From the NCBI RefSeq assembly GCF_014698825.1, contig NZ_JACJTT010000001.1:186001-250000 (forward strand): a DNA stretch of 64,000 nt. Direction: 5' to 3'. The notes below the pieces were generated by a model. That model saw only the letters and a program-made list of their open reading frames with translations, did not search any database and had not been told where the DNA came from. Made by a program: the position numbers and the translations under genes. The first letter of the stretch is position 1. Every line of letters begins with the position of its first letter. Source of the stretch: Richelia sinica FACHB-800. GTDB lineage: Bacteria; Cyanobacteriota; Cyanobacteriia; Cyanobacteriales; Nostocaceae. This document shows positions 1 through 64,000 of this stretch, piece after piece.

Positions 1-319
1 CACCAACTGTAAAGGCTTTGACTTTATCTAATGGTTCATCTAGGGCACTGATGAAAATAACTGGTATATCACGGGTTTTTTCACTGGATTTAAGGGTTTG
101 ACAAACCTCATAGCCATCCATATCGGTCATCATAATATCCAGCAAAATTAAATCTGGCAATTTTGCTTGCACGGACATGAGGGCTAAATGAGCATCTGGT
201 GCAGACCTGACTTTATAGCCAGCATTGGCAAGCACCTTGGATAGTAAAACTAAATTGACAGGATTGTCATCAACTACCAAAATATTAGCTGGTGAGGGCA
301 GAATTTGTAGCTGACTCAT
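1..319 (-). CDS. Response regulator receiver domain protein, truncated by window edge
   Basis: About 106 codons are visible, starting at ATG 319 and running off the left edge, so the C-terminus is unknown. The visible part is a CheY-like receiver: acidic pair in ILVVDDNP near residue 17, phospho-acceptor Asp at about 61 in LILLDIMMTDMDGY, and the conserved Ser/Thr region FISALDE. The start lies 111 bases after the stop of the histidine kinase gene on the same strand, so the two are probably a cognate, co-transcribed pair. The receiver resembles that of the REC-kinase hybrid at 44242-45567, so the missing part could be a kinase or other output domain. The receiver call is sure; the full architecture is not. 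Confidence 0.9.
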   Translation of the reverse strand, partial: MSQLQILPSPANILVVDDNPVNLVLLSKVLANAGYKVRSAPDAHLALMSVQAKLPDLILLDIMMTDMDGYEVCQTLKSSEKTRDIPVIFISALDEPLDKVKAFTVG

Positions 320-430
320 ACTGATCCTTGGTTAATTGGGAGTAGTAGGAGCGTTCTAGAGGATACATTGTGCATATTAATTTATTTTCTGTCTATGTAT
401 ACTAATATTTAATTAATTATTTAAACCTAA

Positions 431-3316
431 TTAATTTTCTGGCTGTTGATGATTATTTTGGGATAACAGCAGTAGCTCATGGGTTAAATCCAAGATTTGA
501 ATATATTGAAAATGATTAGTTAAATCAGTCAATTGGGAAGCTAAGGTGGGATGTTGGTTTTGAATTTGATCAATCAGAGACCAAATAACTTCTACATCTC
601 CTTCTAGTGTAGATTGCTTGAGAGCTAGTAACCATTCTATCGGTAAGGAGAGAGCCAGGGATTCTAGAGGCAAATTGAAGCCAGTACCTCTATTGGCCGT
701 TCCTGGTTTACGTGGATGTTCTGATTGATGAACGATTTGATGATATTGATAAAAATTAGAACTGTCTGACTCCGCTATGTGAACTGGAACTTCAAAACTG
801 AATTTACTGCCTTGATGCAGTTGACTAGTAACTTGAATTTCACCACCCATTAATTCCACCAAATGACGGCTAATAGTCAAGCCTAAACCTGCACCTTCCA
901 AGGGGGTTTTACCAGAGCGGGTCTGAATGAATGCTTCAAATATTTGCTGCTGCATTTCTGGAGAAATACCTGCACCAGTATCTTCTATTTCAAATTGAAG
1001 ATATGCGTTAACGGTAGATAAATAAAAATCAGGAGATTGAGTAAATTTATCAGCATCTGGCGGTGAGAAGTGGGCAAAAATACGTAAAGCTACTATTCCT
1101 ATTTCTGTAAATTTAATGGCATTACTAATGAGATTAATCAGAATTTGCCGTAACTTCAGTTGGTCAATGTAAATATAACGGGGTAAATAGTCAGATAACT
1201 CTACGACAAACTCGATTTGTTTTTGATTAGCGTTGAGGCTAAACATGACTTCTAAATCTTTGCACAGTTGATGGAGGTCACACTCCTGCGCTCTTAAGGT
1301 CATGTGTCCTGCTTCAATTTTCGACATATCAAGAATGCCATTGATCAGGTCTAATAGATGTTCGCCACTAGTGCGAATAAAGTCAATATATTCTTGGGTT
1401 TCCTCAGGGGCTTGTTGTGGTAAGGACAATAAATCACAAAAGCCTAAAATGGCTGTGAGGGGAGTCCGCAATTCATGACTCATGTTAGCGAGAAATGCAC
1501 TTTTGGCACGGTTAGCAGCTTCCGCAGCGGTCATTGCTTGCTGTAATTCTATTTCCGCTTGTTTGCGATCGCTAATGTCGGTCACCATTGCCAATGTACC
1601 GATATATTTACCATCCTCATCAAAAATTGGCGTGGTAGACATCATTGTCCAGACTAGAGAAGCATCTTGCCGTTTTAGCTTGACATCATGGTGTTGGGAA
1701 ATTCCTTGCTGTTGCTGTCCTAGATGATGTATTTCCTGTACTTGTTCATCCATGAAGGCAAATACATTCATTCCTGTCATTTCTGAAATCGTGTAGCCTA
1801 GCATCTGGGCTATTTTGGGATTGACAAAGCTGGTGTTATTAGCTGCGTCAATAATCCAAATTCCTTCATTAGCAGTTTCTACAATTTGACGATATCTCGC
1901 TTCACTTTGACGCAGAGCATAGTCAGCTTGTTGAATTTGTTGATACGCTAGTTCCCGTTGCTGAATTTCTTGTTGCAACCTTTGGGTTCGTTGTTGAACT
2001 TCCTGTTCGAGCGATCGCGAATATTCTTCTAACCTCTGACGCGACTGTTGGAGTTCCTGACTCATTTGGTTAAAGGATGATGACAATTCTTGCACCTCCC
2101 CAATGATTGTAGGATTTGTGATCAATTCAAAATGACCGGCAGCAATCTTTTGACTGGCAAGATTCAAGCGGAAAATTGGCCAACTAATCCATTGAGAGGT
2201 TTTTAAACCCAACCAAATGGCCACCATTGAAGCCAAGCCACAAAGCAAAATTGTGGTGCGTGTATTGGTCTGAATTTGCCCCATAAAGTTAGATTCGGGA
2301 ATCACAACTACAATTAGCCAATCTAAACCAAATTTGTCTTGCCACGGTGTTACTAATGCAAACTGCCGCGTACCATCTGATAGTGTTAATTCCCATTCTT
2401 TGGGATCATGAATATTATTCAATTGTCCAAATTTTGCTACCAGGGATTTAGTAACTTTTTTGATTAGTAAATCATTACTTTTGAGCGCACTTAATCTTTT
2501 GGCTTGTTGATCTACTAGGGTAAATGGCTGTTCTGAGTTAGAACTAGCTACCAATAGACCATTGCGCTCGATAATAAAAATTGTCCCTGAATTACCAGTA
2601 TTAATGGAATTTAAAAAATTACTAATTTGTGATAATAACAAATCAATCCCGATCACACCAATTAAGGTCTTATTTTGATCATAGAGGGGATAGCTGGCAG
2701 AAATAGAGAGAATTTCTGGTTTATCTTCCCATTGATAAATTTTGCTCCAGATCGGCCGTTGAGCCTTGACTGCATCGACATACCAAGCTTCTGTTCTAGG
2801 GTCGTATTTTTTTACAGCTATACGTTGGGTGCGATCGCCTTGTAAATTAGTTGTATATACATATAACTTACTTCCAGTATGTTTTTTCGATACTTCGTTA
2901 ATTAACAGTTCATCATTATCTGTTCTTTCAACACCAATAAATTCCCCTGCTATATTGGCGAAATTATTGTAACCAATATTAAATGAACGCATCTGTTGCC
3001 AGAAATAATGTCCTGTTTGCTCAAAATTATTTAAATTCAACAATCCTAAATTATATGCTCTTAAATTAATTTGATTAACTTGATGAGGTGTTGACAGATA
3101 CCCATTGAGATGCTGCTCTACTCGATTGGTAATTTCTCGACGCAATTGAGATGTCAGATTGTTAATAGATTTTTGGCTATTGCGTAAGGAAAAATAACCA
3201 GTCAAACTGACTGCAACGGCGATTTGCAACACAAATGGGACTATCAATACAAAGCGTAATGCTAGCCTTCGCATGTTTTTAGGACTGTTAATATTCAGAA
3301 TTTCTTGGTTGTCCAC
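431..3316 (-). CDS. Membrane hybrid-type sensor histidine kinase (Cache-HAMP-PAS-HisKA-HATPase)
   Basis: A 961-aa sensor kinase. A membrane segment at about 22-42 is followed by an extracytoplasmic dCache-like region (about 50-345, with YDPRTEAWYVDA and the GVIGIDL strand), a second membrane segment (about 353-371), HAMP (about 372-425), a coiled coil, PAS (about 470-590) and DHp/HisKA with phospho-His 614 in NMSHELRTPL. The HATPase_c domain has N732, the G1 box DTGAGIS and the G2 box GAGLGLTIS. The last ~110 residues match no domain I recognise. The ligand cannot be inferred; dCache domains commonly bind small molecules such as amino acids. The listed start is GTG without a clear ribosome site; an in-frame ATG 14 codons later (MRRLALRF) would still keep the first membrane helix. 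It is probably co-transcribed with the receiver gene downstream. Confidence 0.93.
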   Translation of the reverse strand: MDNQEILNINSPKNMRRLALRFVLIVPFVLQIAVAVSLTGYFSLRNSQKSINNLTSQLRREITNRVEQHLNGYLSTPHQVNQINLRAYNLGLLNLNNFEQTGHYFWQQMRSFNIGYNNFANIAGEFIGVERTDNDELLINEVSKKHTGSKLYVYTTNLQGDRTQRIAVKKYDPRTEAWYVDAVKAQRPIWSKIYQWEDKPEILSISASYPLYDQNKTLIGVIGIDLLLSQISNFLNSINTGNSGTIFIIERNGLLVASSNSEQPFTLVDQQAKRLSALKSNDLLIKKVTKSLVAKFGQLNNIHDPKEWELTLSDGTRQFALVTPWQDKFGLDWLIVVVIPESNFMGQIQTNTRTTILLCGLASMVAIWLGLKTSQWISWPIFRLNLASQKIAAGHFELITNPTIIGEVQELSSSFNQMSQELQQSRQRLEEYSRSLEQEVQQRTQRLQQEIQQRELAYQQIQQADYALRQSEARYRQIVETANEGIWIIDAANNTSFVNPKIAQMLGYTISEMTGMNVFAFMDEQVQEIHHLGQQQQGISQHHDVKLKRQDASLVWTMMSTTPIFDEDGKYIGTLAMVTDISDRKQAEIELQQAMTAAEAANRAKSAFLANMSHELRTPLTAILGFCDLLSLPQQAPEETQEYIDFIRTSGEHLLDLINGILDMSKIEAGHMTLRAQECDLHQLCKDLEVMFSLNANQKQIEFVVELSDYLPRYIYIDQLKLRQILINLISNAIKFTEIGIVALRIFAHFSPPDADKFTQSPDFYLSTVNAYLQFEIEDTGAGISPEMQQQIFEAFIQTRSGKTPLEGAGLGLTISRHLVELMGGEIQVTSQLHQGSKFSFEVPVHIAESDSSNFYQYHQIVHQSEHPRKPGTANRGTGFNLPLESLALSLPIEWLLALKQSTLEGDVEVIWSLIDQIQNQHPTLASQLTDLTNHFQYIQILDLTHELLLLSQNNHQQPEN

Positions 3317-3839
3317 TGCTAGCTACAGCTTAGTGATCATGGGATGTTGATGTTATAAATTAATACTCTAATTGATTATTAAAGTCTATTTTGACAACAA
3401 TTGATACTTAAATACAGTAACCTATTTGGTCATCTTTACCCAAGTATACCTAAATTATTAATACACCAAATTACAAATCTAGCCATCTCTAGCAAGAAAT
3501 TTTGCAGCTTTAGCATGGTTGCCTATGTTTGTAATCTTGTAAAAATGTAGTTATTAATCAATTATTGCTGTTGTATTAGACGAACTTATGTGAACGTCCA
3601 ATCAGCCATATCATTCCCAATCAAAAATCAGAAATAAAAACAATTATAGTATAGAGTCGAGCTTGAACAGTGACAATCAAAATTTACGCTTGTTTATACT
3701 TTTTACAAAAATCTTAATTGCAAGTGCGCTTGGCTTTTAACTGCTGGGAGCACCAACAGTAGATGGGAGAATTTAATTTTACTCTAGTTAGCAAGTATGA
3801 TAATAAATATCAATAATATTTATTCTGGAGAAATTAAAA
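3317..3839. other. AT-rich intergenic region upstream of the Cache kinase
   Basis: This holds the presumed promoter of the leftward kinase gene and the 3' flank of the DHp-EAL gene. A weak AT-only inverted repeat (9-bp arms, 5-nt loop, 3802-3824) lies just past the DHp-EAL stop and may help transcription end. I see no credible ORF, RNA gene or repeat otherwise. Confidence 0.5.
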
Positions 3840-4937
3840 TTATTCCAAAATATTATCTGATAGCCTAGATATTAAATTGGAAATTGATTGATTATCAACT
3901 GGTTCAGCAAAGAAAAAGCCCTGACCTTTAGTACAACCCAAAGATTCCAATTTGGATATTTGTTCTAGTGTTTCTATGCCTTCAGCTATGACTTCTAAAC
4001 CCAAATTATGAGCCAAATTAGTAATAGCTTTCACTAAATGCTCACCACTTTCATAATTTAGTTGTTCCACAAAAGAACGGTCAATCTTTAAGACATCTAA
4101 AGGCAATTCATACAAACGACTTAAAGAAGAGTAACCAGTACCAAAATCATCAATATACAGCCGTACTCCCAGGCTTTGTAGTTTTTCCAAAGTTGCCTTT
4201 GCTGCTACAGGATTGGATACCATAGCACTTTCCGTAATTTCTAAGACTAAGTTACGAGCCGGCAATCCTGTCTGCCGCAAAATTTGTTCTACTTCCTGTG
4301 CCACATTTTTTTGAGTAAAATGCTTGCTGGAAATGTTAACACTAACAGTCATAGAATTAAAATGTTCAGGGAAATCATCTTGCCAACTTTTTAATTGACT
4401 GCAAGCTTCTTGTAATACCCAAGAACCAATTTCCACAATAAAGCCATTTGCTTCTGCTAAGGGAATAAACTTATTAGGTGGAATAATTCCCGCATGGGGG
4501 TGCATCCAACGAATTAATGCTTCAAATCCTGTAATTTTCTTCGTTTGTAAAGAAACTATCGGTTGATAGTAGAGTTGAAACTCATTGCGAATCAATGCCA
4601 ATTTCAGTTCCCGCTCAAATCGCAGTTGCGCGAGTTCTGCTGCGGATAAAAAATTCAGATGTGCTTCTGGTTCCCCTTCAATCACTGTTGTCAGACGTAA
4701 TAACCTATCTGCGTTTTTAGCAGCAATATCCACCATTTGTTGTGCTTGTACAGAAAGATTTCCTAGTTTGCCACAGCTAAGTAATTCCAAAGCGCATTGA
4801 ATAGCAGTTAATGGTGTACGTAGTTCATGGCTCAAATCCACAAGAATGTCATTGCTGACCTCTGACTCATTCACTTCCGGAGTTTGAAGATTCAAAGGTT
4901 GATTGGTTTTTAAATTCACTGATTTTTCCGTTGACAT
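3840..4937 (-). CDS. DHp (HisKA)-EAL fusion; probable c-di-GMP phosphodiesterase
   Basis: A 365-aa soluble protein. Residues about 30-85 form an isolated histidine-kinase dimerisation/phosphotransfer segment with the H-box DLSHELRTPLTAI (His 37), but no HATPase domain follows. From about residue 105 to the end is a complete EAL domain: signature E139-A-L, Asn in SVNISSKHF, Glu in LEITES, the metal-site Asp pair in IDDFGTGYSSL, Lys in LKIDRSF and Glu in IAEGIET. With these residues present, hydrolysis of c-di-GMP is expected (family knowledge). The H-box could be phosphorylated in trans by a neighbouring kinase or serve only as a dimeriser; both are inference. A receiver gene lies 119 bases upstream on the same strand and may be co-transcribed. 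Confidence 0.88.
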   Translation of the reverse strand: MSTEKSVNLKTNQPLNLQTPEVNESEVSNDILVDLSHELRTPLTAIQCALELLSCGKLGNLSVQAQQMVDIAAKNADRLLRLTTVIEGEPEAHLNFLSAAELAQLRFERELKLALIRNEFQLYYQPIVSLQTKKITGFEALIRWMHPHAGIIPPNKFIPLAEANGFIVEIGSWVLQEACSQLKSWQDDFPEHFNSMTVSVNISSKHFTQKNVAQEVEQILRQTGLPARNLVLEITESAMVSNPVAAKATLEKLQSLGVRLYIDDFGTGYSSLSRLYELPLDVLKIDRSFVEQLNYESGEHLVKAITNLAHNLGLEVIAEGIETLEQISKLESLGCTKGQGFFFAEPVDNQSISNLISRLSDNILE

Positions 4938-5056
4938 ACATTTTTATGACCTACAGAAACTGACGATGGGTTTCATAAGTCTGTTGGAGTGATGGTTCAT
5001 CATTATGAATGGCAATTATGGAAAATTTGTGGAAAAACCGTGAATGCAGATCAATC

Positions 5057-5434
5057 CTAGTCCCAACCCAAAGCACCTAACAACTGTTCAGCCAATAATG
5101 CTGGCTTAAATGGTTTGGTAATAACTGCTCTAATCCCCAAGGTGGCAAAACGCCGTTGCTCTGATGCTTGTACCTTGGCAGTCAGAAAAATTACGGGAAT
5201 ATGCTGAGTAGCAGGGTTAGACTGGAGCTTGTGAAAGGTGCTGACTCCGTCCATATCGGGCAGCATTACGTCTAGTAGAATGGCATCTGGTTGCTCTATT
5301 TCTGCTTTTTGAATACCTTCTCCACTGTTGTGGGCTAGAATCACATCTAAACCTGCCATGATCTCTAAGCTGGTTTTCGCTACTTCGCGGATATCATCTT
5401 CATCATCTATAACTAGGACTCTTTTAGGGGTCAT
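5057..5434 (-). CDS. Single-domain response regulator (CheY-like)
   Basis: A 125-aa protein consisting only of a receiver. The acidic pocket is VLVIDDEDD (about 6-14), the phospho-acceptor Asp 55 is in AILLDVMLPDMDG, Thr is in VIFLTAK and Lys is in VITKPFKP. There is no output domain, so it probably acts as a phosphorelay shuttle or by protein contact. It lies upstream of the DHp-EAL gene on the same strand; a receiver feeding phosphate to the orphan His 37 of that protein is a testable guess. Start is ATG. Confidence 0.92.
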   Translation of the reverse strand: MTPKRVLVIDDEDDIREVAKTSLEIMAGLDVILAHNSGEGIQKAEIEQPDAILLDVMLPDMDGVSTFHKLQSNPATQHIPVIFLTAKVQASEQRRFATLGIRAVITKPFKPALLAEQLLGALGWD

Positions 5435-5755
5435 AACTATCCTGGATTCAATAAACGATACAAGTGAAAAGCATGTTGGTGTATGAGTTATATGAGCACC
5501 TACCCTAGTTGAATCAGTGGGTCTGAACTGTTCTTTAACGCTGCCGTAAATTTACCCGCAGCCCTGGTAGTTACTGAGCTATCATGGGTAACTGGGGAAT
5601 TATATGTAGTGCTGAAAGAAATAATGTTTTTTTTTCAATCAGTGTTTTTAACTATAAACATGAAAATGTGCAAAATTTGAGGAATTATATCCTTTTCATA
5701 GATTTACAGTTCTAGTTTCTAGTGGCAGAGGATAATCGAGAATCAATTTTTTTGA
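5435..5755. other. Intergenic region between two leftward response-regulator genes
   Basis: About 320 bases. No ORF, repeat or convincing terminator seen. It presumably holds the promoter of the single-domain receiver gene. Confidence 0.4.
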
Positions 5756-7294
5756 TTAATTTTCATCTAGTTGTTCTAGTTTTTTCAGGATGTCCGTTTT
5801 AAATTGACTCCTCAATGTCCGAATCCGCTGGAGACGGTTGCGAATACGGCTGGACAGTTCCTGAGGCACTATAGGTTTATTTAAATAATCATCTGCACCA
5901 GTGATAAAGGCTTGCTGCCATACTTCTGGTTCTGTTCTGGCAGTGAGAAATAGAATGGGCAACCAGTTCCATTCAGGATCTTGGCGAATAGATTGACACA
6001 ACTCTAAACCGTCCGCTTGGGGCATATTAATGTCAAGAATCAGAAAATCCGGTTGGGATGCTCGGAGAGTTTGCCAAAAGTTTTCAGGATTATTGAGACA
6101 AGTGAGGGTCACTCCTAAAGGTTCGAGCATATTTTTAAGGGCTAGAAGAATTTGTAAGTCGTCATCAACAGCTAGGATTTTGGCACTGATTGGTTCAGAG
6201 ACTGGAGTAACTGTTGTGATGGGGGTGAGGCTTGATTCACCTGTGGAGTGACAGAGTACCTCCCGTAAAGCCTTCATTAATGGCTCTAATTGTTGGGCAA
6301 ATTGCTGTTGTGCGGATGGGGTTAAGTGCGATCGCGATTCAAAACCTGATTCCAACAGATTCTCCATCTGTCGTGCTAGGTTTGATCCTTGATCAAAACC
6401 AAACATCCCCAAGGAACCAGCTAGTTTATGAGCATTCTGAAGAGCTTGCTCATGTAGTGCGGCATCAAATGTTCCCGATTTGAGTGCTGACATGGCTTGC
6501 TCTAAACTATGAAAACGTTCAATGCTCAAATGTTTTGTCTGTTCCCACACTTCTGCTAAAGAGTTTTCCAGCACCGCTTGTTTATTGGGAGTAGAGACGG
6601 GCTGAGGACTCCCAGCAATAAAGGCGGGGTTAATTCTGTATCCTTGACCGTATACTGTTTCTAGAAAATCAGCTGCTCCGATATTTTTTAACTCTCGACG
6701 AATATTTTTAATATGGGATCTCACCGTAGAGTCGTTGGGTGGTTCGGCATCAAATGCCCACAGATGATCGACAATTTCCCGACAGCTGTAAACTCGTTTT
6801 TGATTCCGCAGAAACAACTCTAATAGTTGGTATTCCTTGCGACTACAAGGTAATACTTGCCCCTGATATGTCACCTCGTGCATGTTAGGGTCAAGCCGCA
6901 AATCTCCACAACTGAGGATGACAGAAGCAGAAGTGGTACCACGCCGAATTAAGGCTCTAATTCTCGCTGCCAGTTCCAGAACGTTGAAGGGCTTGACGAC
7001 ATAATCATCGGCACCACTATCTAGTCCTAACAACTTATCAGTGGTTGTATCTCTGGCAGTTAACAGCATAACTAAAACTTGATTTTTTTGTTCGCGCAGA
7101 CGACGGCAAAAGCTAATGCCATCAAGTTTTGGCAGCATGACATCCAGTAGTACCAGATCGTATTGAAACCCTTCTACCAACTCCCAGCCTGCTTCTCCAT
7201 CTTTGGCTACATCTACTACATAGTTTTGCTCCTGTAAGACTTTATTCAAGACTTTTACTATGTTGTCATCATCATCTACTAGCAAAATCCTCAT
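5756..7294 (-). CDS. Multidomain response regulator REC-wHTH-Hpt-REC
   Basis: A 512-aa protein. Residues 1-118 are an OmpR-type receiver (Asp 51 in LVLLDVMLPKLDG; Lys in VVKPFNVLE). Residues about 125-222 are a winged-helix DNA-binding domain (SRKEYQLLELFLRN to VYGQGYRI). Residues about 255-345 form a histidine phosphotransfer domain with His 289 in NAHKLAGSLGMFG. Residues about 372-495 are a second receiver (Asp 421 in FLILDINMPQADG). It is thus a DNA-binding regulator carrying two phosphorelay modules downstream of its output domain. Phosphate could pass from Asp 421 via His 289 to Asp 51 or the reverse; this order is inference. Its regulon is unknown. ATG start. It diverges from the receiver gene at 7799 across a 504-bp gap. 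Confidence 0.92.
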   Translation of the reverse strand: MRILLVDDDDNIVKVLNKVLQEQNYVVDVAKDGEAGWELVEGFQYDLVLLDVMLPKLDGISFCRRLREQKNQVLVMLLTARDTTTDKLLGLDSGADDYVVKPFNVLELAARIRALIRRGTTSASVILSCGDLRLDPNMHEVTYQGQVLPCSRKEYQLLELFLRNQKRVYSCREIVDHLWAFDAEPPNDSTVRSHIKNIRRELKNIGAADFLETVYGQGYRINPAFIAGSPQPVSTPNKQAVLENSLAEVWEQTKHLSIERFHSLEQAMSALKSGTFDAALHEQALQNAHKLAGSLGMFGFDQGSNLARQMENLLESGFESRSHLTPSAQQQFAQQLEPLMKALREVLCHSTGESSLTPITTVTPVSEPISAKILAVDDDLQILLALKNMLEPLGVTLTCLNNPENFWQTLRASQPDFLILDINMPQADGLELCQSIRQDPEWNWLPILFLTARTEPEVWQQAFITGADDYLNKPIVPQELSSRIRNRLQRIRTLRSQFKTDILKKLEQLDEN

Positions 7295-7798
7295 AGGTTT
7301 CGATATTAGCTCCTCTCCAAGCTATTTTGTTTGGATCAAACTAACTTAAAACTATCCACTTAGTATAATCTGATTTGCTGCGAGATGATAAACGTTTAAG
7401 AAATACTTGGGATAATACAGCAAACACAGGGGACTCAGCCCTAGTTCAGATGCTCAATTACTGATACATGGAAGTAATAAATAAACCAGACGAGAAATAA
7501 TACACAAAATATTTTTTTTAGCATTAGTAAATGTACGGCTTTTTTATTGAAAAACCTTACATAAAGTAAATATAAAATTATTAGGAAATAGTTATGTTTT
7601 TTTGCATATAATCAAAATGTGTCTACTATAGCTACTCAATTTAAAATTTTTTGTGTTGATAGATGGTCTACAATATCAACTGCAAATCTGAATAATGTGA
7701 GTATTTTTGATATTTCTTGCTATGGCATAGATAAATAGAGATATCGTTGATTTTCTCTAGGATTTTAGTTCATTTTTATAGAATCTTCTGGGGAAGAG
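7295..7798. other. Divergent intergenic/promoter region
   Basis: About 500 bases of AT-rich DNA between two divergently read response regulator genes, so it should carry both promoters. I could not assign convincing -35/-10 pairs or operators, and saw no ORF or repeat. Confidence 0.4.
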
Positions 7799-8254
7799 AT
7801 GTATCTGGCACATTCATTCATGAGTGATGAAAAAAAGCGTAACTCTCAACAGCCTTTGGTTTTAGTAGTAGAAGCTGATGAAGATAGTCTACTGCTGATG
7901 AACTACGCTCTAGATTTAATAGGGTGTAAATTTATTTGCCAAAACAATAGCTCAAATACTGTGTTAATGGCCAGGGAGTATCAACCAGATTTGATTTTGC
8001 TAGATATTTTTTTACCAGGGATGAGTGGTGTGGAGGTTGTCCGGTCTTTGAAACAGGAACCCCGCACGGGAAGTATTCCTGTGGTGGCTGTGACTACTTT
8101 TGATATGGATGAACGGGAATTGATTCTGGACGCAGGGTTTGATGATTACATTACTAAACCCTATTTGATTGAGGATTTAGAAGCGGTAATTAGGCGGATT
8201 TTAAAGAGGAAATTTCAGTTTTATAAGGCTTTTAATTTATGTCAAGATAGTTAG
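7799..8254 (+). CDS. Single-domain response regulator
   Basis: 151 aa, one receiver domain. The acidic cluster VVEADED replaces the usual VVDDD, phospho-acceptor Asp 69 is in LILLDIFLPGMSG, Thr is in AVTTFD and Lys is in YITKPYLIED. A short basic C-terminal tail follows (RRILKRKFQFYKAF). An in-frame ATG at 7820 (MSDEKKRN) is a plausible alternative start; the purine run before 7799 directly abuts the start codon, so neither start is clearly supported. It ends 28 bases before the convergent REC-kinase gene. Output is unknown, probably protein-protein signalling. Confidence 0.88.
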   Translation: MYLAHSFMSDEKKRNSQQPLVLVVEADEDSLLLMNYALDLIGCKFICQNNSSNTVLMAREYQPDLILLDIFLPGMSGVEVVRSLKQEPRTGSIPVVAVTTFDMDERELILDAGFDDYITKPYLIEDLEAVIRRILKRKFQFYKAFNLCQDS

Positions 8255-8282
8255 TTTATCTATTTAGGTGTGGGAAGTATGT

Positions 8283-9407
8283 TTAATTGTGTTTTGGTAA
8301 TTTGACAGTAAAGACACTACCTTTACCGAGTTCAGAAACAAGTTCTATTTTACCGCCATGGGCTTCGATAATCCGGTGGGATAAATGTAGTCCTAAGCCA
8401 CTGCCAGCGCGTTTGTTTCTACCTTGACGAAACCGTTCAAAGATTCTGCCTTGGTCTTCGGGAGCAATGCCATAACCAGTGTCAGCAACTTCGATGATTA
8501 CTTCTCCAGGGTGATGATTAGTGGATGGGGTAGTAAAAATGCGAATTTCAATACTACCTGTGTCGGTGAATTTGATGGCGTTACCCAGTAAGTTGTTGAA
8601 TACTCGTCGTAGTTCTAAGCGATCGCCTAATACCACATCTGCATCTTGTCCCTGTGGGTCTAATTCGTTGGTCACTAGCTTGAGAGTCAAGTTCTTCTCG
8701 GTCGCGAGGGGGGCAAGTTCACTGACTACTTCTTCAGCAATGGGTTTTAAGCTGCATTCCTCTAGATTTAAGGTTTTTTTCCCAGCCTCAAAGCGAGATA
8801 CTTCTAGGAGGGTGTTTACCATGTCGATTAAATTTTGGTTACTGCGAATCATCACAGCGATCGCTTGCTTCATTTCTGGGGAAATTTCACAAAAAGTTTC
8901 TTGTTGAAACAAGGTCAACATCCGATCGGCTGCGACTAAGGGTGTCCGCAAGTCATGGGTGAGACGAGAAACAAAGTCTTCCCGTTGACGGGCCATTCTC
9001 GTTTGGTCATCAATACTGTGCTTAAGACGCAACAGCGATCGCACCCTAGCTAACAATTCATCTGTATCAAATGGCTTGCGAATAAAATCATCAGCACCAG
9101 CATCTAAACCTTCCACTACACTAGATTCATGAAAGGCAGTAATTAACAAAATGGGAATAAATTCTAGGTCTGGATTATGACGAATTCTTTTTGTTACTTC
9201 ATAGCCATCTATTCCCGGCATCATTACATCTAACAAAATCAAATCTGGGGGACATGCTTCTATTTTTTGTAATGCAGTCAAGCCATCAGTAACTACATCT
9301 ATTTCGTATCCTTCACTCTCCAAAATTGTTTGCACTAAAATTAAATTATCTCTAGTGTCATCAACAGCGAGAATACGGTCAGGTTTATCATTGGCAACAA
9401 CAGACAT
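8283..9407 (-). CDS. Hybrid response regulator/histidine kinase (REC-HisKA-HATPase)
   Basis: 374-aa soluble protein. An N-terminal receiver (Asp 60 in LILLDVMMPGIDGYE; Lys in IRKPFDTDE) is followed by a DHp with His 151 in RLTHDLRTPLVAA and a HATPase domain (N-box NNLLGNAIKFTD, G1 DTGYGIAPED, G2 GSGLGLHLS). A receiver placed in front of a kinase core suggests the kinase is gated by phosphorylation from an upstream kinase. The start ATG 9407 is 25 bases from the end of another REC-kinase gene on the same strand, so the two are very probably an operon. Confidence 0.93.
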   Translation of the reverse strand: MSVVANDKPDRILAVDDTRDNLILVQTILESEGYEIDVVTDGLTALQKIEACPPDLILLDVMMPGIDGYEVTKRIRHNPDLEFIPILLITAFHESSVVEGLDAGADDFIRKPFDTDELLARVRSLLRLKHSIDDQTRMARQREDFVSRLTHDLRTPLVAADRMLTLFQQETFCEISPEMKQAIAVMIRSNQNLIDMVNTLLEVSRFEAGKKTLNLEECSLKPIAEEVVSELAPLATEKNLTLKLVTNELDPQGQDADVVLGDRLELRRVFNNLLGNAIKFTDTGSIEIRIFTTPSTNHHPGEVIIEVADTGYGIAPEDQGRIFERFRQGRNKRAGSGLGLHLSHRIIEAHGGKIELVSELGKGSVFTVKLPKHN

Positions 9408-9432
9408 GATTAATACTATTTTGTTAACTAAT

Positions 9433-10764
9433 CTATAATTTCAAATGGGAATGATCCATTGATGTTTTGGAATTGACAGATGGAGCAGAAGTTAAATTTT
9501 GATTAGCAAAAAATATCCCCTCTTCATCTGGATTAAAACTATGATTTTCCCCAATTGTAGAGCTTACAGAGACTTGGCGTGGTAACTCGATTTTGAAAGT
9601 TGAGCCTACTCCTAACTGACTTTCTATAAAAATTTTTCCCCCCATCATTCGCACCAAAGCATCAACAATAGCTAATCCTAAACCAGTGCCTGGATATTGT
9701 CGGCTAATTCCTTGGTCTACTTGCTGAAAAGCTTCAAAAATTTGCTTAAAATCTTGAGGTGCAATCCCAATTCCTGTATCTTTAACAGTAATTGTCAGCC
9801 GATGATGATGTATTTCTTGCACCTCTAAGCAAACAGTGCCAGTTTCCGTGAATTTAATGGCATTGGCTAGTAAATTTACTAAAATCTGCCCAACTCTTTG
9901 GGGGTCATTAAATACCAAGCTATTTTGTAAATCCATGTGCACAGATAATTGGATTTTTTTACTTTCTGCTAAATAACGAACCTCCTCATATTTACTATTA
10001 ATTATCTGAGCTAAATCAAATATTTCCGGCTTCAGTTCTAATTTTCTCGCTTCGATTTTAGAAAAATCCAAAACTTCATTGAAGAGCATCAACAAATGTT
10101 TGCCATTATTTAATATGCGCTCTACCATATCAATTTGTTGACGATTCAAATATCCAAATTTAGGACGTAATAATATCTGGGAAAACCCAATAATAGCATT
10201 CATAGGCGTTCTTAGCTCATGGGATATTGTGGCTAAAAATTGCGACTTGAGTCTTGATGCTTCTAGTAACTTTAACTTTTGGGCATGAATTTTTTGTCTT
10301 TGTCTCTCCAATTCCTGATTTTTAAGATTTAGTTGTTCATAGGTTTCTTTTAGCTGTTGTCTTGCTAAATCTGCCTGCATTTCTGCTCGATATAGCCTAA
10401 TAGCATTTCTCAAAATTTGCGCTAATATTTCTGAAGACAACCTCGATTTACTTAGATAGTCAGTTGCTCCAGCATTCACTAACTCTAGTGCAGTATGTTC
10501 ATTGCCTTGGTTAGTGAGAATAACTAGCGGGACTTTGATATCTAAAGATCGTAACTTTTGAATTAATGTGAAGCTATTATCTGGCAAGCAATAGTCTATA
10601 AATACGCAGTCATAATAATTTGTTTGCAGAATATTCAGGGCATGATTACCATCATTAACTTCGTTGATGGTGATACTAAGACCTGCTTTATTCAAGGCTA
10701 AACGCACTGCCATTCGGTCTACTTCATCATCATCTACAACCAAAATTTTCAGCGGTTCTTTCAT
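9433..10764 (-). CDS. Hybrid response regulator/histidine kinase (REC-coiled coil-HisKA-HATPase)
   Basis: 443-aa soluble protein and first gene of a two-gene leftward unit. The receiver carries DDDEVDR and phospho-Asp 57 in CVFIDYCLPDNS; the usual KP dipeptide after the last strand is KS (DYLSKSRLS). A coiled coil (about 125-170) leads to DHp His 182 in TISHELRTPMNAI and a HATPase domain (NLLANAIKFTE, DTGIGIAPQD, GTGLGLAIV). The last ~40 residues are low complexity. With the following REC-kinase this makes a pair of receiver-gated kinases, a typical cyanobacterial phosphorelay arrangement. Signal unknown. Confidence 0.92.
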   Translation of the reverse strand: MKEPLKILVVDDDEVDRMAVRLALNKAGLSITINEVNDGNHALNILQTNYYDCVFIDYCLPDNSFTLIQKLRSLDIKVPLVILTNQGNEHTALELVNAGATDYLSKSRLSSEILAQILRNAIRLYRAEMQADLARQQLKETYEQLNLKNQELERQRQKIHAQKLKLLEASRLKSQFLATISHELRTPMNAIIGFSQILLRPKFGYLNRQQIDMVERILNNGKHLLMLFNEVLDFSKIEARKLELKPEIFDLAQIINSKYEEVRYLAESKKIQLSVHMDLQNSLVFNDPQRVGQILVNLLANAIKFTETGTVCLEVQEIHHHRLTITVKDTGIGIAPQDFKQIFEAFQQVDQGISRQYPGTGLGLAIVDALVRMMGGKIFIESQLGVGSTFKIELPRQVSVSSTIGENHSFNPDEEGIFFANQNLTSAPSVNSKTSMDHSHLKL

Positions 10765-11997
10765 TGGTTTTTGTTTTCGCTGTCAAATACAGGTTGGTGT
10801 ACTGCATTGTTGTTTTCAAAATATTTACTAACGGAAAATAGGGAAATTAACTTTCATGAAAAAAATACAATTTTTATATTTAATTCTTTTCACTCCTCTT
10901 ATAATTAACACCCAATCATATGGAAAATGTCTTTCACAATTGGTAAATTACTTGATAATTTTTCTAAAATTATCAGCAGTGATTGATTGATAAAAAAGTT
11001 TTTTACTAGTGGAGCAGTTATTATTGATAGATAATCTGCTTCAAAAATTATCACTTTCTAGGTGATGGTTATTCTCTACTCAAAGACATAGAACTAGCTG
11101 AAAGTACAATACAATACTTTAACTATCTCAACATAAATTGTAAATGAGTAAATCATTGATCGTCCTCACCCATTAGTGAGAGTTGCATAGAAACATTGTG
11201 TACCATCAGCTTGAGCAGTTTTACTAAGTTAATCAGGATATATATAACCTATCTTTAATGATTGAAAATTACACAACCAAAATGATTGCATAGCAGGATG
11301 AAATATTGTCTGCTTGCAGTTTAGATATCCTGGGTATTATGGGAAAAAATTATCGTTTTTGGGTGAGAAAATAAATAGCGATCGCATGATGGCAGAAGAC
11401 AACCATCACTATTGATTGCCAATGGTGAATGATATTCTCTTTCAGCCGCAATCAGCATGATTTATATGCTAGCCTTGATCAAAACGAGCAATAGATTTTA
11501 ATCAATGGTTAGCTGGATTATTTCCAATTAATCGGGATATAGCGTATTTAATCAAATTTAAATACGCTAGATAGCCCGTAATCACTTTTTGTCGAGTATC
11601 AATTGGGAATATTTTCCCCAATAGGAAACTCTAGCTGAATTACAGCAGCACCCACAGAGATGAAATAAAACCAGTGTGTTAGTCTTGCCCCCTCGGAGAT
11701 TGGAGAACTTTTGTTTTGGTCTTTCTGAAGATATAGGTGGGAAATGATGAAAATAGATTCATCAGGGAGTATTCGTAAGATTGAGCATCTGTTTCAATAA
11801 TTTCATTGGTTTCGGGGAAAATAGCTATATCTCTGTAGCTAGATATTTAGTTAGAAATTGAGAAAAAAGAAAAAATTTCTTATTTCCAGCGATGGATGCT
11901 GACCATCCAAAAGATCATCTATCGTTGGTTTGGGAAAAGTTAGATCGAATTATTAAGAAATTGAGATTTTGAGGTTGAGATAAGTATTGAGATCATC
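10765..11997. other. 1.2 kb gene-free region between divergent signalling genes
   Basis: Unusually long for this window. It contains one strong hairpin (listed separately), a HIP1 octamer near 11379 and many A/T runs. The best ORF is 10856-10990 on the plus strand (44 codons, hydrophobic N-terminus), which I do not regard as supported. A small RNA gene or long 5' leader for the NarL-type regulator is possible. No tRNA-like fold or known riboswitch recognised. Confidence 0.4.
11533..11578. other. Strong hairpin in the long intergenic region
   Basis: Perfect 10-bp arms AGCGTATTTA / TAAATACGCT (11541-11550 and 11559-11568) with an 8-nt loop, extended by an outer CGGG/CCCG pairing (11533-11536 and 11575-11578) across a small internal bulge. 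A short T run follows at about 11587. It may be the terminator of an unannotated RNA or a structured leader. No gene ends nearby to explain it. Confidence 0.5.
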
Positions 11998-12729
11998 ATG
12001 GGTGTAAAAATGAGTGAGATTAGCATCGTTTTAATAGAAGATCATGATTTGACTCGGATGGGGTTAAGGGCTGCATTACAGTCCTATACTGGACTCAGAG
12101 TAGTTGGTGAAGCAGCAAATGCCACCCAAGGATTAAAGCTGTTGGAAAACAGTAAACCGGATGTAGCGGTGGTGGATATTGGCTTACCGGATATGGATGG
12201 AATTGAACTAACTCGCAAGTTTAAACGTTATCTAGCAGAAACAGGACAAATGACAAAAGTTCTGATTCTGACTATGGATCATAGCGAAGATGCTGTTTTG
12301 GCAGCTTTTGCGGCTGGTGCAGATTCCTATTATATGAAAGAAACTAGTATTAATAAGTTAACCGAAGCCATACAGGCAACTTTCTACGGCAACTCTTGGA
12401 TTGATCCGGCAATTGCGAATGTGGTATTGCGGAAAATGCGTCAAGGTTTACCAGGGGATAGTCCATCTGCTGATAAGCCAAAAACAGTGAAAATTGAAGC
12501 TTTAGCAACGGAGTATGAACAAGTTTTAGAAACTTATCCACTGACCCAACGAGAGTTAGAAATCTTAGAGTTGATTGTTGCTGGTTGCAGTAATGGTCAA
12601 ATTGCGGAAAAACTATATATTACGGTGGGTACTGTAAAAACTCACGTTCGCAATATTTTAAATAAGTTATGTGCGGATGACCGTACCCAAGCCGCAGTAC
12701 GTGCTTTGCGTTCGGGTTTGGTAGCTTAA
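11998..12729 (+). CDS. NarL/FixJ (LuxR-type HTH) response regulator
   Basis: 243 aa. Receiver at about 8-130 (Asp 60 in VAVVDIGLPDMDG, the acidic pair in LIEDHD, Lys in YYMKETS), then a linker and a LuxR-type helix-turn-helix at about 178-243 (LTQRELEILELIVAGCSNGQIAEKL ... TVGTVKTHVRNILNKL). It is therefore a phosphorylation-dependent transcription factor. No kinase lies directly beside it; the nearest are the two REC-kinases across the 1.2 kb gap. Start ATG 11998; an ATG four codons later (MSEISIV) fits the usual N-terminus of the family equally well. Confidence 0.92.
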   Translation: MGVKMSEISIVLIEDHDLTRMGLRAALQSYTGLRVVGEAANATQGLKLLENSKPDVAVVDIGLPDMDGIELTRKFKRYLAETGQMTKVLILTMDHSEDAVLAAFAAGADSYYMKETSINKLTEAIQATFYGNSWIDPAIANVVLRKMRQGLPGDSPSADKPKTVKIEALATEYEQVLETYPLTQRELEILELIVAGCSNGQIAEKLYITVGTVKTHVRNILNKLCADDRTQAAVRALRSGLVA

Positions 12730-12780
12730 CTAACTTAAGATTTTGGATTGACCCAATAGATGATTCACTTGCTAGGTAAG

Positions 12781-14091
12781 TTATAGTATCGCCTGCAAAG
12801 TTTCGGCAATGCGTTTTGCTGCACCTGGCTTTCCTAGACGCTGAACACCATTTTCAGCGATGATTTGCAATAGGTCAGGATTTTTAAACAGAGACTGGAT
12901 GACTGGGGCTACCTTTGCTGGCTGGTCTACTAGAATCAGAGATGTTCCTAAAAGACGACTCTGTGCTTCTGCAAAACCAGGATTGTATTGGGGGCCTGTA
13001 CCGGGAATAGCGATCGCTGGTTTACCTAAACCAACAAATTGTTCTGTGGCTGTCCCTGCCATAGCGATCGCTACATCACCCAAATGCAAACAGTCATTGT
13101 AAGCAGTTTGGGTCAATACTAAGTAAGCATTTTTTTGTTGAAAAGTCAAACAATTCGGGTCGGGCAGTGGGAGAGGAGATACTTGACTAGCACGCCAACC
13201 TTGGATTTGTAGAGTTTGGGTCAATATATTACAGTCTAAACCAGGAGCGATCGCCCCTAAGAAAATCACCCTTCCGTCTGAAGACACAATTGCCTCTGGT
13301 TCACGAAAACTCGCCAACACAGCCGATACAGCCACCATCATTAATTCCCAATTATTGTAAGCTTCTGGGGCACGGGAACCGGGGAGAAGAGTGACAATTA
13401 AAGGACGAGTCACTTCTGAATTTTGATCATCAGTATCATCAAACGGGTGGCTGGTCAAACTGGGTTCCAAGCCATCCATCATCGGATTACCCAAATCAAA
13501 GGCAGGAATGTGAAACTGTTGTAATATTCTGGCTGTCAGTGCATCTCTTGGAAAGACTGCCCGACAACGACGACGACTCATTAACCACCTTTCCCAAGGA
13601 TGATAAACCGAACCAGAAAAGTTTTCCCACCAAGCGGATTTGGAATTTCTGGTTAACATATCAGTTTCGTCCCGTACATAATATTCTGATTTAGCAGTAC
13701 CTACAAATCCATAATTAGTACCGCTAATCGCTGCAAATAATAGAGGGACAATATCACCCACTGCCAAAATCGCCGATTGGTGACCTAATTTTCTGTGTGA
13801 CCGCACCCAGCGACGTACAGACTTGATTTGTTCCCAGGTCAGTTTTAACAAACCACCCTGGACATCGCGCATCAGTTGGCGACCATCCATATAAATAAAG
13901 CCACCAGAAGGCATATTTTGGACTGCACCAATAATGGGAATATTCGCTTGTTGATAAGCACGTCCTTCACCAACTATTGGTAAAGCAAAAATATTTGTAG
14001 GTGTAGGTAGCTGTTGCAGTGCTTGTACAATCCGAACAGCAATGATATCTTCTCCATGTCCGTTGCTTAAAACGAGTAATTGTAAGGTCAT
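12781..14091 (-). CDS. LpxB-related glycosyltransferase-like protein of cyanobacteria and plants
   Basis: 436 aa. The N-terminus LLVLSNGHGEDIIAVRIVQAL and later GTATEQFVGLGKPAIAIPG are typical of GT-B proteins in the lipid-A-disaccharide-synthase-related family (TIGR03492-like). Members are common in cyanobacteria, but their sugar donor and product are, to my knowledge, not established. It has no signal peptide. The gene lies downstream of the sugar kinase on the same strand, 126 bases apart with a palindromic repeat between, so co-transcription is uncertain. It converges with the NarL-type regulator gene, 51 bases apart. Confidence 0.8.
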   Translation of the reverse strand: MTLQLLVLSNGHGEDIIAVRIVQALQQLPTPTNIFALPIVGEGRAYQQANIPIIGAVQNMPSGGFIYMDGRQLMRDVQGGLLKLTWEQIKSVRRWVRSHRKLGHQSAILAVGDIVPLLFAAISGTNYGFVGTAKSEYYVRDETDMLTRNSKSAWWENFSGSVYHPWERWLMSRRRCRAVFPRDALTARILQQFHIPAFDLGNPMMDGLEPSLTSHPFDDTDDQNSEVTRPLIVTLLPGSRAPEAYNNWELMMVAVSAVLASFREPEAIVSSDGRVIFLGAIAPGLDCNILTQTLQIQGWRASQVSPLPLPDPNCLTFQQKNAYLVLTQTAYNDCLHLGDVAIAMAGTATEQFVGLGKPAIAIPGTGPQYNPGFAEAQSRLLGTSLILVDQPAKVAPVIQSLFKNPDLLQIIAENGVQRLGKPGAAKRIAETLQAIL

Positions 14092-14166
14092 AAATGAGGG
14101 AAATTAAAATTAAAAATATTCTGTAGACATCTGGCGAAAATGAAATATGGGTTTTCAACAACCCCT

Positions 14167-14194
14167 GTAGAGACGTTGTATACAACGTCTCTAC
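14167..14194. repeat. 28-bp perfect palindrome (GTAGAGACGTTG-type)
   Basis: A perfect inverted repeat starting GTAGAGACGTTGTA and ending with its complement TACAACGTCTCTAC, without a loop. It lies between the sugar kinase and the LpxB-like gene. GTAGAGA...TCTCTAC ends recur in the hairpin at 19317-19349, so this looks like one member of a dispersed palindromic family common in Nostoc-type genomes. It may attenuate or terminate transcription between the two genes. Confidence 0.85.
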
Positions 14195-14217
14195 ATCCAT
14201 TACCACCAGAGGTCTTG

Positions 14218-15468
14218 TCAATACAAATGATATCCCCTGGCTAACAAGGCTGTTCCATAGGCTGCTTCAGTCTGAACTGAGGGAACCACAGGGACTTTTA
14301 AATATTTAGTGCGAATAGCTGTCCAGGTAGAATTAGCAGCACCACCACCCGCTGTGTACACATGGGTGAGTTGATCTGCACCAAGTTGCTGCAATAATTC
14401 ATAGCCTTGGGCTTCGATTCTGGCCATACTTTCTAATAAGCCATGTAAAAATTCTCTGGGTGTGTCGGGATGGGGATCAAGTTTTGGTGGCAGGTGGGGA
14501 TCATTAATGGGAAAGCGATCGCCTGGTGTCAACAAGGGATAATAATCTAAATTACTAGCTTGCGCTGGATCTATTTCCTGACTCAATTGGCGTAATTCTT
14601 CATCGGTAAAAAATTTTCTTAGCACTGCACCACCAGTATTAGAAGCACCACCAGTCAGCCATAAGTCCCCCAACCGATGACTATAAATTCCATATCGCGC
14701 ATCTTCAACACGGGTACGACTTAACAGTTTCAGTACCAAGGTGGAACCCAAAGAAGTCACCGCTTCCCCTGGCAATTTTGCCCCACTGGCTAAAAAAGCC
14801 GCAATACTATCTGTTGTTCCTGCACAGACGACACAATCACGACGTAAGCCAAATTTAGAGGCAATTTCTGGTTGCAACTCGCCGATGGGTGCTCCTGGGG
14901 CCAAAACAGTTGGTAACTGAATGGGAATTTGTAACTGTTCTAGCCATTGGGGATAACACAATTGTTCTACATCGTAGCCCAATTTTAGGGCATTATGGTA
15001 ATCACTAATACCTAACTGACCATGGAGCAAAAAAGCTAGCCAATCAGCTTGGTGCAGTAAATATTTAGCTTGGGGAAAATTTGGTAAACCCTCCATCCAT
15101 AGCAATTTTGCTAGGCTAGAAGTAGCACTTAATACAGTATGTTTAGGTGGGGCAGCAGTCTTTAAGAATTCCAACATTGTCCCACCCCGTGGGTCGTTGT
15201 ACAAAAGGGGAAAATCCACAGGACGGCCAGCACTATCGGTGAGGAGGATAGTAGAAGAAGTACCATTAATCGCGATCGCATCAATTCCTGACCGCAATTG
15301 ACCCGGAATCTGGGCTAATAAGCTCCACAAAGCCTCCTGCCAACAAATTAACCAATCAGCGCCATTTTGCCAAGGATGACGCATTTGCGCCAAAATAACT
15401 CCCTCCTCATCAATCACCACTGCCCTAGCGCCAGAAGTCCCAAAATCAACACCCAAAAACAAAGACAT
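14218..15468 (-). CDS. FGGY-family carbohydrate kinase (probable D-ribulose/xylulose-type kinase)
   Basis: About 416 aa. The phosphate-binding motif LFLGVDFGTSGARAVVID is at the N-terminus. Substrate-site and adenosine motifs follow in order (GTTDSIAAFLASGAKLPGEAVTSLGST, GGASNTGGAVLRKF, YTAGGGAANSTWTAIRTKYL). Length and motifs match the small FGGY kinases of cyanobacteria and plant chloroplasts, one of which (from Synechococcus) is reported to phosphorylate D-ribulose. Substrate here is inferred. I chose ATG 15468; an in-frame TTG two codons upstream is less likely. It is followed by the LpxB-like gene. Confidence 0.85.
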   Translation of the reverse strand: MSLFLGVDFGTSGARAVVIDEEGVILAQMRHPWQNGADWLICWQEALWSLLAQIPGQLRSGIDAIAINGTSSTILLTDSAGRPVDFPLLYNDPRGGTMLEFLKTAAPPKHTVLSATSSLAKLLWMEGLPNFPQAKYLLHQADWLAFLLHGQLGISDYHNALKLGYDVEQLCYPQWLEQLQIPIQLPTVLAPGAPIGELQPEIASKFGLRRDCVVCAGTTDSIAAFLASGAKLPGEAVTSLGSTLVLKLLSRTRVEDARYGIYSHRLGDLWLTGGASNTGGAVLRKFFTDEELRQLSQEIDPAQASNLDYYPLLTPGDRFPINDPHLPPKLDPHPDTPREFLHGLLESMARIEAQGYELLQQLGADQLTHVYTAGGGAANSTWTAIRTKYLKVPVVPSVQTEAAYGTALLARGYHLY

Positions 15469-15696
15469 AAACAATTCAAAATAAAAAATTAAGAAATATA
15501 GAGAAAATCAACCCTTCAGCAGATTGTGATGTGCAATGGAGATGTAAAGTTGTATGAATAAAAAGCACAAATCCGTAGCACTCAAACACTGTTTTTGTTG
15601 CATCTTGTAACAAGATATTCCCCAATCTTGGCAAAACAGTGAAAAGTAGTAAACGAAGTGTTCAAAGTCTAATCCCACCTTAGGAGGGTTTCCACT

Positions 15697-15792
15697 ATGA
15701 CTATCTCAGATACTCAAGTGTACATCGCTATGGTTGTAGCTCTGATCCCAGGACTTCTGGCTTGGCGGTTAGCTACAGAACTTTACAAATAA
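15697..15792 (+). CDS. psaM: Photosystem I reaction centre subunit XII (PsaM)
   Basis: A 31-codon gene encoding a single transmembrane helix: it begins MTISDTQVYIAMVVALIPG and ends LAWRLATELYK. The SDTQ start, the hydrophobic core and the RL(S/A)TELYK end are the hallmarks of PsaM, which sits at the trimer interface of photosystem I in the thylakoid membrane. A strong ribosome-binding site AGGAGG (15682-15687) lies 9 bases before the ATG, which fixes the start. It appears monocistronic. Confidence 0.96.
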   Translation: MTISDTQVYIAMVVALIPGLLAWRLATELYK

Positions 15793-16129
15793 CAGCAAGA
15801 TGTGACACGGTTAGAAGACTGATAATCCTGGCATGACAGAGAGTTATTTCCATAGGCAAAAGATGGTAAACCATCCCATCCTGGGAAACATCCACTCTGG
15901 ATGCCAGGTTATTTTTTTGGGACAACAGGGGAAATATAGTTTGAAGGGCAGAAATCAATACTGTCATCTGTCATGGGTTAAGTCTTACCTATTTACACCA
16001 CTGATGTCATTGACCATCTATTTAAATTTTCCAAAAATGAAGTAAGATCGCAGCTAACTCATGCGCCAATTAGCACCTATGTGCTATTGACGGTACTTAA
16101 CCTACTCCAGCGAGGCTCTTTTTAGTATC
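15793..16129. other. Intergenic region after psaM
   Basis: About 340 bases between psaM and a hypothetical membrane protein gene. A 70-codon open frame at 15833-16045 has no ribosome site or recognisable features and is probably chance. No clear terminator for psaM was found. Confidence 0.4.
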
Positions 16130-16537
16130 ATGAACGCATTTGAACCGAGCAGACCCCCGCTACAGCCACTAGAACAACCTAGAGCCGTTAGCAGACCAAA
16201 AAAACATCTGCGTCAACGCGCTTATAAAGTTTTGGCAGTAGAAACAACAGCCAAAATTACTGTTAATTTACTGGTTGGTGCAGCAGCCGTCTCTGGCCTA
16301 GTTCAACTTTTACCTTATCACTGGTCACAACAAGACAAGCTGCGGGAAATCCGCACGGAAGTAAAAGTGATGGAAGCACGGGTCAATAACTTACAAACGG
16401 AATTTAGCCGTAATTTTGACCCCAGCCAAACCAAAAGCATTATGCAGCAGCAATCATACCGTTTAGACCCTAATCAACGGCAAATTGTGTTAACGAACGA
16501 AGACCAGACAGAAAAACAATCAGCATCAACACCCTGA
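16130..16537 (+). CDS. Conserved-type hypothetical protein, one membrane helix plus coiled coil
   Basis: 135 aa. The N-terminus is Pro-rich and basic (RPKKHLRQRAYKV). It is followed by one membrane segment at about 43-63 (ITVNLLVGAAAVSGLVQLLPY), a likely coiled coil at about 70-95 (KLREIRTEVKVMEARVNNLQTEF) and a polar Gln-rich tail. The topology resembles small bitopic scaffold or divisome proteins, but no sequence family is recognised and no function is assigned. ATG start. A dispersed repeat begins 30 bases after the stop. Confidence 0.75.
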   Translation: MNAFEPSRPPLQPLEQPRAVSRPKKHLRQRAYKVLAVETTAKITVNLLVGAAAVSGLVQLLPYHWSQQDKLREIRTEVKVMEARVNNLQTEFSRNFDPSQTKSIMQQQSYRLDPNQRQIVLTNEDQTEKQSASTP

Positions 16538-16873
16538 AGCGAATAGTATTAATATTTGCCCTGTCTATGTATAGTAGGTGACAGGCGACAACTCGACTAC
16601 GCTCAGTGCATCGCAGGTGACAGTGCTAAAAGCCTTTGGTATCCAAGTTTTAGCTTTAGTTAATGTCCTAACTGCCTTGTCTACATGCTGTATCAAAAGA
16701 AGATAAATTGGTAGCCGTGACAACAGCTAATAGTTAAAAAATAATTATGGAAGAGTTATCAGTTTATTATCTATTAGCGCATCGGTACAACAATGTCGCT
16801 ACAAGAACGTCACTTGACTCTATATTCAAAGTTTAAAGAAATTTAATTAAATTTTGATGATGGAGTTGAAGGC
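16538..16873. other. Convergent intergenic region
   Basis: Lies between the ends of two convergent genes and is largely filled by copy A of a dispersed repeat (listed separately). The remaining ~180 bases show no ORF or obvious terminator. Confidence 0.45.
16567..16692 (+). repeat. Dispersed ~126-bp intergenic repeat, copy A
   Basis: Contains TATAGTAGGTGACAGG, a variable middle, then AGTGCTAAAAGCC ... AAGTTTTAG ... TTAATGTCCTAACTG and ends near CTTGTCTACATGCTGTA. The right half (from 16622) matches copies at 31311-31436 (same orientation) and 45683-45791 (reverse). No coding potential. It sits just past a gene stop. Confidence 0.85.
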
Positions 16874-17599
16874 TTACCAATCAGTCTGCTGAGGATGCAG
16901 TAATTCGTTTAACCAGTTTTCTAGTTGTAAACGCAAGCGATAGCCAGAAACATCTTGATTGTTGTGGAAAAATGGTAATTGTGTGAGAGCGCGTTGGTAA
17001 TCAGCGATCGCACAATTCCAGTCACCCCACAGATGATAAGTCCGGCCACGTTCAGCCCAAATGTGACCTTTTAGTTGACCAAACAGCAGTACAATCTCAA
17101 AATTTTCTATGGCTTCTGCATATTGACCTAAATCGCGCAAAGTAATGCCACGATTAATCCAAGCGCGGACATGACTAGGATTTAAATCCAATGCTTGGTC
17201 ATAATCAGCTAATGCTACAGTTAATTCTCCACAGGCTGCATAGTAATTAGCACGGTTATTGTAGGCGCTAGCCAGCTTAGGATTGATGGCAATGGCAGTG
17301 TTATAGTCACGCACCGCTTTTTGACCATCACCACTTTGGAAGTAAATCAGTCCTCGGTTGTTGTAATCAACTGCACTGTCAGGATGACGATTAATTAATT
17401 CAGTTAAAAGAGCGATCGCTTCTCGATATTCTCCTTGTTGGGCTAACTTCAGTGCCAAAGAACGTAAAGAACTGTCCTCTAATCTATATTCTCCCCCTGG
17501 GTTGACTCCCAGAGTTCTTGTAGACAAAGTTTTTTTACCCTCAGACTGACAAAAGGGATATTGTTGACGACCAGAAGTTAAAAAAGGGTGATTATCCAT
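16874..17599 (-). CDS. TPR-repeat protein
   Basis: 241 aa with about five tetratricopeptide repeats (about 45-215), e.g. GEYREAIALLTELINRHPDSAVDYNNRGLIY and LTVALADYDQALDLNPSHVRAWINRG. Such repeats form a protein-binding superhelix. The first ~45 residues are polar and unlike TPR. There is no signal peptide or catalytic motif. ATG start 17599. Partner and role are unknown; comparable TPR proteins are abundant in Nostocales. Confidence 0.85.
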   Translation of the reverse strand: MDNHPFLTSGRQQYPFCQSEGKKTLSTRTLGVNPGGEYRLEDSSLRSLALKLAQQGEYREAIALLTELINRHPDSAVDYNNRGLIYFQSGDGQKAVRDYNTAIAINPKLASAYNNRANYYAACGELTVALADYDQALDLNPSHVRAWINRGITLRDLGQYAEAIENFEIVLLFGQLKGHIWAERGRTYHLWGDWNCAIADYQRALTQLPFFHNNQDVSGYRLRLQLENWLNELLHPQQTDW

Positions 17600-18262
17600 G
17601 TTTTACTGCCTCAAACACTGGCTGTGTAAAAATAAATGCTACTGACTAGAGCCTGGAATCTGTACCTGTGGTGGTTTGAGCCACCCATTCACAACACCAT
17701 TACCTACATTCTTTCTTTGTGCTCCCCAAACGCATAAACTCCAATTCACCCATCCTCCACCTTGCGGCACCCTTGATTTCTCTAGAGTTTATCCTTGCTT
17801 TAGCAAGTAAAAATTACTCACTAACACAATTAAGCCTCAAACCTAATAATGTATACTTCATACCTAAGTTCAATTCCAGAAACAGTAAAAATTCAAAGTA
17901 TGAAGTGTACAGTATGAAGGATGAGGGGTACTTCCCCGTCCATCAAGAATGCAGTAAGAGATAAGAACGTTGAAGGAGTGCATTACCCCATGTGTACAAT
18001 ACCCCGCACCAAATCTGCTTACTGATATAACTAAACATCAAAGATGAAATCCCCTATCCTTCATACTTTCTAGGCATTTTCGCCTTTTTTCCCAATCCTT
18101 CATACTTTCTTAAGTGAGAGCAACAGTTGATAGAATGCCAACAAGCTTGGAAATAAGTAAGAGCGAAAGGGAGAAGGATGCACAGAATAAGGCAAAGAAA
18201 TCAATACTGTCAGCTATTCGCTTTTACCTGTCACCTATCAAATATCACCTATTAAATTGCTC
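17600..18262. other. Repeat-rich intergenic region
   Basis: About 660 bases between divergent genes. The motif CTTCATAC or its complement occurs five times: an imperfect inverted repeat pair (17851-17863 and 17898-17910, 12 of 13 positions), AGTATGAAGG (17911-17920), and a 16-bp direct repeat beginning ATCCTTCATAC at 18056 and 18095. ACCTGTCACCT-type repeats occur just before 18262. An 81-codon frame inside (17719-17964) looks like chance. Confidence 0.55.
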
Positions 18263-18727
18263 ATGACAAAAACAACTTCCTACCCCAACGCGGCTGACCT
18301 CACCGCAGATGACTACATTGTCCTGGGTTTGGCTACTTGCTTTGTTAAAGAAGAGGGAGAATTGCATCAAATTGATGTAATTGAACCTATTCCTTCAGCT
18401 GCCCTAGAAGCCATCTTAAAAGGCATTCCTACCTCCTACAAATTGGCTCAAGCCACAACTTTAGGGTCTGTACTGGACGGTGAACAACCCCTATTACCAG
18501 AAGGGTTTCCAGAGTCAACCCAGTTTGGAGAGGACTTTGTATTAAGAGTAATTGCGGCTGCACGTACATACAAACGTCGCGAAGTAGCCCAATCTCTGAT
18601 TCCTTTAGGTACAACTAAAACCGATCTGAATTATTCTTTAGAACGTAAACGGCTGCTCAATGCCACTAGAGTTGTCACGAAAGAAGACAACGTTAAACAA
18701 CACGCTTACACACACAAAGTCCTTTAA
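18263..18727 (+). CDS. Hypothetical protein, soluble
   Basis: 154 aa from ATG 18263 (a TTG two codons upstream is also in frame). The N-terminal half is acidic and amphipathic (ADLTADDYIVLGLATCFVKEEGELHQIDVIEPIPSAALEAI); the C-terminal part is basic (RTYKRREVAQSLIP, ERKRLLNATRVV). There is no membrane helix or signal peptide, and I do not recognise the family. It is followed 13 bases later by a glutathione S-transferase gene on the same strand, so the two are probably one operon, hinting at a detoxification or redox link (inference only). Confidence 0.75.
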   Translation: MTKTTSYPNAADLTADDYIVLGLATCFVKEEGELHQIDVIEPIPSAALEAILKGIPTSYKLAQATTLGSVLDGEQPLLPEGFPESTQFGEDFVLRVIAAARTYKRREVAQSLIPLGTTKTDLNYSLERKRLLNATRVVTKEDNVKQHAYTHKVL

Positions 18728-18740
18728 TTCAGAGGTAATC

Positions 18741-19298
18741 ATGTTGAAACTTTATGGTGGCGCTTTTAGCCGTGCATCACTAATCAAATGGTATTTAGAG
18801 GAATTAAATATTCCCTATGAATTTGTTCTCCTAGACATGCAGGCAGGTGAACATCGTCAACCCGAATTTCTGAAAATCAACCCCATAGGAAAAGTCCCGG
18901 CAATTGTTGATGGTGATTTTCAACTATGGGAATCTGGGGCAATTTTACTTTATTTGACAGAGAAATATGGTCAAAAGCCTCTAACCACAGAAGAAAGAGC
19001 AATATTTACTCAATGGGTATTATTTGCTAATTCCACCCTAGCTACAGGGATTTTTGTAGAGAGCAATCGGGAGCGGGAAATGCCTCGCTTATTAACTCCC
19101 CTCAATGAAATTTTTGACAGACAACCGTTCATTACAGGCAATGAATTTACAGTTGCTGATGTGGCAGTAGGCTCAATTCTTGGTTATATTCCCATCATGC
19201 TGAAATTAGACTTGAGTGCTTATCCGGCCGTAGTGAAATATATTCAGCAAATTTCTGAGCGTCCTGCTTTTCAAAAAAGCATTGCTAATCGTGGTTAA
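18741..19298 (+). CDS. Glutathione S-transferase family protein
   Basis: 185 aa from ATG 18741, preceded by AGAGG at a good distance. The N-terminal thioredoxin-like domain begins MLKLYGGAFSRASLIKWYLEE and carries the glutathione-binding INPIGKVPAIVDGDFQLWESGAIL (cis-Pro and Glu-Ser). An all-alpha C-terminal domain includes the N-capping stretch FTVADVAVGSILGY. It presumably conjugates or reduces electrophiles with glutathione in the cytoplasm; the substrate class is unknown. It is a little shorter than the usual ~200-220 aa. Two hairpins follow the stop. Confidence 0.9.
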   Translation: MLKLYGGAFSRASLIKWYLEELNIPYEFVLLDMQAGEHRQPEFLKINPIGKVPAIVDGDFQLWESGAILLYLTEKYGQKPLTTEERAIFTQWVLFANSTLATGIFVESNREREMPRLLTPLNEIFDRQPFITGNEFTVADVAVGSILGYIPIMLKLDLSAYPAVVKYIQQISERPAFQKSIANRG

Positions 19299-19316
19299 TT
19301 AACTTGAGTTCAATGA

Positions 19317-19349
19317 TTGTAGAGAAGTTCCGGCGGAACTTCTCTACAA
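19317..19349. terminator. Long hairpin between convergent genes
   Basis: Perfect 15-bp arms (19317-19331 TTGTAGAGAAGTTCC and its complement 19335-19349) with a 3-nt loop GGC, 18 bases after the GST stop. There is no strong T tract. It is likely to act as a terminator or RNA-stabilising end, and its sequence belongs to the GTAGAGA palindrome family. Confidence 0.7.
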
Positions 19350-19362
19350 TTGTTTCTGATAT

Positions 19363-19398
19363 AAAAATAGGGACATTTAATTAACTGCCCCTATTTTT
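19363..19398. terminator. Second hairpin, probable bidirectional terminator
   Basis: 10-bp arms AAAAATAGGG / CCCTATTTTT with a 16-nt loop. The A-rich left arm and T-rich right arm give a U-run on either strand, fitting termination of both the GST gene and the convergent yajQ gene. Confidence 0.65.
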
Positions 19399-19478
19399 GA
19401 TATTTTTATGTGCTGAAAGATTTAGTTTTAACGAGAAGAAAAGATAACCAAGATATGCTTTTGTTTTCTCTGAAAAAA

Positions 19479-19970
19479 CTAACGATAATTTGTGAACTGT
19501 AAAGCTACAGGAAAATCTTCCTGTTTTAACCTTTGAATTACAGTTTGTAAATCGTCTTTAGCTTTAGCAGAAACACGCACAGCATCACCTTGAATAGAAG
19601 CTTGTACTTTTTTAAATTCGTCGCGAATTAATTTAGAAATTTGTTTAGCGATATCTTGGCTGATGCCTTTTTTCAGTTTGACTTCTTGACGAACACGATT
19701 ACCACTAGCTGATTCAGCTTTACCAAAATCAAAGATTTTTTGAGAGAGATTACGCTTGGCGGCTTTTTCTCGCAAAATGTTATTAACAGTATCTAAGGTA
19801 AATTCGCTATCAGTGGCAATGGTAATGGTTTCTTCTCCTAATTCCACAGAGGTTTGGGTATCTTTGAGGTCGTAGCGGCTTTTAACCTCACGCAAAACTT
19901 GATCAACTGCGTTGACTAATTCTTGTCTGTCAAAATCGCTCACAATATCAAAAGAATATGTAGAAGCCAT
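19479..19970 (-). CDS. yajQ: YajQ-family nucleotide-binding protein (UPF0234)
   Basis: 163 aa, the normal family length. It begins [23 protein letters not shown] and carries [14 protein letters not shown] and [21 protein letters not shown], all diagnostic of YajQ. The protein has two ferredoxin-like halves; homologues in other bacteria bind nucleotides, and some bind c-di-GMP and act as effectors. Given EAL-type signalling in this window, a c-di-GMP link is possible but not shown here. ATG start 19970. Confidence 0.95.
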
Positions 19971-20058
19971 AGCAAGTCGTGAATTACAGATGTTTAATTT
20001 GTGACTGAAAATGGGCGACAGGTGAAACTATATTATTTCTTGATACCCGTTCCTACCC

Positions 20059-20472
20059 TTAAATATGGATGATGCTGAGGTAGAAGAGAGTACCAGAGCT
20101 AAGGGAGCCGATGGCAAACATCAGAGAACGCAAAACAGGAATATTCAGAATATAGAATGTAGAGTATAGCAATCTAGAGACAACAAAAGCGATCGCTGCC
20201 AATGCCCCAAAGGGAGAATTCACACCAGTGACATAGGCCATCATAGCGGCAGCGGCAAAAATCATAAATGCCTCAAAGCTGTTTTGGTGGGCCCAAGTGG
20301 CTCTTTTTCCATAGTCAGGCAATTTATCAAACATCGCACGAGGAGCAGCGGTATCGTATCCTACTTGCGCTCTGGCATAACCTACCACCAAAAAGGGTAC
20401 ATAGATAAGTATGGCAGCAGCAGCGATCGCGTACAAAAAAATCTCAGGTGTAGAGAGTTGCAAAAGCGACAT
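20059..20472 (-). CDS. MAPEG-family membrane protein
   Basis: 137 aa, four predicted membrane helices (about 10-30, 63-82, 88-106, 115-135). The stretch RATWAHQNSFEAFMIFAAAAMMAYV with the conserved His-Asn-Glu region is typical of MAPEG (eicosanoid/glutathione metabolism) proteins in bacteria. Function in cyanobacteria is unclear; the family often binds glutathione at the membrane. I take ATG 20472 rather than the TTG one codon upstream. Confidence 0.85.
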   Translation of the reverse strand: MSLLQLSTPEIFLYAIAAAAILIYVPFLVVGYARAQVGYDTAAPRAMFDKLPDYGKRATWAHQNSFEAFMIFAAAAMMAYVTGVNSPFGALAAIAFVVSRLLYSTFYILNIPVLRSLMFAIGSLSSGTLFYLSIIHI

Positions 20473-20513
20473 CAACCTAAGTCCGTAAAGTTAATATTTT
20501 TGAATTTATGATT

Positions 20514-20556
20514 GGTAAAGGGTAAGGGGTAATTGAGAATCTTTTTACCCTTTACC
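20514..20556. terminator. Hairpin between SLOG-protein gene and MAPEG gene
   Basis: 11-bp arms GGTAAAGGGTA / TACCCTTTACC with a 21-nt loop, in the 136-bp gap downstream of the leftward gene ending at 20609. It is a plausible terminator, though it lies close to the next promoter. Confidence 0.45.
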
Positions 20557-20608
20557 CATTGAGAGTTTCCCATGTTGATCATTAGGTACGCAGGGAGTCT
20601 TTTTCACT

Positions 20609-21112
20609 TTAGTCAAAATAGAATAGTGTTACCACTTTTCTTTGTTCTTCAGCCTCTCCACAGGTTTGCAGTAGAGTCCGACTATCGTGAAAAGCAAAGC
20701 AAATCAACTGCTGACAACGGGAAACAATCTCTTTGTTACACAGGTAACTAGCCTCAGCTAAGGAAAGGTTATCATTGCTGGGATTTTCTACCAAATGCAT
20801 CACTTGCTCTAATTGCTGGCGCGATTCATAGGGCTGGCGTTCCAAGCTTTGGGGCAAAATCACCGTCAGCAAGTTCGGATCTGCCCTTGTTGCGCCTTTA
20901 ATAGCGGCTGAGTTGGTTCCTGTAGCACCAGAGGTAATGATGCGATTACCCGCTAAAACTAGGGCGTATGTCATCATTTCAATGAGATTCTGATGCGTAA
21001 TTGGCACATGACGGGAACCCAACAAAGCGATTCGTTTGGAACCAGTTTGTTGGATTGTCGCCAGCTCTTGCGCTAATGTATCGAGGTTAATTGTGTCTAT
21101 TGACTGGCTCAA
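20609..21112 (-). CDS. SLOG/DprA-like Rossmann-fold protein
   Basis: 167 aa. It has the SLOG-superfamily pattern: an initial strand RIALLGSRHVP, then ALVLAGNRIITSGATGTNSAAIKGA and LTVILPQSLERQP, as in DprA and nucleotide-binding LOG-type proteins. It lacks DprA's other domains, so a DNA-processing role is not supported; it probably binds a nucleotide ligand. The start is a TTG at 21112 with no good ribosome site; no ATG is available before the fold begins. Confidence 0.75.
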   Translation of the reverse strand: MSQSIDTINLDTLAQELATIQQTGSKRIALLGSRHVPITHQNLIEMMTYALVLAGNRIITSGATGTNSAAIKGATRADPNLLTVILPQSLERQPYESRQQLEQVMHLVENPSNDNLSLAEASYLCNKEIVSRCQQLICFAFHDSRTLLQTCGEAEEQRKVVTLFYFD

Positions 21113-22205
21113 AGATGGAGATAATTCAGATTAAACAACCCAGATATTCTATCAGAGAGTGTGTAGATACGATGCTAACTAGAGTTACATATTGCTACAG
21201 ATTCTTACTCAAATTCTGCATTTTGCCTAATTCCTATTAGCAATATTACCTGCACATCTGATTTCTCTACTTTTTGAATGTACAGATGTGACAACACTTT
21301 TGCTCTTACACCTGGGAGTTGCATAATTAGGTCAAGCTGTTTGGTCTAGTCCACAAGTGTGTTATGCAACCGAGATGTAGTTTAGCTGATTAATTACATA
21401 GCAGGTGGCAGCAAATCAGTTGTTTAGAGATGTTTCCCTAGAGCATCTCTTCGATGGCCAATCCTAAATATTCGGTACTAAATTATACTTAAAGTCCAGT
21501 AGACAATAAGTGAAAGTCGTAATTTATATCATGTGGAAAAACCCTAATGATTTTTCCCTTGATCAATCTTGATAGCTGAATACCAAACGGAAATTTATGG
21601 ATTGGTCTGGCTATCTTGCTGATTTTGTGTCAAGACGAAAACTGGATGATGAGCACTGGGGGTTTTTACAGAAGTATTGTTGGAAGTAGACCAACCTATT
21701 TCTGCAAATAAACTCAAGCTAAATGTTAGGAATGAGGCTAGTAATAATTTTTCTAACATCGGTTTACCCCCGTAAAATCATTCACTCATCACCGAATACT
21801 GCTTTATTTGACGGTTTATCTAATTTAAATTTAGGCGATCATTTAGTTAACAGCCAGTGACTTCAATATAACAAGCTTGTGATCTTCATCACAATTCGTA
21901 GATTTACTGCTGTTTTAGCCTGGTATGCTCTGTTGATCAATATTTTTCTTTAGTTTTACCATTATTTACTTATATTCACTTTCAGTATTTTTACTTTATA
22001 AAAATCAATATTAATTGTAGACACGCTGGTATATGGCAATTTTGCCCACCTCATGAAAATATTTAATTGGCAATTCCTCTACCACATGATAGATAGAAAA
22101 CCTATTCCAACTGATTGATGAAAGTACCAGAAAAAAGCGCAGTAATTAAATTATTGGCTTGAATAAATTTGGAATTATCTTGGTATTTAGTGGGGGAATA
22201 CAAAA
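21113..22205. other. Long intergenic region with one small candidate gene
   Basis: About 1.1 kb between divergent genes. It contains a 54-codon candidate on the minus strand (listed) and a short hairpin AGAGATG / CATCTCT (21426-21450). The last 400 bases before the stress-protein gene are very AT-rich and must hold its promoter. No tRNA or known riboswitch recognised. Confidence 0.45.
21595..21759 (-). CDS. Candidate small exported peptide (54 aa)
   Basis: ATG 21759 to TAA 21595. A signal-peptide-like start (MLEKLLLASFLTFSLSLFAE) is followed by a polar Ser/Thr/Gln/Asn-rich tail ending DSQTNP. A GGGGGT stretch upstream of the ATG could serve as ribosome site. No family is recognised. Support rests on the hydrophobic leader, the ribosome site and its isolation in a large gap, so this is a candidate only. 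Confidence 0.45.
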   Translation of the reverse strand: MLEKLLLASFLTFSLSLFAEIGWSTSNNTSVKTPSAHHPVFVLTQNQQDSQTNP

Positions 22206-23237
22206 ATGGTTATCGATGTACGTAGACGTGCGGTAGGGGTATTTCCCCATCATAGGAATGCTGAACAAGCATTGCAGGAATTAAAAACTTCAGGCTTCCC
22301 GATGGAAAGAGTTTCTGTGATTGCCAAAGACGCAAATCATAAGCGAGATTTAGCAGGAACTGAAGTCAAGGAAAAGGTTGGCAATAAAGCCGATGAAGGA
22401 GCGAAAGTTGGTGCAGTTTCTGGTGGTGCACTGGGTGGTTTAACAGGCTTATTAATTGGTTTAGGCAGTTTGGCTATTCCGGGAGTGGGGCCAATTATGT
22501 TGGCAGGTGCAACAGCAACTGCTCTAGCTACAACCCTTGCTGGTGCGGGTATAGGTGCAGCCGCAGGTGGGTTAATTGGAGCTTTAATTGGTTTGGGAAT
22601 TCCAGAAGAAAGAGCGAGAGTTTATAACGAACGAGTTCAACGAGGAGATTATTTAGTAATTATTGATGGCACAGAAGCAGAAATTGAGAGAGCGCAAGGG
22701 ATTCTTCATCGTCGGGGAATTGAGGAATTTGAGGTTTATGATGCTCCACGAACCCAACATGTAGCTAGTGATGTTGTTCACTCTGATGTCAACCATCACA
22801 GACATGCAATTGGTTACTTTTCCCTCTTACCTGATGCGGAAGCAGCAATTAATGAATTACGAAATGTCGGTTTTCCCTTGAGTCAAATTTCCTTAATTCA
22901 TCGGGAACGGCCCCAGAGAAGTAGTTTTGCGGGAGTTCATGTGAGCGATCGCTTTGACCCCATCACTTTAGGTCTTCCTGATCAACGTAGTCAATTCTAT
23001 CATCAGCGCATCCATCTAGGTGACTATATTGTCATCGTCAGTGGCACACAAGCAGAAATTAATCAAGCAGAAACTATCCTCAAACGCTCAGGAATTCATG
23101 ACTTTGCTCTATTGGATGGTCACGATGTAGGTAGTCCTACCCTGGAGACACCAGTTAGAACCACAGAAACAGTTCCCACCAACTACACGAATGAACCTTC
23201 TGTAGTGATTATTGACCGACGAGAAGGTGTGGTTTAA
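22206..23237 (+). CDS. General-stress-protein-type membrane-associated protein with duplicated domain
   Basis: 343 aa. The N-terminal domain (about 8-50, AVGVFPHHRNAEQALQELKTSGFPMERVSVIAKD) resembles general stress protein 17M/YflT-type modules. A Gly/Ala-rich hydrophobic hairpin (about 75-145, glycine-zipper-like GALGGLTGLLIGLG ... GAAAGGLIGALIG) follows, then the unit RVYNERVQRGDYLVIIDGTEAEIERAQGIL. Both outer units recur at about 198-290 (AIGYFSLLPDAEAAINEL; FYHQRIHLGDYIVIVSGTQAEI) without the hydrophobic hairpin, showing an internal duplication. It probably sits at a membrane under stress; the exact role is unknown. It heads a run of stress or envelope genes. Confidence 0.8.
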   Translation: MVIDVRRRAVGVFPHHRNAEQALQELKTSGFPMERVSVIAKDANHKRDLAGTEVKEKVGNKADEGAKVGAVSGGALGGLTGLLIGLGSLAIPGVGPIMLAGATATALATTLAGAGIGAAAGGLIGALIGLGIPEERARVYNERVQRGDYLVIIDGTEAEIERAQGILHRRGIEEFEVYDAPRTQHVASDVVHSDVNHHRHAIGYFSLLPDAEAAINELRNVGFPLSQISLIHRERPQRSSFAGVHVSDRFDPITLGLPDQRSQFYHQRIHLGDYIVIVSGTQAEINQAETILKRSGIHDFALLDGHDVGSPTLETPVRTTETVPTNYTNEPSVVIIDRREGVV

Positions 23238-23573
23238 CTTTAATCTTCAATCATTGGTCTAGGAGTAAAAGTTACAATTACAGCAGGTTCTCAACTTTCT
23301 CAAGCTAATTATTTCATCAATTGATCATCAAAATTAATCAATAATCAATATTTATAGGGTGGGCAAAATACCCACCCTCATACACCTAGAAGAAATTTAC
23401 TGGAATTTACAATTTTTTCTGCTCACATATTGATACCAATCTCATCGAATTGTCGCCAAAAATTTTTTAAATATTTACTAAGAAAGAAAGTAGATTTTTT
23501 ATCTCGACACACCATAAATAATGTTTGCCGCTTTTTTATAGATATAAAACTCTTATTTCTTCAACTGAAATCC
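23238..23573. other. Intergenic region with terminator-like hairpin
   Basis: About 335 bases between the stress-protein gene and the BON lipoprotein gene. A hairpin with 8-bp arms AGGGTGGG / CCCACCCT and a 7-nt loop (23356-23378) probably ends the upstream transcript. The open frame reading through 23430-23573 in phase with the lipoprotein gene lacks features and I treat it as leader. Confidence 0.6.
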
Positions 23574-24035
23574 ATGAACAAGCTAAAACTATTCTTAATT
23601 ACTTCTGTGTTACTTGTAGGTACAGTTGCCTGTGAAAATCCATCTAAAACCACTACCTCTGCGCCTAACTCTCAAGATAACACAGCCGTAAATCCAGATG
23701 TACGAACCAGAGAAGCAGCCCAATCAGATGCTCAAAGTGATGTTCGCAGAAGACAACTAAATTCAGATATTCGTGCTCGTGAAGAGCGTAATAATAATGA
23801 TGGTGGTAGTACCACCAGAGCATCTACAGACTTAGCTAGTGAAGTGCGCTCGAAATTAGAGGCTAACATTCCTGATGGACAACTAACAGTTAATGCTACA
23901 GATAATGGTGATGTTACAGTTTTAGGAACTGTGAATAATCAGGAGCAATTGGCAAAAATTGAACCCTTAGCCAAAGAAATTAAAGGCGTAAGAAATGTAA
24001 TTGTTAAAGCTTCTATTGCTCAACCCAAAAGCTAA
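23574..24035 (+). CDS. BON-domain lipoprotein
   Basis: 153 aa from ATG 23574. A lipoprotein signal (MNKLKLFLITSVLLVGTVAC, lipobox GTVAC) is followed by a low-complexity polar linker with repeated Asp/Arg segments, then a BON domain at about 90-150 (LASEVRSKLEANIPDGQLTVNATDNGDVTVLGTVNNQEQLAKIEPLAKEIKGVRNVIVKA). BON domains bind phospholipid surfaces and occur in envelope-stress proteins such as OsmY. The upstream in-frame extension to 23430 would bury the signal peptide, so I reject it. Confidence 0.88.
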   Translation: MNKLKLFLITSVLLVGTVACENPSKTTTSAPNSQDNTAVNPDVRTREAAQSDAQSDVRRRQLNSDIRAREERNNNDGGSTTRASTDLASEVRSKLEANIPDGQLTVNATDNGDVTVLGTVNNQEQLAKIEPLAKEIKGVRNVIVKASIAQPKS

Positions 24036-24271
24036 TACAATTGCCAATTAACATAGCCAAAATCCTATTCTCAGTCTCGAATTTACCATCCGCAGGATAA
24101 TTTACCTCTAGGAAAAACATAACTGTGCTCAGTCAACCATGAATAAAAGCTTTATCAATCAAGAAGCTTGGGATTTTTCACACTTGATTGAGGATTCCTA
24201 TAGGAATTTTGAGTCTAGACTGATATATTTATTTACGTCCAGTAACTTCACAAAACTGTTGTCCTTGCCGA

Positions 24272-24715
24272 ATGACAAACATTATGGAACCTCAAGAACA
24301 GCAAACAGTATCAGTTAATTCAGGTTCACAGCAAGGTATTTTAGACCTTGACGGCGTAGAAACAGCAAACTTGCCAAAGCTGCCTCCAGCTACTGCACCT
24401 GAATCTCAATGGCAGCAAATTTTCGGGCAGATTACAGATTTCTTAGATAAGTTGCCTGATTACATAGGTGGCCTTTTTAATAACAACAAGCAGGCGCTAT
24501 TGACCTTTTTTCTAATTCTGTCCGCACTGATTACTGTCAGAGTAGTTCTGGCATTGCTCAGTGCTGTGAATAGTATTCCCCTGCTAGAGCCAACTTTTGA
24601 GATGATTGGCTTGGGTTATGCGATTTGGTTTAGTTTCCGGTATCTTCTTAAATCTGAGAACCGTCGAGAACTAGTGGATAAATTTAGCTGGTTAAAACAA
24701 CAAACTTTGGGTTAG
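24272..24715 (+). CDS. CAAD-domain thylakoid protein (CURT1-type)
   Basis: 147 aa: a polar N-terminal ~55 residues, then a CAAD domain with a pre-membrane amphipathic helix (IFGQITDFLDKLPDYIGGLF), two membrane helices (about 75-95 and 105-122) and a terminal amphipathic helix (ENRRELVDKFSWLKQQTLG). In cyanobacteria this domain occurs appended to aminoacyl-tRNA synthetases and as stand-alone CURT1 proteins that curve thylakoid membranes. Being stand-alone, the CURT1-like role is favoured. ATG 24272; a second ATG at 24284 is possible. A textbook terminator follows. Confidence 0.85.
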   Translation: MTNIMEPQEQQTVSVNSGSQQGILDLDGVETANLPKLPPATAPESQWQQIFGQITDFLDKLPDYIGGLFNNNKQALLTFFLILSALITVRVVLALLSAVNSIPLLEPTFEMIGLGYAIWFSFRYLLKSENRRELVDKFSWLKQQTLG

Positions 24716-24761
24716 TGATTTCCTGAGATTTGTAGTTTAACTTAATTATTAACAGCTATTA

Positions 24762-24790
24762 AAGGTGGGTGTATCCCACCTTATTTTTTT
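24762..24790 (+). terminator. Rho-independent-type terminator after the CAAD gene
   Basis: 8-bp arms AAGGTGGG / CCCACCTT with a 5-nt loop, followed by a T-rich run (TATTTTTTTATAT), 46 bases after the stop codon. Confidence 0.85.
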
Positions 24791-24921
24791 ATATATCTTT
24801 AGCAAGAAACATACAGGCTTTTTTATAAAAATGCAATTCTTTAGATAGTTTATTGATAGAAAAAAAGCGCATAATCTAGTTATTGAGGTTATTTAATCAC
24901 TAATTGTAGGAAACTGGTAAT

Positions 24922-25296
24922 ATGTCTAATCAAGCCAATATAGATACTTATGATCGGGGAATCATTCCCGCCGAAACAGCAGCACGCAAAGAAAGAGAAG
25001 GGGATAAATATAAACACCTTCCGGGAGAAGAAAATCAACCGAATGCCTTGACTGATGACCAAACTAATGCAGAAAGTATCCGCACTACCGATGGTTACAC
25101 TGTAGATAAAGAAGGTTTATTGAACAATTATGCTGTGGAACCAGAAATGTACTTTGAAGTGCCAGGAGATGCTAGAGAAGAAGCAGCAGTAGATGTTGCT
25201 AACCGTGCTGAAGAAATAGAAGAAGTGAATGAGGATAAAACTGGTCAATTAACAGAAATTGACGATATTAGAGGCAAAGGACAGGGAATAGTTTAG
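24922..25296 (+). CDS. Hydrophilic acidic hypothetical protein
   Basis: 124 aa, rich in Glu, Asp, Asn and Gly, with no hydrophobic segment and probably largely disordered. Recognisable stretches are SNQANIDTYDRGIIPAETAARKEREGDKYKHLPGEE and AEEIEEVNEDKTGQLTEIDDIRG. The composition resembles desiccation- or stress-associated hydrophilins, and the neighbours (stress protein, BON lipoprotein, CAAD protein) fit that, but no function is proven. ATG start. Its stop is one base from the stop of the convergent lipid-kinase gene. Confidence 0.75.
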   Translation: MSNQANIDTYDRGIIPAETAARKEREGDKYKHLPGEENQPNALTDDQTNAESIRTTDGYTVDKEGLLNNYAVEPEMYFEVPGDAREEAAVDVANRAEEIEEVNEDKTGQLTEIDDIRGKGQGIV

Positions 25297-25297
25297 T

Positions 25298-26272
25298 TTA
25301 ATTACTCTCAGGGGCATTTTTTATTTCCACAGTTAAATTTGGCAATCCTGCTAATTTTTCTGTGGGTTTATTTTCCTCAATTAGTGGTACAAATACCCTC
25401 AAACCAGAGGGAATACATTGAATCTCTATAGGAGTAGTACCAATTATTTCTCCATCTAAAACAACTTTTTGGGGTGGGTCAGTGTGAATTTTAAATTGGT
25501 TAGCGCGAAGATAGCCAATGTCGTCCCGTTCAGCGGGATTCCCTGTAGAAGCTGTTTGAAATAAATGGAACGTAGCAGCGATCGCTCCTGCCTTACTTGC
25601 TGGTGCTACAATCGTTAAATCTAATAATCCATCATCAACAATAATCCCTGCTGGGCCTTGGGCTAAAACAGAAGTCGGGGGTGCGGCATTTGCCACTGTC
25701 ACGGCTGCTGCGGTTGTTTTTACTACCTTATCCTGGGTTTCGATTTCCACATCAAAATACTGCAAATTTCTCAACTCCCGAATACCAGCCAAAAGATAGG
25801 CAATGATTCCCAATCGATTTTTTGCTTCTCGGTCAGCTTGTTCTATGGTTTCTGCCTCAAAACCAATCCCTGCTAATAAAACCATTGGCTGACCATTACA
25901 GCTACCAACATCTACAGTCCTTGTAGTGCCTTGCAATATTGTTCTACAAGCATCAGCAATGGTATCAGGAATACCTAATGCAGTGGCAAAGGCATTTGCT
26001 GTGCCTCTGGCTATAATTCCCAAGGGTATTTCTGTATTAATCAGGGCTGCGGCTACTGCGGAAATAGTACCATCACCCCCAGACGCTAGGACTGCATCTA
26101 CCCCCCTTTTCACCGCTGTATGGGCAAGTTCATCTGCATCAACTTCTTCAGTAGTGAGATAAATTTCTAAATCAATTTCTGGCTGTAAAATTGCCCGAAT
26201 TTCTTCTAGTTCTAATTCTGAGTTTCCCTGACCTGCAACTGGATTAAAAATTAAGCAAGCGGAACGATTCAT
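25298..26272 (-). CDS. Diacylglycerol/lipid kinase family protein (YegS/BmrU type)
   Basis: 324 aa, the usual family length. The N-terminal catalytic domain has NPVAGQGN at about 10-17, the nucleotide motif GGDGT at 65-69, and PLGIIARGTANAFATALGIP, which together define the lipid/DAG kinase fold. A beta-sandwich C-terminal domain ends near residue 300 (VVLDGEIIGTTPIEIQCIPSGLRVFVP). It phosphorylates a lipid head group, probably diacylglycerol or a related lipid, at the inner membrane face; the substrate is not determinable here. ATG start. Confidence 0.9.
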   Translation of the reverse strand: MNRSACLIFNPVAGQGNSELELEEIRAILQPEIDLEIYLTTEEVDADELAHTAVKRGVDAVLASGGDGTISAVAAALINTEIPLGIIARGTANAFATALGIPDTIADACRTILQGTTRTVDVGSCNGQPMVLLAGIGFEAETIEQADREAKNRLGIIAYLLAGIRELRNLQYFDVEIETQDKVVKTTAAAVTVANAAPPTSVLAQGPAGIIVDDGLLDLTIVAPASKAGAIAATFHLFQTASTGNPAERDDIGYLRANQFKIHTDPPQKVVLDGEIIGTTPIEIQCIPSGLRVFVPLIEENKPTEKLAGLPNLTVEIKNAPESN

Positions 26273-26441
26273 AATAATTCAATTTTCGTTTTAGTTATTT
26301 TGATATTATTTTTTACTTAGCAATCTAAAAATAACTGTATTGGGATGATAAAAATCAGCTACATCACAGGTGAATTTTATATTTATAATCTAAGTCAGAT
26401 TTTTTCGCTTCTCTCTAGGGATAGGTTTAAACTGGACAACA

Positions 26442-27560
26442 GTGAATGAATTTTCAATTGACAAGTCAATTATGGAACGTCCAATTTTATATATAGCAAT
26501 TACAAATCATGGTTTTGGTCATGGGACGCGCACTGCTTCCATCGCAGCCACGATTCAAAAATTGTGCCCAGATGTATTGTTAATCTTAGTAACTACTGCC
26601 CCCCGTTGGTTACTAGAGTCATATATAGAAGGAGATTTTATTCACCGTCCACGGGCCTTTGATTTAGGTGTAGTTCAAACCGATAGCTTGAATATGGATA
26701 AAGGTGCAACTATAGACAAGTTGAGGAAAATTCAAAAAAATCAAAATTCTTTAATTGCGTCAGAAGTAAACTTTATTCGCCAAAATCGGGTGAATTTAAT
26801 TTTAGCCGACATTCCCTTTTTAGCTGCGGGATTTGCTCAAGCTGCCAATATTCCCTGTTGGATGGTGAGTAATTTTGGTTGGGATTTTATTTACCGCAAT
26901 TGGGGAGAGGAATTTACAGAAATAGCTGATTGGATTAGTAATTGGTATAGTCAGTGCGATCGCTTGTTTCGTTTTCCCTTTGCTGAACCTATGTCAGCTT
27001 TCCCTAATATAACAGATGTAGGGTTAACAGGCGGCACTCCCCGCTTCTCTCCTGACGAATTACGCACCACTTGGGGAATAACTAAACCTCCAGAGAAAAC
27101 CATCCTACTCACCTTCGGGGGTTTGGGTTTGCAGCAAATACCCTATGAAAATCTCAGACACTTTGCTGATTGGCAATTTATCACCTTTGATACCTCAACA
27201 CCAGATTTAGCCAACATCGTCAAAATTACTAACCGTCAATATCGTCCAGTTGATTTCATGCCCATTTGTGGGAGAATAGTTTCCAAACCTGGTTATGGAA
27301 CATTTGCAGAAGCCACAAGGTTGGGAACACCCATCGTCACCATCCCCCGTGATGACTTTGCAGAAGCGCCTTTTCTCATTGCCGGAATTCAGAATTACAA
27401 CCATCATCAAATCATCACCCCAGCAGAGTTTTTTCAAGGAAATTGGGATTTTCTTCATCATTCACCCCAACCACCCCAACAAACCGAACCCATCGCTAAG
27501 GATGGAAATCACACAATTGCTGAAGCAGTGATAAATTATTTCCAGAGCAATTCTTTATAA
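26442..27560 (+). CDS. GT-B glycosyltransferase-like protein
   Basis: About 372 aa. The N-terminal motif LYIAITNHGFGHGTRTASIAATIQ and the C-terminal donor-site-like FMPICGRIVSKPGYGTFAEATRLGTPIVTIPR resemble MurG/UDP-glycosyltransferase-fold enzymes. There is no membrane helix. Donor and acceptor are unknown. The listed start is GTG 26442; ATG 26472 (MERPILYIAI) lies directly before the first strand and is at least as likely. It is followed 32 bases later by the YjbQ gene, probably in the same transcript. Confidence 0.75.
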   Translation: MNEFSIDKSIMERPILYIAITNHGFGHGTRTASIAATIQKLCPDVLLILVTTAPRWLLESYIEGDFIHRPRAFDLGVVQTDSLNMDKGATIDKLRKIQKNQNSLIASEVNFIRQNRVNLILADIPFLAAGFAQAANIPCWMVSNFGWDFIYRNWGEEFTEIADWISNWYSQCDRLFRFPFAEPMSAFPNITDVGLTGGTPRFSPDELRTTWGITKPPEKTILLTFGGLGLQQIPYENLRHFADWQFITFDTSTPDLANIVKITNRQYRPVDFMPICGRIVSKPGYGTFAEATRLGTPIVTIPRDDFAEAPFLIAGIQNYNHHQIITPAEFFQGNWDFLHHSPQPPQQTEPIAKDGNHTIAEAVINYFQSNSL

Positions 27561-27592
27561 GCAGACACTGAATCAATCACATCAAATTGCTG

Positions 27593-28006
27593 ATGACACA
27601 CTATCAAAAACTATTGAGAATTTCCACCACTGGTAAGTCATTTCACAACATCACATCCAAAGTCGAAGCCATAGTAGCAGAATCAGGAGTGAAAACAGGT
27701 CTTTGCACCTTATTTTTGCGTCACACCTCCGCTAGTTTAGTTATCCAAGAAAATGCTGACCCTGATGTATTGACAGACTTAGCAAACTTTATGGCTAAAT
27801 TAGTTCCTGAAGGTAATTATTATATTCATGATGCTGAAGGGCCAGATGATATGCCCGGACACATTCGTAGTGTTTTAACACATACTTCTGAGCATATTCC
27901 TATTAATAATGGTCATTTAGTCTTAGGAACTTGGCAAGGCATCTATGTTTGGGAACATCGTCAACGTAGTCATACAAGAGAATTAGTAGTTCATATCTCT
28001 GCTTAA
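27593..28006 (+). CDS. YjbQ-family protein (UPF0047; thiamine-phosphate-synthase-like)
   Basis: 137 aa from ATG 27593. It has the family signatures TLFLRHTSASLVIQENADPDV and GHIRSVLTHTSEHIPINNGHLVLGTWQGIYVWEHR, with conserved His residues that likely bind a metal or phosphate. Some homologues show weak thiamine-phosphate synthase activity; the true role is unsettled. arsR begins 24 bases after its stop, so the two may share a transcript. Confidence 0.9.
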   Translation: MTHYQKLLRISTTGKSFHNITSKVEAIVAESGVKTGLCTLFLRHTSASLVIQENADPDVLTDLANFMAKLVPEGNYYIHDAEGPDDMPGHIRSVLTHTSEHIPINNGHLVLGTWQGIYVWEHRQRSHTRELVVHISA

Positions 28007-28030
28007 CACTATATATTTCAATAAAAATTG

Positions 28031-28357
28031 ATGAATTCTATTTATACGCTCACAAACGATAGTATAGTTGCTGGCTTCCATGCTCTTTCTGAACCATTAC
28101 GACTTCAGGTATTAGACCTATTACGAGACAAAGAACTGTGTGTTTGTGACTTGTGCCAGGTTTTAGGCGTAACTCAGTCGAAATTATCTTTTCACCTGAA
28201 AACTCTCAAAGAAGCTGGTTTAGTTAGATCGCGTCAAGAAGGACGTTGGATTTATTACAGCCTGAATTTGGTGCAGTTTGTGGCTTTAGAACAATATTTA
28301 GCGGATTTTCGACGTACATCCCAAATCAGGTTTTCCAGTTCTTGCGATCATCCCTGA
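28031..28357 (+). CDS. arsR: ArsR/SmtB-family metalloregulatory repressor
   Basis: 108 aa from ATG 28031. Winged helix with metal-sensing motif ELCVCDLC (Cys 37, 39 and 42) on the recognition-proximal helix, then recognition helix VTQSKLSFHLKTLKEAGLV and wing RQEGRWIYYSL. The three-Cys motif is that of As(III)/Sb(III)-sensing ArsR. It represses in the absence of arsenite and releases DNA when bound. The three genes downstream (binding protein, acr3, arsC) and the two ATCAA-N6-TTGA sites right after its stop identify its likely targets. Confidence 0.93.
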   Translation: MNSIYTLTNDSIVAGFHALSEPLRLQVLDLLRDKELCVCDLCQVLGVTQSKLSFHLKTLKEAGLVRSRQEGRWIYYSLNLVQFVALEQYLADFRRTSQIRFSSSCDHP

Positions 28358-28365
28358 AATTACAT

Positions 28366-28433
28366 ATCAATTTTTTTTGATGAATTTTTGTGTGTCAGTC
28401 TTGACATAGACATATATATCAAGTTTTATTGAA
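28366..28433 (+). promoter_or_regulatory. Putative ArsR operator pair with -35 element
   Basis: Two copies of an inverted motif: ATCAA-N6-TTGAT (28366-28381, exact) and ATCAA-N6-TTGAA (28418-28433, one mismatch). Between them lies a consensus -35 TTGACA (28401-28406), with a possible -10 TTTTAT at 28424-28429 that would be covered by the second site. From memory, ArsR of Synechocystis binds an ATCAA-N6-TTGAT motif in front of its ars operon, which this matches. It would control the binding protein-acr3-arsC genes. Confidence 0.75.
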
Positions 28434-28478
28434 ATGAGGAGGAACTAAATTTAGCCAAAATACGCAATGGAGAGTTTG

Positions 28479-29540
28479 ATGAAAATAGCGATTAAGAAAA
28501 TAGCTCTCGCGTTGGGAATCCTAACTATAGCCAGCAGTTGTGCCAATGGCTCCACGTCTACTCAAAGTCAGCAGTCTGAAAAAATCATTGAAGTTAGTAG
28601 GAAAGTAAAAACCGAAACAACAATTAGAATTGATGGTTCGAGTACGGTACATCCAATTACCCAAGCAATTGCCCAAGAGTTTCAGGCAGACCCCAATAAT
28701 AATAAATTGCAGGTTGACGTAAAAATTTCTGGTACAACAGGTGGATTTGAAAAATTTTGCACTGGAAAAACAGAGATTAATAACGCTTCTCGACCGATTT
28801 TACTGGCAGAAATGGAAACTTGTAAGAAAAATGGAGTGGGCTACATAGAGCTTCCCATTGCCTTTGATGCTTTAACAGTCGTTGTTAATCCCCAAAATAA
28901 CTGGGCAAAAGATATCACACTAGCAGAATTGAAAAAGATTTGGGAACCTGCTGCCCAAGGGAAAATTACCCGATGGAATCAAGTCCGTCCATCTTGGCCA
29001 GATCGTCCTCTAATTTTATATGGTGCAGGTAAAAAATCTGGTACTTTTGATTACTTTACAGAAGCTGTTGTAGGTAAAGCCAGAGCTTCGCGCAATGACT
29101 ACACAGCTAGTGAAGATGATGAGGTATTAGTTGGTGGGGTAAGCAAAGACCAAAATGCTTTGGGATACTTTGGCTATGCCTATTATGAAAAACATCAAGA
29201 TAAGTTAAAAGCACTCTCTATAGATAACGGACGTGGAGCAGTATTACCCTCACGGAAAACAGTAGAAAAGGCCCAGTATCAACCACTGTCTCGTCCTCTG
29301 TTTATTTACGTCAATCCTCAGTCTCTCTCAAGCAGAGGAATACTCTACAAATTTACTGATTTTTACATTCAAAAAGCACCACAAGCAGTTAGTGCTGTAG
29401 GATATATACCTTTACCAGAAGATGGGTATAGACTCAATTATATTCATATGTACAAAGGCAAAGTAGGAACAGTATTTGATGGCAAAGCCGAGATGAATTT
29501 AACCATCGGTGAATTGTTACGCAAAGAAGCCAAATTTTAG
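28479..29540 (+). CDS. PstS/SphX-like periplasmic binding lipoprotein of the ars operon
   Basis: 353 aa from ATG 28479 (a GGAGAG stretch just upstream; an in-frame ATG at 28467 is the alternative). Lipoprotein signal with lipobox IASSC (Cys 21). The mature part is a PstS-type phosphate-binding fold: [45 protein letters not shown] and [19 protein letters not shown] form the oxyanion site. Directly upstream of acr3, it may bind arsenate or phosphate at the outer membrane face; ligand preference is inference. No permease or ATPase partner is adjacent. Confidence 0.85.
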
Positions 29541-29569
29541 CTATTTATTTTCATTGCAGGTTCATTTTC

Positions 29570-30721
29570 ATGAGTAATAGTTCCCAATCTAAAACATCCC
29601 GCATACAAGCAGGAAGCAGTCTGAGTTTTTTTGAAAAATACCTGACTATTTGGGTATTTCTGTGCATTTTTGTAGGAATTGCTTTAGGTAGATTATTTCC
29701 CGGTATAGCTGTGGCTCTTGATGCTATGAGTGTGTATCAAGTGTCGATTCCTATTGCAATATGTTTGTTTTTCATGATGTATCCCATCATGGTGAAAATT
29801 GACTTTACACAAGCAGCAAATGCTATCCGCGCTCCCAAACCCGTGATTCTCACGTTAGTAGTGAATTGGTTAATTAAACCATTCACCATGGTGATATTTG
29901 CTCAGTTTTTCTTAGGATGGTTATTTCGTCCTTTAATTAGTGGAACTGAGTTGATTCGCGGTAACGAAGTGACACTAGCGAATTCTTACATTGCTGGCAC
30001 GATTTTGTTAGGAATTGCACCTTGCACAGCGATGGTTTTATTGTGGGGATACCTTTCCTACGGTAACCAAGGACATACTTTAATCATGGTGGCTGTAAAT
30101 TCTTTAACGATGCTATTTTTATATGCACCGTTGGGGAGGTGGTTATTAGCAGCTAATGATTTAACAGTGCCTTGGCAAACTATTGTTTTGTCAGTATTGA
30201 TTTATGTTGGTTTACCGTTAGCCGCAGGAATGTATAGCCGATACTGGATTTTTAAATATAAAGGTAGAGAGTGGTTTGAAAGACGCTTTTTAAATTATCT
30301 GACTCCAGTTGCTATTACTGCTCTCTTGCTCACACTGGTACTACTATTTGCATTTAAGGGAGAACTAATTGTTAATAATCCCTTGCATATCTTGTTAATT
30401 GCCGTACCGCTATTTATTCAGACTAATTTCATTTTTTTGATTAGTTATGTAGCCGCATTAAAGCTGAATTTATCCTACGAAGATTCCGCACCCGCAGCAT
30501 TAATTGGAGCTAGCAATCATTTTGAAGTTGCTATTGCCACTGCCGTCATGCTATTTGGCTTAAATTCAGGTGCAGCACTGGCCACAGTGGTTGGGGTTTT
30601 AATTGAAGTACCAGTGATGTTGATGTTGGTTGAGTTTTGTAAGCGCACAGCAGCTTGGTTTCCCAGGGAACCAGAAAAAGCTACATTGCCAGATCCACGG
30701 TGTCTTAGTGCCTATAAATAA
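29570..30721 (+). CDS. acr3: Arsenite efflux transporter Acr3
   Basis: 383 aa with about ten membrane helices. Typical Acr3 signatures: [30 protein letters not shown] (Cys 152, the conserved functional cysteine), [23 protein letters not shown] and the C-terminal [13 protein letters not shown]. It exports arsenite across the inner membrane using the proton motive force (family knowledge). It starts 29 bases after the binding-protein gene and is followed by arsC after a 141-base gap. ATG start. Confidence 0.95.
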
Positions 30722-30862
30722 TCGCACAATTCTAGGAATTACAAGATATGGCAAGTAATAGTCATTGGACTCAATAATCTTCTAGTTAATCTTGTCTTCA
30801 TTTGCCAAATACTGAATTTGGCATCATTTTAATTTATTCCTATAAACAAGAGGAGTCGAACC

Positions 30863-31255
30863 ATGAAACGTGTGATGTTTGTTTGTAAGAAAAATTCTGC
30901 TCGTTCTCAAATGGCAGAAGGCTTTGCCACAAACCTTGGTAAAGGAAAGATTGAAGTGATTAGTTCTGGTTTAGAAGCCAGTTTTGTCAGACCAGAAGCA
31001 ATTGCGACTATGCAAGAAATTGGCATTGATATTACAAATCAAACTTCTAAAGCTTTGAGTGATTTTAATGCTGAAGACTTTGACGTGGTAATTTCTTTGT
31101 GTGGTTGTGGTGTAAATTTGCCACCAGAGTGGGTAATGCGGGAAGTCTTTGAAGATTGGCAATTAGATGACCCAGCTGAACAACCAGAAATTTTTCCTAG
31201 AGTCCGAGATGAAATTAAGGAACGTGTAACTGCGCTAATTAAATCACTGACGTAG
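30863..31255 (+). CDS. arsC: Arsenate reductase, low-molecular-weight phosphatase-like type
   Basis: 130 aa. P-loop CKKNSARS (CX5R, Cys 8) at the N-terminus, then the pair Cys 80/Cys 82 in VISLCGCGVNLPPEW and the Asp loop DWQLDDPA. The Cys 8/80/82 spacing is exactly that reported for the glutathione/glutaredoxin-dependent arsenate reductase of Synechocystis, so GSH/Grx-coupled reduction of arsenate to arsenite is expected. The arsenite then leaves through Acr3. A GAGG ribosome site precedes ATG 30863. Copy B of the dispersed repeat follows. Confidence 0.95.
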   Translation: MKRVMFVCKKNSARSQMAEGFATNLGKGKIEVISSGLEASFVRPEAIATMQEIGIDITNQTSKALSDFNAEDFDVVISLCGCGVNLPPEWVMREVFEDWQLDDPAEQPEIFPRVRDEIKERVTALIKSLT

Positions 31256-31310
31256 TTGGGAAAATTGTGGTATGAATCTTTGTGCGATCGCTCTTCCAAC
31301 GCATCCAGGA

Positions 31311-31436
31311 TGTATAGCAGGGGACAGGTAAGCCAGTCGCTCATGGGGGAAACCCCCAAGACCGCGCTGGTGCACCCCGTAGGGGTGGCAGTGCTAAAAG
31401 CCTTTTTGTGTCTAAGTTTTAGTTGTAGTTAATGTG
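31311..31436 (+). repeat. Dispersed intergenic repeat, copy B
   Basis: Begins TGTATAGCAGGGGACAGG, then carries an extra GC-rich insert with two small hairpins (e.g. TGGGGGAAACCCCCA at 31343-31357), then AGTGCTAAAAGCC (31390) to AGTTGTAGTTAATGT. It lies between the convergent ends of arsC and the haemagglutinin-like gene. It matches copies A (16567) and C (45683). Confidence 0.85.
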
Positions 31437-31517
31437 TTGGTTGCTTTTGGAGAATTGATATTAAACCAATTCTCTCAATGAAAGGAAGATAAGGTTATTA
31501 ATAGGGTTGTAGCGTAA

Positions 31518-34505
31518 TTATCTATATCCTCTAGCGGAAACACTACAACTGGAAGGAATAAAGTTTGGTGTTTGTAACCCTGTCCTTGGCGCTGCTGATG
31601 TTAAAATCACGTTTCCATTAGTTGTGACTATCCAACCTTGTGCTTGTTGAATTCCTCTTTGGCTCAATTGGTGCGAATTATCTTCACTTTTTGGTCGTTG
31701 CTTCACAACTACGGGACTTTTATTTTCCACATCTGAACGATTGAACCACTCAACTAAACTGGGTGCATTAGCAATTAAATCCTGAGCATCAGCAGGTAAA
31801 CCGCCCTTTCCTGTAATCACAAAGGAATTTTCTTTAATTGCAGCCACATCACAAACGTTTCTGGCTACCAATGATTCTGCATCAACTAGAGTATTTGGTA
31901 ACTCCACTAACCCAGATGTAGTGTTGACATTAGGAGTGGTGATTTGCACATTACCAGTCACACCCAATTCAGAAGATGCGGTGATGTCGCTTTGAGATGT
32001 TGGTTGAGGACGAAATTCTAAACCAAATATTTCATCGGTTGTGATATTGATATTGCCACCCCTACCTTGAAAAGCATTGGCAGTAATATCACTATTTTCA
32101 TCAGGAAAAGCAACTATTAAAGGTGCATTAATATTGATATTGCCGCCGTCTCCTCCAGCTTTGTTGGTTCCAGCACTGGCAGTAATCCGACTATTATTTC
32201 GCATTAATAATAAATTTTGAAGATTGAGACTAATATCCCCACCTTGATTAGATGCGGTTTCCGCAGTGATAAAACCCTGATGATTTAGTTGGAGATTGCC
32301 AGCTTGGAGAAAAATCTTTCCACCTTCAGCACTACCTATACTGTTAACAGCAATACCACTAACTGAGCTTATGGGATCTACTGTAGGTTTGCCAAACTGA
32401 GCTAGTCGAGCATCAAAGGTGCGATCGCTCCCTGAAATCATTATGCCTTCTCTGGCGTTGATAATGATATTTCCAGCTTTGCCACTACTATAGGCAGCTG
32501 CCAGGATTTGCCCACCTTCCAGAATTTTCAGGGTATTGGTGTTGATTGTAATATTACCGCCTGGCTTGGAACTTCTCGTTCTACCACTAATTACCGCCCC
32601 ATCTGTTATTTGCAGCGCAGAAGTATTCACCGTAATATTCCCACCAGTACCCTGAGAGCCTTCTCTTGTGCCACTTAATACACCACTAGAAGCACCATAT
32701 ACGCCAAAACCAGACAAATTTATAGCCTCGGAAACATTTAAGGTAATATTACCCCCTGTACCAGAACCAAATGTACTACCTTGAATTTCTGAACCATCAG
32801 TTAAAGACAGAGTTCTCGCAGTCAGTTCGAGCGCACCAACAGCCCCCTGACCAGAGGTAGACAGCTGTATGAGCGCACCATTGCTCAACGATACTCTATC
32901 AGCGATGATTTTGATGTTTCCACCATTACCTATCCCCCGTACACCTTGAGGATTTGAACCCACACCAACAATGATGGCAGTGAATAATCCATCTAAGGAT
33001 AGTGTTTTCACATCAATAGTGATATCACCAGAATTTCCCCGTCCTCCAGTTGCCGCACTGAGTAAAGCCTCATTAGCAAGAAACAAAGACTCTGCTGTGA
33101 TGAAAATACTCCCTCCGTCACCTACAGCGCCTTTCTCTACATCACTGTGGATGAAGCTAGACCAGTTCTGACTCATTTGTTCATCTAACAAGATGGAATC
33201 CTTGATTTTCAGGGTGATATCGCCAGCATTTCCTTTTCCCTTGGTACTAGCAGATATTTCTGCCCCATCATTTAAAGTAAGAGACTTAGCGGAAATATCA
33301 ATGCTGCCTCCCTCTCCTACCCCTGTGTCTCCTACATTAGTAACGATAGCACTGGAAAGTTCACCGCTCGCATCTACACCTGCTAAGGAGATAGGCCCAC
33401 TGGTTTGAATCATGATATTCCCACTATTTCCTTGTCCAAAGGTACTGGTATTGAGTTCGCTACCACCAAGCAATGAGAGAGAACCTGTTGTGATGGTGAT
33501 ATGACCACTGTTTCCTACACCTCTAGGACGAACTGTATTCAAAATCTGGCTTTCATCCAAGGTGACAGATTCTGTAGCATGAATATCTATATTCCCTGCC
33601 TGTGAGTTAACTGAACCTTGATTTGCAGCGATACCTGCACGCATTATACTGTCTTGGCTCTGCAACTTTCTGGCATGAATGGCAATATCTCCCCTGTTAC
33701 CAGCCCTGACATTAACAAGGGATTGATTGCTTAAGATAACATCACCTCTAGGCGTACTCTGGGGAAAAATAAATTTGAGATTACTATTTTCACTATTTAT
33801 TTCTACTGTTCCTGTCCCTAAAATACCACCTAATTCAACTCGCCCACCAGGAGCAATTAAATTGGCATTATCTATTTTTAGATTACCCCCGATGAAAGCT
33901 AAGGTTTTACCGTGATTAACCTCGATTTCTGAGTTTTCAATTTGAATATCTCTGTTTTTTTGATTAATTAATTGATTAAAAAATAGTGCATTGGGAGATA
34001 TTGTTAACAAGTTACTATTTTCTGGATTAGTGGCACTAAATAAACCATATTTACCTAATTGAATACTATCCGCAGTTGTGGCAATAAAAGAACCTTGAAT
34101 GTCTAATTTGGCATTTTGACCAAAGTAAATACCATGAGGATTGATTAAAAATAAGTTGGCTGTTCCATTAACTCCTAATGTCCCTAAAATATTAGAAACA
34201 TTACTACCAGTGACACGAGTTAAAATATTTTTTATGCCCACAGGATTGGCAAAATAAACGCTTCTCCCAGCACCAATATTAAATTCTTGGAAACTATGAA
34301 ATAAATTTGTACCTCTAATTGCACCCTTTTCGATACCATCTTTGAGTTCGTCAATGGGTTTAACAACTGAATTTTCTAGTCCTAATGTCTGATCTGGTTT
34401 AAGTTGGGCAAAGCTGCTATGAGAATTAACTATGATTCCAGTTGTGACTAAGCTAATTGCTATTTGCAGTTGCACTAGTTGCTTCCACTGCCATAATATG
34501 AACAT
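31518..34505 (-). CDS. Filamentous-haemagglutinin-type exoprotein (two-partner secretion, TpsA-like)
   Basis: 995 aa. Signal peptide (about 1-33, ...NSHSSFAQ), then a TPS secretion domain (about 35-300) with SVYFANPVGIKNILTRVTGSNVSNILGTL and FLINPHGIYFGQNAKL, the NP(N/H)GI box. A long beta-helical stalk follows, made of roughly 20-40-residue Gly/Asn-rich repeats (e.g. GNGGNIKI, GTGGNITLNVSEAINL). The last ~100 residues have one Cys in the C-terminal tail. It is secreted through an outer-membrane TpsB pore, which is not in this window. Probable adhesin or surface protein; start ATG 34505. Confidence 0.88.
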   Translation of the reverse strand: MFILWQWKQLVQLQIAISLVTTGIIVNSHSSFAQLKPDQTLGLENSVVKPIDELKDGIEKGAIRGTNLFHSFQEFNIGAGRSVYFANPVGIKNILTRVTGSNVSNILGTLGVNGTANLFLINPHGIYFGQNAKLDIQGSFIATTADSIQLGKYGLFSATNPENSNLLTISPNALFFNQLINQKNRDIQIENSEIEVNHGKTLAFIGGNLKIDNANLIAPGGRVELGGILGTGTVEINSENSNLKFIFPQSTPRGDVILSNQSLVNVRAGNRGDIAIHARKLQSQDSIMRAGIAANQGSVNSQAGNIDIHATESVTLDESQILNTVRPRGVGNSGHITITTGSLSLLGGSELNTSTFGQGNSGNIMIQTSGPISLAGVDASGELSSAIVTNVGDTGVGEGGSIDISAKSLTLNDGAEISASTKGKGNAGDITLKIKDSILLDEQMSQNWSSFIHSDVEKGAVGDGGSIFITAESLFLANEALLSAATGGRGNSGDITIDVKTLSLDGLFTAIIVGVGSNPQGVRGIGNGGNIKIIADRVSLSNGALIQLSTSGQGAVGALELTARTLSLTDGSEIQGSTFGSGTGGNITLNVSEAINLSGFGVYGASSGVLSGTREGSQGTGGNITVNTSALQITDGAVISGRTRSSKPGGNITINTNTLKILEGGQILAAAYSSGKAGNIIINAREGIMISGSDRTFDARLAQFGKPTVDPISSVSGIAVNSIGSAEGGKIFLQAGNLQLNHQGFITAETASNQGGDISLNLQNLLLMRNNSRITASAGTNKAGGDGGNININAPLIVAFPDENSDITANAFQGRGGNINITTDEIFGLEFRPQPTSQSDITASSELGVTGNVQITTPNVNTTSGLVELPNTLVDAESLVARNVCDVAAIKENSFVITGKGGLPADAQDLIANAPSLVEWFNRSDVENKSPVVVKQRPKSEDNSHQLSQRGIQQAQGWIVTTNGNVILTSAAPRTGLQTPNFIPSSCSVSARGYR

Positions 34506-34801
34506 TGATTACAGTACAGGATTGATAATTACTGAAAATAATTGTATATCTAGGGGATGACAATGTGATAAGTTTTGTCACAAATAATATGACCTCATGA
34601 ACGGTAATTTTGGGTATTACCAGTATTGTGGTTTCAACCAGAATGCTGATACTGTTCCGGAAATGAATGCGGCTGTCATATCTGCCCTACTGAGAATTTA
34701 CGTAATAAAAAATTACATCGATTGTCTTGACTCTACTAAAACTATATGAAAGATTAGGTGTCAAATCACATGTTTGCACACCTTCAATATAAATAATCTC
34801 T

Positions 34802-35638
34802 ATGCCCACAGTTAAAGAAGTTATTATTAATCGCTCTAATGGTTCTTGTAGCACTTCTATTGTCAGAGGTCTCAGCTTACAAATTATTGCAGAAATGAAT
34901 CTGCTGATTCCTAATGTTCTAGTTAATTTTGATGATTTGAATATCAGTGCTGCTAGTTCAGCAGTCAATCCTTTTCTCCAACCTGCGGCCAAAGAAGCCC
35001 TGCGTCGTGCTATTAGGACAAAAGGGGGAACACTACGAATCAATTCAGCTTATCGTACAGTTGCTCAACAGCATTTGCTACGTAGTTGGTATGAATTAGG
35101 TGGTCAATGTGCCCCACCAAGGGCCGCTAGACCAGGTTTGAGTAATCATGAAGATGGTTTAGCCTTGGATACACCTGATTTTCAAGGTTGGATGTCTGCT
35201 TTAGAAAATGAGGGTTGGGATTGGTTTGGTAGGGGTGATGAAGTTCATTTCACCTATAGGGGTAGTGGTGTTAGAGATGATATTGGTGATATTGGGGTAA
35301 AAGCTTTTCAGCAGCTTTGGAATAAAAACAATCCTAGTGACCAAATTACGGTAGATGGTCAATTTGGGGCACAAACAGCAGCAAGATTAGATAGGTGTCC
35401 AGCAGAAGGTTTTGCCACAGCGAGATTGTTGAAATTGACAACTCCACCTTTGCAAGGTGAAGATGTTCGCAAAGTTCAGCAAGCATTAGTAAATGCAGGT
35501 TTTCTGGAGGAATCCCAAATTAATAGCACCTATGATGCAGCTACCGAGTCAGCAGTAGAGAAATTCCAAGATCAAAAAGGCTTAAGTCCAGATGGTGTGG
35601 TTGGGCCGCAAACTCGGAGATTATTAGGTATTACCTAA
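34802..35638 (+). CDS. VanY-type D,D-peptidase with two peptidoglycan-binding domains
   Basis: 278 aa. The peptidase core (about 60-155) has the zinc-site motif SNHEDGLALD (His 116, Asp 123) and the third ligand His 149 in DEVHF, as in VanY/M15 D-alanyl-D-alanine peptidases. Two PG_binding_1 modules follow (about 160-200 and 212-276: GVKAFQQLW...DGQFGAQTAARL; DVRKVQQALVNAG...DGVVGPQTRRLLG). There is no signal peptide or membrane segment, which is odd for a cell-wall enzyme; endolysin-like release or non-classical export is possible. ATG start 34802; the upstream region is shared with the divergent haemagglutinin gene. Confidence 0.88.
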   Translation: MPTVKEVIINRSNGSCSTSIVRGLSLQIIAEMNLLIPNVLVNFDDLNISAASSAVNPFLQPAAKEALRRAIRTKGGTLRINSAYRTVAQQHLLRSWYELGGQCAPPRAARPGLSNHEDGLALDTPDFQGWMSALENEGWDWFGRGDEVHFTYRGSGVRDDIGDIGVKAFQQLWNKNNPSDQITVDGQFGAQTAARLDRCPAEGFATARLLKLTTPPLQGEDVRKVQQALVNAGFLEESQINSTYDAATESAVEKFQDQKGLSPDGVVGPQTRRLLGIT

Positions 35639-35677
35639 CTCGCTGGCATCATTTGAGGCAAAAGCAAAATAATAATA

Positions 35678-35699
35678 GAGAGGTTGCATACAACCTCTC
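35678..35699. terminator. Hairpin between convergent genes
   Basis: 9-bp arms GAGAGGTTG / CAACCTCTC with a 4-nt loop CATA, located between the stop codons at 35638 (+) and 35721 (-). It probably terminates both. Its arm sequence resembles the GTAGAGA-type palindromes elsewhere in the window. Confidence 0.65.
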
Positions 35700-35720
35700 G
35701 ACAATGGTTATAATCAAGTT

Positions 35721-37295
35721 TTAAAAATTTAAAATATCTAATGATGCTTCTATTTCCAAATCCAAAATTCTAGCTTTGGTTTCTTGATGTTCTGCAAGTT
35801 TGCCATTTTGCCAGTATAAATCTGCGGCTTTGTTAAAGTCTTCTATGGCTTTTTCTTTATCTCCCATTTCCAGCCTAGCGTTACCACGATTATAATAGGC
35901 ATCCGCATAGTGATAATTTAGTTGAATGGCTTGGGTATAATCTTGAATTGCTTCTGGATATTTTCCTAAGTCAGCATAGACATTACCACGGTTATAATAA
36001 GCTTCTAAATCATCAGAATTAATGGTAATGGCTTGTGTGTAATCGGCAATTGCCCCTTCATAGTCACCTAAATCAAAACGTTGATTGCCTCGATGTTTAT
36101 AACCAAGGGCATCGTCAGGGGCAATTTTCATTAACTGGACTAATTTATTTTGGGGTTCTAGGAGTGAGGAAGGTAAGCCGCGATTTTTTTGAGTAACAGC
36201 ATAATGAGGGTTAATTTTCAAAGCTTGGGTGTAATCTTCAATTGCTGCTTGAATATTGCCTATTTGATAATAAGCATCGGCACGGTTTTTATAAAAAATA
36301 GCTACATGGGGATTAATTCTAATTGCTTGGGTATAATCTTCTATGGCAGACTGATAATTATTCAATTGATAACAAGCTAATCCTCGGTGGTGATAAATTT
36401 TAGCGTCATAAATATTTAAGTTAATAGCCTGAGTATAGTTACTACAAGCATTTGTATAATCACCCAGTTGATAATAAACTAAACCTAATTTGTAGTAGGT
36501 ATCATAGTTATGCTCATTGAGTAAAGCTTGGTTATAGCTATTAATAGCGGCTAAATAATCTCCTGTTTGTAAATATTGATCACCTCGCTGTGCCACTGGT
36601 GTGATGAAATTTGGTTCTGGCAGTAAATCAAGATGAGGTTTAATTGATATTGGTTTATCTAAATTTCTTGGTAATGGTTGATTGATATTATGAGGATTGA
36701 GCAAATTATCTAAATAGGGAAATAAGCCACCACCATACAATAATTGATGAATACCAAAGGAAATTCTGCCTGTTTTGAGTTTAATCATTTGGGTAGGTAG
36801 AAACCCAGCTAAAAAGAGGTGATATTGAGATTGGGCTTCGTTTACTTCTTCTTGAATTAAAATACAAACAACTACGGCATTTTTTTCGACTTCTTCTGCA
36901 CTGACTGACCATCGGACTTGATTAATTGTACCGTGTCGAGATTTGACTTCTACACCAATGGTGGGGTTAGCTGTGAGGGTAAAGTCTACTTTACCGTCTC
37001 CTCCCCAACGTTTTTCATAATCGATTTCTGTAATCAAGTTGCCTAGACGTTCTTTGACTACTTCTTCTCCCAGTTTACCTTTGAGATTGCTCACAAATAC
37101 ATCACGTACTGTAGAGGTACGCTTATATTTTTCTGCCATTTGCCAGCAAAAATCTCGTAGGGTTTTTAATCTTTCTCCGGAAATAATTGTTAATTCACTA
37201 TGTTGTCCTTCCGTTTGACAATGAAGTAAACAACCATTGGTTAAGCGTTGAATAAAGTCAGACTGTAGCGATCGCAGCAAGGTGATCCAGTCCAT
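35721..37295 (-). CDS. PD-(D/E)XK nuclease-like domain fused to TPR repeats
   Basis: 524 aa. The N-terminal ~200 residues carry a nuclease-like core: helix GKLGEEVVKERLG (about 73-85), Asp 104 in GKVDFTLT, then E116-V-K118 in IGVEVKSRHG, the pattern of the PD-(D/E)XK superfamily. The next stretch (SVSAEEVEKNAVVVCILI) continues the fold. From about 235 to 505 there are seven or more TPR repeats (e.g. QTGDYLAAINSYNQALLNEHN, LGDYEGAIADYTQAITINSDD). The fusion suggests a nuclease or inactive relative guided by TPR contacts. Substrate unknown; defence or DNA-maintenance roles are guesses. ATG start 37295. Confidence 0.78.
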   Translation of the reverse strand: MDWITLLRSLQSDFIQRLTNGCLLHCQTEGQHSELTIISGERLKTLRDFCWQMAEKYKRTSTVRDVFVSNLKGKLGEEVVKERLGNLITEIDYEKRWGGDGKVDFTLTANPTIGVEVKSRHGTINQVRWSVSAEEVEKNAVVVCILIQEEVNEAQSQYHLFLAGFLPTQMIKLKTGRISFGIHQLLYGGGLFPYLDNLLNPHNINQPLPRNLDKPISIKPHLDLLPEPNFITPVAQRGDQYLQTGDYLAAINSYNQALLNEHNYDTYYKLGLVYYQLGDYTNACSNYTQAINLNIYDAKIYHHRGLACYQLNNYQSAIEDYTQAIRINPHVAIFYKNRADAYYQIGNIQAAIEDYTQALKINPHYAVTQKNRGLPSSLLEPQNKLVQLMKIAPDDALGYKHRGNQRFDLGDYEGAIADYTQAITINSDDLEAYYNRGNVYADLGKYPEAIQDYTQAIQLNYHYADAYYNRGNARLEMGDKEKAIEDFNKAADLYWQNGKLAEHQETKARILDLEIEASLDILNF

Positions 37296-37395
37296 GTATA
37301 ATTAATTCTGCGAGTCTGGGTATACACTTATTTTAGGCAAAAATCCGCTGGGAGTAAACAGGGTGTAGGTTTTCTCAACCTTGACACCCAGTCAG

Positions 37396-39336
37396 CTAAA
37401 TTTGCAATAGTCCTTCCGGATTAACGGAAAGAAGCGATCGCCTTTGTAGTCCTTCCCGATGTAAAATTTCATTAGCAGCTAGTAGTCCACTACTGACGGC
37501 TCTTTCCATTAAGCCACAAGGAAAGGGCATTTTTACCCAATCTCCGGCAAATACCAAGTTATTGACCTCGGTGCTGGTTTCTGGACGGTCTGCGTAACTA
37601 TTGGGTGGATATCCAGAAAAGTTGTGTTGATTAACCAATTCTCGATGTAATACCTTCGCTTCTCTCAATTCTGGAACAATTTCATAGAGTTCTTGTTCAA
37701 AGGTGGTTAACAAGGCTTCCTGGGTGGGGAATTCCTTTTCTTTGTAACAATAGGCATGTAATTCGACAACACTACCACCTGTTTTTTGTGACCATTCAAT
37801 AAATTGAGTTTGGATGCGGTGATACAGGGTAATACTATCAGTAAGTTGATAGCCAGATAGAGAAGTAAAATTGCTATGGGACCAGGTAAAATCCCGGTCA
37901 AACCAGAACCGACACACAGCAAAGGGGTCAGCTATATTCAATTTAGCAATTTGCGATCGCACTGTGGGGTTGACATCCCCATTAATTCGGTGGAAAAGTT
38001 GTTGAACTCCAGGAACATCGGTGGCCATTACATAGTAATCAGCAGCAATTTCCTGTGGTGAAGATGCTTCGGGATTTTTAGCTAATAATTGCAATTGCTC
38101 ATCCTGTTTTTTCACTACCTTAAATTTAGCTAAATCCCGTTGGGCTGGGCCTTTAACTACCTTTCCTTCTGCTGTAAATACAGCACCGTGACAAGGGCAA
38201 TGAAACTGACCATCTGCGGCTTTGTGGACAGTGCAACCTTGATGGGTACAAGTGAGAGAAATGGCTTCGTTGCTGTTAGCTGCTACAGCAAAAACTTCAT
38301 CTACTGCGCCAAAATATGCTATTTTTTCATCCTTAACAACCGAGTTCTGCTTTACCCAAAAAGGTACTGAATTATCATTACTACCAACAAAATATTTAAC
38401 TTTTTCAATTTTGTTTTGGTTGGCAATAATTTCACTCACTGTCACATCAGTAAAAACTTGACTACCTTGTTTTTGAATAGATGCAACAATGGGTTGAACT
38501 AAACTTGTCCCCATATCATCTTTCGTACCATTAAAAGCTAGTCCTTCGGGGTTGCCAAAAAAGTAAAAATGGAAGAACTGCATTAGTTCTCCTACACTCA
38601 TTAAATCGGGTGCATTTAAACTCGATTTAGCAAAAGGTAGAAAATATAAGTCGTATAGGCCTTGGGGAAACTCTGTTGCTACCCAATCAGCCACAGAGAT
38701 ATGATCAAAACGACGATAATTTTTGTCGCGCTCAAAGCCTGTAATTGCCTGGAATACTTGCAAATGCTTGAAGTTGGTGAGATTAATCCCCCATTGTAAG
38801 CGGTTGGGAGATGCGATCGCTAAATCAATGATATTCCAAGGGAAAGCTGAATGACTGGGACGAAAGACTTCTGGTTGGTAGTGGCGATCGCGATAAACTA
38901 CAGAATAGAAGTTTAATGATTGAAAATTATCCTTGATATTTAATTCAGAAACTAAACTATTCAAATTATAGTATTGGGGGAAAAAGCCATGAAAGCCATG
39001 TTCCATACGAAAAGTTTCACCTGCTGCCTCAATTTGCCAACTGGCAATTTTTCCACCTAGTTGGGGAGATTTTTCTAGCAGCGTGACCATAAATCCCCGC
39101 TGAACCAATTCATAAGCACAAGCTAAACCAGCTAAACCCCCACCAATTACCACCACTCTTTTAGGAGTATTTAAATTTAAGGGTAAGTTAAGACTATCCG
39201 GTTGAAAAATAGTTGGTTTTGGTTTACTAAAGCGAGAATATCCTGTCCCCCCAACTATCGCACCCACTCCAAATAACTTCAGCAGTGTCCGACGGGAAAT
39301 AGTAGATGATTCTGGTGAATTAAATGTTTGGCTCAT
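37396..39336 (-). CDS. Tat-exported FAD oxidoreductase (carotenoid desaturase/cyclase-like) with Rieske domain
   Basis: 646 aa. A twin-arginine signal (SRRTLLK, Arg 15-16) precedes a dinucleotide motif VVVIGGGLAGLACAYELVQRG (about 61-81) of the phytoene-desaturase/amine-oxidase superfamily. Residues about 315-415 hold an inserted Rieske domain, CTHQGC (Cys 363, His 365, Cys 368) and CPCH (Cys 380, Cys 382, His 383), with the extra disulfide Cys of high-potential bc/b6f-type centres. The FAD fold resumes and ends with FAGDWVKMPFPCGLMERAVSSG. Related cyanobacterial proteins (Synechocystis Sll0254; CruE/CrtU-like) act on carotenoids. Its exact reaction is not certain. Confidence 0.82.
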   Translation of the reverse strand: MSQTFNSPESSTISRRTLLKLFGVGAIVGGTGYSRFSKPKPTIFQPDSLNLPLNLNTPKRVVVIGGGLAGLACAYELVQRGFMVTLLEKSPQLGGKIASWQIEAAGETFRMEHGFHGFFPQYYNLNSLVSELNIKDNFQSLNFYSVVYRDRHYQPEVFRPSHSAFPWNIIDLAIASPNRLQWGINLTNFKHLQVFQAITGFERDKNYRRFDHISVADWVATEFPQGLYDLYFLPFAKSSLNAPDLMSVGELMQFFHFYFFGNPEGLAFNGTKDDMGTSLVQPIVASIQKQGSQVFTDVTVSEIIANQNKIEKVKYFVGSNDNSVPFWVKQNSVVKDEKIAYFGAVDEVFAVAANSNEAISLTCTHQGCTVHKAADGQFHCPCHGAVFTAEGKVVKGPAQRDLAKFKVVKKQDEQLQLLAKNPEASSPQEIAADYYVMATDVPGVQQLFHRINGDVNPTVRSQIAKLNIADPFAVCRFWFDRDFTWSHSNFTSLSGYQLTDSITLYHRIQTQFIEWSQKTGGSVVELHAYCYKEKEFPTQEALLTTFEQELYEIVPELREAKVLHRELVNQHNFSGYPPNSYADRPETSTEVNNLVFAGDWVKMPFPCGLMERAVSSGLLAANEILHREGLQRRSLLSVNPEGLLQI

Positions 39337-39430
39337 TGGTTACACAATCAACTTTTCACGATCACAAATCGTGGGCAATCATGACTTGCATTTCGCAGCT
39401 TTTTCTGCTATTCTGCACATTTTTAGTAAA

Positions 39431-39466
39431 TATTACATTGACAGTGTAATATACTATTTAATAATT
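39431..39466 (+). promoter_or_regulatory. Putative operator-promoter for the ABC-exporter operon
   Basis: A perfect inverted repeat TATTACA-N7-TGTAATA (39431-39451) centred on a consensus -35 hexamer TTGACA (39438-39443). A possible -10 ATAATT lies 17 bases on (39461-39466). The arrangement suggests repression by a dimeric regulator (TetR- or MarR-like). The exporter gene starts about 170 bases downstream. No regulator gene is adjacent. Confidence 0.5.
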
Positions 39467-39635
39467 TGCTACCATAAACATCAGAGATTTTTTTGGGGTA
39501 CTACATCAGCTATCATCAAATCTTGCGGAAAATATTTTTCTCTTGATGTTTGGGCATGATCTACATCTGAGGGGATGAAAATTTTTAATGCGCTCTCAGA
39601 CCTAAGCAGGTAAATTTATAATTTCATTCATAAAT

Positions 39636-40409
39636 ATGAAATATTGGCGAGAAACTATCGCTGTTACTCAGCGTATCTTAATTGAACTATTACGACGGCG
39701 GCGCAGTCTAATATTTTGGAGTATATTTCCGATTTCTATTTTAATTCTTAACGGCTTTATTTTGGCAGAAAGAGCAAAACTGTCTATGGATGTAGCCTTT
39801 GAAAATGCCGCACCTTCTACCCTAGTCGGTGCTGCACTTTTCTTTAGCTGTTTGGGTGGAAGCGTGTCTACTGTAGTGGCAGAAAGAGAACAACAAACGC
39901 TAAAACGCTTATTCATTTCTCCTTTAAGTGGGACATCTTATTTCTTGGGAATTTTTCTAGCCCATAGTAGTATTGGGATTGGTCAAACTATTTTGGTTTA
40001 TACAATTGCTGCTTTTTGGGGTGCTCAATTCCAAGGAGAAGTTTGGCTAGGGATTTTGATTATCTTACTCAGCATTATAGCTTATGTAGGTTTAGGATTT
40101 ATTTTAGGGACTCAATTAGCTAGACGCATTGAAGATGTTAACGCTTTAGTAGCGGCTTTTGGCGTACCTTTATTGATTTTAGGTGGTGCTTTTTTGCCTA
40201 CTTCCTTGTTTCCCAAAACTCTTTTAGATATTGCCCAATACAATCCTATTTATCACATGAATGAAGCACTTTTAGCTGTGTCAGCTAAGGGGGATAAATT
40301 AGATCAAATTACATCGCATTTTTCTTTTTTATTTTGCTTTGCTTTAGTCATGGTTGTTTGTGGTTGGTTATCCTATCGACGGATGTTGATGATGGAAAGA
40401 AGATTATAG
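39636..40409 (+). CDS. ABC-2-type transporter permease
   Basis: 257 aa with about six membrane helices (about 25-42, 60-80, 105-128, 136-158, 166-190, 228-248). It carries the ABC-2 pattern STVVAEREQQTLKRLFISPLSGTSYFLG (coupling helix region) and YNPIYHMNEALLAVS near the end. It pairs with the ATPase that begins 26 bases downstream, together an exporter of unknown drug, lipid or polysaccharide cargo. ATG 39636; divergent from the Rieske oxidoreductase gene. Confidence 0.9.
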   Translation: MKYWRETIAVTQRILIELLRRRRSLIFWSIFPISILILNGFILAERAKLSMDVAFENAAPSTLVGAALFFSCLGGSVSTVVAEREQQTLKRLFISPLSGTSYFLGIFLAHSSIGIGQTILVYTIAAFWGAQFQGEVWLGILIILLSIIAYVGLGFILGTQLARRIEDVNALVAAFGVPLLILGGAFLPTSLFPKTLLDIAQYNPIYHMNEALLAVSAKGDKLDQITSHFSFLFCFALVMVVCGWLSYRRMLMMERRL

Positions 40410-40434
40410 GAATTAAATTTTAAAAATTAAAAAC

Positions 40435-41328
40435 ATGCTGAAAATAAAAAATCTTAATAAATCCTATGGCAACAGAAAAGTCTTGCAAAACCTCAACCTA
40501 GAAATTAATCCAGGTGAAGTGTATGGTTTACTAGGTGCCAATGGTGCTGGTAAAACCACAACCATCAATATTATTTGTAATTTACTCAAAGCCGACCAGG
40601 GAGAAATTACAATTAATAATTTACCTGTTTCTGAAGCAACTAAAAAATTAATTGGCATTGCTCCCCAGGAAAATTTACTGTATAAAACCCTATCTTGCCA
40701 AGAAAATCTCAAATTTTTTGCTGATATCTACGGTTTAGACCAAAGCACTCGTCAGAAACAAATCACAGACACTTTAACCGCAGTCAATTTGTTAGATCGA
40801 GCTAAAAGTCCTGTAGAAACTCTCAGTGGAGGAATGCAGCGTCGAGTTAACATTGCTGTAGCTTTAGTTCATCAGCCCAAATTAGTCATTTTAGATGAAC
40901 CGACCACAGGATTAGATATTGAAGCTAGATACGAAATTTGGGAATTGATTCGGCAATTACAAAATCAAGGTATGACAATTTTATTAACAACCCATTTATT
41001 AGATGAAGCTGAACGTTTATGTAATAAAATCGGCATTTTAAAAAATGGTCAAATATTAGCCGAAGGCAGTTTAGAGGAATTGCAAAAATTAATTCCCGCC
41101 CAAGAAATTGTAGTCCTGAAAACACCTCAACCAGAGGAAGCGATCGCTCTCGCTCAAGAATATGGATTTACCCATCGATATTACGGTAATGATTTAGCTT
41201 TTTGGTTGCCAGAAGTCTGGGATTTAAAAGATATTATTGCTAAATTTCCAGGTATATCTATAGATGCTATCTCTCGTCAACCTGTACGATTAGAACATAT
41301 ATATTTAGAAGTAACCAATCACAATTAA
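40435..41328 (+). CDS. ABC-2-type exporter ATP-binding protein
   Basis: 297 aa. Walker A GANGAGKTT (about 34-42), Q-loop in IGIAPQENLLY, signature LSGGMQRRVNIAVALVHQP, Walker B LVILDEPTTGLD and the switch His in LTTHLLDEAERL. A ~75-residue C-terminal extension is typical of CcmA/DrrA-type ATPases. It energises the permease encoded 26 bases upstream. Cargo unknown. ATG start. Confidence 0.95.
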   Translation: MLKIKNLNKSYGNRKVLQNLNLEINPGEVYGLLGANGAGKTTTINIICNLLKADQGEITINNLPVSEATKKLIGIAPQENLLYKTLSCQENLKFFADIYGLDQSTRQKQITDTLTAVNLLDRAKSPVETLSGGMQRRVNIAVALVHQPKLVILDEPTTGLDIEARYEIWELIRQLQNQGMTILLTTHLLDEAERLCNKIGILKNGQILAEGSLEELQKLIPAQEIVVLKTPQPEEAIALAQEYGFTHRYYGNDLAFWLPEVWDLKDIIAKFPGISIDAISRQPVRLEHIYLEVTNHN

Positions 41329-41470
41329 AAACCATCTCATACTTTAGTAAAAATTAGGTAAAGAAAAATATCTATATCTATTTATAGAGATTTATTGTCA
41401 AACTGTTGACATTCCCACAGTAGTAGTGTTTCTATAGAGGTTAAAAATAATAATCTAAATTATCAAAAAT

Positions 41471-42184
41471 ATGAGAAAGTTTATCTACTGGTTAATGGGT
41501 GAAAAAGCCGGGAGGGTAGTTGTTGGTAGTTGGAACTGGCTGTGGGGAGTACCTGTAGAGTCTGGTGGCAAAGTAGCAGTAGCAGTAGCTGAAGATTCCT
41601 TACAGTCAATGCAGGAGGCTGTACAAAAGCTGGCTCAAGCGGTAGCTGCCCAAGAGGGTGCTTATAAAACAGCTAAAGGCAAGTATGAAGCCAAAATCAA
41701 AGAATTTAAGACCTTTGAACAACAAGCCCTCCTCGCTCAAAAAAATGGTAATGAAGAAGCAGCAAGAATGGCAATGACTAAGGCTATTCAAACAGAGCAG
41801 ATTTTACCCACATTAGAGGACATGGTAAAACAAGCCGAAGTAGCTGTGAATGCTTCCAAAGAAAAGCTCAACCGCGAAAGACTCAAGCTAGAAGCTTACA
41901 AAGCGGAAATGCAGAATCTCAAAGATATGTCTGAAGTCAACGAAGCATTAGCCACCATTGTTAAAGTTAACAACGAATTTGATATTGGTTCAGCAAAAAG
42001 TGATTTTGAAAAAGCCAAAGGTGCGGTGGAACGTCGTAATCTCCAAGCAAAAGCCTTAGCTGAATTATCAGAAAATCCAGCAGAAAAAATGCAAGCAGAT
42101 ATAGAAAAAATCGCTTTAGACGATGAAGTTGCTCGTCGCTTGCAAATGTTACAAGATTCTAGTGCTAAGAAACTACCAGAATAA
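41471..42184 (+). CDS. PspA/IM30-family membrane-remodelling protein
   Basis: 237 aa, mostly helical with long coiled coils (about 45-190: QSMQEAVQKLAQAVAAQEGAYKTAKGKYEAK ... LEDMVKQAEVAVNASKEKLNRERLKLEAYKAEM), as in PspA/VIPP1 (ESCRT-III-like) proteins. The N-terminal helix (MRKFIYWLMGEKAGRVVVGSWNWLWG) is Trp-rich and basic and unlike VIPP1's usual MGLFDR start, suggesting a different membrane-binding anchor. VIPP1's extra C-terminal helix is not evident. It is followed 8 bases later by a membrane-anchored PstS-like gene, certainly the same transcript. Confidence 0.82.
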   Translation: MRKFIYWLMGEKAGRVVVGSWNWLWGVPVESGGKVAVAVAEDSLQSMQEAVQKLAQAVAAQEGAYKTAKGKYEAKIKEFKTFEQQALLAQKNGNEEAARMAMTKAIQTEQILPTLEDMVKQAEVAVNASKEKLNRERLKLEAYKAEMQNLKDMSEVNEALATIVKVNNEFDIGSAKSDFEKAKGAVERRNLQAKALAELSENPAEKMQADIEKIALDDEVARRLQMLQDSSAKKLPE

Positions 42185-42192
42185 ATTTAATT

Positions 42193-43101
42193 ATGAGTCA
42201 AAAAAGTGGACCTCCTCCCATTGTTTATATTCTGATATTTTTGGCCTTGTTAGGTGGTGGATATTGGTTGTTTTTTACGGGTTCAGTAGTAACCATACCT
42301 CCACTGCCAAGTAATACTACGCAGCCAAATAACGAGGCAAACAATACTAACAATCAATCTTTTCCCTTACCTAATTCTGTTCCTTCTGGTACAACTATCA
42401 GAATAGATGGTTCTACTAGTATGGTGACAATCAACCAAAATTTCAAAAGAGGTTTTGAAGCTAAGTTTATAGGTACCAAGGTAGAAGCATTAGCTAACGG
42501 AACTAGTAAAGGAATTGCAGATGTCCTAGCAGGTAAAGTAGATTTAGCCGGTGCGTCACGACCTTTAACTGCACAGGAAAAAAGTCAAGGCTTAACTGCT
42601 GTTCCTATCACCACAGATAAAATTGCTGTCGTCATTGGTAAAGATAATTCCTTTACTAAAGGATTAACTAGCAGCCAAGTAGCAGATATTTTTCAAGGGA
42701 AAATTACAGACTGGTCTCAGGTAGGTGGTAAAAGTGGAAGTATCCGCGTTATTAACCGCCCTGAAATTAGCGGTACACACCAAAGTTTTCGAGAAATGGT
42801 TCTCAAAGGGGCTACATTTGGTACAGGTACTAACTTCACCAATTTGTCACAGGATGCTACTACTCCCTTACTCCAAGCATTAAAAACTGATGGTGTGGGC
42901 TATGCGACATTTAGTCAAGTGACAAATCAGCAAACTGTGAGAGTCGTCGCTATTGATGGTTTGACTCCTGATGCAGCCAGTTATCCTTATCAACGCCAGC
43001 TATATTATGTCTATAAAAACCCTGCTAGCAGTGGGGTACAGGCATTTTTGGGTTATGCAGCTTCTCCCCAAGGACAGCAAAATTTGGCTGTGGGTAATTA
43101 A
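42193..43101 (+). CDS. Membrane-anchored PstS-like substrate-binding protein
   Basis: 302 aa. An uncleaved N-terminal anchor (about 10-30, IVYILIFLALLGGGYWLFF), an Asn/Pro-rich linker, then a PstS-type phosphate-binding fold: [53 protein letters not shown] and NRPEISGTHQSFREMV. There are no transporter partners nearby. Its gene follows the PspA-like gene at 8 bases, so the pair may link an extracytoplasmic ligand to membrane maintenance; this is inference. ATG 42193. Confidence 0.82.
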   Translation: MSQKSGPPPIVYILIFLALLGGGYWLFFTGSVVTIPPLPSNTTQPNNEANNTNNQSFPLPNSVPSGTTIRIDGSTSMVTINQNFKRGFEAKFIGTKVEALANGTSKGIADVLAGKVDLAGASRPLTAQEKSQGLTAVPITTDKIAVVIGKDNSFTKGLTSSQVADIFQGKITDWSQVGGKSGSIRVINRPEISGTHQSFREMVLKGATFGTGTNFTNLSQDATTPLLQALKTDGVGYATFSQVTNQQTVRVVAIDGLTPDAASYPYQRQLYYVYKNPASSGVQAFLGYAASPQGQQNLAVGN

Positions 43102-43189
43102 TTTTGGTTATGGACTAAAGTGGCGACTGATTGACTAAAGTTGCGAGCGATCGCTTATTCTAAATTCAGGCTCAATTCAATTATCTTCC

Positions 43190-43828
43190 GTGACCAAAGA
43201 ACGCGAACCTTTCATTAGTTTGGCACTTTACCACGCTTTTAAGTGGTCAGTAGTTAGCCCAATGTTACACGCTTACTTCCAGGGTAAAATTTATGGCGTA
43301 GAAAATGTCCCCCAAATAGGGCCATTGGTGGTAGTCAGTAATCATGCTAGTTACTTTGACCCACCCATTGTTTCTAATTGTGTTTGTCGGCCAGTAGCTT
43401 ACATGGCTAAGGAAGAATTATTTAAAGTTCCAGTCTTAGCACAAGCCATTAAGTTATACGGTGCTTATCCTGTCAGTCGTGGCAGTGCTGATCGCGCTGC
43501 CATTCGTTCTGCCCTAGAATATTTAGAAAATGGTTGGGCTGTAGGTGTATTTTTAGAAGGAACCCGTACCCCCGATGGTCGTATTCATGACCCCAAACGA
43601 GGTGCAGCACTCCTAGCAGCCAAAGCCAAAGCCCCTTTATTACCTGTGAGTTTGTGGGGAAGTGAAAAAGTAGTCAAAAAAGGTACACCTATTCCTCAAA
43701 AAGTGCCCCTCACCGTCAGAATTGGCAAATTAATTGATTCTCCCACCTCCACCAATAAAGAAGAACTAGAAGCAATAACCCAAAGATGTGCAGCTGCTAT
43801 TAATGAACTGCACGACTTAGGCAGATAA
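43190..43828 (+). CDS. 1-acyl-glycerol-3-phosphate acyltransferase (PlsC family)
   Basis: 212 aa. Acyltransferase block I NHASYFD (H52-X4-D57), block II around VSRGSADRAAIRSA and block III FLEGTRTPDG, with the Pro-containing block IV PLLPVSLWG. It transfers an acyl chain to lysophosphatidate in phospholipid synthesis at the inner membrane. Starts with GTG 43190, no strong ribosome site. It lies 88 bases after the PstS-like gene on the same strand. A hairpin follows the stop. Confidence 0.9.
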   Translation: MTKEREPFISLALYHAFKWSVVSPMLHAYFQGKIYGVENVPQIGPLVVVSNHASYFDPPIVSNCVCRPVAYMAKEELFKVPVLAQAIKLYGAYPVSRGSADRAAIRSALEYLENGWAVGVFLEGTRTPDGRIHDPKRGAALLAAKAKAPLLPVSLWGSEKVVKKGTPIPQKVPLTVRIGKLIDSPTSTNKEELEAITQRCAAAINELHDLGR

Positions 43829-44241
43829 GTCATACAATTTTGGATACGGGATTTTCACACCTATCTACATTGAATGTAGATAGACATGATGTGTCCTGAT
43901 TCAAGCTGTTAGAGCTACTTGAGATTGTGGATTAAAAACCCTGATTTTTAGACTATTTCACCACTTGGAAATAGACTCACGACCAGAATTTAGTCTCAAC
44001 AGGCATTAAACATTAAAAATAAAAAATTGTTAGTCTAGGAGTAAGTGTAGCTAGGCTACACAAGCTATTACCAATCAATACGTATTACTATATGATCAAG
44101 ATATAAATATAGCTGTTTTTCTTTGAGAGAGGTAAATTTTTCCATCGTCAACCCTGTAGAGGCTGGATTTTCTATCCTAGATTTTATTGCCTCCCTGCGA
44201 AAATAACCATAACAAATTTTTATTCCTACTGTGCCTTAACA
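43829..44241. other. Intergenic region after the acyltransferase
   Basis: About 410 bases. It starts with a hairpin CTATCTACAT / ATGTAGATAG with a 3-nt loop (43861-43883), a likely terminator or processing site. The rest is AT-rich and should hold the promoter of the REC-kinase gene. No ORF seen. Confidence 0.5.
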
Positions 44242-45567
44242 ATGAAAGCTGTTCAAGTCAATCATAACTTGAAAAAAAATATTCTTGTCGTTGACGATAC
44301 ACCAGACAACTTGAGGTTATTGTCCGTAATTCTCAGCAGTGAGGGTTATAATGTTCGGAAAGCCCTAGATGGAGAAACTGCGATTACAGCGTGTAAAACG
44401 TTGTTACCAGACTTGATTTTACTAGATGTCATGATGCCAGAGATGAACGGTTATGAAGTTTGCCAACATCTCAAAGCAGATGAAAAAACCCGCCACATTC
44501 CCATCATTTTTATTAGCGCCTTGAATGATGTCATTGAAAAAGTCAAGGCTTTCGATAGCGGTGCTGTAGACTATATCACTAAACCTTTCCACAAAACCGA
44601 AGTTTTAGCCAGAATTCAAACTCACTTAAATCTCTATTTTCTCCAACTGGAATTACATCAAAAAAATATCCTACTTCAACAAGAAATCCAAGAAAGATTA
44701 CAAATAGAATCAGCATTAAATTTACAAAAACAAAAACTCGAACAAGCTTTAGCTGATTTACAACATACACAAACCCAATTAATTCAAAGTGAAAAAATGG
44801 CCGTATTGGGTCAAATAGTTGCCGGTATTGCCCACGAAATTAATAATCCTGTCACCTTTATTTCTGGTAATCTTTACTATGCTCACCAATACATTCTCAA
44901 TTTACTCAACTTAGTAGAAGCTTATCAAGCAGAATATACCAATCCCTCCCCTTTTATTCAAGAAATAATTAATGATATAGATTTAAGTTTTCTCAAAAAT
45001 GATTTTCCTGAATTGATGCAAGCAATGGAAAGAGGGGCAAATCGAATTAAAGAAATTGTGCTTTCTCTCCGTAATTTTGCTCGTTTAGATGAAGCAGATA
45101 TGAAAGCTGTTGACATTCATGAGGGACTAGATAGTACCTTATTTATGCTGCAACACCGTCTCAAATCCACAGACCTGCGGGCAGAAATTGCCATTATTAA
45201 AAATTACAGTGATTTACCTTTAATTAGCTGCTATCCTAGCCAAATTAATCAAGTATTTATGCACTTATTAAATAATGCCATAGATGCTTTAGAAAATTGT
45301 CAAAATACCCCACAAATTACTATTCAAACAGAACTATTACCAATCAATCAAATTAAAATTACCATCACCGATAACGGTTGTGGTATTGATGAATCTTCCC
45401 AACCCCATATATTTGAACCATTTTTTACAACCAAACCTGTGGGTAGTGGAGTAGGTTTGGGACTAGCTATTAGTTATCAAATAATTGTCCAACAACACCA
45501 AGGACAACTTTCTTTCCAATCTTCCCCTGGTCAAGGAACCCAGATTTATATTGAAATTCCTGTGTAA
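44242..45567 (+). CDS. Hybrid response regulator/histidine kinase (REC-coil-HisKA-HATPase)
   Basis: 441 aa, soluble. Receiver with Asp 62 in LILLDVMMPEMNGYE and Lys in YITKPFHKTE, a coiled coil (about 135-185), and a kinase core with His 198 in GIAHEINNPVTFISGN, the NtrB-like H-box with HEINNP rather than HELRTP. The HATPase domain has N-box HLLNNAIDAL, G1 TDNGCGIDE and G2 GSGVGLGLAIS. It is a receiver-controlled kinase with no partner adjacent. ATG start 44242. Confidence 0.93.
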   Translation: MKAVQVNHNLKKNILVVDDTPDNLRLLSVILSSEGYNVRKALDGETAITACKTLLPDLILLDVMMPEMNGYEVCQHLKADEKTRHIPIIFISALNDVIEKVKAFDSGAVDYITKPFHKTEVLARIQTHLNLYFLQLELHQKNILLQQEIQERLQIESALNLQKQKLEQALADLQHTQTQLIQSEKMAVLGQIVAGIAHEINNPVTFISGNLYYAHQYILNLLNLVEAYQAEYTNPSPFIQEIINDIDLSFLKNDFPELMQAMERGANRIKEIVLSLRNFARLDEADMKAVDIHEGLDSTLFMLQHRLKSTDLRAEIAIIKNYSDLPLISCYPSQINQVFMHLLNNAIDALENCQNTPQITIQTELLPINQIKITITDNGCGIDESSQPHIFEPFFTTKPVGSGVGLGLAISYQIIVQQHQGQLSFQSSPGQGTQIYIEIPV

Positions 45568-45682
45568 ATAACGGTATTTTTGATGGAGACAATCCCCACT
45601 CTCTCATAAATCAATAAAAATATAGAGATAGTTTCCAATGGAAATTATCTAAAAATTCATTTGCTGCAACCTCATATATAAT

Positions 45683-45791
45683 TAGTATAGCTGTAGACAA
45701 GACAGTTAGGACATTAACTACAACTAAAACTTAGACACAAAAAGGCTTTTAGCACTGTCACCTGTCACCTGTCACCTGTCCCCTGCTATAT
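45683..45791 (-). repeat. Dispersed intergenic repeat, copy C (reverse orientation)
   Basis: Read on the minus strand this gives TATAGCAGGGGACAGG, three heptamer units ending GGTGACA, then AGTGCTAAAAGCC...TAAGTTTTAG...TTAATGTCCTAACTG and CTTGTCTACAGCTATA. It matches copies A and B closely, and B's segment AAAAGCCTTTTTGTGTCTAA is identical. It lies just past the REC-kinase gene. Confidence 0.88.
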
Positions 45792-45911
45792 AAATTGCTA
45801 TCAAAAATCAACTATTTCCATATAAACCTAATAAGTTTTTGTGAAATATTTTACAAAATCAAGACATAAGTAAAATAAACCCATCAAAATATTTTTTCTA
45901 ACTTTAGTTAG

Positions 45912-45992
45912 AGGGTTGAACTAAGGTTCAACCTTAAAATTAATCCTATAGTTGTGTGATATATAAATGACCTTAACCTTATTTAAGGTTAA
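45912..45992 (+). promoter_or_regulatory. Mutually exclusive hairpins upstream of flavoprotein gene
   Basis: Hairpin 1 has arms GGTTGAAC / GTTCAACC (45914-45921 and 45926-45933), extendable to 10 bp. An overlapping alternative pairs AAGGTT (45923-45928) with AACCTT (45930-45935). Hairpin 2, TTAACCTT / AAGGTTAA (45973-45992), is followed by TTTT. The shared AAGGTT/AACCTT words allow alternative pairings, as in attenuators. It may instead be a terminator plus repeats. Confidence 0.45.
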
Positions 45993-46212
45993 TTTTGTTA
46001 TAACAATGTGAATCATAGAGGATATCTAAAAAACTCCTGATAGGCTATTTAATTTAAAAACATATTAAAGGTGGATGTGAATTAGCATTCGATACTAAAT
46101 TAACTCAATACATTGCTCAAATTATTTGTAGTTTAAAACAATATATTGGCTCATTTTTCTGTTACTTGTACAGAAGTTTTAAATCAATTAAATCCTGAGA
46201 AGGAGAATAACT

Positions 46213-46674
46213 ATGCTAGATATTGATGAAATGAGTACAAAAGAGATTCATAATCTCTTGCAAAAAGTAGGACATGGACATCTTGGTTGTGCATTGGAAG
46301 GACATCCTTATGTTGTGCCAATGCACTATTATTTCGACGACCCAGACATATACATCTTCACCACTATTGGGATGAAGACCAAGTATATGGATGCTAATCC
46401 AGAAGTCTGTTTGCAAGTTGAAGAAGTCGAGGATCTCAAGCATTGGCGTAGTGTTACTGTGACCGGTAAAGCCGAACACATCACAGAACAGAAAGAAATT
46501 GATCGTGTAATGGAATTTGTCAAAACCCAAAATCCAACACTTTATCCTGCTATTAATCGAACCTGGATTGATGCCTGGGGACGGGATGAGACCATGGCAC
46601 TCTACCGTATACATCCTAGTGAAATGAGTGGACGAACCACGGAAGGAGTTAGCAGTCGCCATCAATCAGATTGA
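46213..46674 (+). CDS. Pyridoxamine-5'-phosphate-oxidase-fold flavin-binding protein
   Basis: 153 aa. Split-barrel FMN-binding fold: GHGHLGCALEGHPYVVPMHYYFDDPDIYIFTTIGMKTKYMDANPEVCLQVEEVEDLKHWRSVTVTG is the classical pattern of this superfamily (NimA-like/Pyridox_oxase_2). It probably binds FMN or F420 and reduces small molecules; the specific substrate is unknown. A strong AAGGAG ribosome site supports ATG 46213. The radical-SAM gene starts 80 bases downstream. Confidence 0.88.
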   Translation: MLDIDEMSTKEIHNLLQKVGHGHLGCALEGHPYVVPMHYYFDDPDIYIFTTIGMKTKYMDANPEVCLQVEEVEDLKHWRSVTVTGKAEHITEQKEIDRVMEFVKTQNPTLYPAINRTWIDAWGRDETMALYRIHPSEMSGRTTEGVSSRHQSD

Positions 46675-46754
46675 GGTAAATAACTGTGCAAAATTAATTG
46701 TCTATGGCTATTGATGGGTATTAGAGATACCAGAAGTTTTGCAATCAGGATTTT

Positions 46755-48350
46755 ATGAAAGCATTATTGCTCTACCCTCAGTTCCCCCAGTCATTTTGGT
46801 CTTATGATCGCTTCATGGAAATGGCCGGACTCAAAGCCGTCTTGCCACCACTAGGAATTATTACAGTAGCAGCACTGCTACCAAAGGACTGGGAAATTAA
46901 ATTTTGCGATCGCAACGTTAATGTGGAAACAGATGCTGATTGGCAGTGGTGTGACCTGGTAATTCTTTCAGCAATGCTAGTGCAGAAACCAGATTTTCAT
47001 GCCCTAATTCAAAAAGGGGTACGTTTAGGTAAAAAAGTGGCAGTCGGTGGCCCTTATCCCACATCAATCCCACAAGAGGCCCTAAACTCGGGAGCGCATT
47101 ATTTGATTTTGGATGAGGGCGAGTTGACAATTCCTCAGTTTGTGGAAGCCCTCAACCAGGGCCAAGAACAAGGAATATTTCGCTCCCTAGAAAAGCCGGA
47201 TGTCACCCAAAGCCCGATGCCGCGTTTTGACTTGCTGCAACGGGATGCTTACTTGATGATGGCTATCCAGTTTTCTCGCGGTTGCCCCTTCAACTGTGAG
47301 TTTTGCGATATTATTACACTCTACGGTCGCAAACCACGCACAAAAGAACCTGACCAAACAATCGCCGAGTTACAGGCTCTTTATGATTTAGGCTGGCGCG
47401 GATCACTATTCATAGTTGACGACAACTTTATTGGTAATCAGCGTAACGTCAAACAACTCTTGCGAGAGTTGATTCCTTGGATGAAGCAACATGACTATCC
47501 TTTTACTTTCATCACTGAAGCTTCTGTGAATTTAGCCGAAGATGAAGAACTGTTGCAATTAATGAATGAAGCTGGTTTCTATGCAGTATTTCTCGGCATA
47601 GAAACTCCTGACCAAGACAGCCTACAAATGACCCAAAAACTGCAAAATACTCGCAATCCTCTTATAGAAGCATGTCAGAAAATTAATGAAGCAGGAATGC
47701 TAATTTATGCAGGGTTTATCCTCGGTTTTGATGGAGAGCGTCCAGGCGCTGGAGAACGAATCCAAGCTTTTGTAGAACAAACAAGTATTCCTCAACCGAT
47801 GTTGGGCATCCTTCAAGCTTTGCCTAATACTGCTTTATGGAAACGTTTGCAAAAAGAGCAGCGTTTATTAGAAAGTAAGGGTATTGGTGGTACTGAAGTG
47901 GGAGACCAAAATACCTTAATGAATTTCATTCCCACCCGCTCCATCGATGAAATCGCTAGAGAGTATGTAGAAGGCTTGTGGACATTATATGAACCTAAAA
48001 ACTATCTCAGGCGCTGTTTTCAGCAATGTCTGAGTATTAATTTGCCATCAAAACGAAAGCAAACTAGGCATTTTTCTCCACGTCAGGGGTTGCGACTCTT
48101 TGCTCAGTTAATCTGGCATCAGGGCTTACGGCAACCTGAAATTTTTGGACAGTTCTGGCAACAACTATGGACAATTCTGTTGAAAAAGCCTCAAGCTCTT
48201 AATCTGTATTTAGGTCTATGTGCTGCGGGTGAACACTTTTGGGAGTACCGTGCTTTAGCTAGACAACGGATTACTCAACAATTAGGTTACGATCCACTAA
48301 CAGAACAGAACACTTTGCTGGTGAACAAGTTCTATAGCAAAACCGTTTAG
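46755..48350 (+). CDS. B12-binding radical SAM protein (HpnP-like family, DUF4070)
   Basis: 531 aa. The N-terminal cobalamin-binding-like domain (about 1-150: VTVAALLPKDWEIKFCDRNV-type region, VAVGGPYPTSIP) is followed by a radical SAM barrel with the 4Fe-4S motif CPFNCEFC (Cys 177, 181, 184). DUF4070-like C-terminal sequence follows (IPQPMLGILQALPNTALWKRL). The layout matches the family of HpnP, the hopanoid C-2 methylase, but this family is broad in cyanobacteria, so lipid methylation is only one option. ATG start. Convergent with the WD40-KAP gene. Confidence 0.85.
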   Translation: MKALLLYPQFPQSFWSYDRFMEMAGLKAVLPPLGIITVAALLPKDWEIKFCDRNVNVETDADWQWCDLVILSAMLVQKPDFHALIQKGVRLGKKVAVGGPYPTSIPQEALNSGAHYLILDEGELTIPQFVEALNQGQEQGIFRSLEKPDVTQSPMPRFDLLQRDAYLMMAIQFSRGCPFNCEFCDIITLYGRKPRTKEPDQTIAELQALYDLGWRGSLFIVDDNFIGNQRNVKQLLRELIPWMKQHDYPFTFITEASVNLAEDEELLQLMNEAGFYAVFLGIETPDQDSLQMTQKLQNTRNPLIEACQKINEAGMLIYAGFILGFDGERPGAGERIQAFVEQTSIPQPMLGILQALPNTALWKRLQKEQRLLESKGIGGTEVGDQNTLMNFIPTRSIDEIAREYVEGLWTLYEPKNYLRRCFQQCLSINLPSKRKQTRHFSPRQGLRLFAQLIWHQGLRQPEIFGQFWQQLWTILLKKPQALNLYLGLCAAGEHFWEYRALARQRITQQLGYDPLTEQNTLLVNKFYSKTV

Positions 48351-48353
48351 TTG

Positions 48354-48387
48354 TAACTGGACTTTAGAATAGTCTAATGTCCAGTTA
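48354..48387. terminator. Hairpin between convergent genes
   Basis: 9-bp outer stem TAACTGGAC / GTCCAGTTA, then a 1-nt mismatch and an inner 5-bp stem TTAGA / TCTAA with a 4-nt loop. It starts 4 bases after the radical-SAM stop, before the WD40-KAP stop at 48435, and probably terminates both. Confidence 0.75.
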
Positions 48388-48434
48388 TCAATATGCACCC
48401 TATTTAAAATAAGCTTAATTGAGAATTTATCAGC

Positions 48435-51400
48435 CTATTTATTAATATTAAAGCCATATAATTTTTGTCCATTGTCAACCCTGTATTCACGATTATAGTT
48501 GTCGTCAGGGTCGTAACCGATATCACCAATAAAACAGAAAGAAATCGCTAAATGAAACGTTCTTCTTTCAAATAAAAATTCATCTAGAGGTGGCATTTTG
48601 AGAAAATCGTTCTTAAACTTCTTCCATTCCCGTTGATTGTACATATCCATAAACAAATTTTGCTTTAATAAGCGATTCAGCCACTCATGTTTGTGAACTA
48701 TTAACGATTCTGCATCTGTTTCTTCAAATTCCAAATAAATTTCTTCTAATAATTTCCGCATTTCCTTAGGATATCTACCAGCTAAAGCCAAAAAAGCAAT
48801 TAAGCTTTGTTTAAATCTATCTTCAACGGGAGTCTCCCAGATTGTGTGATGTTTAACATCATTTTCTGTGGGAGTCCAAATAATTTTAATAATTTTGCAA
48901 ATATTAATTAGTCGCTTGGCTGTTCTCGGAGTCAGGTCTACATGCTGGCAACATTCTTTGATCCAATTAAATTCTTCAGTGGTGAATTTTTCCAGGGTGA
49001 TAAATGGGTCTATATTAACAGAATAAGCAGGAGTAATATGCTTGTTTTCTAGATGAGATACCTGAGTTTTATCATCAATATCTTTAATAGCTTCTTTTCT
49101 AGGAATTACAGAGATTGATAAATTTTCCTCTTCTTCTATATCTTCATCACTAGATGTTTGTGTAACCTGATGATGTTGTGATGATTCTAGTAATAATTCA
49201 CTGTCATCAGCTACCGATTCCGACGAAAAAATATCTGCTGGCAATAGTTTATCTACTAGAGAAAAGCTACTTTTTTCTGCAACTTGTGTGAATTGAGATA
49301 AATTACTAAAACTATGAATTTGAGAAGATTCCTCAATATCTACCAAAGACTTTAAGTAACTTTCGATCACACTTTTATTAATAGGACGCATTCTATAGGG
49401 AATTTGAATAATTTTCTCTAAATAATCTACCCCAGAAGGATTAGCACCACGTTTTAAAACTCCTCTGTACATATATTCTAAAGCCCGTCCAATATAACGG
49501 TCATCTATGGCTAAAATTATTACAAATATTTCCGTATTTAATAATAATTGTACAGCCTCTAACACTTGCACCACTCTATCGGGTGGACAACGGTCTAAAT
49601 CATCTATATATAAAACAATTCTAGCGGGTCCTCTAGGGAAATGTTTTTTCAAAACTGCCAACTTTTCAGGGTTAGTATGCCCATGTCTATAGATTAAATG
49701 CTCAGATAAATCTGCGAAATCATCTTGAATTTGGTGCATTAATCCCAACAACTTTTGATAGGAATTATCCTCTAAACGATTGTTAACAAACTCCAATAAA
49801 GATTTATATTTAGCAGTTAAACCCACACGCTGCTTTTGCCGTTCTACTTGTATTTGCAGATTTTCCATTTCCTGGCGTTTTGCAGCTATTTCTTGTTGTG
49901 CTAATTCCTTCTTTTCATAAATTTGTTTAACTTGATGCTGCTCATATTCTAGTTTGCGTTGGTTAACTTGCTCTTTAATTTTTTCTTCCTTAGTTCGGTT
50001 GATTTTTTCTCTTTCCGCATTTACATTTTCCCTGGCAGCTTGCAAAAATCTGACTGTTTTTACTTGGAGGATGTGGACTCTTTTAAAAATTTCCATCCCA
50101 GTAGTTAAAGCAGGGATAGCGGTTACACTTGTTAACCACAGTTTTAAAGCAGTGGATAATTCTACTAGCAGTGCTGGTAAGAAGTTGGGAATACATTTCA
50201 CTATGACAAAATAGACAATAAATGGTACAGCACAAGCACCTAAAAATATCAATAATGTCTTTTTATCTGTTTTGGTAAATTCAATTAAGCCAACTATCTG
50301 GCTGGGTTGTTCTTCCAGAAAATGGTTAATTTTTTGGAGATGGGCAATAATATTTTGCAGTTTCTCGTCTTTACTGACAATTAATTCCTGAGCAATATCT
50401 AGGAGATTAGATTGAGATAACTTATCCAACTGGAGTGTCGGAAACTGTGTTTCCAAATCTTTTCTATCTTTAAAACCACAAAAATTTAGAAAATCCTTGA
50501 GAATAGAGTTACCAAAATCATCTTTGAGAGTTTCTTTGAGTTGAGACAGAAACACAACCAATATGGATATATCGGTCATTTCTTCTTCCATTTCTGTTTC
50601 AATATTTTTAACTTCTTGGTTAAATACTTGCTCAAGCTGCACTAATTCTTGATTAAACTTAGTTTCAATCTCTTGATTCTTGGTTTTTAATTCTGCCTCT
50701 AAATTTTGTAATTCCTCTTCCGCACGCTTTAATTTTTCTGTTTCTTCCTGCCTAACTTGACTAAGAAGTTCCCACAAAGCATTACCATCAGGATTTTTAT
50801 CTTTTAGCTGAGAAAGTACATCTTGACTCAACTCCGATTCTAAAATTATCTTTCTGTCACTATCATTCATTTGATTAACAACACGCCAAATATCACCTCC
50901 CGCTAGTAAGTCAGAAACTTCTCCTAACTGCTTTTCTAAGGTTAATTGACGATCAAGTTGATCAAAAATTGTCTGCATTAAACTTGCCCATAAGTCAGAT
51001 TTGGCGTAACTCCAGGCATTAAATTTAATTTGGTAAACATGACCTACATAGGGAGAAAGACTCGGTTCATTTCCCACATCACCCCATGCCTGTTTTGCGG
51101 TGATGGGATGACAGCGAATCTTGGTAATTTGTTGTTCTATCAGGTGCATTCCAAAAGATTTACCACTACCCCAACTCCCTAAAATTGCCACTGCTAAGGG
51201 AGGTTGGAGACTTCGCAACATCAAGACATCAGCTAAAGATTGCAGTTCCTTCGCTACATCAAGAGAGTCTTCACCTGTGGGTTGGTCATTACGGAAAGCT
51301 TGGGGAATTCGGCGAATATTAAACCTCTGCCAAGGCCAGACTTTGATGCCATCTTTACTAGCACTGATAATGTAGTCTCCTTGAGGGTCAAAAGCGACTG

Positions 51401-53210
51401 AGTAAACTTCCCGCTGATGTTTGCCAATGATGATTTGCCGCTGACGGTGGGAGTCGGAGATATCCCATAACCGCACTGTGTTATCCGCACTCCCACTGAC
51501 CACGGTTTTACTATCGGGGCTAAAGGCAACTGAGTCAACAGTATTGGTATGACCGATGAAAGGTTGACCAATAACTTTTCCAGTGTTGATATCCCATAAC
51601 CGCACTGTGTTATCTGCACTCCCACTGACAACCATAGTCCCATCAGGACTAAAGGCGACGGAGGTGACAGTATCTGTATGACCAATGAAAGGTTGACCTA
51701 TTGCTTCTCCAGTTTCCACATCCCACAACCGCACTGTGTTGTCTGAACTTCCACTGACCACGGTTTTACTATCGGGACTAAACTCTACTGCGTAGACAGG
51801 ATTTGTATGACCAATGAAAGGTTGACCTGTTGCTTCTCCAGTTTTCACATCCCATAACCGTACTGTCTTGTCATAACTCCCACTGACAATCATCGTCCCA
51901 TCAGGACTAAAGGCTACCGAACGGATATAACTTGTATGGCCACACAGAGGTTGACTGATGGCTTCTCCAGTTTCCACATCCCACAACCGTAAGGTCTTGT
52001 CATTGCTACTACTGATAACCAGAGTCCCATCAGGACTAAAAGCAACTGAGTAGACAGCATCTGTATGACCAATGAAAGGTTGACCTATGGCTTCTCCCGT
52101 GTTGACATTCCACAACCGTACAGTTTGATCCCAACTACCAGTGGCAATCCTACTGCCGTTGTGATTAAAGGCTACTGATGTCACATAATCTGTGTGACCA
52201 GAGAAAGGTTGACCTAAAGTTTCTCCGGTGCTGACATGCCACAAGCGTAATGTCTTGTCATTGCTACCACTGACAACCATAGCCCCATCAGGACTACAAG
52301 CGATCGCGTTGACATAACTTGTATGACCAGAGAAGGGTTGACCTATTCCTTCTCCGCTGCTGGCATCCCATAACCGTAATGTCTGATCAAAACTGCCACT
52401 AATCACTTGTGTACCGTCGTGATTAAAGGCCGCTGATGTCACATAATCTGTGTGCCCAGATAAGGGTTGACCTAGAGTTTCTCCGGTGTTTACATCCCAT
52501 AACCTGACTGTTTTGTCAGCGCTGCCGCTAACCACTTGGGTACCATCGTGATTAAAGGCTACTGATGTTACATAATGTGTATGCCCAGACAAGGGTTGAC
52601 CTAGAGTTTCTCCCGTGTTGACATCCCACAACCTTAAGGTCTTGTCATTGCTACCACTGACAACCATTGTCCCATCAGGACTAAAGGCCACTGAGTTGAC
52701 AGAACTTGTATGACCAGACAAGGGTTTTGCGATCGCTTGTCCAGTTTTGGCATCCCATAACCTGATAGTGTTGTCAAAACTGCCACTCACCAGTTGTGTA
52801 CCGTCGTGATTAAAGGCTACTGATGTCACATAATCTGTATGACCAAAGAAGGGTGGTGCGATCGCTTGTCCGGTCTTGGCATCCCATAACCTTACAGTGT
52901 GATCAAAACTGCCGCTGACCACTTGTGTGCCATCGTGATTAAAAGCTACTGATGTCACATAATCTGTATGACCAATGCAACTTACCCACCTAGACCCAGT
53001 TAACCTATCCCAAATTTCTATCACGCCATTTGCTAAACCCACAGCAATACGTCTCCGTCCCTGGGGTGATATGGCTACTGCATTAACACCACTATCCAAC
53101 TCAGCAAAGGGTTTTTCGGATTCTGCGGTTGCTGCTTCTAGGTCTTGTTCTGCTTCCGTACCAGTCTCGATGCCTGGGGTTATTGCTTGTTGACCTTGGG
53201 TGATGTCCAT
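48435..53210 (-). CDS. WD40-repeat/KAP-family P-loop NTPase fusion protein
   Basis: 1591 aa. Residues about 40-636 are 14 WD40 repeats, enough for two seven-bladed propellers; repeats 2-12 are each 43 residues and highly alike (e.g. SGHTDYVTSVAFNHDGTQVV). A KAP NTPase follows: Walker A GSWGSGKS (about 678-685), FNAWSYAKSDLWASLM, coiled coils at about 815-880 and 1065-1130, two membrane helices at about 984-1005 and 1010-1030, and Walker B VLYIDDLDRCP (about 1199). The C-terminal ~370 residues include an acidic insert. KAP proteins sit at the inner membrane; several are linked to phage exclusion or signalling. Partner and trigger unknown. ATG start. Confidence 0.9.
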   Translation of the reverse strand: MDITQGQQAITPGIETGTEAEQDLEAATAESEKPFAELDSGVNAVAISPQGRRRIAVGLANGVIEIWDRLTGSRWVSCIGHTDYVTSVAFNHDGTQVVSGSFDHTVRLWDAKTGQAIAPPFFGHTDYVTSVAFNHDGTQLVSGSFDNTIRLWDAKTGQAIAKPLSGHTSSVNSVAFSPDGTMVVSGSNDKTLRLWDVNTGETLGQPLSGHTHYVTSVAFNHDGTQVVSGSADKTVRLWDVNTGETLGQPLSGHTDYVTSAAFNHDGTQVISGSFDQTLRLWDASSGEGIGQPFSGHTSYVNAIACSPDGAMVVSGSNDKTLRLWHVSTGETLGQPFSGHTDYVTSVAFNHNGSRIATGSWDQTVRLWNVNTGEAIGQPFIGHTDAVYSVAFSPDGTLVISSSNDKTLRLWDVETGEAISQPLCGHTSYIRSVAFSPDGTMIVSGSYDKTVRLWDVKTGEATGQPFIGHTNPVYAVEFSPDSKTVVSGSSDNTVRLWDVETGEAIGQPFIGHTDTVTSVAFSPDGTMVVSGSADNTVRLWDINTGKVIGQPFIGHTNTVDSVAFSPDSKTVVSGSADNTVRLWDISDSHRQRQIIIGKHQREVYSVAFDPQGDYIISASKDGIKVWPWQRFNIRRIPQAFRNDQPTGEDSLDVAKELQSLADVLMLRSLQPPLAVAILGSWGSGKSFGMHLIEQQITKIRCHPITAKQAWGDVGNEPSLSPYVGHVYQIKFNAWSYAKSDLWASLMQTIFDQLDRQLTLEKQLGEVSDLLAGGDIWRVVNQMNDSDRKIILESELSQDVLSQLKDKNPDGNALWELLSQVRQEETEKLKRAEEELQNLEAELKTKNQEIETKFNQELVQLEQVFNQEVKNIETEMEEEMTDISILVVFLSQLKETLKDDFGNSILKDFLNFCGFKDRKDLETQFPTLQLDKLSQSNLLDIAQELIVSKDEKLQNIIAHLQKINHFLEEQPSQIVGLIEFTKTDKKTLLIFLGACAVPFIVYFVIVKCIPNFLPALLVELSTALKLWLTSVTAIPALTTGMEIFKRVHILQVKTVRFLQAARENVNAEREKINRTKEEKIKEQVNQRKLEYEQHQVKQIYEKKELAQQEIAAKRQEMENLQIQVERQKQRVGLTAKYKSLLEFVNNRLEDNSYQKLLGLMHQIQDDFADLSEHLIYRHGHTNPEKLAVLKKHFPRGPARIVLYIDDLDRCPPDRVVQVLEAVQLLLNTEIFVIILAIDDRYIGRALEYMYRGVLKRGANPSGVDYLEKIIQIPYRMRPINKSVIESYLKSLVDIEESSQIHSFSNLSQFTQVAEKSSFSLVDKLLPADIFSSESVADDSELLLESSQHHQVTQTSSDEDIEEEENLSISVIPRKEAIKDIDDKTQVSHLENKHITPAYSVNIDPFITLEKFTTEEFNWIKECCQHVDLTPRTAKRLINICKIIKIIWTPTENDVKHHTIWETPVEDRFKQSLIAFLALAGRYPKEMRKLLEEIYLEFEETDAESLIVHKHEWLNRLLKQNLFMDMYNQREWKKFKNDFLKMPPLDEFLFERRTFHLAISFCFIGDIGYDPDDNYNREYRVDNGQKLYGFNINK

Positions 53211-53516
53211 GCAAGTGGTTTGACCAGTTGAGTTGTGTCTAGGTGTTACTGGTTTTACTATGTAAATTATGAGATTGTAAATAGTTTTATAGTTTTTTTT
53301 ACAACAAAAAACCGAGAACCTAATGAGAAATAAAATCTAAATTAGACAAAAAAATAAGTCCATATAAATGAACTTAGGGTATTTTTATTGACTTAAACCA
53401 CAAGTTTGCTTATTTTCCTAATATTTGTGTCTCTGCATGAGACAAATTACCCTGAGATTATACAAAGTCAATTTGATTAACAGGGGTCAAGTATTACCTT
53501 ACCCCTATTTTTGGAA
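53211..53516. other. Intergenic region between WD40-KAP gene and hgl-like operon
   Basis: About 305 bases, AT-rich. A weak hairpin AGGGGT / ACCCCT (53482-53506) lies just beyond the end of the thioester-reductase gene and may terminate the operon. The rest should hold the WD40-KAP promoter. No ORF seen. Confidence 0.45.
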
Positions 53517-55034
53517 TTATGCCAAACTCAAGAAACCTGTTTGAATTAAATACGATGTGTATGTCATCAATAATTGGGAATCAATTGGAGGACAAACTAC
53601 ACCACTTCCTTTTAAAGACTCTAAAGTTTCTGCACAACTAATAATTGGTCTTCTAGCTTGTAAATACAAATCAGGAATGGTGATTTGTTCATCAGACCAA
53701 CGCTCTAACAAAAATGGACGCAAAGTGTATAATGGATTTTCTTGTGAAGTCACATTATTAATTAACTCTGCTTGCCATTCTTCGTAGGGAATCATCTTAA
53801 TGGCAAATCCAAAGGAACGCACCCAATCAACTAAACCTTTTAAAGATGCTGGTTGTGGATGTTGCAAGTGAAAAGCTTTACCAATTGATGCTTCTTTTCT
53901 AGATAGATAAACAATGGCTTTACTTACATAATCCACCGGCGACATATCCAACATATAATCTACATCAGGGAAAGTTCCCATTTGCAGACATCCTTTAATC
54001 ATCAAGTTGATAAAATCATGGGTGTTGCAAATGCCAGTTTTACTATCCCCAGCAATTAAAGGTGGTCTGTAAATAGTTACAGGTAAGCCTCGATCACGAG
54101 CAATTTTCACTAACTTCTCAGAAACCCATTTTGTTTGGGAGTAACCCAAGAAAATACCTTGCCAATCATTAAAATCGTCCTGTTCTTGGACTACCTTACC
54201 AGCGTAAGCTGATGATTCAAATACAGCCACACTAGAAACGTAATGAACAGGCTTAACTTTAGTTTGACAAGCTAAACGCAGAACTTCTTGAGTGCCTAAA
54301 ACATTAGGCGCTTTTAGTGCTGAATAGGGGAAAACATAGTTCAGCATTGCACCACTATGGTAAATGGTGTCAATATTAGCAGCTAAAGATTGAAATTGCG
54401 CTGCATCAATTCCTAAAAAAGGTTGAGCTAAATCACCAATAATCGGGATAATTCTATCTTGATATTTCTCATCCCACAGAGCATATTGCTGTAAATTATT
54501 TTGTAATTTGCTCTTACCTTCTGTGACATCAGTAGCCCGAACTAAGCAATAAATAATTGCTGGAGTTGATTCTAGCAATTCTTTGATAACAAATGCACCT
54601 AAATAACCAGTCCCCCCTGTGATAAAGATATGTTTGGGGTTTTCAATGGCAACGTTACATACGCCAGCAGGTTGAATAGTTGGGTCGAGTATACATTCAG
54701 CAGCCAAATCAAGATAAGGTGGGGCAAAATTTGTAGCTGTAATTGTACCACCAACTTTGTCTTTAACTGGTGAATCATTGCTTGATTCTTCTGCTAACCG
54801 TTGGGACAAAGAAGCAATACTGGGATAATGCCAAAGCAGTACAGGTGAAGGTTTAAAACCAAGTAACTGCTCTAATTTACTGATAATAATCATGGCTTGA
54901 GCAGAATCCAAACCATAATTTTCTAAGTGTTCTTCAACATCAATTGATTCTGGAGAAATTCCCAGAACATCAGCAAAATTAGATATGAGAAAAGATTGAA
55001 TATCTTCAGCAGTATAAAACTGTTTTATAGCCAT
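53517..55034 (-). CDS. ACP-thioester reductase (HetM/HglB-like)
   Basis: 505 aa from ATG 55034 with GGAG upstream; a 40-codon in-frame extension lacks homologous character and I reject it. An acyl-carrier domain (about 8-80, phosphopantetheine Ser 44 in [11 protein letters not shown]) precedes a reductive-release domain with NAD(P) motif ITGGTGYLG (about 139-147) and catalytic YSQTK. Size and order match HetM/HglB of Anabaena, which releases the heterocyst glycolipid chain by reduction to aldehyde/alcohol. It is the last gene of the leftward operon and presumably ends chain synthesis. Whether it is HglB itself or a paralogue cannot be told here. Confidence 0.9.
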
Positions 55035-55163
55035 TTTACATCTCCAATCAATAGGAAGGTAATATTTAGAAAGTAGGTTGGTTTTTGTTACTAAACCCAA
55101 CGTTAAAGATGTTTTCAGGTAGCTAAACCACATTTGGGTAAAAGTTTCGCACAATCTCTCGTA

Positions 55164-55196
55164 AGAGTAGACGCAAAGAAATATATGGTCTACTCT
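55164..55196. other. Intercistronic hairpin in the hgl-like operon
   Basis: 9-bp arms AGAGTAGAC / GTCTACTCT with a 15-nt loop, in the ~190-base gap between the enoyl-reductase stop and the reductase start. It may set relative expression by RNA processing or partial termination. Confidence 0.55.
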
Positions 55197-55226
55197 GTGC
55201 GAATCATTTGTTGGGGTTCACTTTGT

Positions 55227-56891
55227 TCAAACTAACCTACTCTCTGGGCGATATTGAGTGTAATCATTAGGTAATTGCAAACCCTGCATTTTCAAACTTT
55301 GAATGCGGTAAAGAAAAGCCGTTCCTTTCATAATTTGGTCAGCTACATCAACGACATGACGATTAGCAGGTTCAGCTAAATATGAACCCTTAACCCAATC
55401 ATTAAAACTGCCCATAGCGGGGCCGCACCAAATTTGATAATCTACTTCTCGACCTTTTTCACCGGCACTAGCCCAGCGAGAAGATAAGCCTAAATACCAG
55501 CGAAAAATTAAAGCCATCTTAAGTTTAGGATTGTTAACGGCTTTACCTAATTTTTCAGGATTTTTTTGTGATAAATATGTAGCTGTTCCTTCCCAAACTT
55601 CAGCAATAGTTTTGCGGAAAATCTGTTTCTCTAACTTTTCTTTTTCTGCCAACGGAATTTCTTCAATTGAGTCATAAGTGCGGTATAATTCGTATAGCTT
55701 TTGCGCCCGCATAGGGAACATTGTTCCACGTTTGAGAACTTGTAATTTAACTCCCATTTCAAACATATCAGCAGCGGGAGCCATAATCATATCTGCCATT
55801 TCTGCTTGTGCTAGGAGTTTTTTTGTATATTCACTAGCACCAGATTCCACACAAGATTGATTAATAGAACCAGTGACAATATAGGCTGCACCCATCATAA
55901 AACCAGCTAAGGCTGATTCTGGTGTACCAATCCCTCCAGCTACGCCTATTCTAATAGGAATAGAGTAGTTATATTGTGTTTGAATTTCATCCCGTAAGGC
56001 AATAATTGAAGGTAGCAAACACACTAAAGGACGATTATCTGTATGTCCACCTGAATCAGCTTCGACGGTAATATCATCCGCCATTGGCACCTTGCTAGCC
56101 AGGTTGGCTTGTAATTCAGTGATGAGTCCTTGTTGTAATAATTCTTGTAAAATTCTTGGTGGTGCAGGTTGTAAAAATTTAGCAGCTACTTCTCGTCGAG
56201 AAATTTTAGCAACAACTTTATTTTTAATTTCAATTTGATTAGCTGCATTCAAGCTTAAACCTGCCACACGATAGTAAACTATGTTGGATGTTAAGTCTAA
56301 AAATGCAGAGGCTTCAACTGTTCTGACACCGTATTTGAGATATAATTCAACGGCGCGGCGTTCAATTGCTAAGTCGTTAGGACTGTGAATTAAATTGAAA
56401 GCGTAGGGGCCATTTGGTAAAGCAGCTTGAATAGTTTTAATGGCTGCTTCTAGACGTTCTGGAGGTAAACCACCTGCACCAAAAGAACTTAATATTTTTT
56501 CTTTTCCTAAGGCAATGACCATATCTTCAGAAGCGATACCACCAGCCATTGCCCCTGTCATATAGGGATATTTAACACCATGAAAGGCGAGAAAGCTAGG
56601 ATCACCAAATTGTTGGGAATGAATGGGAGTAACAGAAGTGAGAAGTTCTAGTTGTGTCGATGCAGTATCTTCAATAGGTGCTAAGTAACCATCATTAGTA
56701 ATGCCAATTTTACCGTTAATTCTGACGATATGACAGGGTTTATCTAATGTGAAAAGTTTAGATTTTATGGCGTTTTTTTCAAATGCGATATAATCTAATG
56801 AACCTTTCCAAGTTTGGGTTGGCTGGGTTGTCCAAGATAAAAATTTTAGTCCGTTTTCGTGTGTATTTAATACCGTCTCAAGTGTGGTCAC
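55227..56891 (-). CDS. PfaD-type trans-acting enoyl reductase (FMN, nitronate-monooxygenase fold)
   Basis: 554 aa. A TIM-barrel FMN enzyme with PFAD-family markers: PYMTGAMAGGIASEDMVIALGKEKILSSFGAGG, ITVEADSGGHTDNRP, AYIVTGSINQSCVESGASEYTKKLL and MFPMRAQKLYELYRTYDSIE. In PUFA and polyketide synthases this family reduces enoyl-ACP in trans. It starts with GTG 56891, preceded by GAGGAA. In this operon it would supply the full-reduction step for a saturated chain, as in heterocyst glycolipid synthesis. Confidence 0.92.
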   Translation of the reverse strand: MTTLETVLNTHENGLKFLSWTTQPTQTWKGSLDYIAFEKNAIKSKLFTLDKPCHIVRINGKIGITNDGYLAPIEDTASTQLELLTSVTPIHSQQFGDPSFLAFHGVKYPYMTGAMAGGIASEDMVIALGKEKILSSFGAGGLPPERLEAAIKTIQAALPNGPYAFNLIHSPNDLAIERRAVELYLKYGVRTVEASAFLDLTSNIVYYRVAGLSLNAANQIEIKNKVVAKISRREVAAKFLQPAPPRILQELLQQGLITELQANLASKVPMADDITVEADSGGHTDNRPLVCLLPSIIALRDEIQTQYNYSIPIRIGVAGGIGTPESALAGFMMGAAYIVTGSINQSCVESGASEYTKKLLAQAEMADMIMAPAADMFEMGVKLQVLKRGTMFPMRAQKLYELYRTYDSIEEIPLAEKEKLEKQIFRKTIAEVWEGTATYLSQKNPEKLGKAVNNPKLKMALIFRWYLGLSSRWASAGEKGREVDYQIWCGPAMGSFNDWVKGSYLAEPANRHVVDVADQIMKGTAFLYRIQSLKMQGLQLPNDYTQYRPESRLV

Positions 56892-56944
56892 TGTAGGTAT
56901 TCCTCAGTTTTAAAAAGGAGTTCAGTAGTTACAGGAGTTTAGAA

Positions 56945-57010
56945 CGCAATCTATACAAAGGCGCAAAGAATAAATAAATATTTTTCTCTGCATCTTTGCG
57001 CCTCTGCGTG
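56945..57010. repeat. Short GCGCAAAG/CTTTGCGCC repeat cluster
   Basis: Contains AAAGGCGCAAAGAA and then TGCATCTTTGCGCCTCTGCGTGA in opposite orientation, forming an inverted arrangement. The same word family occurs at 61768-61800 and 63853-64000, so it marks several gaps of this operon. It is typical Nostoc-type short repetitive DNA with no coding function. Confidence 0.75.
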
Positions 57011-57012
57011 AA

Positions 57013-60000
57013 TTATTTATCTTCGCTGAGTAAATTTTGAGCGCAAGCGAGTTGCAGTTGAATGATTTCGCTCATTTGTTGACTAAATTCTTGCCTAGCT
57101 TGCAAAAAGCTAGTGTGTGCTTTAGTTAATTTGGAGTTGTTGTTTGTCAATTTTTGATACTGAGCAGTTTTCAAATCATTCATGATAATTCTGTAGTTAA
57201 GTCTGGAAGTGCGGAGGTATGCAACTTTGGTGTTTGCTGGTTTTTGCGCTGTATTTAACTTTGAAGATTCTAGTTTTTCTGGAAGATTTAAACCGTTATC
57301 CATGATAGTTTTCATGGTTATTTTTTCGGTTTTTGGCTGACTTTCTGGTATGGATTGCGGATAAATTTCACTGGGCAGAATTGGGACAGAAAGCTGGAGA
57401 GAATTAATAAGCTTATATTCTCTCTGGTGGGAATTTTGGTGTGCATTGTTACTGAAAATTTGACTATTTTCAGGATTTAAAATTGCCTTAGCAATTGATT
57501 TACCACCAAGGGTTACTTTTCTCATCGCTGCTGTATTTTTCTTAGCAGTTTCTGAGGACAAGTTGTATAGAGGAGATAAGTCTAGGTTAACTCGATGGCT
57601 GACGAGTTTAGCTAGTACTCTCACTATAGATGTATGGTCATCAATACCCCGACGATTTAGGGATACAGTAATGTGTTGTTGGTTGCCAAGAATTTTGGAG
57701 ATCCAACGTGAACAAATTCCTCCTGCACCCGCTTCAATAAATATTTTTGCACCATCGTTATAAACTCGATTGACTAAGCGGGGAAAGTCGAGTTCTTGAC
57801 ATAAGCCCTTGGCGATATTTTGAGCAATAATTTCACTGTCAATGGTGATGGGTTTATACTCAGCAGCCGAATAAAATGTTATCCCAGAAATGGGTTTAGC
57901 TGGTAGGTTGTTAAGTCTCACCAGTTCAGAACATTCTGACTGCATAGCTGGGGCATGAATTACATGATCAAATGGCGCAGGAAAGGCGTTACAACCGAGT
58001 TTTTTAATTACCCGTTCACAGGCTGTTGGTTCACCGGCAATTAATACTTCTTCTGGCGTATTAATTTGGGTTAAGTAAACGCGAGTTTCGGTTTTTAAAC
58101 ATTCTCTAACTTGGGCAGGTGTAGCCATGAGAACATAGTTAGCCCACAGGTTATTGTCTGTTGCTGTGCTTATTTTTGGTAGCCCCCAATACTCCCGCAC
58201 CGCATTTTTATTTCCTGATAACCTATCTCCAAATAAGTTAGAGGAATTAAAACTGTGACTACCTTGATAAAAGTTACTCCAAACACCTTGGGCAACCATC
58301 ATACTGGTTTCACCCAAACTGTAGCCAAAGACATATTTGGGCTTAACTTGAAAATCGTCTCTGATAATTGTTGTGATTAATCTGGTAAAGTGCATTTCTG
58401 CTTCCAGCATAGCCAGAGAATCATCTAACAATTTCTTCTCTAATGTTTCTATGTGTCTGGTGGTTAATTTGCTTAAACTTCTGGGAAATATTAATTTCTC
58501 AACATCGGCAACACGCCTGTGGAGACTTTGAAGTATTTCATCATTGAAAGTTTTAGGAAAAAGGCGGAACATCATCCGACCAATACCAACATAGGAGTTA
58601 ACTGCGGCGGGATAAACAAAAGCTACCTCTCCAGCTTTTCCTAGTGGTTTGGGTGTAAAATAACTACCTGTTGGTGTTTGCCAATCCTTGCCTGTAGCAA
58701 AGGCGTTAGCTACACCTTTTCTGGCTGATTCAATTTCTTTGAGTAGTTCTTTTTGGTTGCGTCCAGTGATAGATATAGTGTATTTTGCACTGGATTTTTG
58801 TTGATAATTAACAAAGTTTTGGGAAGCTGTTGCTGTTAAAGATTCAGCAGTTTCTATGGTTTTTTGCAGGTTATCTAGTGCTGCAAATAAGCTAGTTTGG
58901 TCGTCTCCGGTGATAGGGAAAAGATGAAATGGTCTTTCCTGCAAGTAACGACTGCTGCGTTCAGTTTGACTGGTTTCCTCCGAGAGAATTAAATGGGCAA
59001 ATGTACCATCACAGCCAATACTATTAATAGCTGCAATTCGGCATTTAGCTTCTTTTTGCAAAAACCAAGGTCGAGACTCGGTAGCGACGTAGAAGGGGCT
59101 ACCTTCCCATACTTGCGGTGTTTTCACCCCAGACCAACTAGGGGTAGCAGGTATATATTTATAGTAGACACTAAGGGCGGTCTTAATTAAGCTAGCAATG
59201 CCGGAAGCTACGAAAGTATGACCAATATTGGCTTTAACGCTACCAATGGCACAATGTAAACCATCACCAACTCCAGGGTAAGCTTGGAGGATACCTGTAA
59301 TTTCTGCTTCGTCTTGGATGGGAATACCACTAGCGCAGACTTCCAGATAGTTGACTTCTACAGGTTGAATACCTGCTTGCTGGAAAGCTTGCTGACAAAC
59401 TTCCGTGATAGTATTGCTATCTACAGCCATTGAGGGAGACTGACCGATGCTTAAACTGTCGATGACTGCATAGATGCGTTCTTGATTTTCTAAAGCTATA
59501 TCATGGCGTTTGAGAACTACTGCACCTGCACCTTCTCCCACTGTCCAACCGTTGGCGTTTTGGTCAAAACTTAAGGTATTAATACCAGTGTTAATTTTGC
59601 CCCATTGACTGCGAAGTAAAACGTTTTCTACGCCTCCAGCTAAGTCAACTGCACCAACTAACACTGCTTCGACTTCGTTGGTTGCCAGTAGCATTTGCGC
59701 GAGTTCTATGGCTTTGAACGCCGCATTTTCAACTGCGCTGATGCTGAAGGAAGGCCCGGAGAAGTTCCACAGAGAACATACACGACTAGCCATAATATTG
59801 GCTACATAGCTGAGGTATTCACCAATTTCCACTTGATGGTGAACACTATCTTTAACAATAGTTTCCAACTGGGCAATTTTTTCTGGAGGTAGGGCAATTT
59901 CTGCCGCATTCAAGCCATCTCGGACTTGCCAAGGGGAATTCCAACGTTGCTGTAGCTGGTGTACAGATAACTCTGTTTCCGCAGCGATAATCACCGCTAC

Positions 60001-60363
60001 ATTAGTGTTGGGTTGTATTTTCGCATCTTTGAGGGCGCGATCGCACACCTTCAACATTAATAACTGTTGCGGGTTGAGTTTCTCAACTTCGTTTGGTGGG
60101 ATTTTATACGCCAGGGTATCAATTTCAAAATCTGTAATATATGCCCCTTGGGGTGCTTTTCCAGCTTCTAAACCGTACTCTTGCAGTAACTTTTCTTGCT
60201 CATTAATGCCGTGCCATCTTTGTTCTGGCAGGGGAATAAAATGCTGTTTTCCGTCGTAGATACTGCCCTCAAAGGCATCTAAACCATTGCATTCCCCGAA
60301 AAAGGCATCCATACCGACAATTGCAACTTTTACACTGAGCGAAGTCGAAGTGCTAGCCACCAT
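57013..60363 (-). CDS. Ketosynthase chain-length-factor/acyltransferase fusion (HglC/PfaC-like)
   Basis: 1116 aa. Residues about 10-460 are a KS fold lacking catalytic residues: Glu 212 stands at the nucleophile position (SISAVENAAF) and Cys 343 replaces the first His (EVCASG), while the second His 382 remains (NIGHT). That is the pattern of a chain-length factor. Residues about 575-900 are an acyltransferase with Ser 682 in GYSLGE. The C-terminal ~200 residues include a helical AHTSFLQARQEFSQQMSEI segment. The start codon overlaps the upstream KS stop as TAATG, so the CLF and KS are translationally coupled and very likely form the condensing dimer. Confidence 0.9.
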   Translation of the reverse strand: MVASTSTSLSVKVAIVGMDAFFGECNGLDAFEGSIYDGKQHFIPLPEQRWHGINEQEKLLQEYGLEAGKAPQGAYITDFEIDTLAYKIPPNEVEKLNPQQLLMLKVCDRALKDAKIQPNTNVAVIIAAETELSVHQLQQRWNSPWQVRDGLNAAEIALPPEKIAQLETIVKDSVHHQVEIGEYLSYVANIMASRVCSLWNFSGPSFSISAVENAAFKAIELAQMLLATNEVEAVLVGAVDLAGGVENVLLRSQWGKINTGINTLSFDQNANGWTVGEGAGAVVLKRHDIALENQERIYAVIDSLSIGQSPSMAVDSNTITEVCQQAFQQAGIQPVEVNYLEVCASGIPIQDEAEITGILQAYPGVGDGLHCAIGSVKANIGHTFVASGIASLIKTALSVYYKYIPATPSWSGVKTPQVWEGSPFYVATESRPWFLQKEAKCRIAAINSIGCDGTFAHLILSEETSQTERSSRYLQERPFHLFPITGDDQTSLFAALDNLQKTIETAESLTATASQNFVNYQQKSSAKYTISITGRNQKELLKEIESARKGVANAFATGKDWQTPTGSYFTPKPLGKAGEVAFVYPAAVNSYVGIGRMMFRLFPKTFNDEILQSLHRRVADVEKLIFPRSLSKLTTRHIETLEKKLLDDSLAMLEAEMHFTRLITTIIRDDFQVKPKYVFGYSLGETSMMVAQGVWSNFYQGSHSFNSSNLFGDRLSGNKNAVREYWGLPKISTATDNNLWANYVLMATPAQVRECLKTETRVYLTQINTPEEVLIAGEPTACERVIKKLGCNAFPAPFDHVIHAPAMQSECSELVRLNNLPAKPISGITFYSAAEYKPITIDSEIIAQNIAKGLCQELDFPRLVNRVYNDGAKIFIEAGAGGICSRWISKILGNQQHITVSLNRRGIDDHTSIVRVLAKLVSHRVNLDLSPLYNLSSETAKKNTAAMRKVTLGGKSIAKAILNPENSQIFSNNAHQNSHQREYKLINSLQLSVPILPSEIYPQSIPESQPKTEKITMKTIMDNGLNLPEKLESSKLNTAQKPANTKVAYLRTSRLNYRIIMNDLKTAQYQKLTNNNSKLTKAHTSFLQARQEFSQQMSEIIQLQLACAQNLLSEDK

Positions 60364-61742
60364 TATGCGTTTTCCCCCTGTTCCTGTTCCAGAATTAGAT
60401 GAGAGTTAGTACCACCAAAACCAAATGCGCTTAAAGCTACGTGCTTAGTTCCTTGCTTCTGCCAAGGAATTGTTTTTGTAACAATGCTTTGCGACGAAAT
60501 CACAGTATCGTCATTACCGATGGGTTCACTGACACCCACTGTTGCCGGGATAACATTGTGGGACATACTTAAAATCGTCTTTGTTATCCCCACCATTCCC
60601 GCAGCAACGAGTAAATGACCGACATTGGTTTTGGCTGAACCTACCAACGGTTTGGCTTGGTGTTGACCGAAAAAGCCTTCAACCGAGTTACATTCGGTGG
60701 TATCTCCCAACAAAGTGCCAGTAGCGTGACACTCTAAATAGTCAATTTCTGTGGGGTTGAGTTGCGCTTCGGCGTATGCTCTTTCGTATGCTGAAGTTTG
60801 TCCTTGGGCGTTAGGGCTGAGGAGATGCTTACCTTTACCATCATTAGATAGACCATTACCGCAGACAGTTGCGAGAATATTGTCTCCATCTCTGACTGCA
60901 TCACTGTAGCGTTTGAGCATTACCATCCCGATACCTTCAGAGGTAATTAACCCACGTGATGCCTTATCGAGAGGACGACTAATGCCATTTTCTGGATATC
61001 CTTGAATACCGGAAAATAACATTCTTAAAAATAGAGGGTCAGCGCAACTAATAGCACCAGCTAACATCATGTCAGCTTTGCCAGACCACAGATAATGGGA
61101 TGCTAACTTAATGGAATAAAACGCCGAAGAACAAGCAGCATCAATACAGAAATGAGTGCCAGAAAGAGAAAATGCACGAGAAACAATGGCGGCTGGTAAG
61201 CCGGAAATCATCGCGTTATATGGCGAGACTTTCGTATTACTAGGAATACCTGCTAAATCAAAGTCTCGATTTTGTAAAAGTTCGCCAATGGCTGGATTAA
61301 TTGTTTGCTGATAAAGGGGAGCAAACAGTTGATTAGAAGCCTTAGTTGGTAAAGCGAGAGTACCAAGAATTACGCCACATTTTGAGAGAGCAGATTTATT
61401 TCCCCAGTAGCCACTATGAACAATTGCCTGTTTAGCGGCATACAGTGACCATTTAAAAGTATTGTCTAGACTTTCGACCAATGCAGGTGGTAAATTGTAC
61501 TCACTGGCATCAAATCTAAAGTTGCGAATAAATCCACCTTTAAGAAAGTAGATTTTTTCTGGTTTGCCTTTGTTAGAATCGTAGAATATGGCAGGGTCTA
61601 CGCCTAATTCCGCAACACTGATATCAGAAGTTGAGTCTTTTTCATCGGTGAGATTATGCCAAAATTCTTCAGGATTGTTGGCATCAGGAAATAGGCAGGA
61701 TAACCCGATAATGGCGATTTTTTCCACTGTTGAAATCCTCAT
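60363..61742 (-). CDS. Beta-ketoacyl synthase (hgl/Pfa type)
   Basis: 459 aa, complete KS. Catalytic triad: Cys 204 in CIDAACSSAFYS, His 339 in ECHATGTLLGD and His 376 in TNVGHLLVA, plus NVGH and GFGGTNSHLIL near the end. It performs the decarboxylative condensation in chain elongation. Its stop overlaps the start of the CLF-AT gene (TAATG), so it probably pairs with that inactive KS. It resembles HglD of heterocyst glycolipid clusters, but I do not assign a symbol. ATG start. Confidence 0.92.
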   Translation of the reverse strand: MRISTVEKIAIIGLSCLFPDANNPEEFWHNLTDEKDSTSDISVAELGVDPAIFYDSNKGKPEKIYFLKGGFIRNFRFDASEYNLPPALVESLDNTFKWSLYAAKQAIVHSGYWGNKSALSKCGVILGTLALPTKASNQLFAPLYQQTINPAIGELLQNRDFDLAGIPSNTKVSPYNAMISGLPAAIVSRAFSLSGTHFCIDAACSSAFYSIKLASHYLWSGKADMMLAGAISCADPLFLRMLFSGIQGYPENGISRPLDKASRGLITSEGIGMVMLKRYSDAVRDGDNILATVCGNGLSNDGKGKHLLSPNAQGQTSAYERAYAEAQLNPTEIDYLECHATGTLLGDTTECNSVEGFFGQHQAKPLVGSAKTNVGHLLVAAGMVGITKTILSMSHNVIPATVGVSEPIGNDDTVISSQSIVTKTIPWQKQGTKHVALSAFGFGGTNSHLILEQEQGENA

Positions 61743-62091
61743 TGGGGTATGAGGGAAAAGAGGAAATGTTTCGCGCAGAGGCGCAAAGGCGCAAAGATAA
61801 GAACGCCAAGTATATTTACTCTTTTTCCCTAAAGTATTTAGGATTTACGCGATTCCCCAATGTGTTAGGATTTTTATTTCGTTGGGTTGAGTGTGAAACC
61901 CAACCTACAATCATCATCTGTCAAATGTTTTTTAGTAAATGCAATTTCACCCAATTACTAATATAGCAATTCTAAAGGTTTCGTGAAAATCTTCTTTTTC
62001 TTCCTTCGTGCCTTTGCGGTATGCCTCCGGCACGCTACGCGAACGTTTAAAAGCAACTTTCACCACAAACTCAGAATTGCTAATTGTATTC
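61743..62091. other. Intergenic gap in the hgl-like operon with Nostoc-type repeats
   Basis: About 350 bases. It holds GCGCAGAGGCGCAAAGGCGC-type repeats near 61770-61798 and, at about 62010-62045, a GC-rich word CCTCCGGCACGCTACGCGAA typical of Nostoc dispersed repeats. The 78-codon plus-strand frame here is repeat-derived. A new promoter for the KS gene is possible. Confidence 0.6.
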
Positions 62092-63822
62092 TTACTTACG
62101 CTTGAGTAATTGTTGCGGCCAAATTACTGCTTTTGCTTCCACAATCCGTGAATATATTTGACCTTCCTGATTGTGAATAATAAAATCAGCTGTTACTCCT
62201 GTATCTGTTTTAGCCTTCACTTCACAGGAAACATAATAAGGTTGATCACAAGGAAGTGGTCTATATTGTTCTGTGAGTACCAGTTGTCCGGGTAAACAAA
62301 TTTCTTGATGGAAATGACTGAGCCAGACCCATAAAGGTTGGGTACTTAAGTCATGTACGTAGGGATTGTACCATCTAATAGGAAATTGCCCTTGTTTCTC
62401 AACCGAAATTGATTCCCAATAGCATTCAGCAGTAATTTTTTCGGGGTTGATATTGATAACTCTGGTAATTTGTTGGAATGCTGGCCCATGAAATAAAGCT
62501 GTATCACTAGTTTGGTAAAAATCTGTTCCTCTGGTAGTGATGATGTTATCTTCCCTCAAGTCTACAGCTTCGTATACAGGCATTTCTGGTGTTTTTGCAA
62601 CTACTTTGATAATTGCACGGAAATGGAAGACGGGCTTACCTTGGGGATTTATGCTGGAAATGGTGGTTTGAAATTCAACAAATTCACCATCTTTTTTATC
62701 CAGTTCCTTTATTTCTAAATAGTATTCATTTGCCAGAGTTTGATTAAAACTAATGCCCTTTAAAACTCGGAATTCACGGCTATTGAAATAGCGATATCCT
62801 GGATAAACTTCTTCACTGGCATTAATCATCCAAGACATGGCACAAGTTGCTGGTAGAACTGGTGTTCCAGCAATTACATGGTCATGTAAAAATGGATTTT
62901 CTGCCAATGTCATCCGCCGCCGTAGACGGTGAGTTTTTAATTGGGAATCTAAAGGGGTTGGTGGGGGAGCCATGGGATTACCAATGACAACTTGTGTATC
63001 ATTGGTGTAGAGAGGATGCAGTTCATTAACTAACATTTGTGTGCCAATGGGAACGGGAATAATATCAATTCCCCGTTCAGCAAATGCTTTCTTTAATTCT
63101 GCTGTCACCATGCCACTGTCCCATCCTCCCCAGTTGATAGCGACAACGTGACATTGAGGATTTGATTGTTTGATTAAATGGGCTGATTTGTTGAGAATTT
63201 CGTTGGCTATACCGTAATCAGTTTGACCGATATTGCCATAAAAGCCAGTGACGGAGGAGAATAAAACTAAATGTTGTAGTTCTTGGGGATTAATACAATT
63301 GAGCAGGTTTTCTAAACCCTGAACTTTGGCAGTGTAAACCTTTTCAAAATCTTGTTCTGTTTTCTTTTCAATGAATTTGTCAGCTAAATTACCTGCACCG
63401 TGAATAATGCCTGTAATTTGTCCAACTTTTCGAGATACTTCGTCAAGTTTGGCTTTTAAACTTACTGTGTCTGTCACATCGACGCTGACATATTCTGCGG
63501 TTGCACCTGCTGCTTCAATGGCAGCTAATGTCTTTTGAATTTCTCGACTGGAATTAATTTCGTTATATATCTTTTGCACCATCATGGGTGTTGGTTTCTG
63601 ACCTTGAGCAATCAGGTTTTCCATGATGCGTTTTTTCAATATTGATTCTTCTAAGCAATCACGGGCGTATTCTGGTTCTGGTGCAATTTCGGAACGACCA
63701 AGGAGAATAAATTTGCAAGGTTGATGTTGGGCTAATTTGATTGTACATTGTGCAGTGATTCCCTTGGCTCCACCACTGACTACAAAGACAGATGATGGAT
63801 TAACTTGAAGTGTTGCTGTCAT
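62092..63822 (-). CDS. Ketoreductase-dehydratase bidomain enzyme of the hgl-like cluster
   Basis: 576 aa. Residues about 10-290 are an NADPH ketoreductase of PKS type: VFVVSGGAKGIT, catalytic Ser 190 and Tyr 203 (LVLFSSVTGFYGNIGQTDYGIANEI, Asn 207). Residues about 300-570 are a hot-dog dehydratase with HxxxGxxxxP as His 315, Gly 319, Pro 324 (HDHVIAGTPVLPATCAMS). It would reduce the beta-keto group and dehydrate, handing the enoyl chain to the PfaD-type reductase. It starts with ATG 63822 with GAGGAA in front. More cluster genes likely lie beyond the right edge. Confidence 0.9.
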   Translation of the reverse strand: MTATLQVNPSSVFVVSGGAKGITAQCTIKLAQHQPCKFILLGRSEIAPEPEYARDCLEESILKKRIMENLIAQGQKPTPMMVQKIYNEINSSREIQKTLAAIEAAGATAEYVSVDVTDTVSLKAKLDEVSRKVGQITGIIHGAGNLADKFIEKKTEQDFEKVYTAKVQGLENLLNCINPQELQHLVLFSSVTGFYGNIGQTDYGIANEILNKSAHLIKQSNPQCHVVAINWGGWDSGMVTAELKKAFAERGIDIIPVPIGTQMLVNELHPLYTNDTQVVIGNPMAPPPTPLDSQLKTHRLRRRMTLAENPFLHDHVIAGTPVLPATCAMSWMINASEEVYPGYRYFNSREFRVLKGISFNQTLANEYYLEIKELDKKDGEFVEFQTTISSINPQGKPVFHFRAIIKVVAKTPEMPVYEAVDLREDNIITTRGTDFYQTSDTALFHGPAFQQITRVININPEKITAECYWESISVEKQGQFPIRWYNPYVHDLSTQPLWVWLSHFHQEICLPGQLVLTEQYRPLPCDQPYYVSCEVKAKTDTGVTADFIIHNQEGQIYSRIVEAKAVIWPQQLLKRK

Positions 63823-63852
63823 ATTTCCTCGGTAATAGATTAATATTTATGT

Positions 63853-64000
63853 TTCGCGCCAAGACGCAAAGACGCAAAGAAGGAAAGATGCAAAGGTTAA
63901 GATTTTGAATTTTCTAATTTCATATTGCAATTAAGTAAGACAAAAATTAAATTTTTGGTGTTGAGGAGTAAATTTATTAATGTCTCACGCAGAGGCGCAG
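63853..64000. repeat. Tandem GACGCAAA/GGCGCAG short repeats upstream of the KR-DH gene
   Basis: Heptamer-like runs such as CGCCAAGACGCAAAGACGCA (about 63856-63876) and, at the window end, CTCACGCAGAGGCGCAG. The family matches the repeats in the other gaps of this operon. It may carry the operon's upstream control region, but no promoter could be assigned. Confidence 0.7.

What the first reader, a model, noticed from the sequence alone, without database searches (positions are those of the whole stretch)
48435..53210. Giant WD40-KAP NTPase: possible membrane-bound conflict/defence or signalling protein
Fourteen WD40 repeats at the N-terminus, enough for two propellers, are fused to a KAP P-loop NTPase with two membrane helices and long coiled coils. 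KAP proteins include phage-exclusion (PifA-type) and scaffold NTPases; WD40 arrays commonly act as sensors in STAND-like ATPases. Here a probable ligand-sensing array is joined to a membrane ATPase in one gene with a terminator on its 3' side and no obvious partner gene. A role in phage defence or cell-death signalling is inference.
Basis: partly seen in the sequence, partly recalled or inferred. Interest (0 to 1): 0.62.

Follow-up and report, generated by a model that had tools for sequence, protein, structure and literature searches.

The report
Membrane ATPase with swappable sensor array
A filamentous-type cyanobacterium carries one very large gene that joins a two-propeller sensing array to a membrane-inserted ATPase, and in related species the sensing array has been replaced while the ATPase stayed the same, as expected of an immune or self-recognition receptor rather than a housekeeping protein.

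Summary
In detail: a 1591-aa protein with 14 WD40 blades and a KAP NTPase (intact Walker A and B, hydrophobic helices between them, long helices). The claimed 3' terminator was not found. It is a stand-alone accessory gene: an orthologous intact KAP part occurs in 12 of 145 genomes of the family (own genome included), and 5 others keep only a C-terminal remnant, each at a locus that holds a fuller copy elsewhere. Main new evidence: sensor exchange. Anabaena catenula and A. lutea have the gene at one locus with KAP parts 93% identical in DNA but arrays only 52%. The A. lutea array matches instead a Dolichospermum KAP array (82%) and arrays of nSTAND1 NTPases (75-77%). Within arrays, variability concentrates on positions that belong to the set used for fungal NLR repeats, though other arrays of the genome do so too. 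Related KAP proteins carry EAD, caspase, trypsin or phosphorylase domains instead of WD40. Best reading: a membrane-anchored NLR-like conflict receptor (defence or self/non-self), built on KAP instead of STAND. No defence-island enrichment, phage link or partner gene was shown; function is untested.

The parts
48435..53210 (-). WD40-KAP gene, 1591 aa; its KAP part matches only this place in the genome
52974..53102 (-). first, divergent blade (about aa 37-79), alike among orthologues
51423..52973 (-). twelve GHxx WD40 repeats (aa 80-596), class T array; in 145 family genomes the matches at E 1e-60 or less (two candidates scored per genome) all lie at KAP loci
51297..51422 (-). last, divergent blade (aa 597-638), alike in most orthologues
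51156..51179 (-). Walker A, GSWGSGKS (aa 678-685)
50523..50780 (-). long helix (aa 811-896), coiled-coil-like insert
50199..50255 (-). hydrophobic helix 1 (aa 986-1004)
50115..50180 (-). weaker hydrophobic helix 2 (about aa 1011-1032)
49815..50174 (-). long helix (aa 1013-1132), coiled-coil-like, overlaps helix 2
49581..49610 (-). Walker B, YIDDLDRCPP (aa 1201-1210)
48999..49328 (-). acidic linker (aa 1295-1404) with pLDDT under 50, the second variable region between the sister genes L036 and L037
48501..48986 (-). conserved C-terminal module (aa 1409-1570); remnants in other genomes come from the C-terminal end of the gene
48354..48387 (.). 9-bp inverted repeat between the convergent genes, no T run

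Best explanation
It is a membrane-anchored NLR-like receptor. Shown by sequence: 14 WD40 blades (enough for two 7-bladed propellers), an intact KAP ATPase, hydrophobic helices inserted in the ATPase, a patchy gene with decayed copies, and array histories that conflict with the history of the ATPase, with one array class shared with nSTAND1 receptors. I read this conflict as exchange of whole sensor arrays. Inferred: the propellers, on the cytoplasmic side, bind a non-self protein (of a phage, plasmid or rival strain) through the variable positions of their repeats; binding lets the ATPase bind ATP and oligomerise at the membrane; the helices and coiled coils then carry out or trigger the response, most simply membrane damage and death of the cell in a filament. 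No enzymatic effector domain is recognised in this protein, so the membrane part is the likeliest output.
For: Same locus, different array: L036/L037 KAP DNA 0.93, array 0.52, N-terminal stretch 0.86; L034/L035 KAP 0.78, array 0.59. Array class does not follow the KAP tree: 5 changes among 10 labelled genes (least possible 2, shuffled mean 4.6); the three class D genes as one clade rejected at p-AU 1.7e-7, L037+L038 at 1.2e-57. All 11 repeats of L037 are nearest to L038 and all 10 of L038 to L037. Class D arrays also sit on nSTAND1 NTPases at 75-77% DNA identity. Repeat positions 7, 23, 5, 4, 25 are the most variable over 10 arrays and fall in the fungal NLR set; pN there over pS has a bootstrap range above 1 in 2 of 10 arrays. 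Orthologous intact KAP parts in 12 of 145 family genomes, C-terminal remnants in 5. Other N-termini on KAP relatives include EAD7, EAD11, caspase, trypsin and PNP. Best solved match of the KAP model in the second look is RdrA of RADAR, Z 15.1.
Against: No defence-island enrichment could be shown. No viral-contig or phage relatives. In the window's own array pN at the variable positions over pS is 0.73 (0.59-0.88), not above 1, and mean repeat identity is only 65%. The same positions are the variable ones in 4 of 4 other measured arrays of the genome. Class D repeats are widespread in WD40 genes (38 of 145 genomes), including one gene without a recognised NTPase (G140, 79% over 495 bases). No expression or functional data. 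The second hydrophobic helix is weak in this protein.
Confidence: 0.6

Rival explanations
1. Anti-phage abortive-infection ATPase of the Tmn or PifA type, with the WD40 array as phage sensor (the specific form of the best explanation).
For: Tmn is described as a KAP NTPase with two unusual transmembrane domains that can inhibit T2, P1, phiVi and phiX (PMC11846954, passages); PADLOC gives partial QatA (70 bits) and PifA (28 bits) matches around Walker B.
Against: QatA equivalog cut-off missed by far (71 of 600 bits); no family named Tmn among the matches; no visible excess of defence genes nearby.
Confidence: 0.35
2. Self/non-self (strain) recognition in filamentous cyanobacteria, like fungal het-d/het-e, where the array reads a polymorphic product of another strain.
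For: Array length and class differ at one locus, and classes cross genera; the parallel with het-d/e repeats (PMC12222747, passages).
Against: No data on polymorphism within a species; cyanobacterial filaments do not fuse as hyphae do (general knowledge).
Confidence: 0.15
3. Signalling or scaffold ATPase for membrane complexes, without a conflict role; array change is neutral amplification and recombination.
For: Propellers with recently amplified blades are found in all major propeller lineages, and the authors suggest that many decay soon after origin (PMC9218822, passages); low-identity arrays of the same genome (L187, L189) vary most at the same positions.
Against: Neutral amplification alone does not explain that an array is closer to that of another genus than to the sister gene's at the same locus, nor the EAD, caspase and trypsin N-termini of relatives.
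Confidence: 0.2
4. Decaying or selfish gene without function.
For: Remnants in 5 of 145 genomes and relatives split over two frames, L091 and L097, unless these are assembly errors.
Against: Intact copies keep KAP parts 54-71% identical to the window's with invariant Walker motifs; outside the variable set, array pN/pS is 0.23-0.37 in 9 of 10 arrays and 0.63 in the tenth.
Confidence: 0.05

Closest known systems
STAND ATPases with highly repetitive WD40 propellers in cyanobacteria (WRAP; 2YMU)
   Same: 2YMU, a highly repetitive propeller, is the best structural and sequence match of the array (Foldseek E 2e-63, 42% identity; phmmer 3e-137); WRAP-derived chains also match (7bie). PMC9218822 (passages): WRAP has 14 blades in two 7-bladed propellers, C-terminal to a STAND ATPase, with rapid turnover and a proposed innate-immunity role. 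That 2YMU and WRAP are the cyanobacterial proteins I think they are is recalled.
   Different: Here the array is N-terminal and the ATPase is KAP with inserted hydrophobic helices, not STAND.
Fungal NLRs HET-D/HET-E
   Same: Repeat-number change and variability at matching repeat positions (position set from PMC12222747; the register is my recollection of the fungal repeat).
   Different: NACHT-type with the array C-terminal (PMC4986451); repeat identity over 80% there against a mean of 65% in the window.
Tmn (KAP NTPase with two membrane domains, anti-phage)
   Same: KAP ATPase with transmembrane domains (PMC11846954, passages).
   Different: No sequence comparison was run; whether Tmn carries a sensor array was not tested.
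QatA
   Same: KAP-type core; 71-72 bits around Walker B.
   Different: Far under the equivalog cut-off of 600; no family named Qat among the 24 matched by 92 neighbour ORFs.
RdrA of RADAR
   Same: Best solved match for the KAP model in the second look, Z 15.1, 356 aligned, rmsd 5.9.
   Different: 12% identity; plain Foldseek had no match at E 0.001 or less, and the tool warns that Z up to about 13 can be common for helical models. [quoted passage not shown] other parts were not compared.
KAP ATPases that replace STAND in EAD conflict systems
   Same: Kaur et al. state that STAND may be displaced by the KAP ATPase (PMC8195603, passage); EAD7-KAP and EAD11-KAP fusions are seen here.
   Different: The window protein has no EAD match among the families listed; its N-terminus is WD40.

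Membership tests
KAP P-loop NTPases | PF07693 above cut-off | tested here: met
   114.6 bits against 20
KAP P-loop NTPases | intact Walker A and Walker B | tested here: met
   Invariant in 14 of 14 rows and 35 of 35 rows
KAP P-loop NTPases | membrane helices inserted between Walker A and Walker B | tested here: met
   A hydrophobic 19-mer of mean 1.5 or more lies between the motifs in 38 of 38 rows; 32 of 38 have two or more, the window has one plus a weak one of 1.44. That this defines the family is recalled and stated in the title of a paper cited; the paper is not held
STAND NTPases | a STAND Pfam domain (NACHT, NB-ARC, nSTAND) | tested here: not met
   The KAP part matches only KAP_NTPase and, under cut-off, HhH-GPD at E up to 1
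QatA | NCBIfam equivalog score of 600 | tested here: not met
   71.4 and 72 bits
PifA | full-length PifA profile match | tested here: inconclusive
   27.9 bits, profile positions 116-252 of 720
Tmn | homology to Tmn over the KAP and membrane part | not tested
   No Tmn sequence was fetched; no family of that name is among the 7, and whether the library holds one was not checked
RdrA (RADAR) | same fold and an rdrB partner gene | tested here: inconclusive
   Z 15.1 for the fold; RdrB was not searched for
NLR-like WD40 sensors with high internal conservation | repeats over 85% identical (criterion of PMC4986451) | tested here: not met
   Mean aa identity 65% in the window, 73-79% in five orthologues
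NLR-like WD40 sensors with high internal conservation | variability concentrated on the positions that are diversified in het-d/e | tested here: met
   Entropy permutation p under 0.05 in 10 of 10 arrays, 0.0026 in the window; but also in 4 of 4 other measured arrays of the genome. Register of the position set recalled
Defence-island genes | enrichment of defence genes nearby | tested here: inconclusive
   92 neighbour ORFs of 10 contexts: 24 PADLOC families with 1-2 members each; 116 control ORFs of 20 regions that I picked in the same 10 genomes: 114 families, 1 member each in the 25 shown. Members cannot be counted exactly; no enrichment visible

The most novel reading that the evidence does not exclude
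Nostocales have a bacterial counterpart of the fungal HET-D/E receptors in which whole sensor cassettes, mostly of 7 or 14 blades, are traded between unrelated receptor chassis (KAP and nSTAND1) and between genera at fixed loci, giving a population-level repertoire of recognition specificities on a membrane-inserted ATPase.
Probability: 0.35. Interest if true: 0.82.

Novelty: new variant of a known kind. Interest (0 to 1): 0.66.

Why it matters
Repeat-array receptors in bacteria have been called immune mostly by analogy. Here two sister genes at one locus share a 93% identical ATPase but carry different arrays, which is a ready-made natural swap: one chassis with two sensors can be put in one laboratory host and tested for different specificity. 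It also suggests that the ATPase chassis (KAP or STAND) and the sensor array evolve as separate, tradable modules.

Tried and rejected
Defence-island test by PADLOC scan of 92 neighbour ORFs against 116 ORFs of 20 regions that I picked in the same 10 genomes: no enrichment visible, exact member counts not available. Empty-site test with the two flanking genes: both are widespread (142 and 141 of 145 genomes); in the rows that I compared they lay far apart or on other contigs, and the lists were cut, so no empty site could be read. Viral contigs and phage records: none; plasmids: 5 records with partial matches under 38% identity, none cyanobacterial. Foldseek on the KAP model gave nothing at E 0.001 or less; only the second look ranked RdrA first. 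I first took the variable positions as special to this family; control arrays of the same genome share them (4 arrays measured, 2 more had fewer than four repeats of one length, the other regions gave no array by my pattern), so I use them only as support. TIR in L144 (E 0.053) and macro in L085 (E 0.018) are under the Pfam cut-offs and are not claimed. Term searches for KAP in the RADAR paper and for KAP and Tmn in PMC9122126 gave nothing relevant; whole-word KAP is absent from PMC7159879 and PMC3710099. Literature searches for a WD40-KAP fusion: I recognised no paper that describes one in the listings or the passages I opened; most subscription papers are not held.

Full report
THE OBJECT. 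The minus-strand ORF 48435-53210 encodes 1591 aa. It is the only place in its 5.80-Mb genome that matches its own KAP part at E 0.001 or less; the KAP Pfam profile matches 6 places, two of them in this gene. Aa 37-638 are 14 WD40 blades: twelve typical GHxx repeats between two divergent closing blades (blade count by hand). The AlphaFold2 model of this part (pLDDT 84.8, pTM 0.68) matches best 2YMU, a highly repetitive propeller (E 2e-63, 42% identity), and then Apaf-1. Aa 640-1591 are a KAP NTPase (PF07693, 114.6 bits against 20) with Walker A at aa 678, Walker B at aa 1201, a strong hydrophobic helix at aa 986-1004 and a weak second one, long helices on both sides, an acidic low-confidence linker and a conserved C-terminal module. 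All 38 KAP parts checked have a hydrophobic stretch between the two motifs. The KAP model is of middling quality (pLDDT 70.4, pTM 0.54). Its best solved match in the second look is RdrA of the RADAR defence system (Z 15.1, rmsd 5.9, 356 aligned, 12% identity), then Orc/Cdc6 (13.2) and BrxC (12.4); the tool warns that Z up to about 13 can be common for helical models, and plain Foldseek had nothing at E 0.001 or less.

DISTRIBUTION. In 145 genomes of the same family, 24 match the KAP part at E 1e-10 or less (6 candidates scored per genome in the rows listed). My sorting of these 24: 11 have WD40 plus an intact KAP part (own genome included), 1 has an intact KAP part with only 45 aa before it (G125), 1 is a 736-aa ORF without the Walker A end (G098), 2 are distant with another N-terminus and an intact KAP part (G107, G140), 4 are more distant (G036, G104, G112, G142), and 5 are C-terminal remnants (G041, G076, G101, G113, G127). 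A profile survey of 386 genomes of the phylum found 16 at E 1e-15 or less (at most 2 candidates scored per genome). Neighbours are conserved only inside groups of related genomes: L031/L032/L036/L037; L034/L035/L043/L049; L040/L041/L048; L042/L044/L050. So there are several different loci, and each of the 5 remnants lies at a locus that holds a fuller copy in another genome. The window's two flanking genes have relatives in 142 and 141 of 145 genomes, but I saw no genome with both at this spacing in the rows I compared. The scan of named genomes returned 77 loci (255 relatives, best 80 kept); the closest are Sphaerospermopsis, Dolichospermum, Anabaena, Trichormus and Aphanizomenon. L091 and L097 are split over two frames, or misassembled. 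No relative was found in viral contigs or phage records; 5 plasmid records have partial matches under 38% identity.

SENSOR EXCHANGE. A. catenula (L036) and A. lutea (L037) have the gene at the same locus (names by matching). Their KAP parts are 91% identical in protein and 93% in DNA, the N-terminal stretch 86% in DNA, but the arrays 46% in protein and 52% in DNA. The A. lutea array is 82% identical in DNA to that of Dolichospermum ST_sed8 (L038), although the KAP parts of those two are only 80% identical. All 11 repeats of L037 are nearest to L038 and all 10 of L038 to L037. L034 and L035 share a locus, with KAP 78% and arrays 59%; L034 repeats are nearest to L037 in 5 of 5. I named three array classes: T (window, L031, L032, L035, L036), D (L034, L037, L038) and Q (L033, L042). 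Q is weak: 10 of 11 L033 repeats are nearest to L042, but only 2 of 6 the other way. Three genes (L039, L074, L080) were left unlabelled because their nearest repeats were mixed. On a careful KAP tree of 15 rows the classes need 5 changes among 10 labelled rows (least possible 2, shuffled mean 4.6), and a D clade is rejected (p-AU 1.7e-7; L037+L038 1.2e-57). I had seen the quick tree before this test, and only 2 of 12 inner branches of the careful tree are starred, one of them L036+L037. In 145 genomes (two candidates scored per genome) 38 match the A. lutea array at E 1e-60 or less. After itself, the best by score are the Dolichospermum KAP array (81%), then G035 (77%), G040 (76%), G127 (75%) and G078 (76%). 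Three of these four are open genes of nSTAND1 NTPases with C-terminal WD40 (PF20703, 373-416 bits); the G040 place gave no ORF that passed my filter. A shorter match in G140 (79% over 495 bases) lies in a gene without a recognised NTPase. The window's class T array matches at E 1e-60 or less in 6 of 145 genomes (two candidates scored per genome): its own and five others, all at the KAP loci. So T looks like the native KAP array, and D like one shared with STAND receptors and other WD40 genes. L031 and L032 show a smaller change: KAP 94%, array 67%. Blade counts by hand: 7 in L034, L035, L039, L042, L074, L080; 14 in the window, L032, L036 and about 14 in L033; 17 in L031, 13 in L037, 12 in L038. 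So 10 of 13 are at 7 or 14. Draft assemblies may miscount repeats, as PMC12222747 warns for Illumina data (abstract).

WHERE REPEATS VARY. Over 10 arrays the five most variable repeat positions, counted from G of GH, are 7, 23, 5, 4 and 25. PMC12222747 classifies het-d/e repeats by positions 10, 11, 12, 14, 30, 32 and 39 (passage). With an offset of 7, which rests on my memory of the fungal repeat, this is 3, 4, 5, 7, 23, 25 and 32. Entropy is higher at this set than at random sets in all 10 arrays (permutation p from under 0.0001 to 0.049; window 0.0026). pN at the set over pS of the array is 0.73 in the window (0.59-0.88), 1.96 in L037 (1.34-2.96), 1.46 in L036 (1.13-1.96), 1.43 in L038 (0.93-1.99), 1.09 in L031, 1.00 in L032, 0.83 in L033, 0.69 in L039, and 2.25 and 1.29 in L034 and L042 with only four repeats each; outside the set it is 0.23-0.37, with L039 at 0.63. 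Three of the 13 arrays had too few repeats of one length to be measured. This is a pairwise count, not a codon model. Control: four other arrays of the same genome also vary most at this set (permutation p 0.0086 or less), with ratios 0.99, 0.86, 0.73 and 1.06. So the pattern is shared with other WD40 arrays of the genome and is support, not proof.

OTHER N-TERMINI. I scanned 36 N-terminal regions of KAP relatives (one, L047, as the whole protein), chosen by me from the loci. In 16 of 36 a Pfam family passed its cut-off: WD40 in 7 (L091, L092, L093, L095, L108, L125, L144), EAD7 in 2, caspase in 2 (L105, L047), and one each of PNP_UDP_1, EAD11, Trypsin_2, EVE and TPR; 20 had none above cut-off. 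The caspase of L047 scores 139.8 against 140 for the EACC1-associated caspase model. L109 has a weak Csm6-like CARF region. On a 38-row KAP tree the types need 7 changes, which is the least possible for 8 types, so the total leaves room for a single origin of each; the table for single groups gives 3 for WD40. The domain repertoire, not repeated swapping, is the point here. Kaur et al. write that STAND can be displaced by the KAP ATPase in EAD systems (PMC8195603, passage), and a DGR study lists KAP among NTPases of diversified targets (PMC10907252, passage). Both fit.

MECHANISM. Shown: the domains, the intact ATPase motifs, the hydrophobic insert, the patchiness and the conflicting array histories. 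Inferred: the array reads a non-self protein; ATP-driven assembly at the membrane follows; the membrane part is the effector. I commit to a conflict receptor at 0.6 and to phage as its main target at 0.35. Tmn, a KAP NTPase with two membrane domains, is an anti-phage protein of unexplored mechanism (PMC11846954, passages), so the chassis type is known to defend; I did not compare the sequences.

LIMITS. Neighbourhood scans showed no enrichment. No within-species data were available. The founding KAP paper is not held and is not used beyond its title as cited. Novelty: the parts are known, and KAP in conflict systems is known; a WD40-KAP receptor with array exchange at a fixed locus, and sharing of arrays with nSTAND1, was not described in the passages I opened.

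Noticed in passing
window 53517-63822: Polyketide/fatty-acid-type genes upstream on the minus strand: a thioester reductase with carrier domain and a PfaD-family protein, and ketosynthase-like proteins by eye.
   Followed up: partly
window 46755-48350: B12-binding radical SAM protein with DUF4070, convergent with the WD40-KAP gene; relatives in 142 of 145 family genomes at E 1e-150 or less.
   Followed up: partly
L033:3063-9135: In Sphaerospermopsis the KAP gene is followed on the same strand by a 522-aa gene and two more large WD40 proteins (718 and 782 aa).
   Followed up: no
L047:9089-11596: Caspase-fold domain fused to a KAP ATPase; the usual catalytic cysteine position reads threonine by eye (IDSTFSG).
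   Followed up: partly
L096, L098, L100, L110, L111, L112 N-termini: KAP ATPases with 1125-1567 aa in front that match no Pfam family above cut-off; five of the six are in the tree and form one group with L101 and L103.
   Followed up: no
L186, L191 (G000:C30:4000-17000 and G000:C1:131500-137000): Other homogenised WD40 arrays in the same genome (mean repeat identity 79% and 82%).
   Followed up: partly
L043, L044, L048, L049, L050: The five remnants all come from the C-terminal end of the gene, none from the array or Walker A end.
   Followed up: partly
L093, L095, L099, L108: WD40-KAP relatives of other cyanobacteria have four or five hydrophobic stretches between the Walker motifs instead of one to three.
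   Followed up: no
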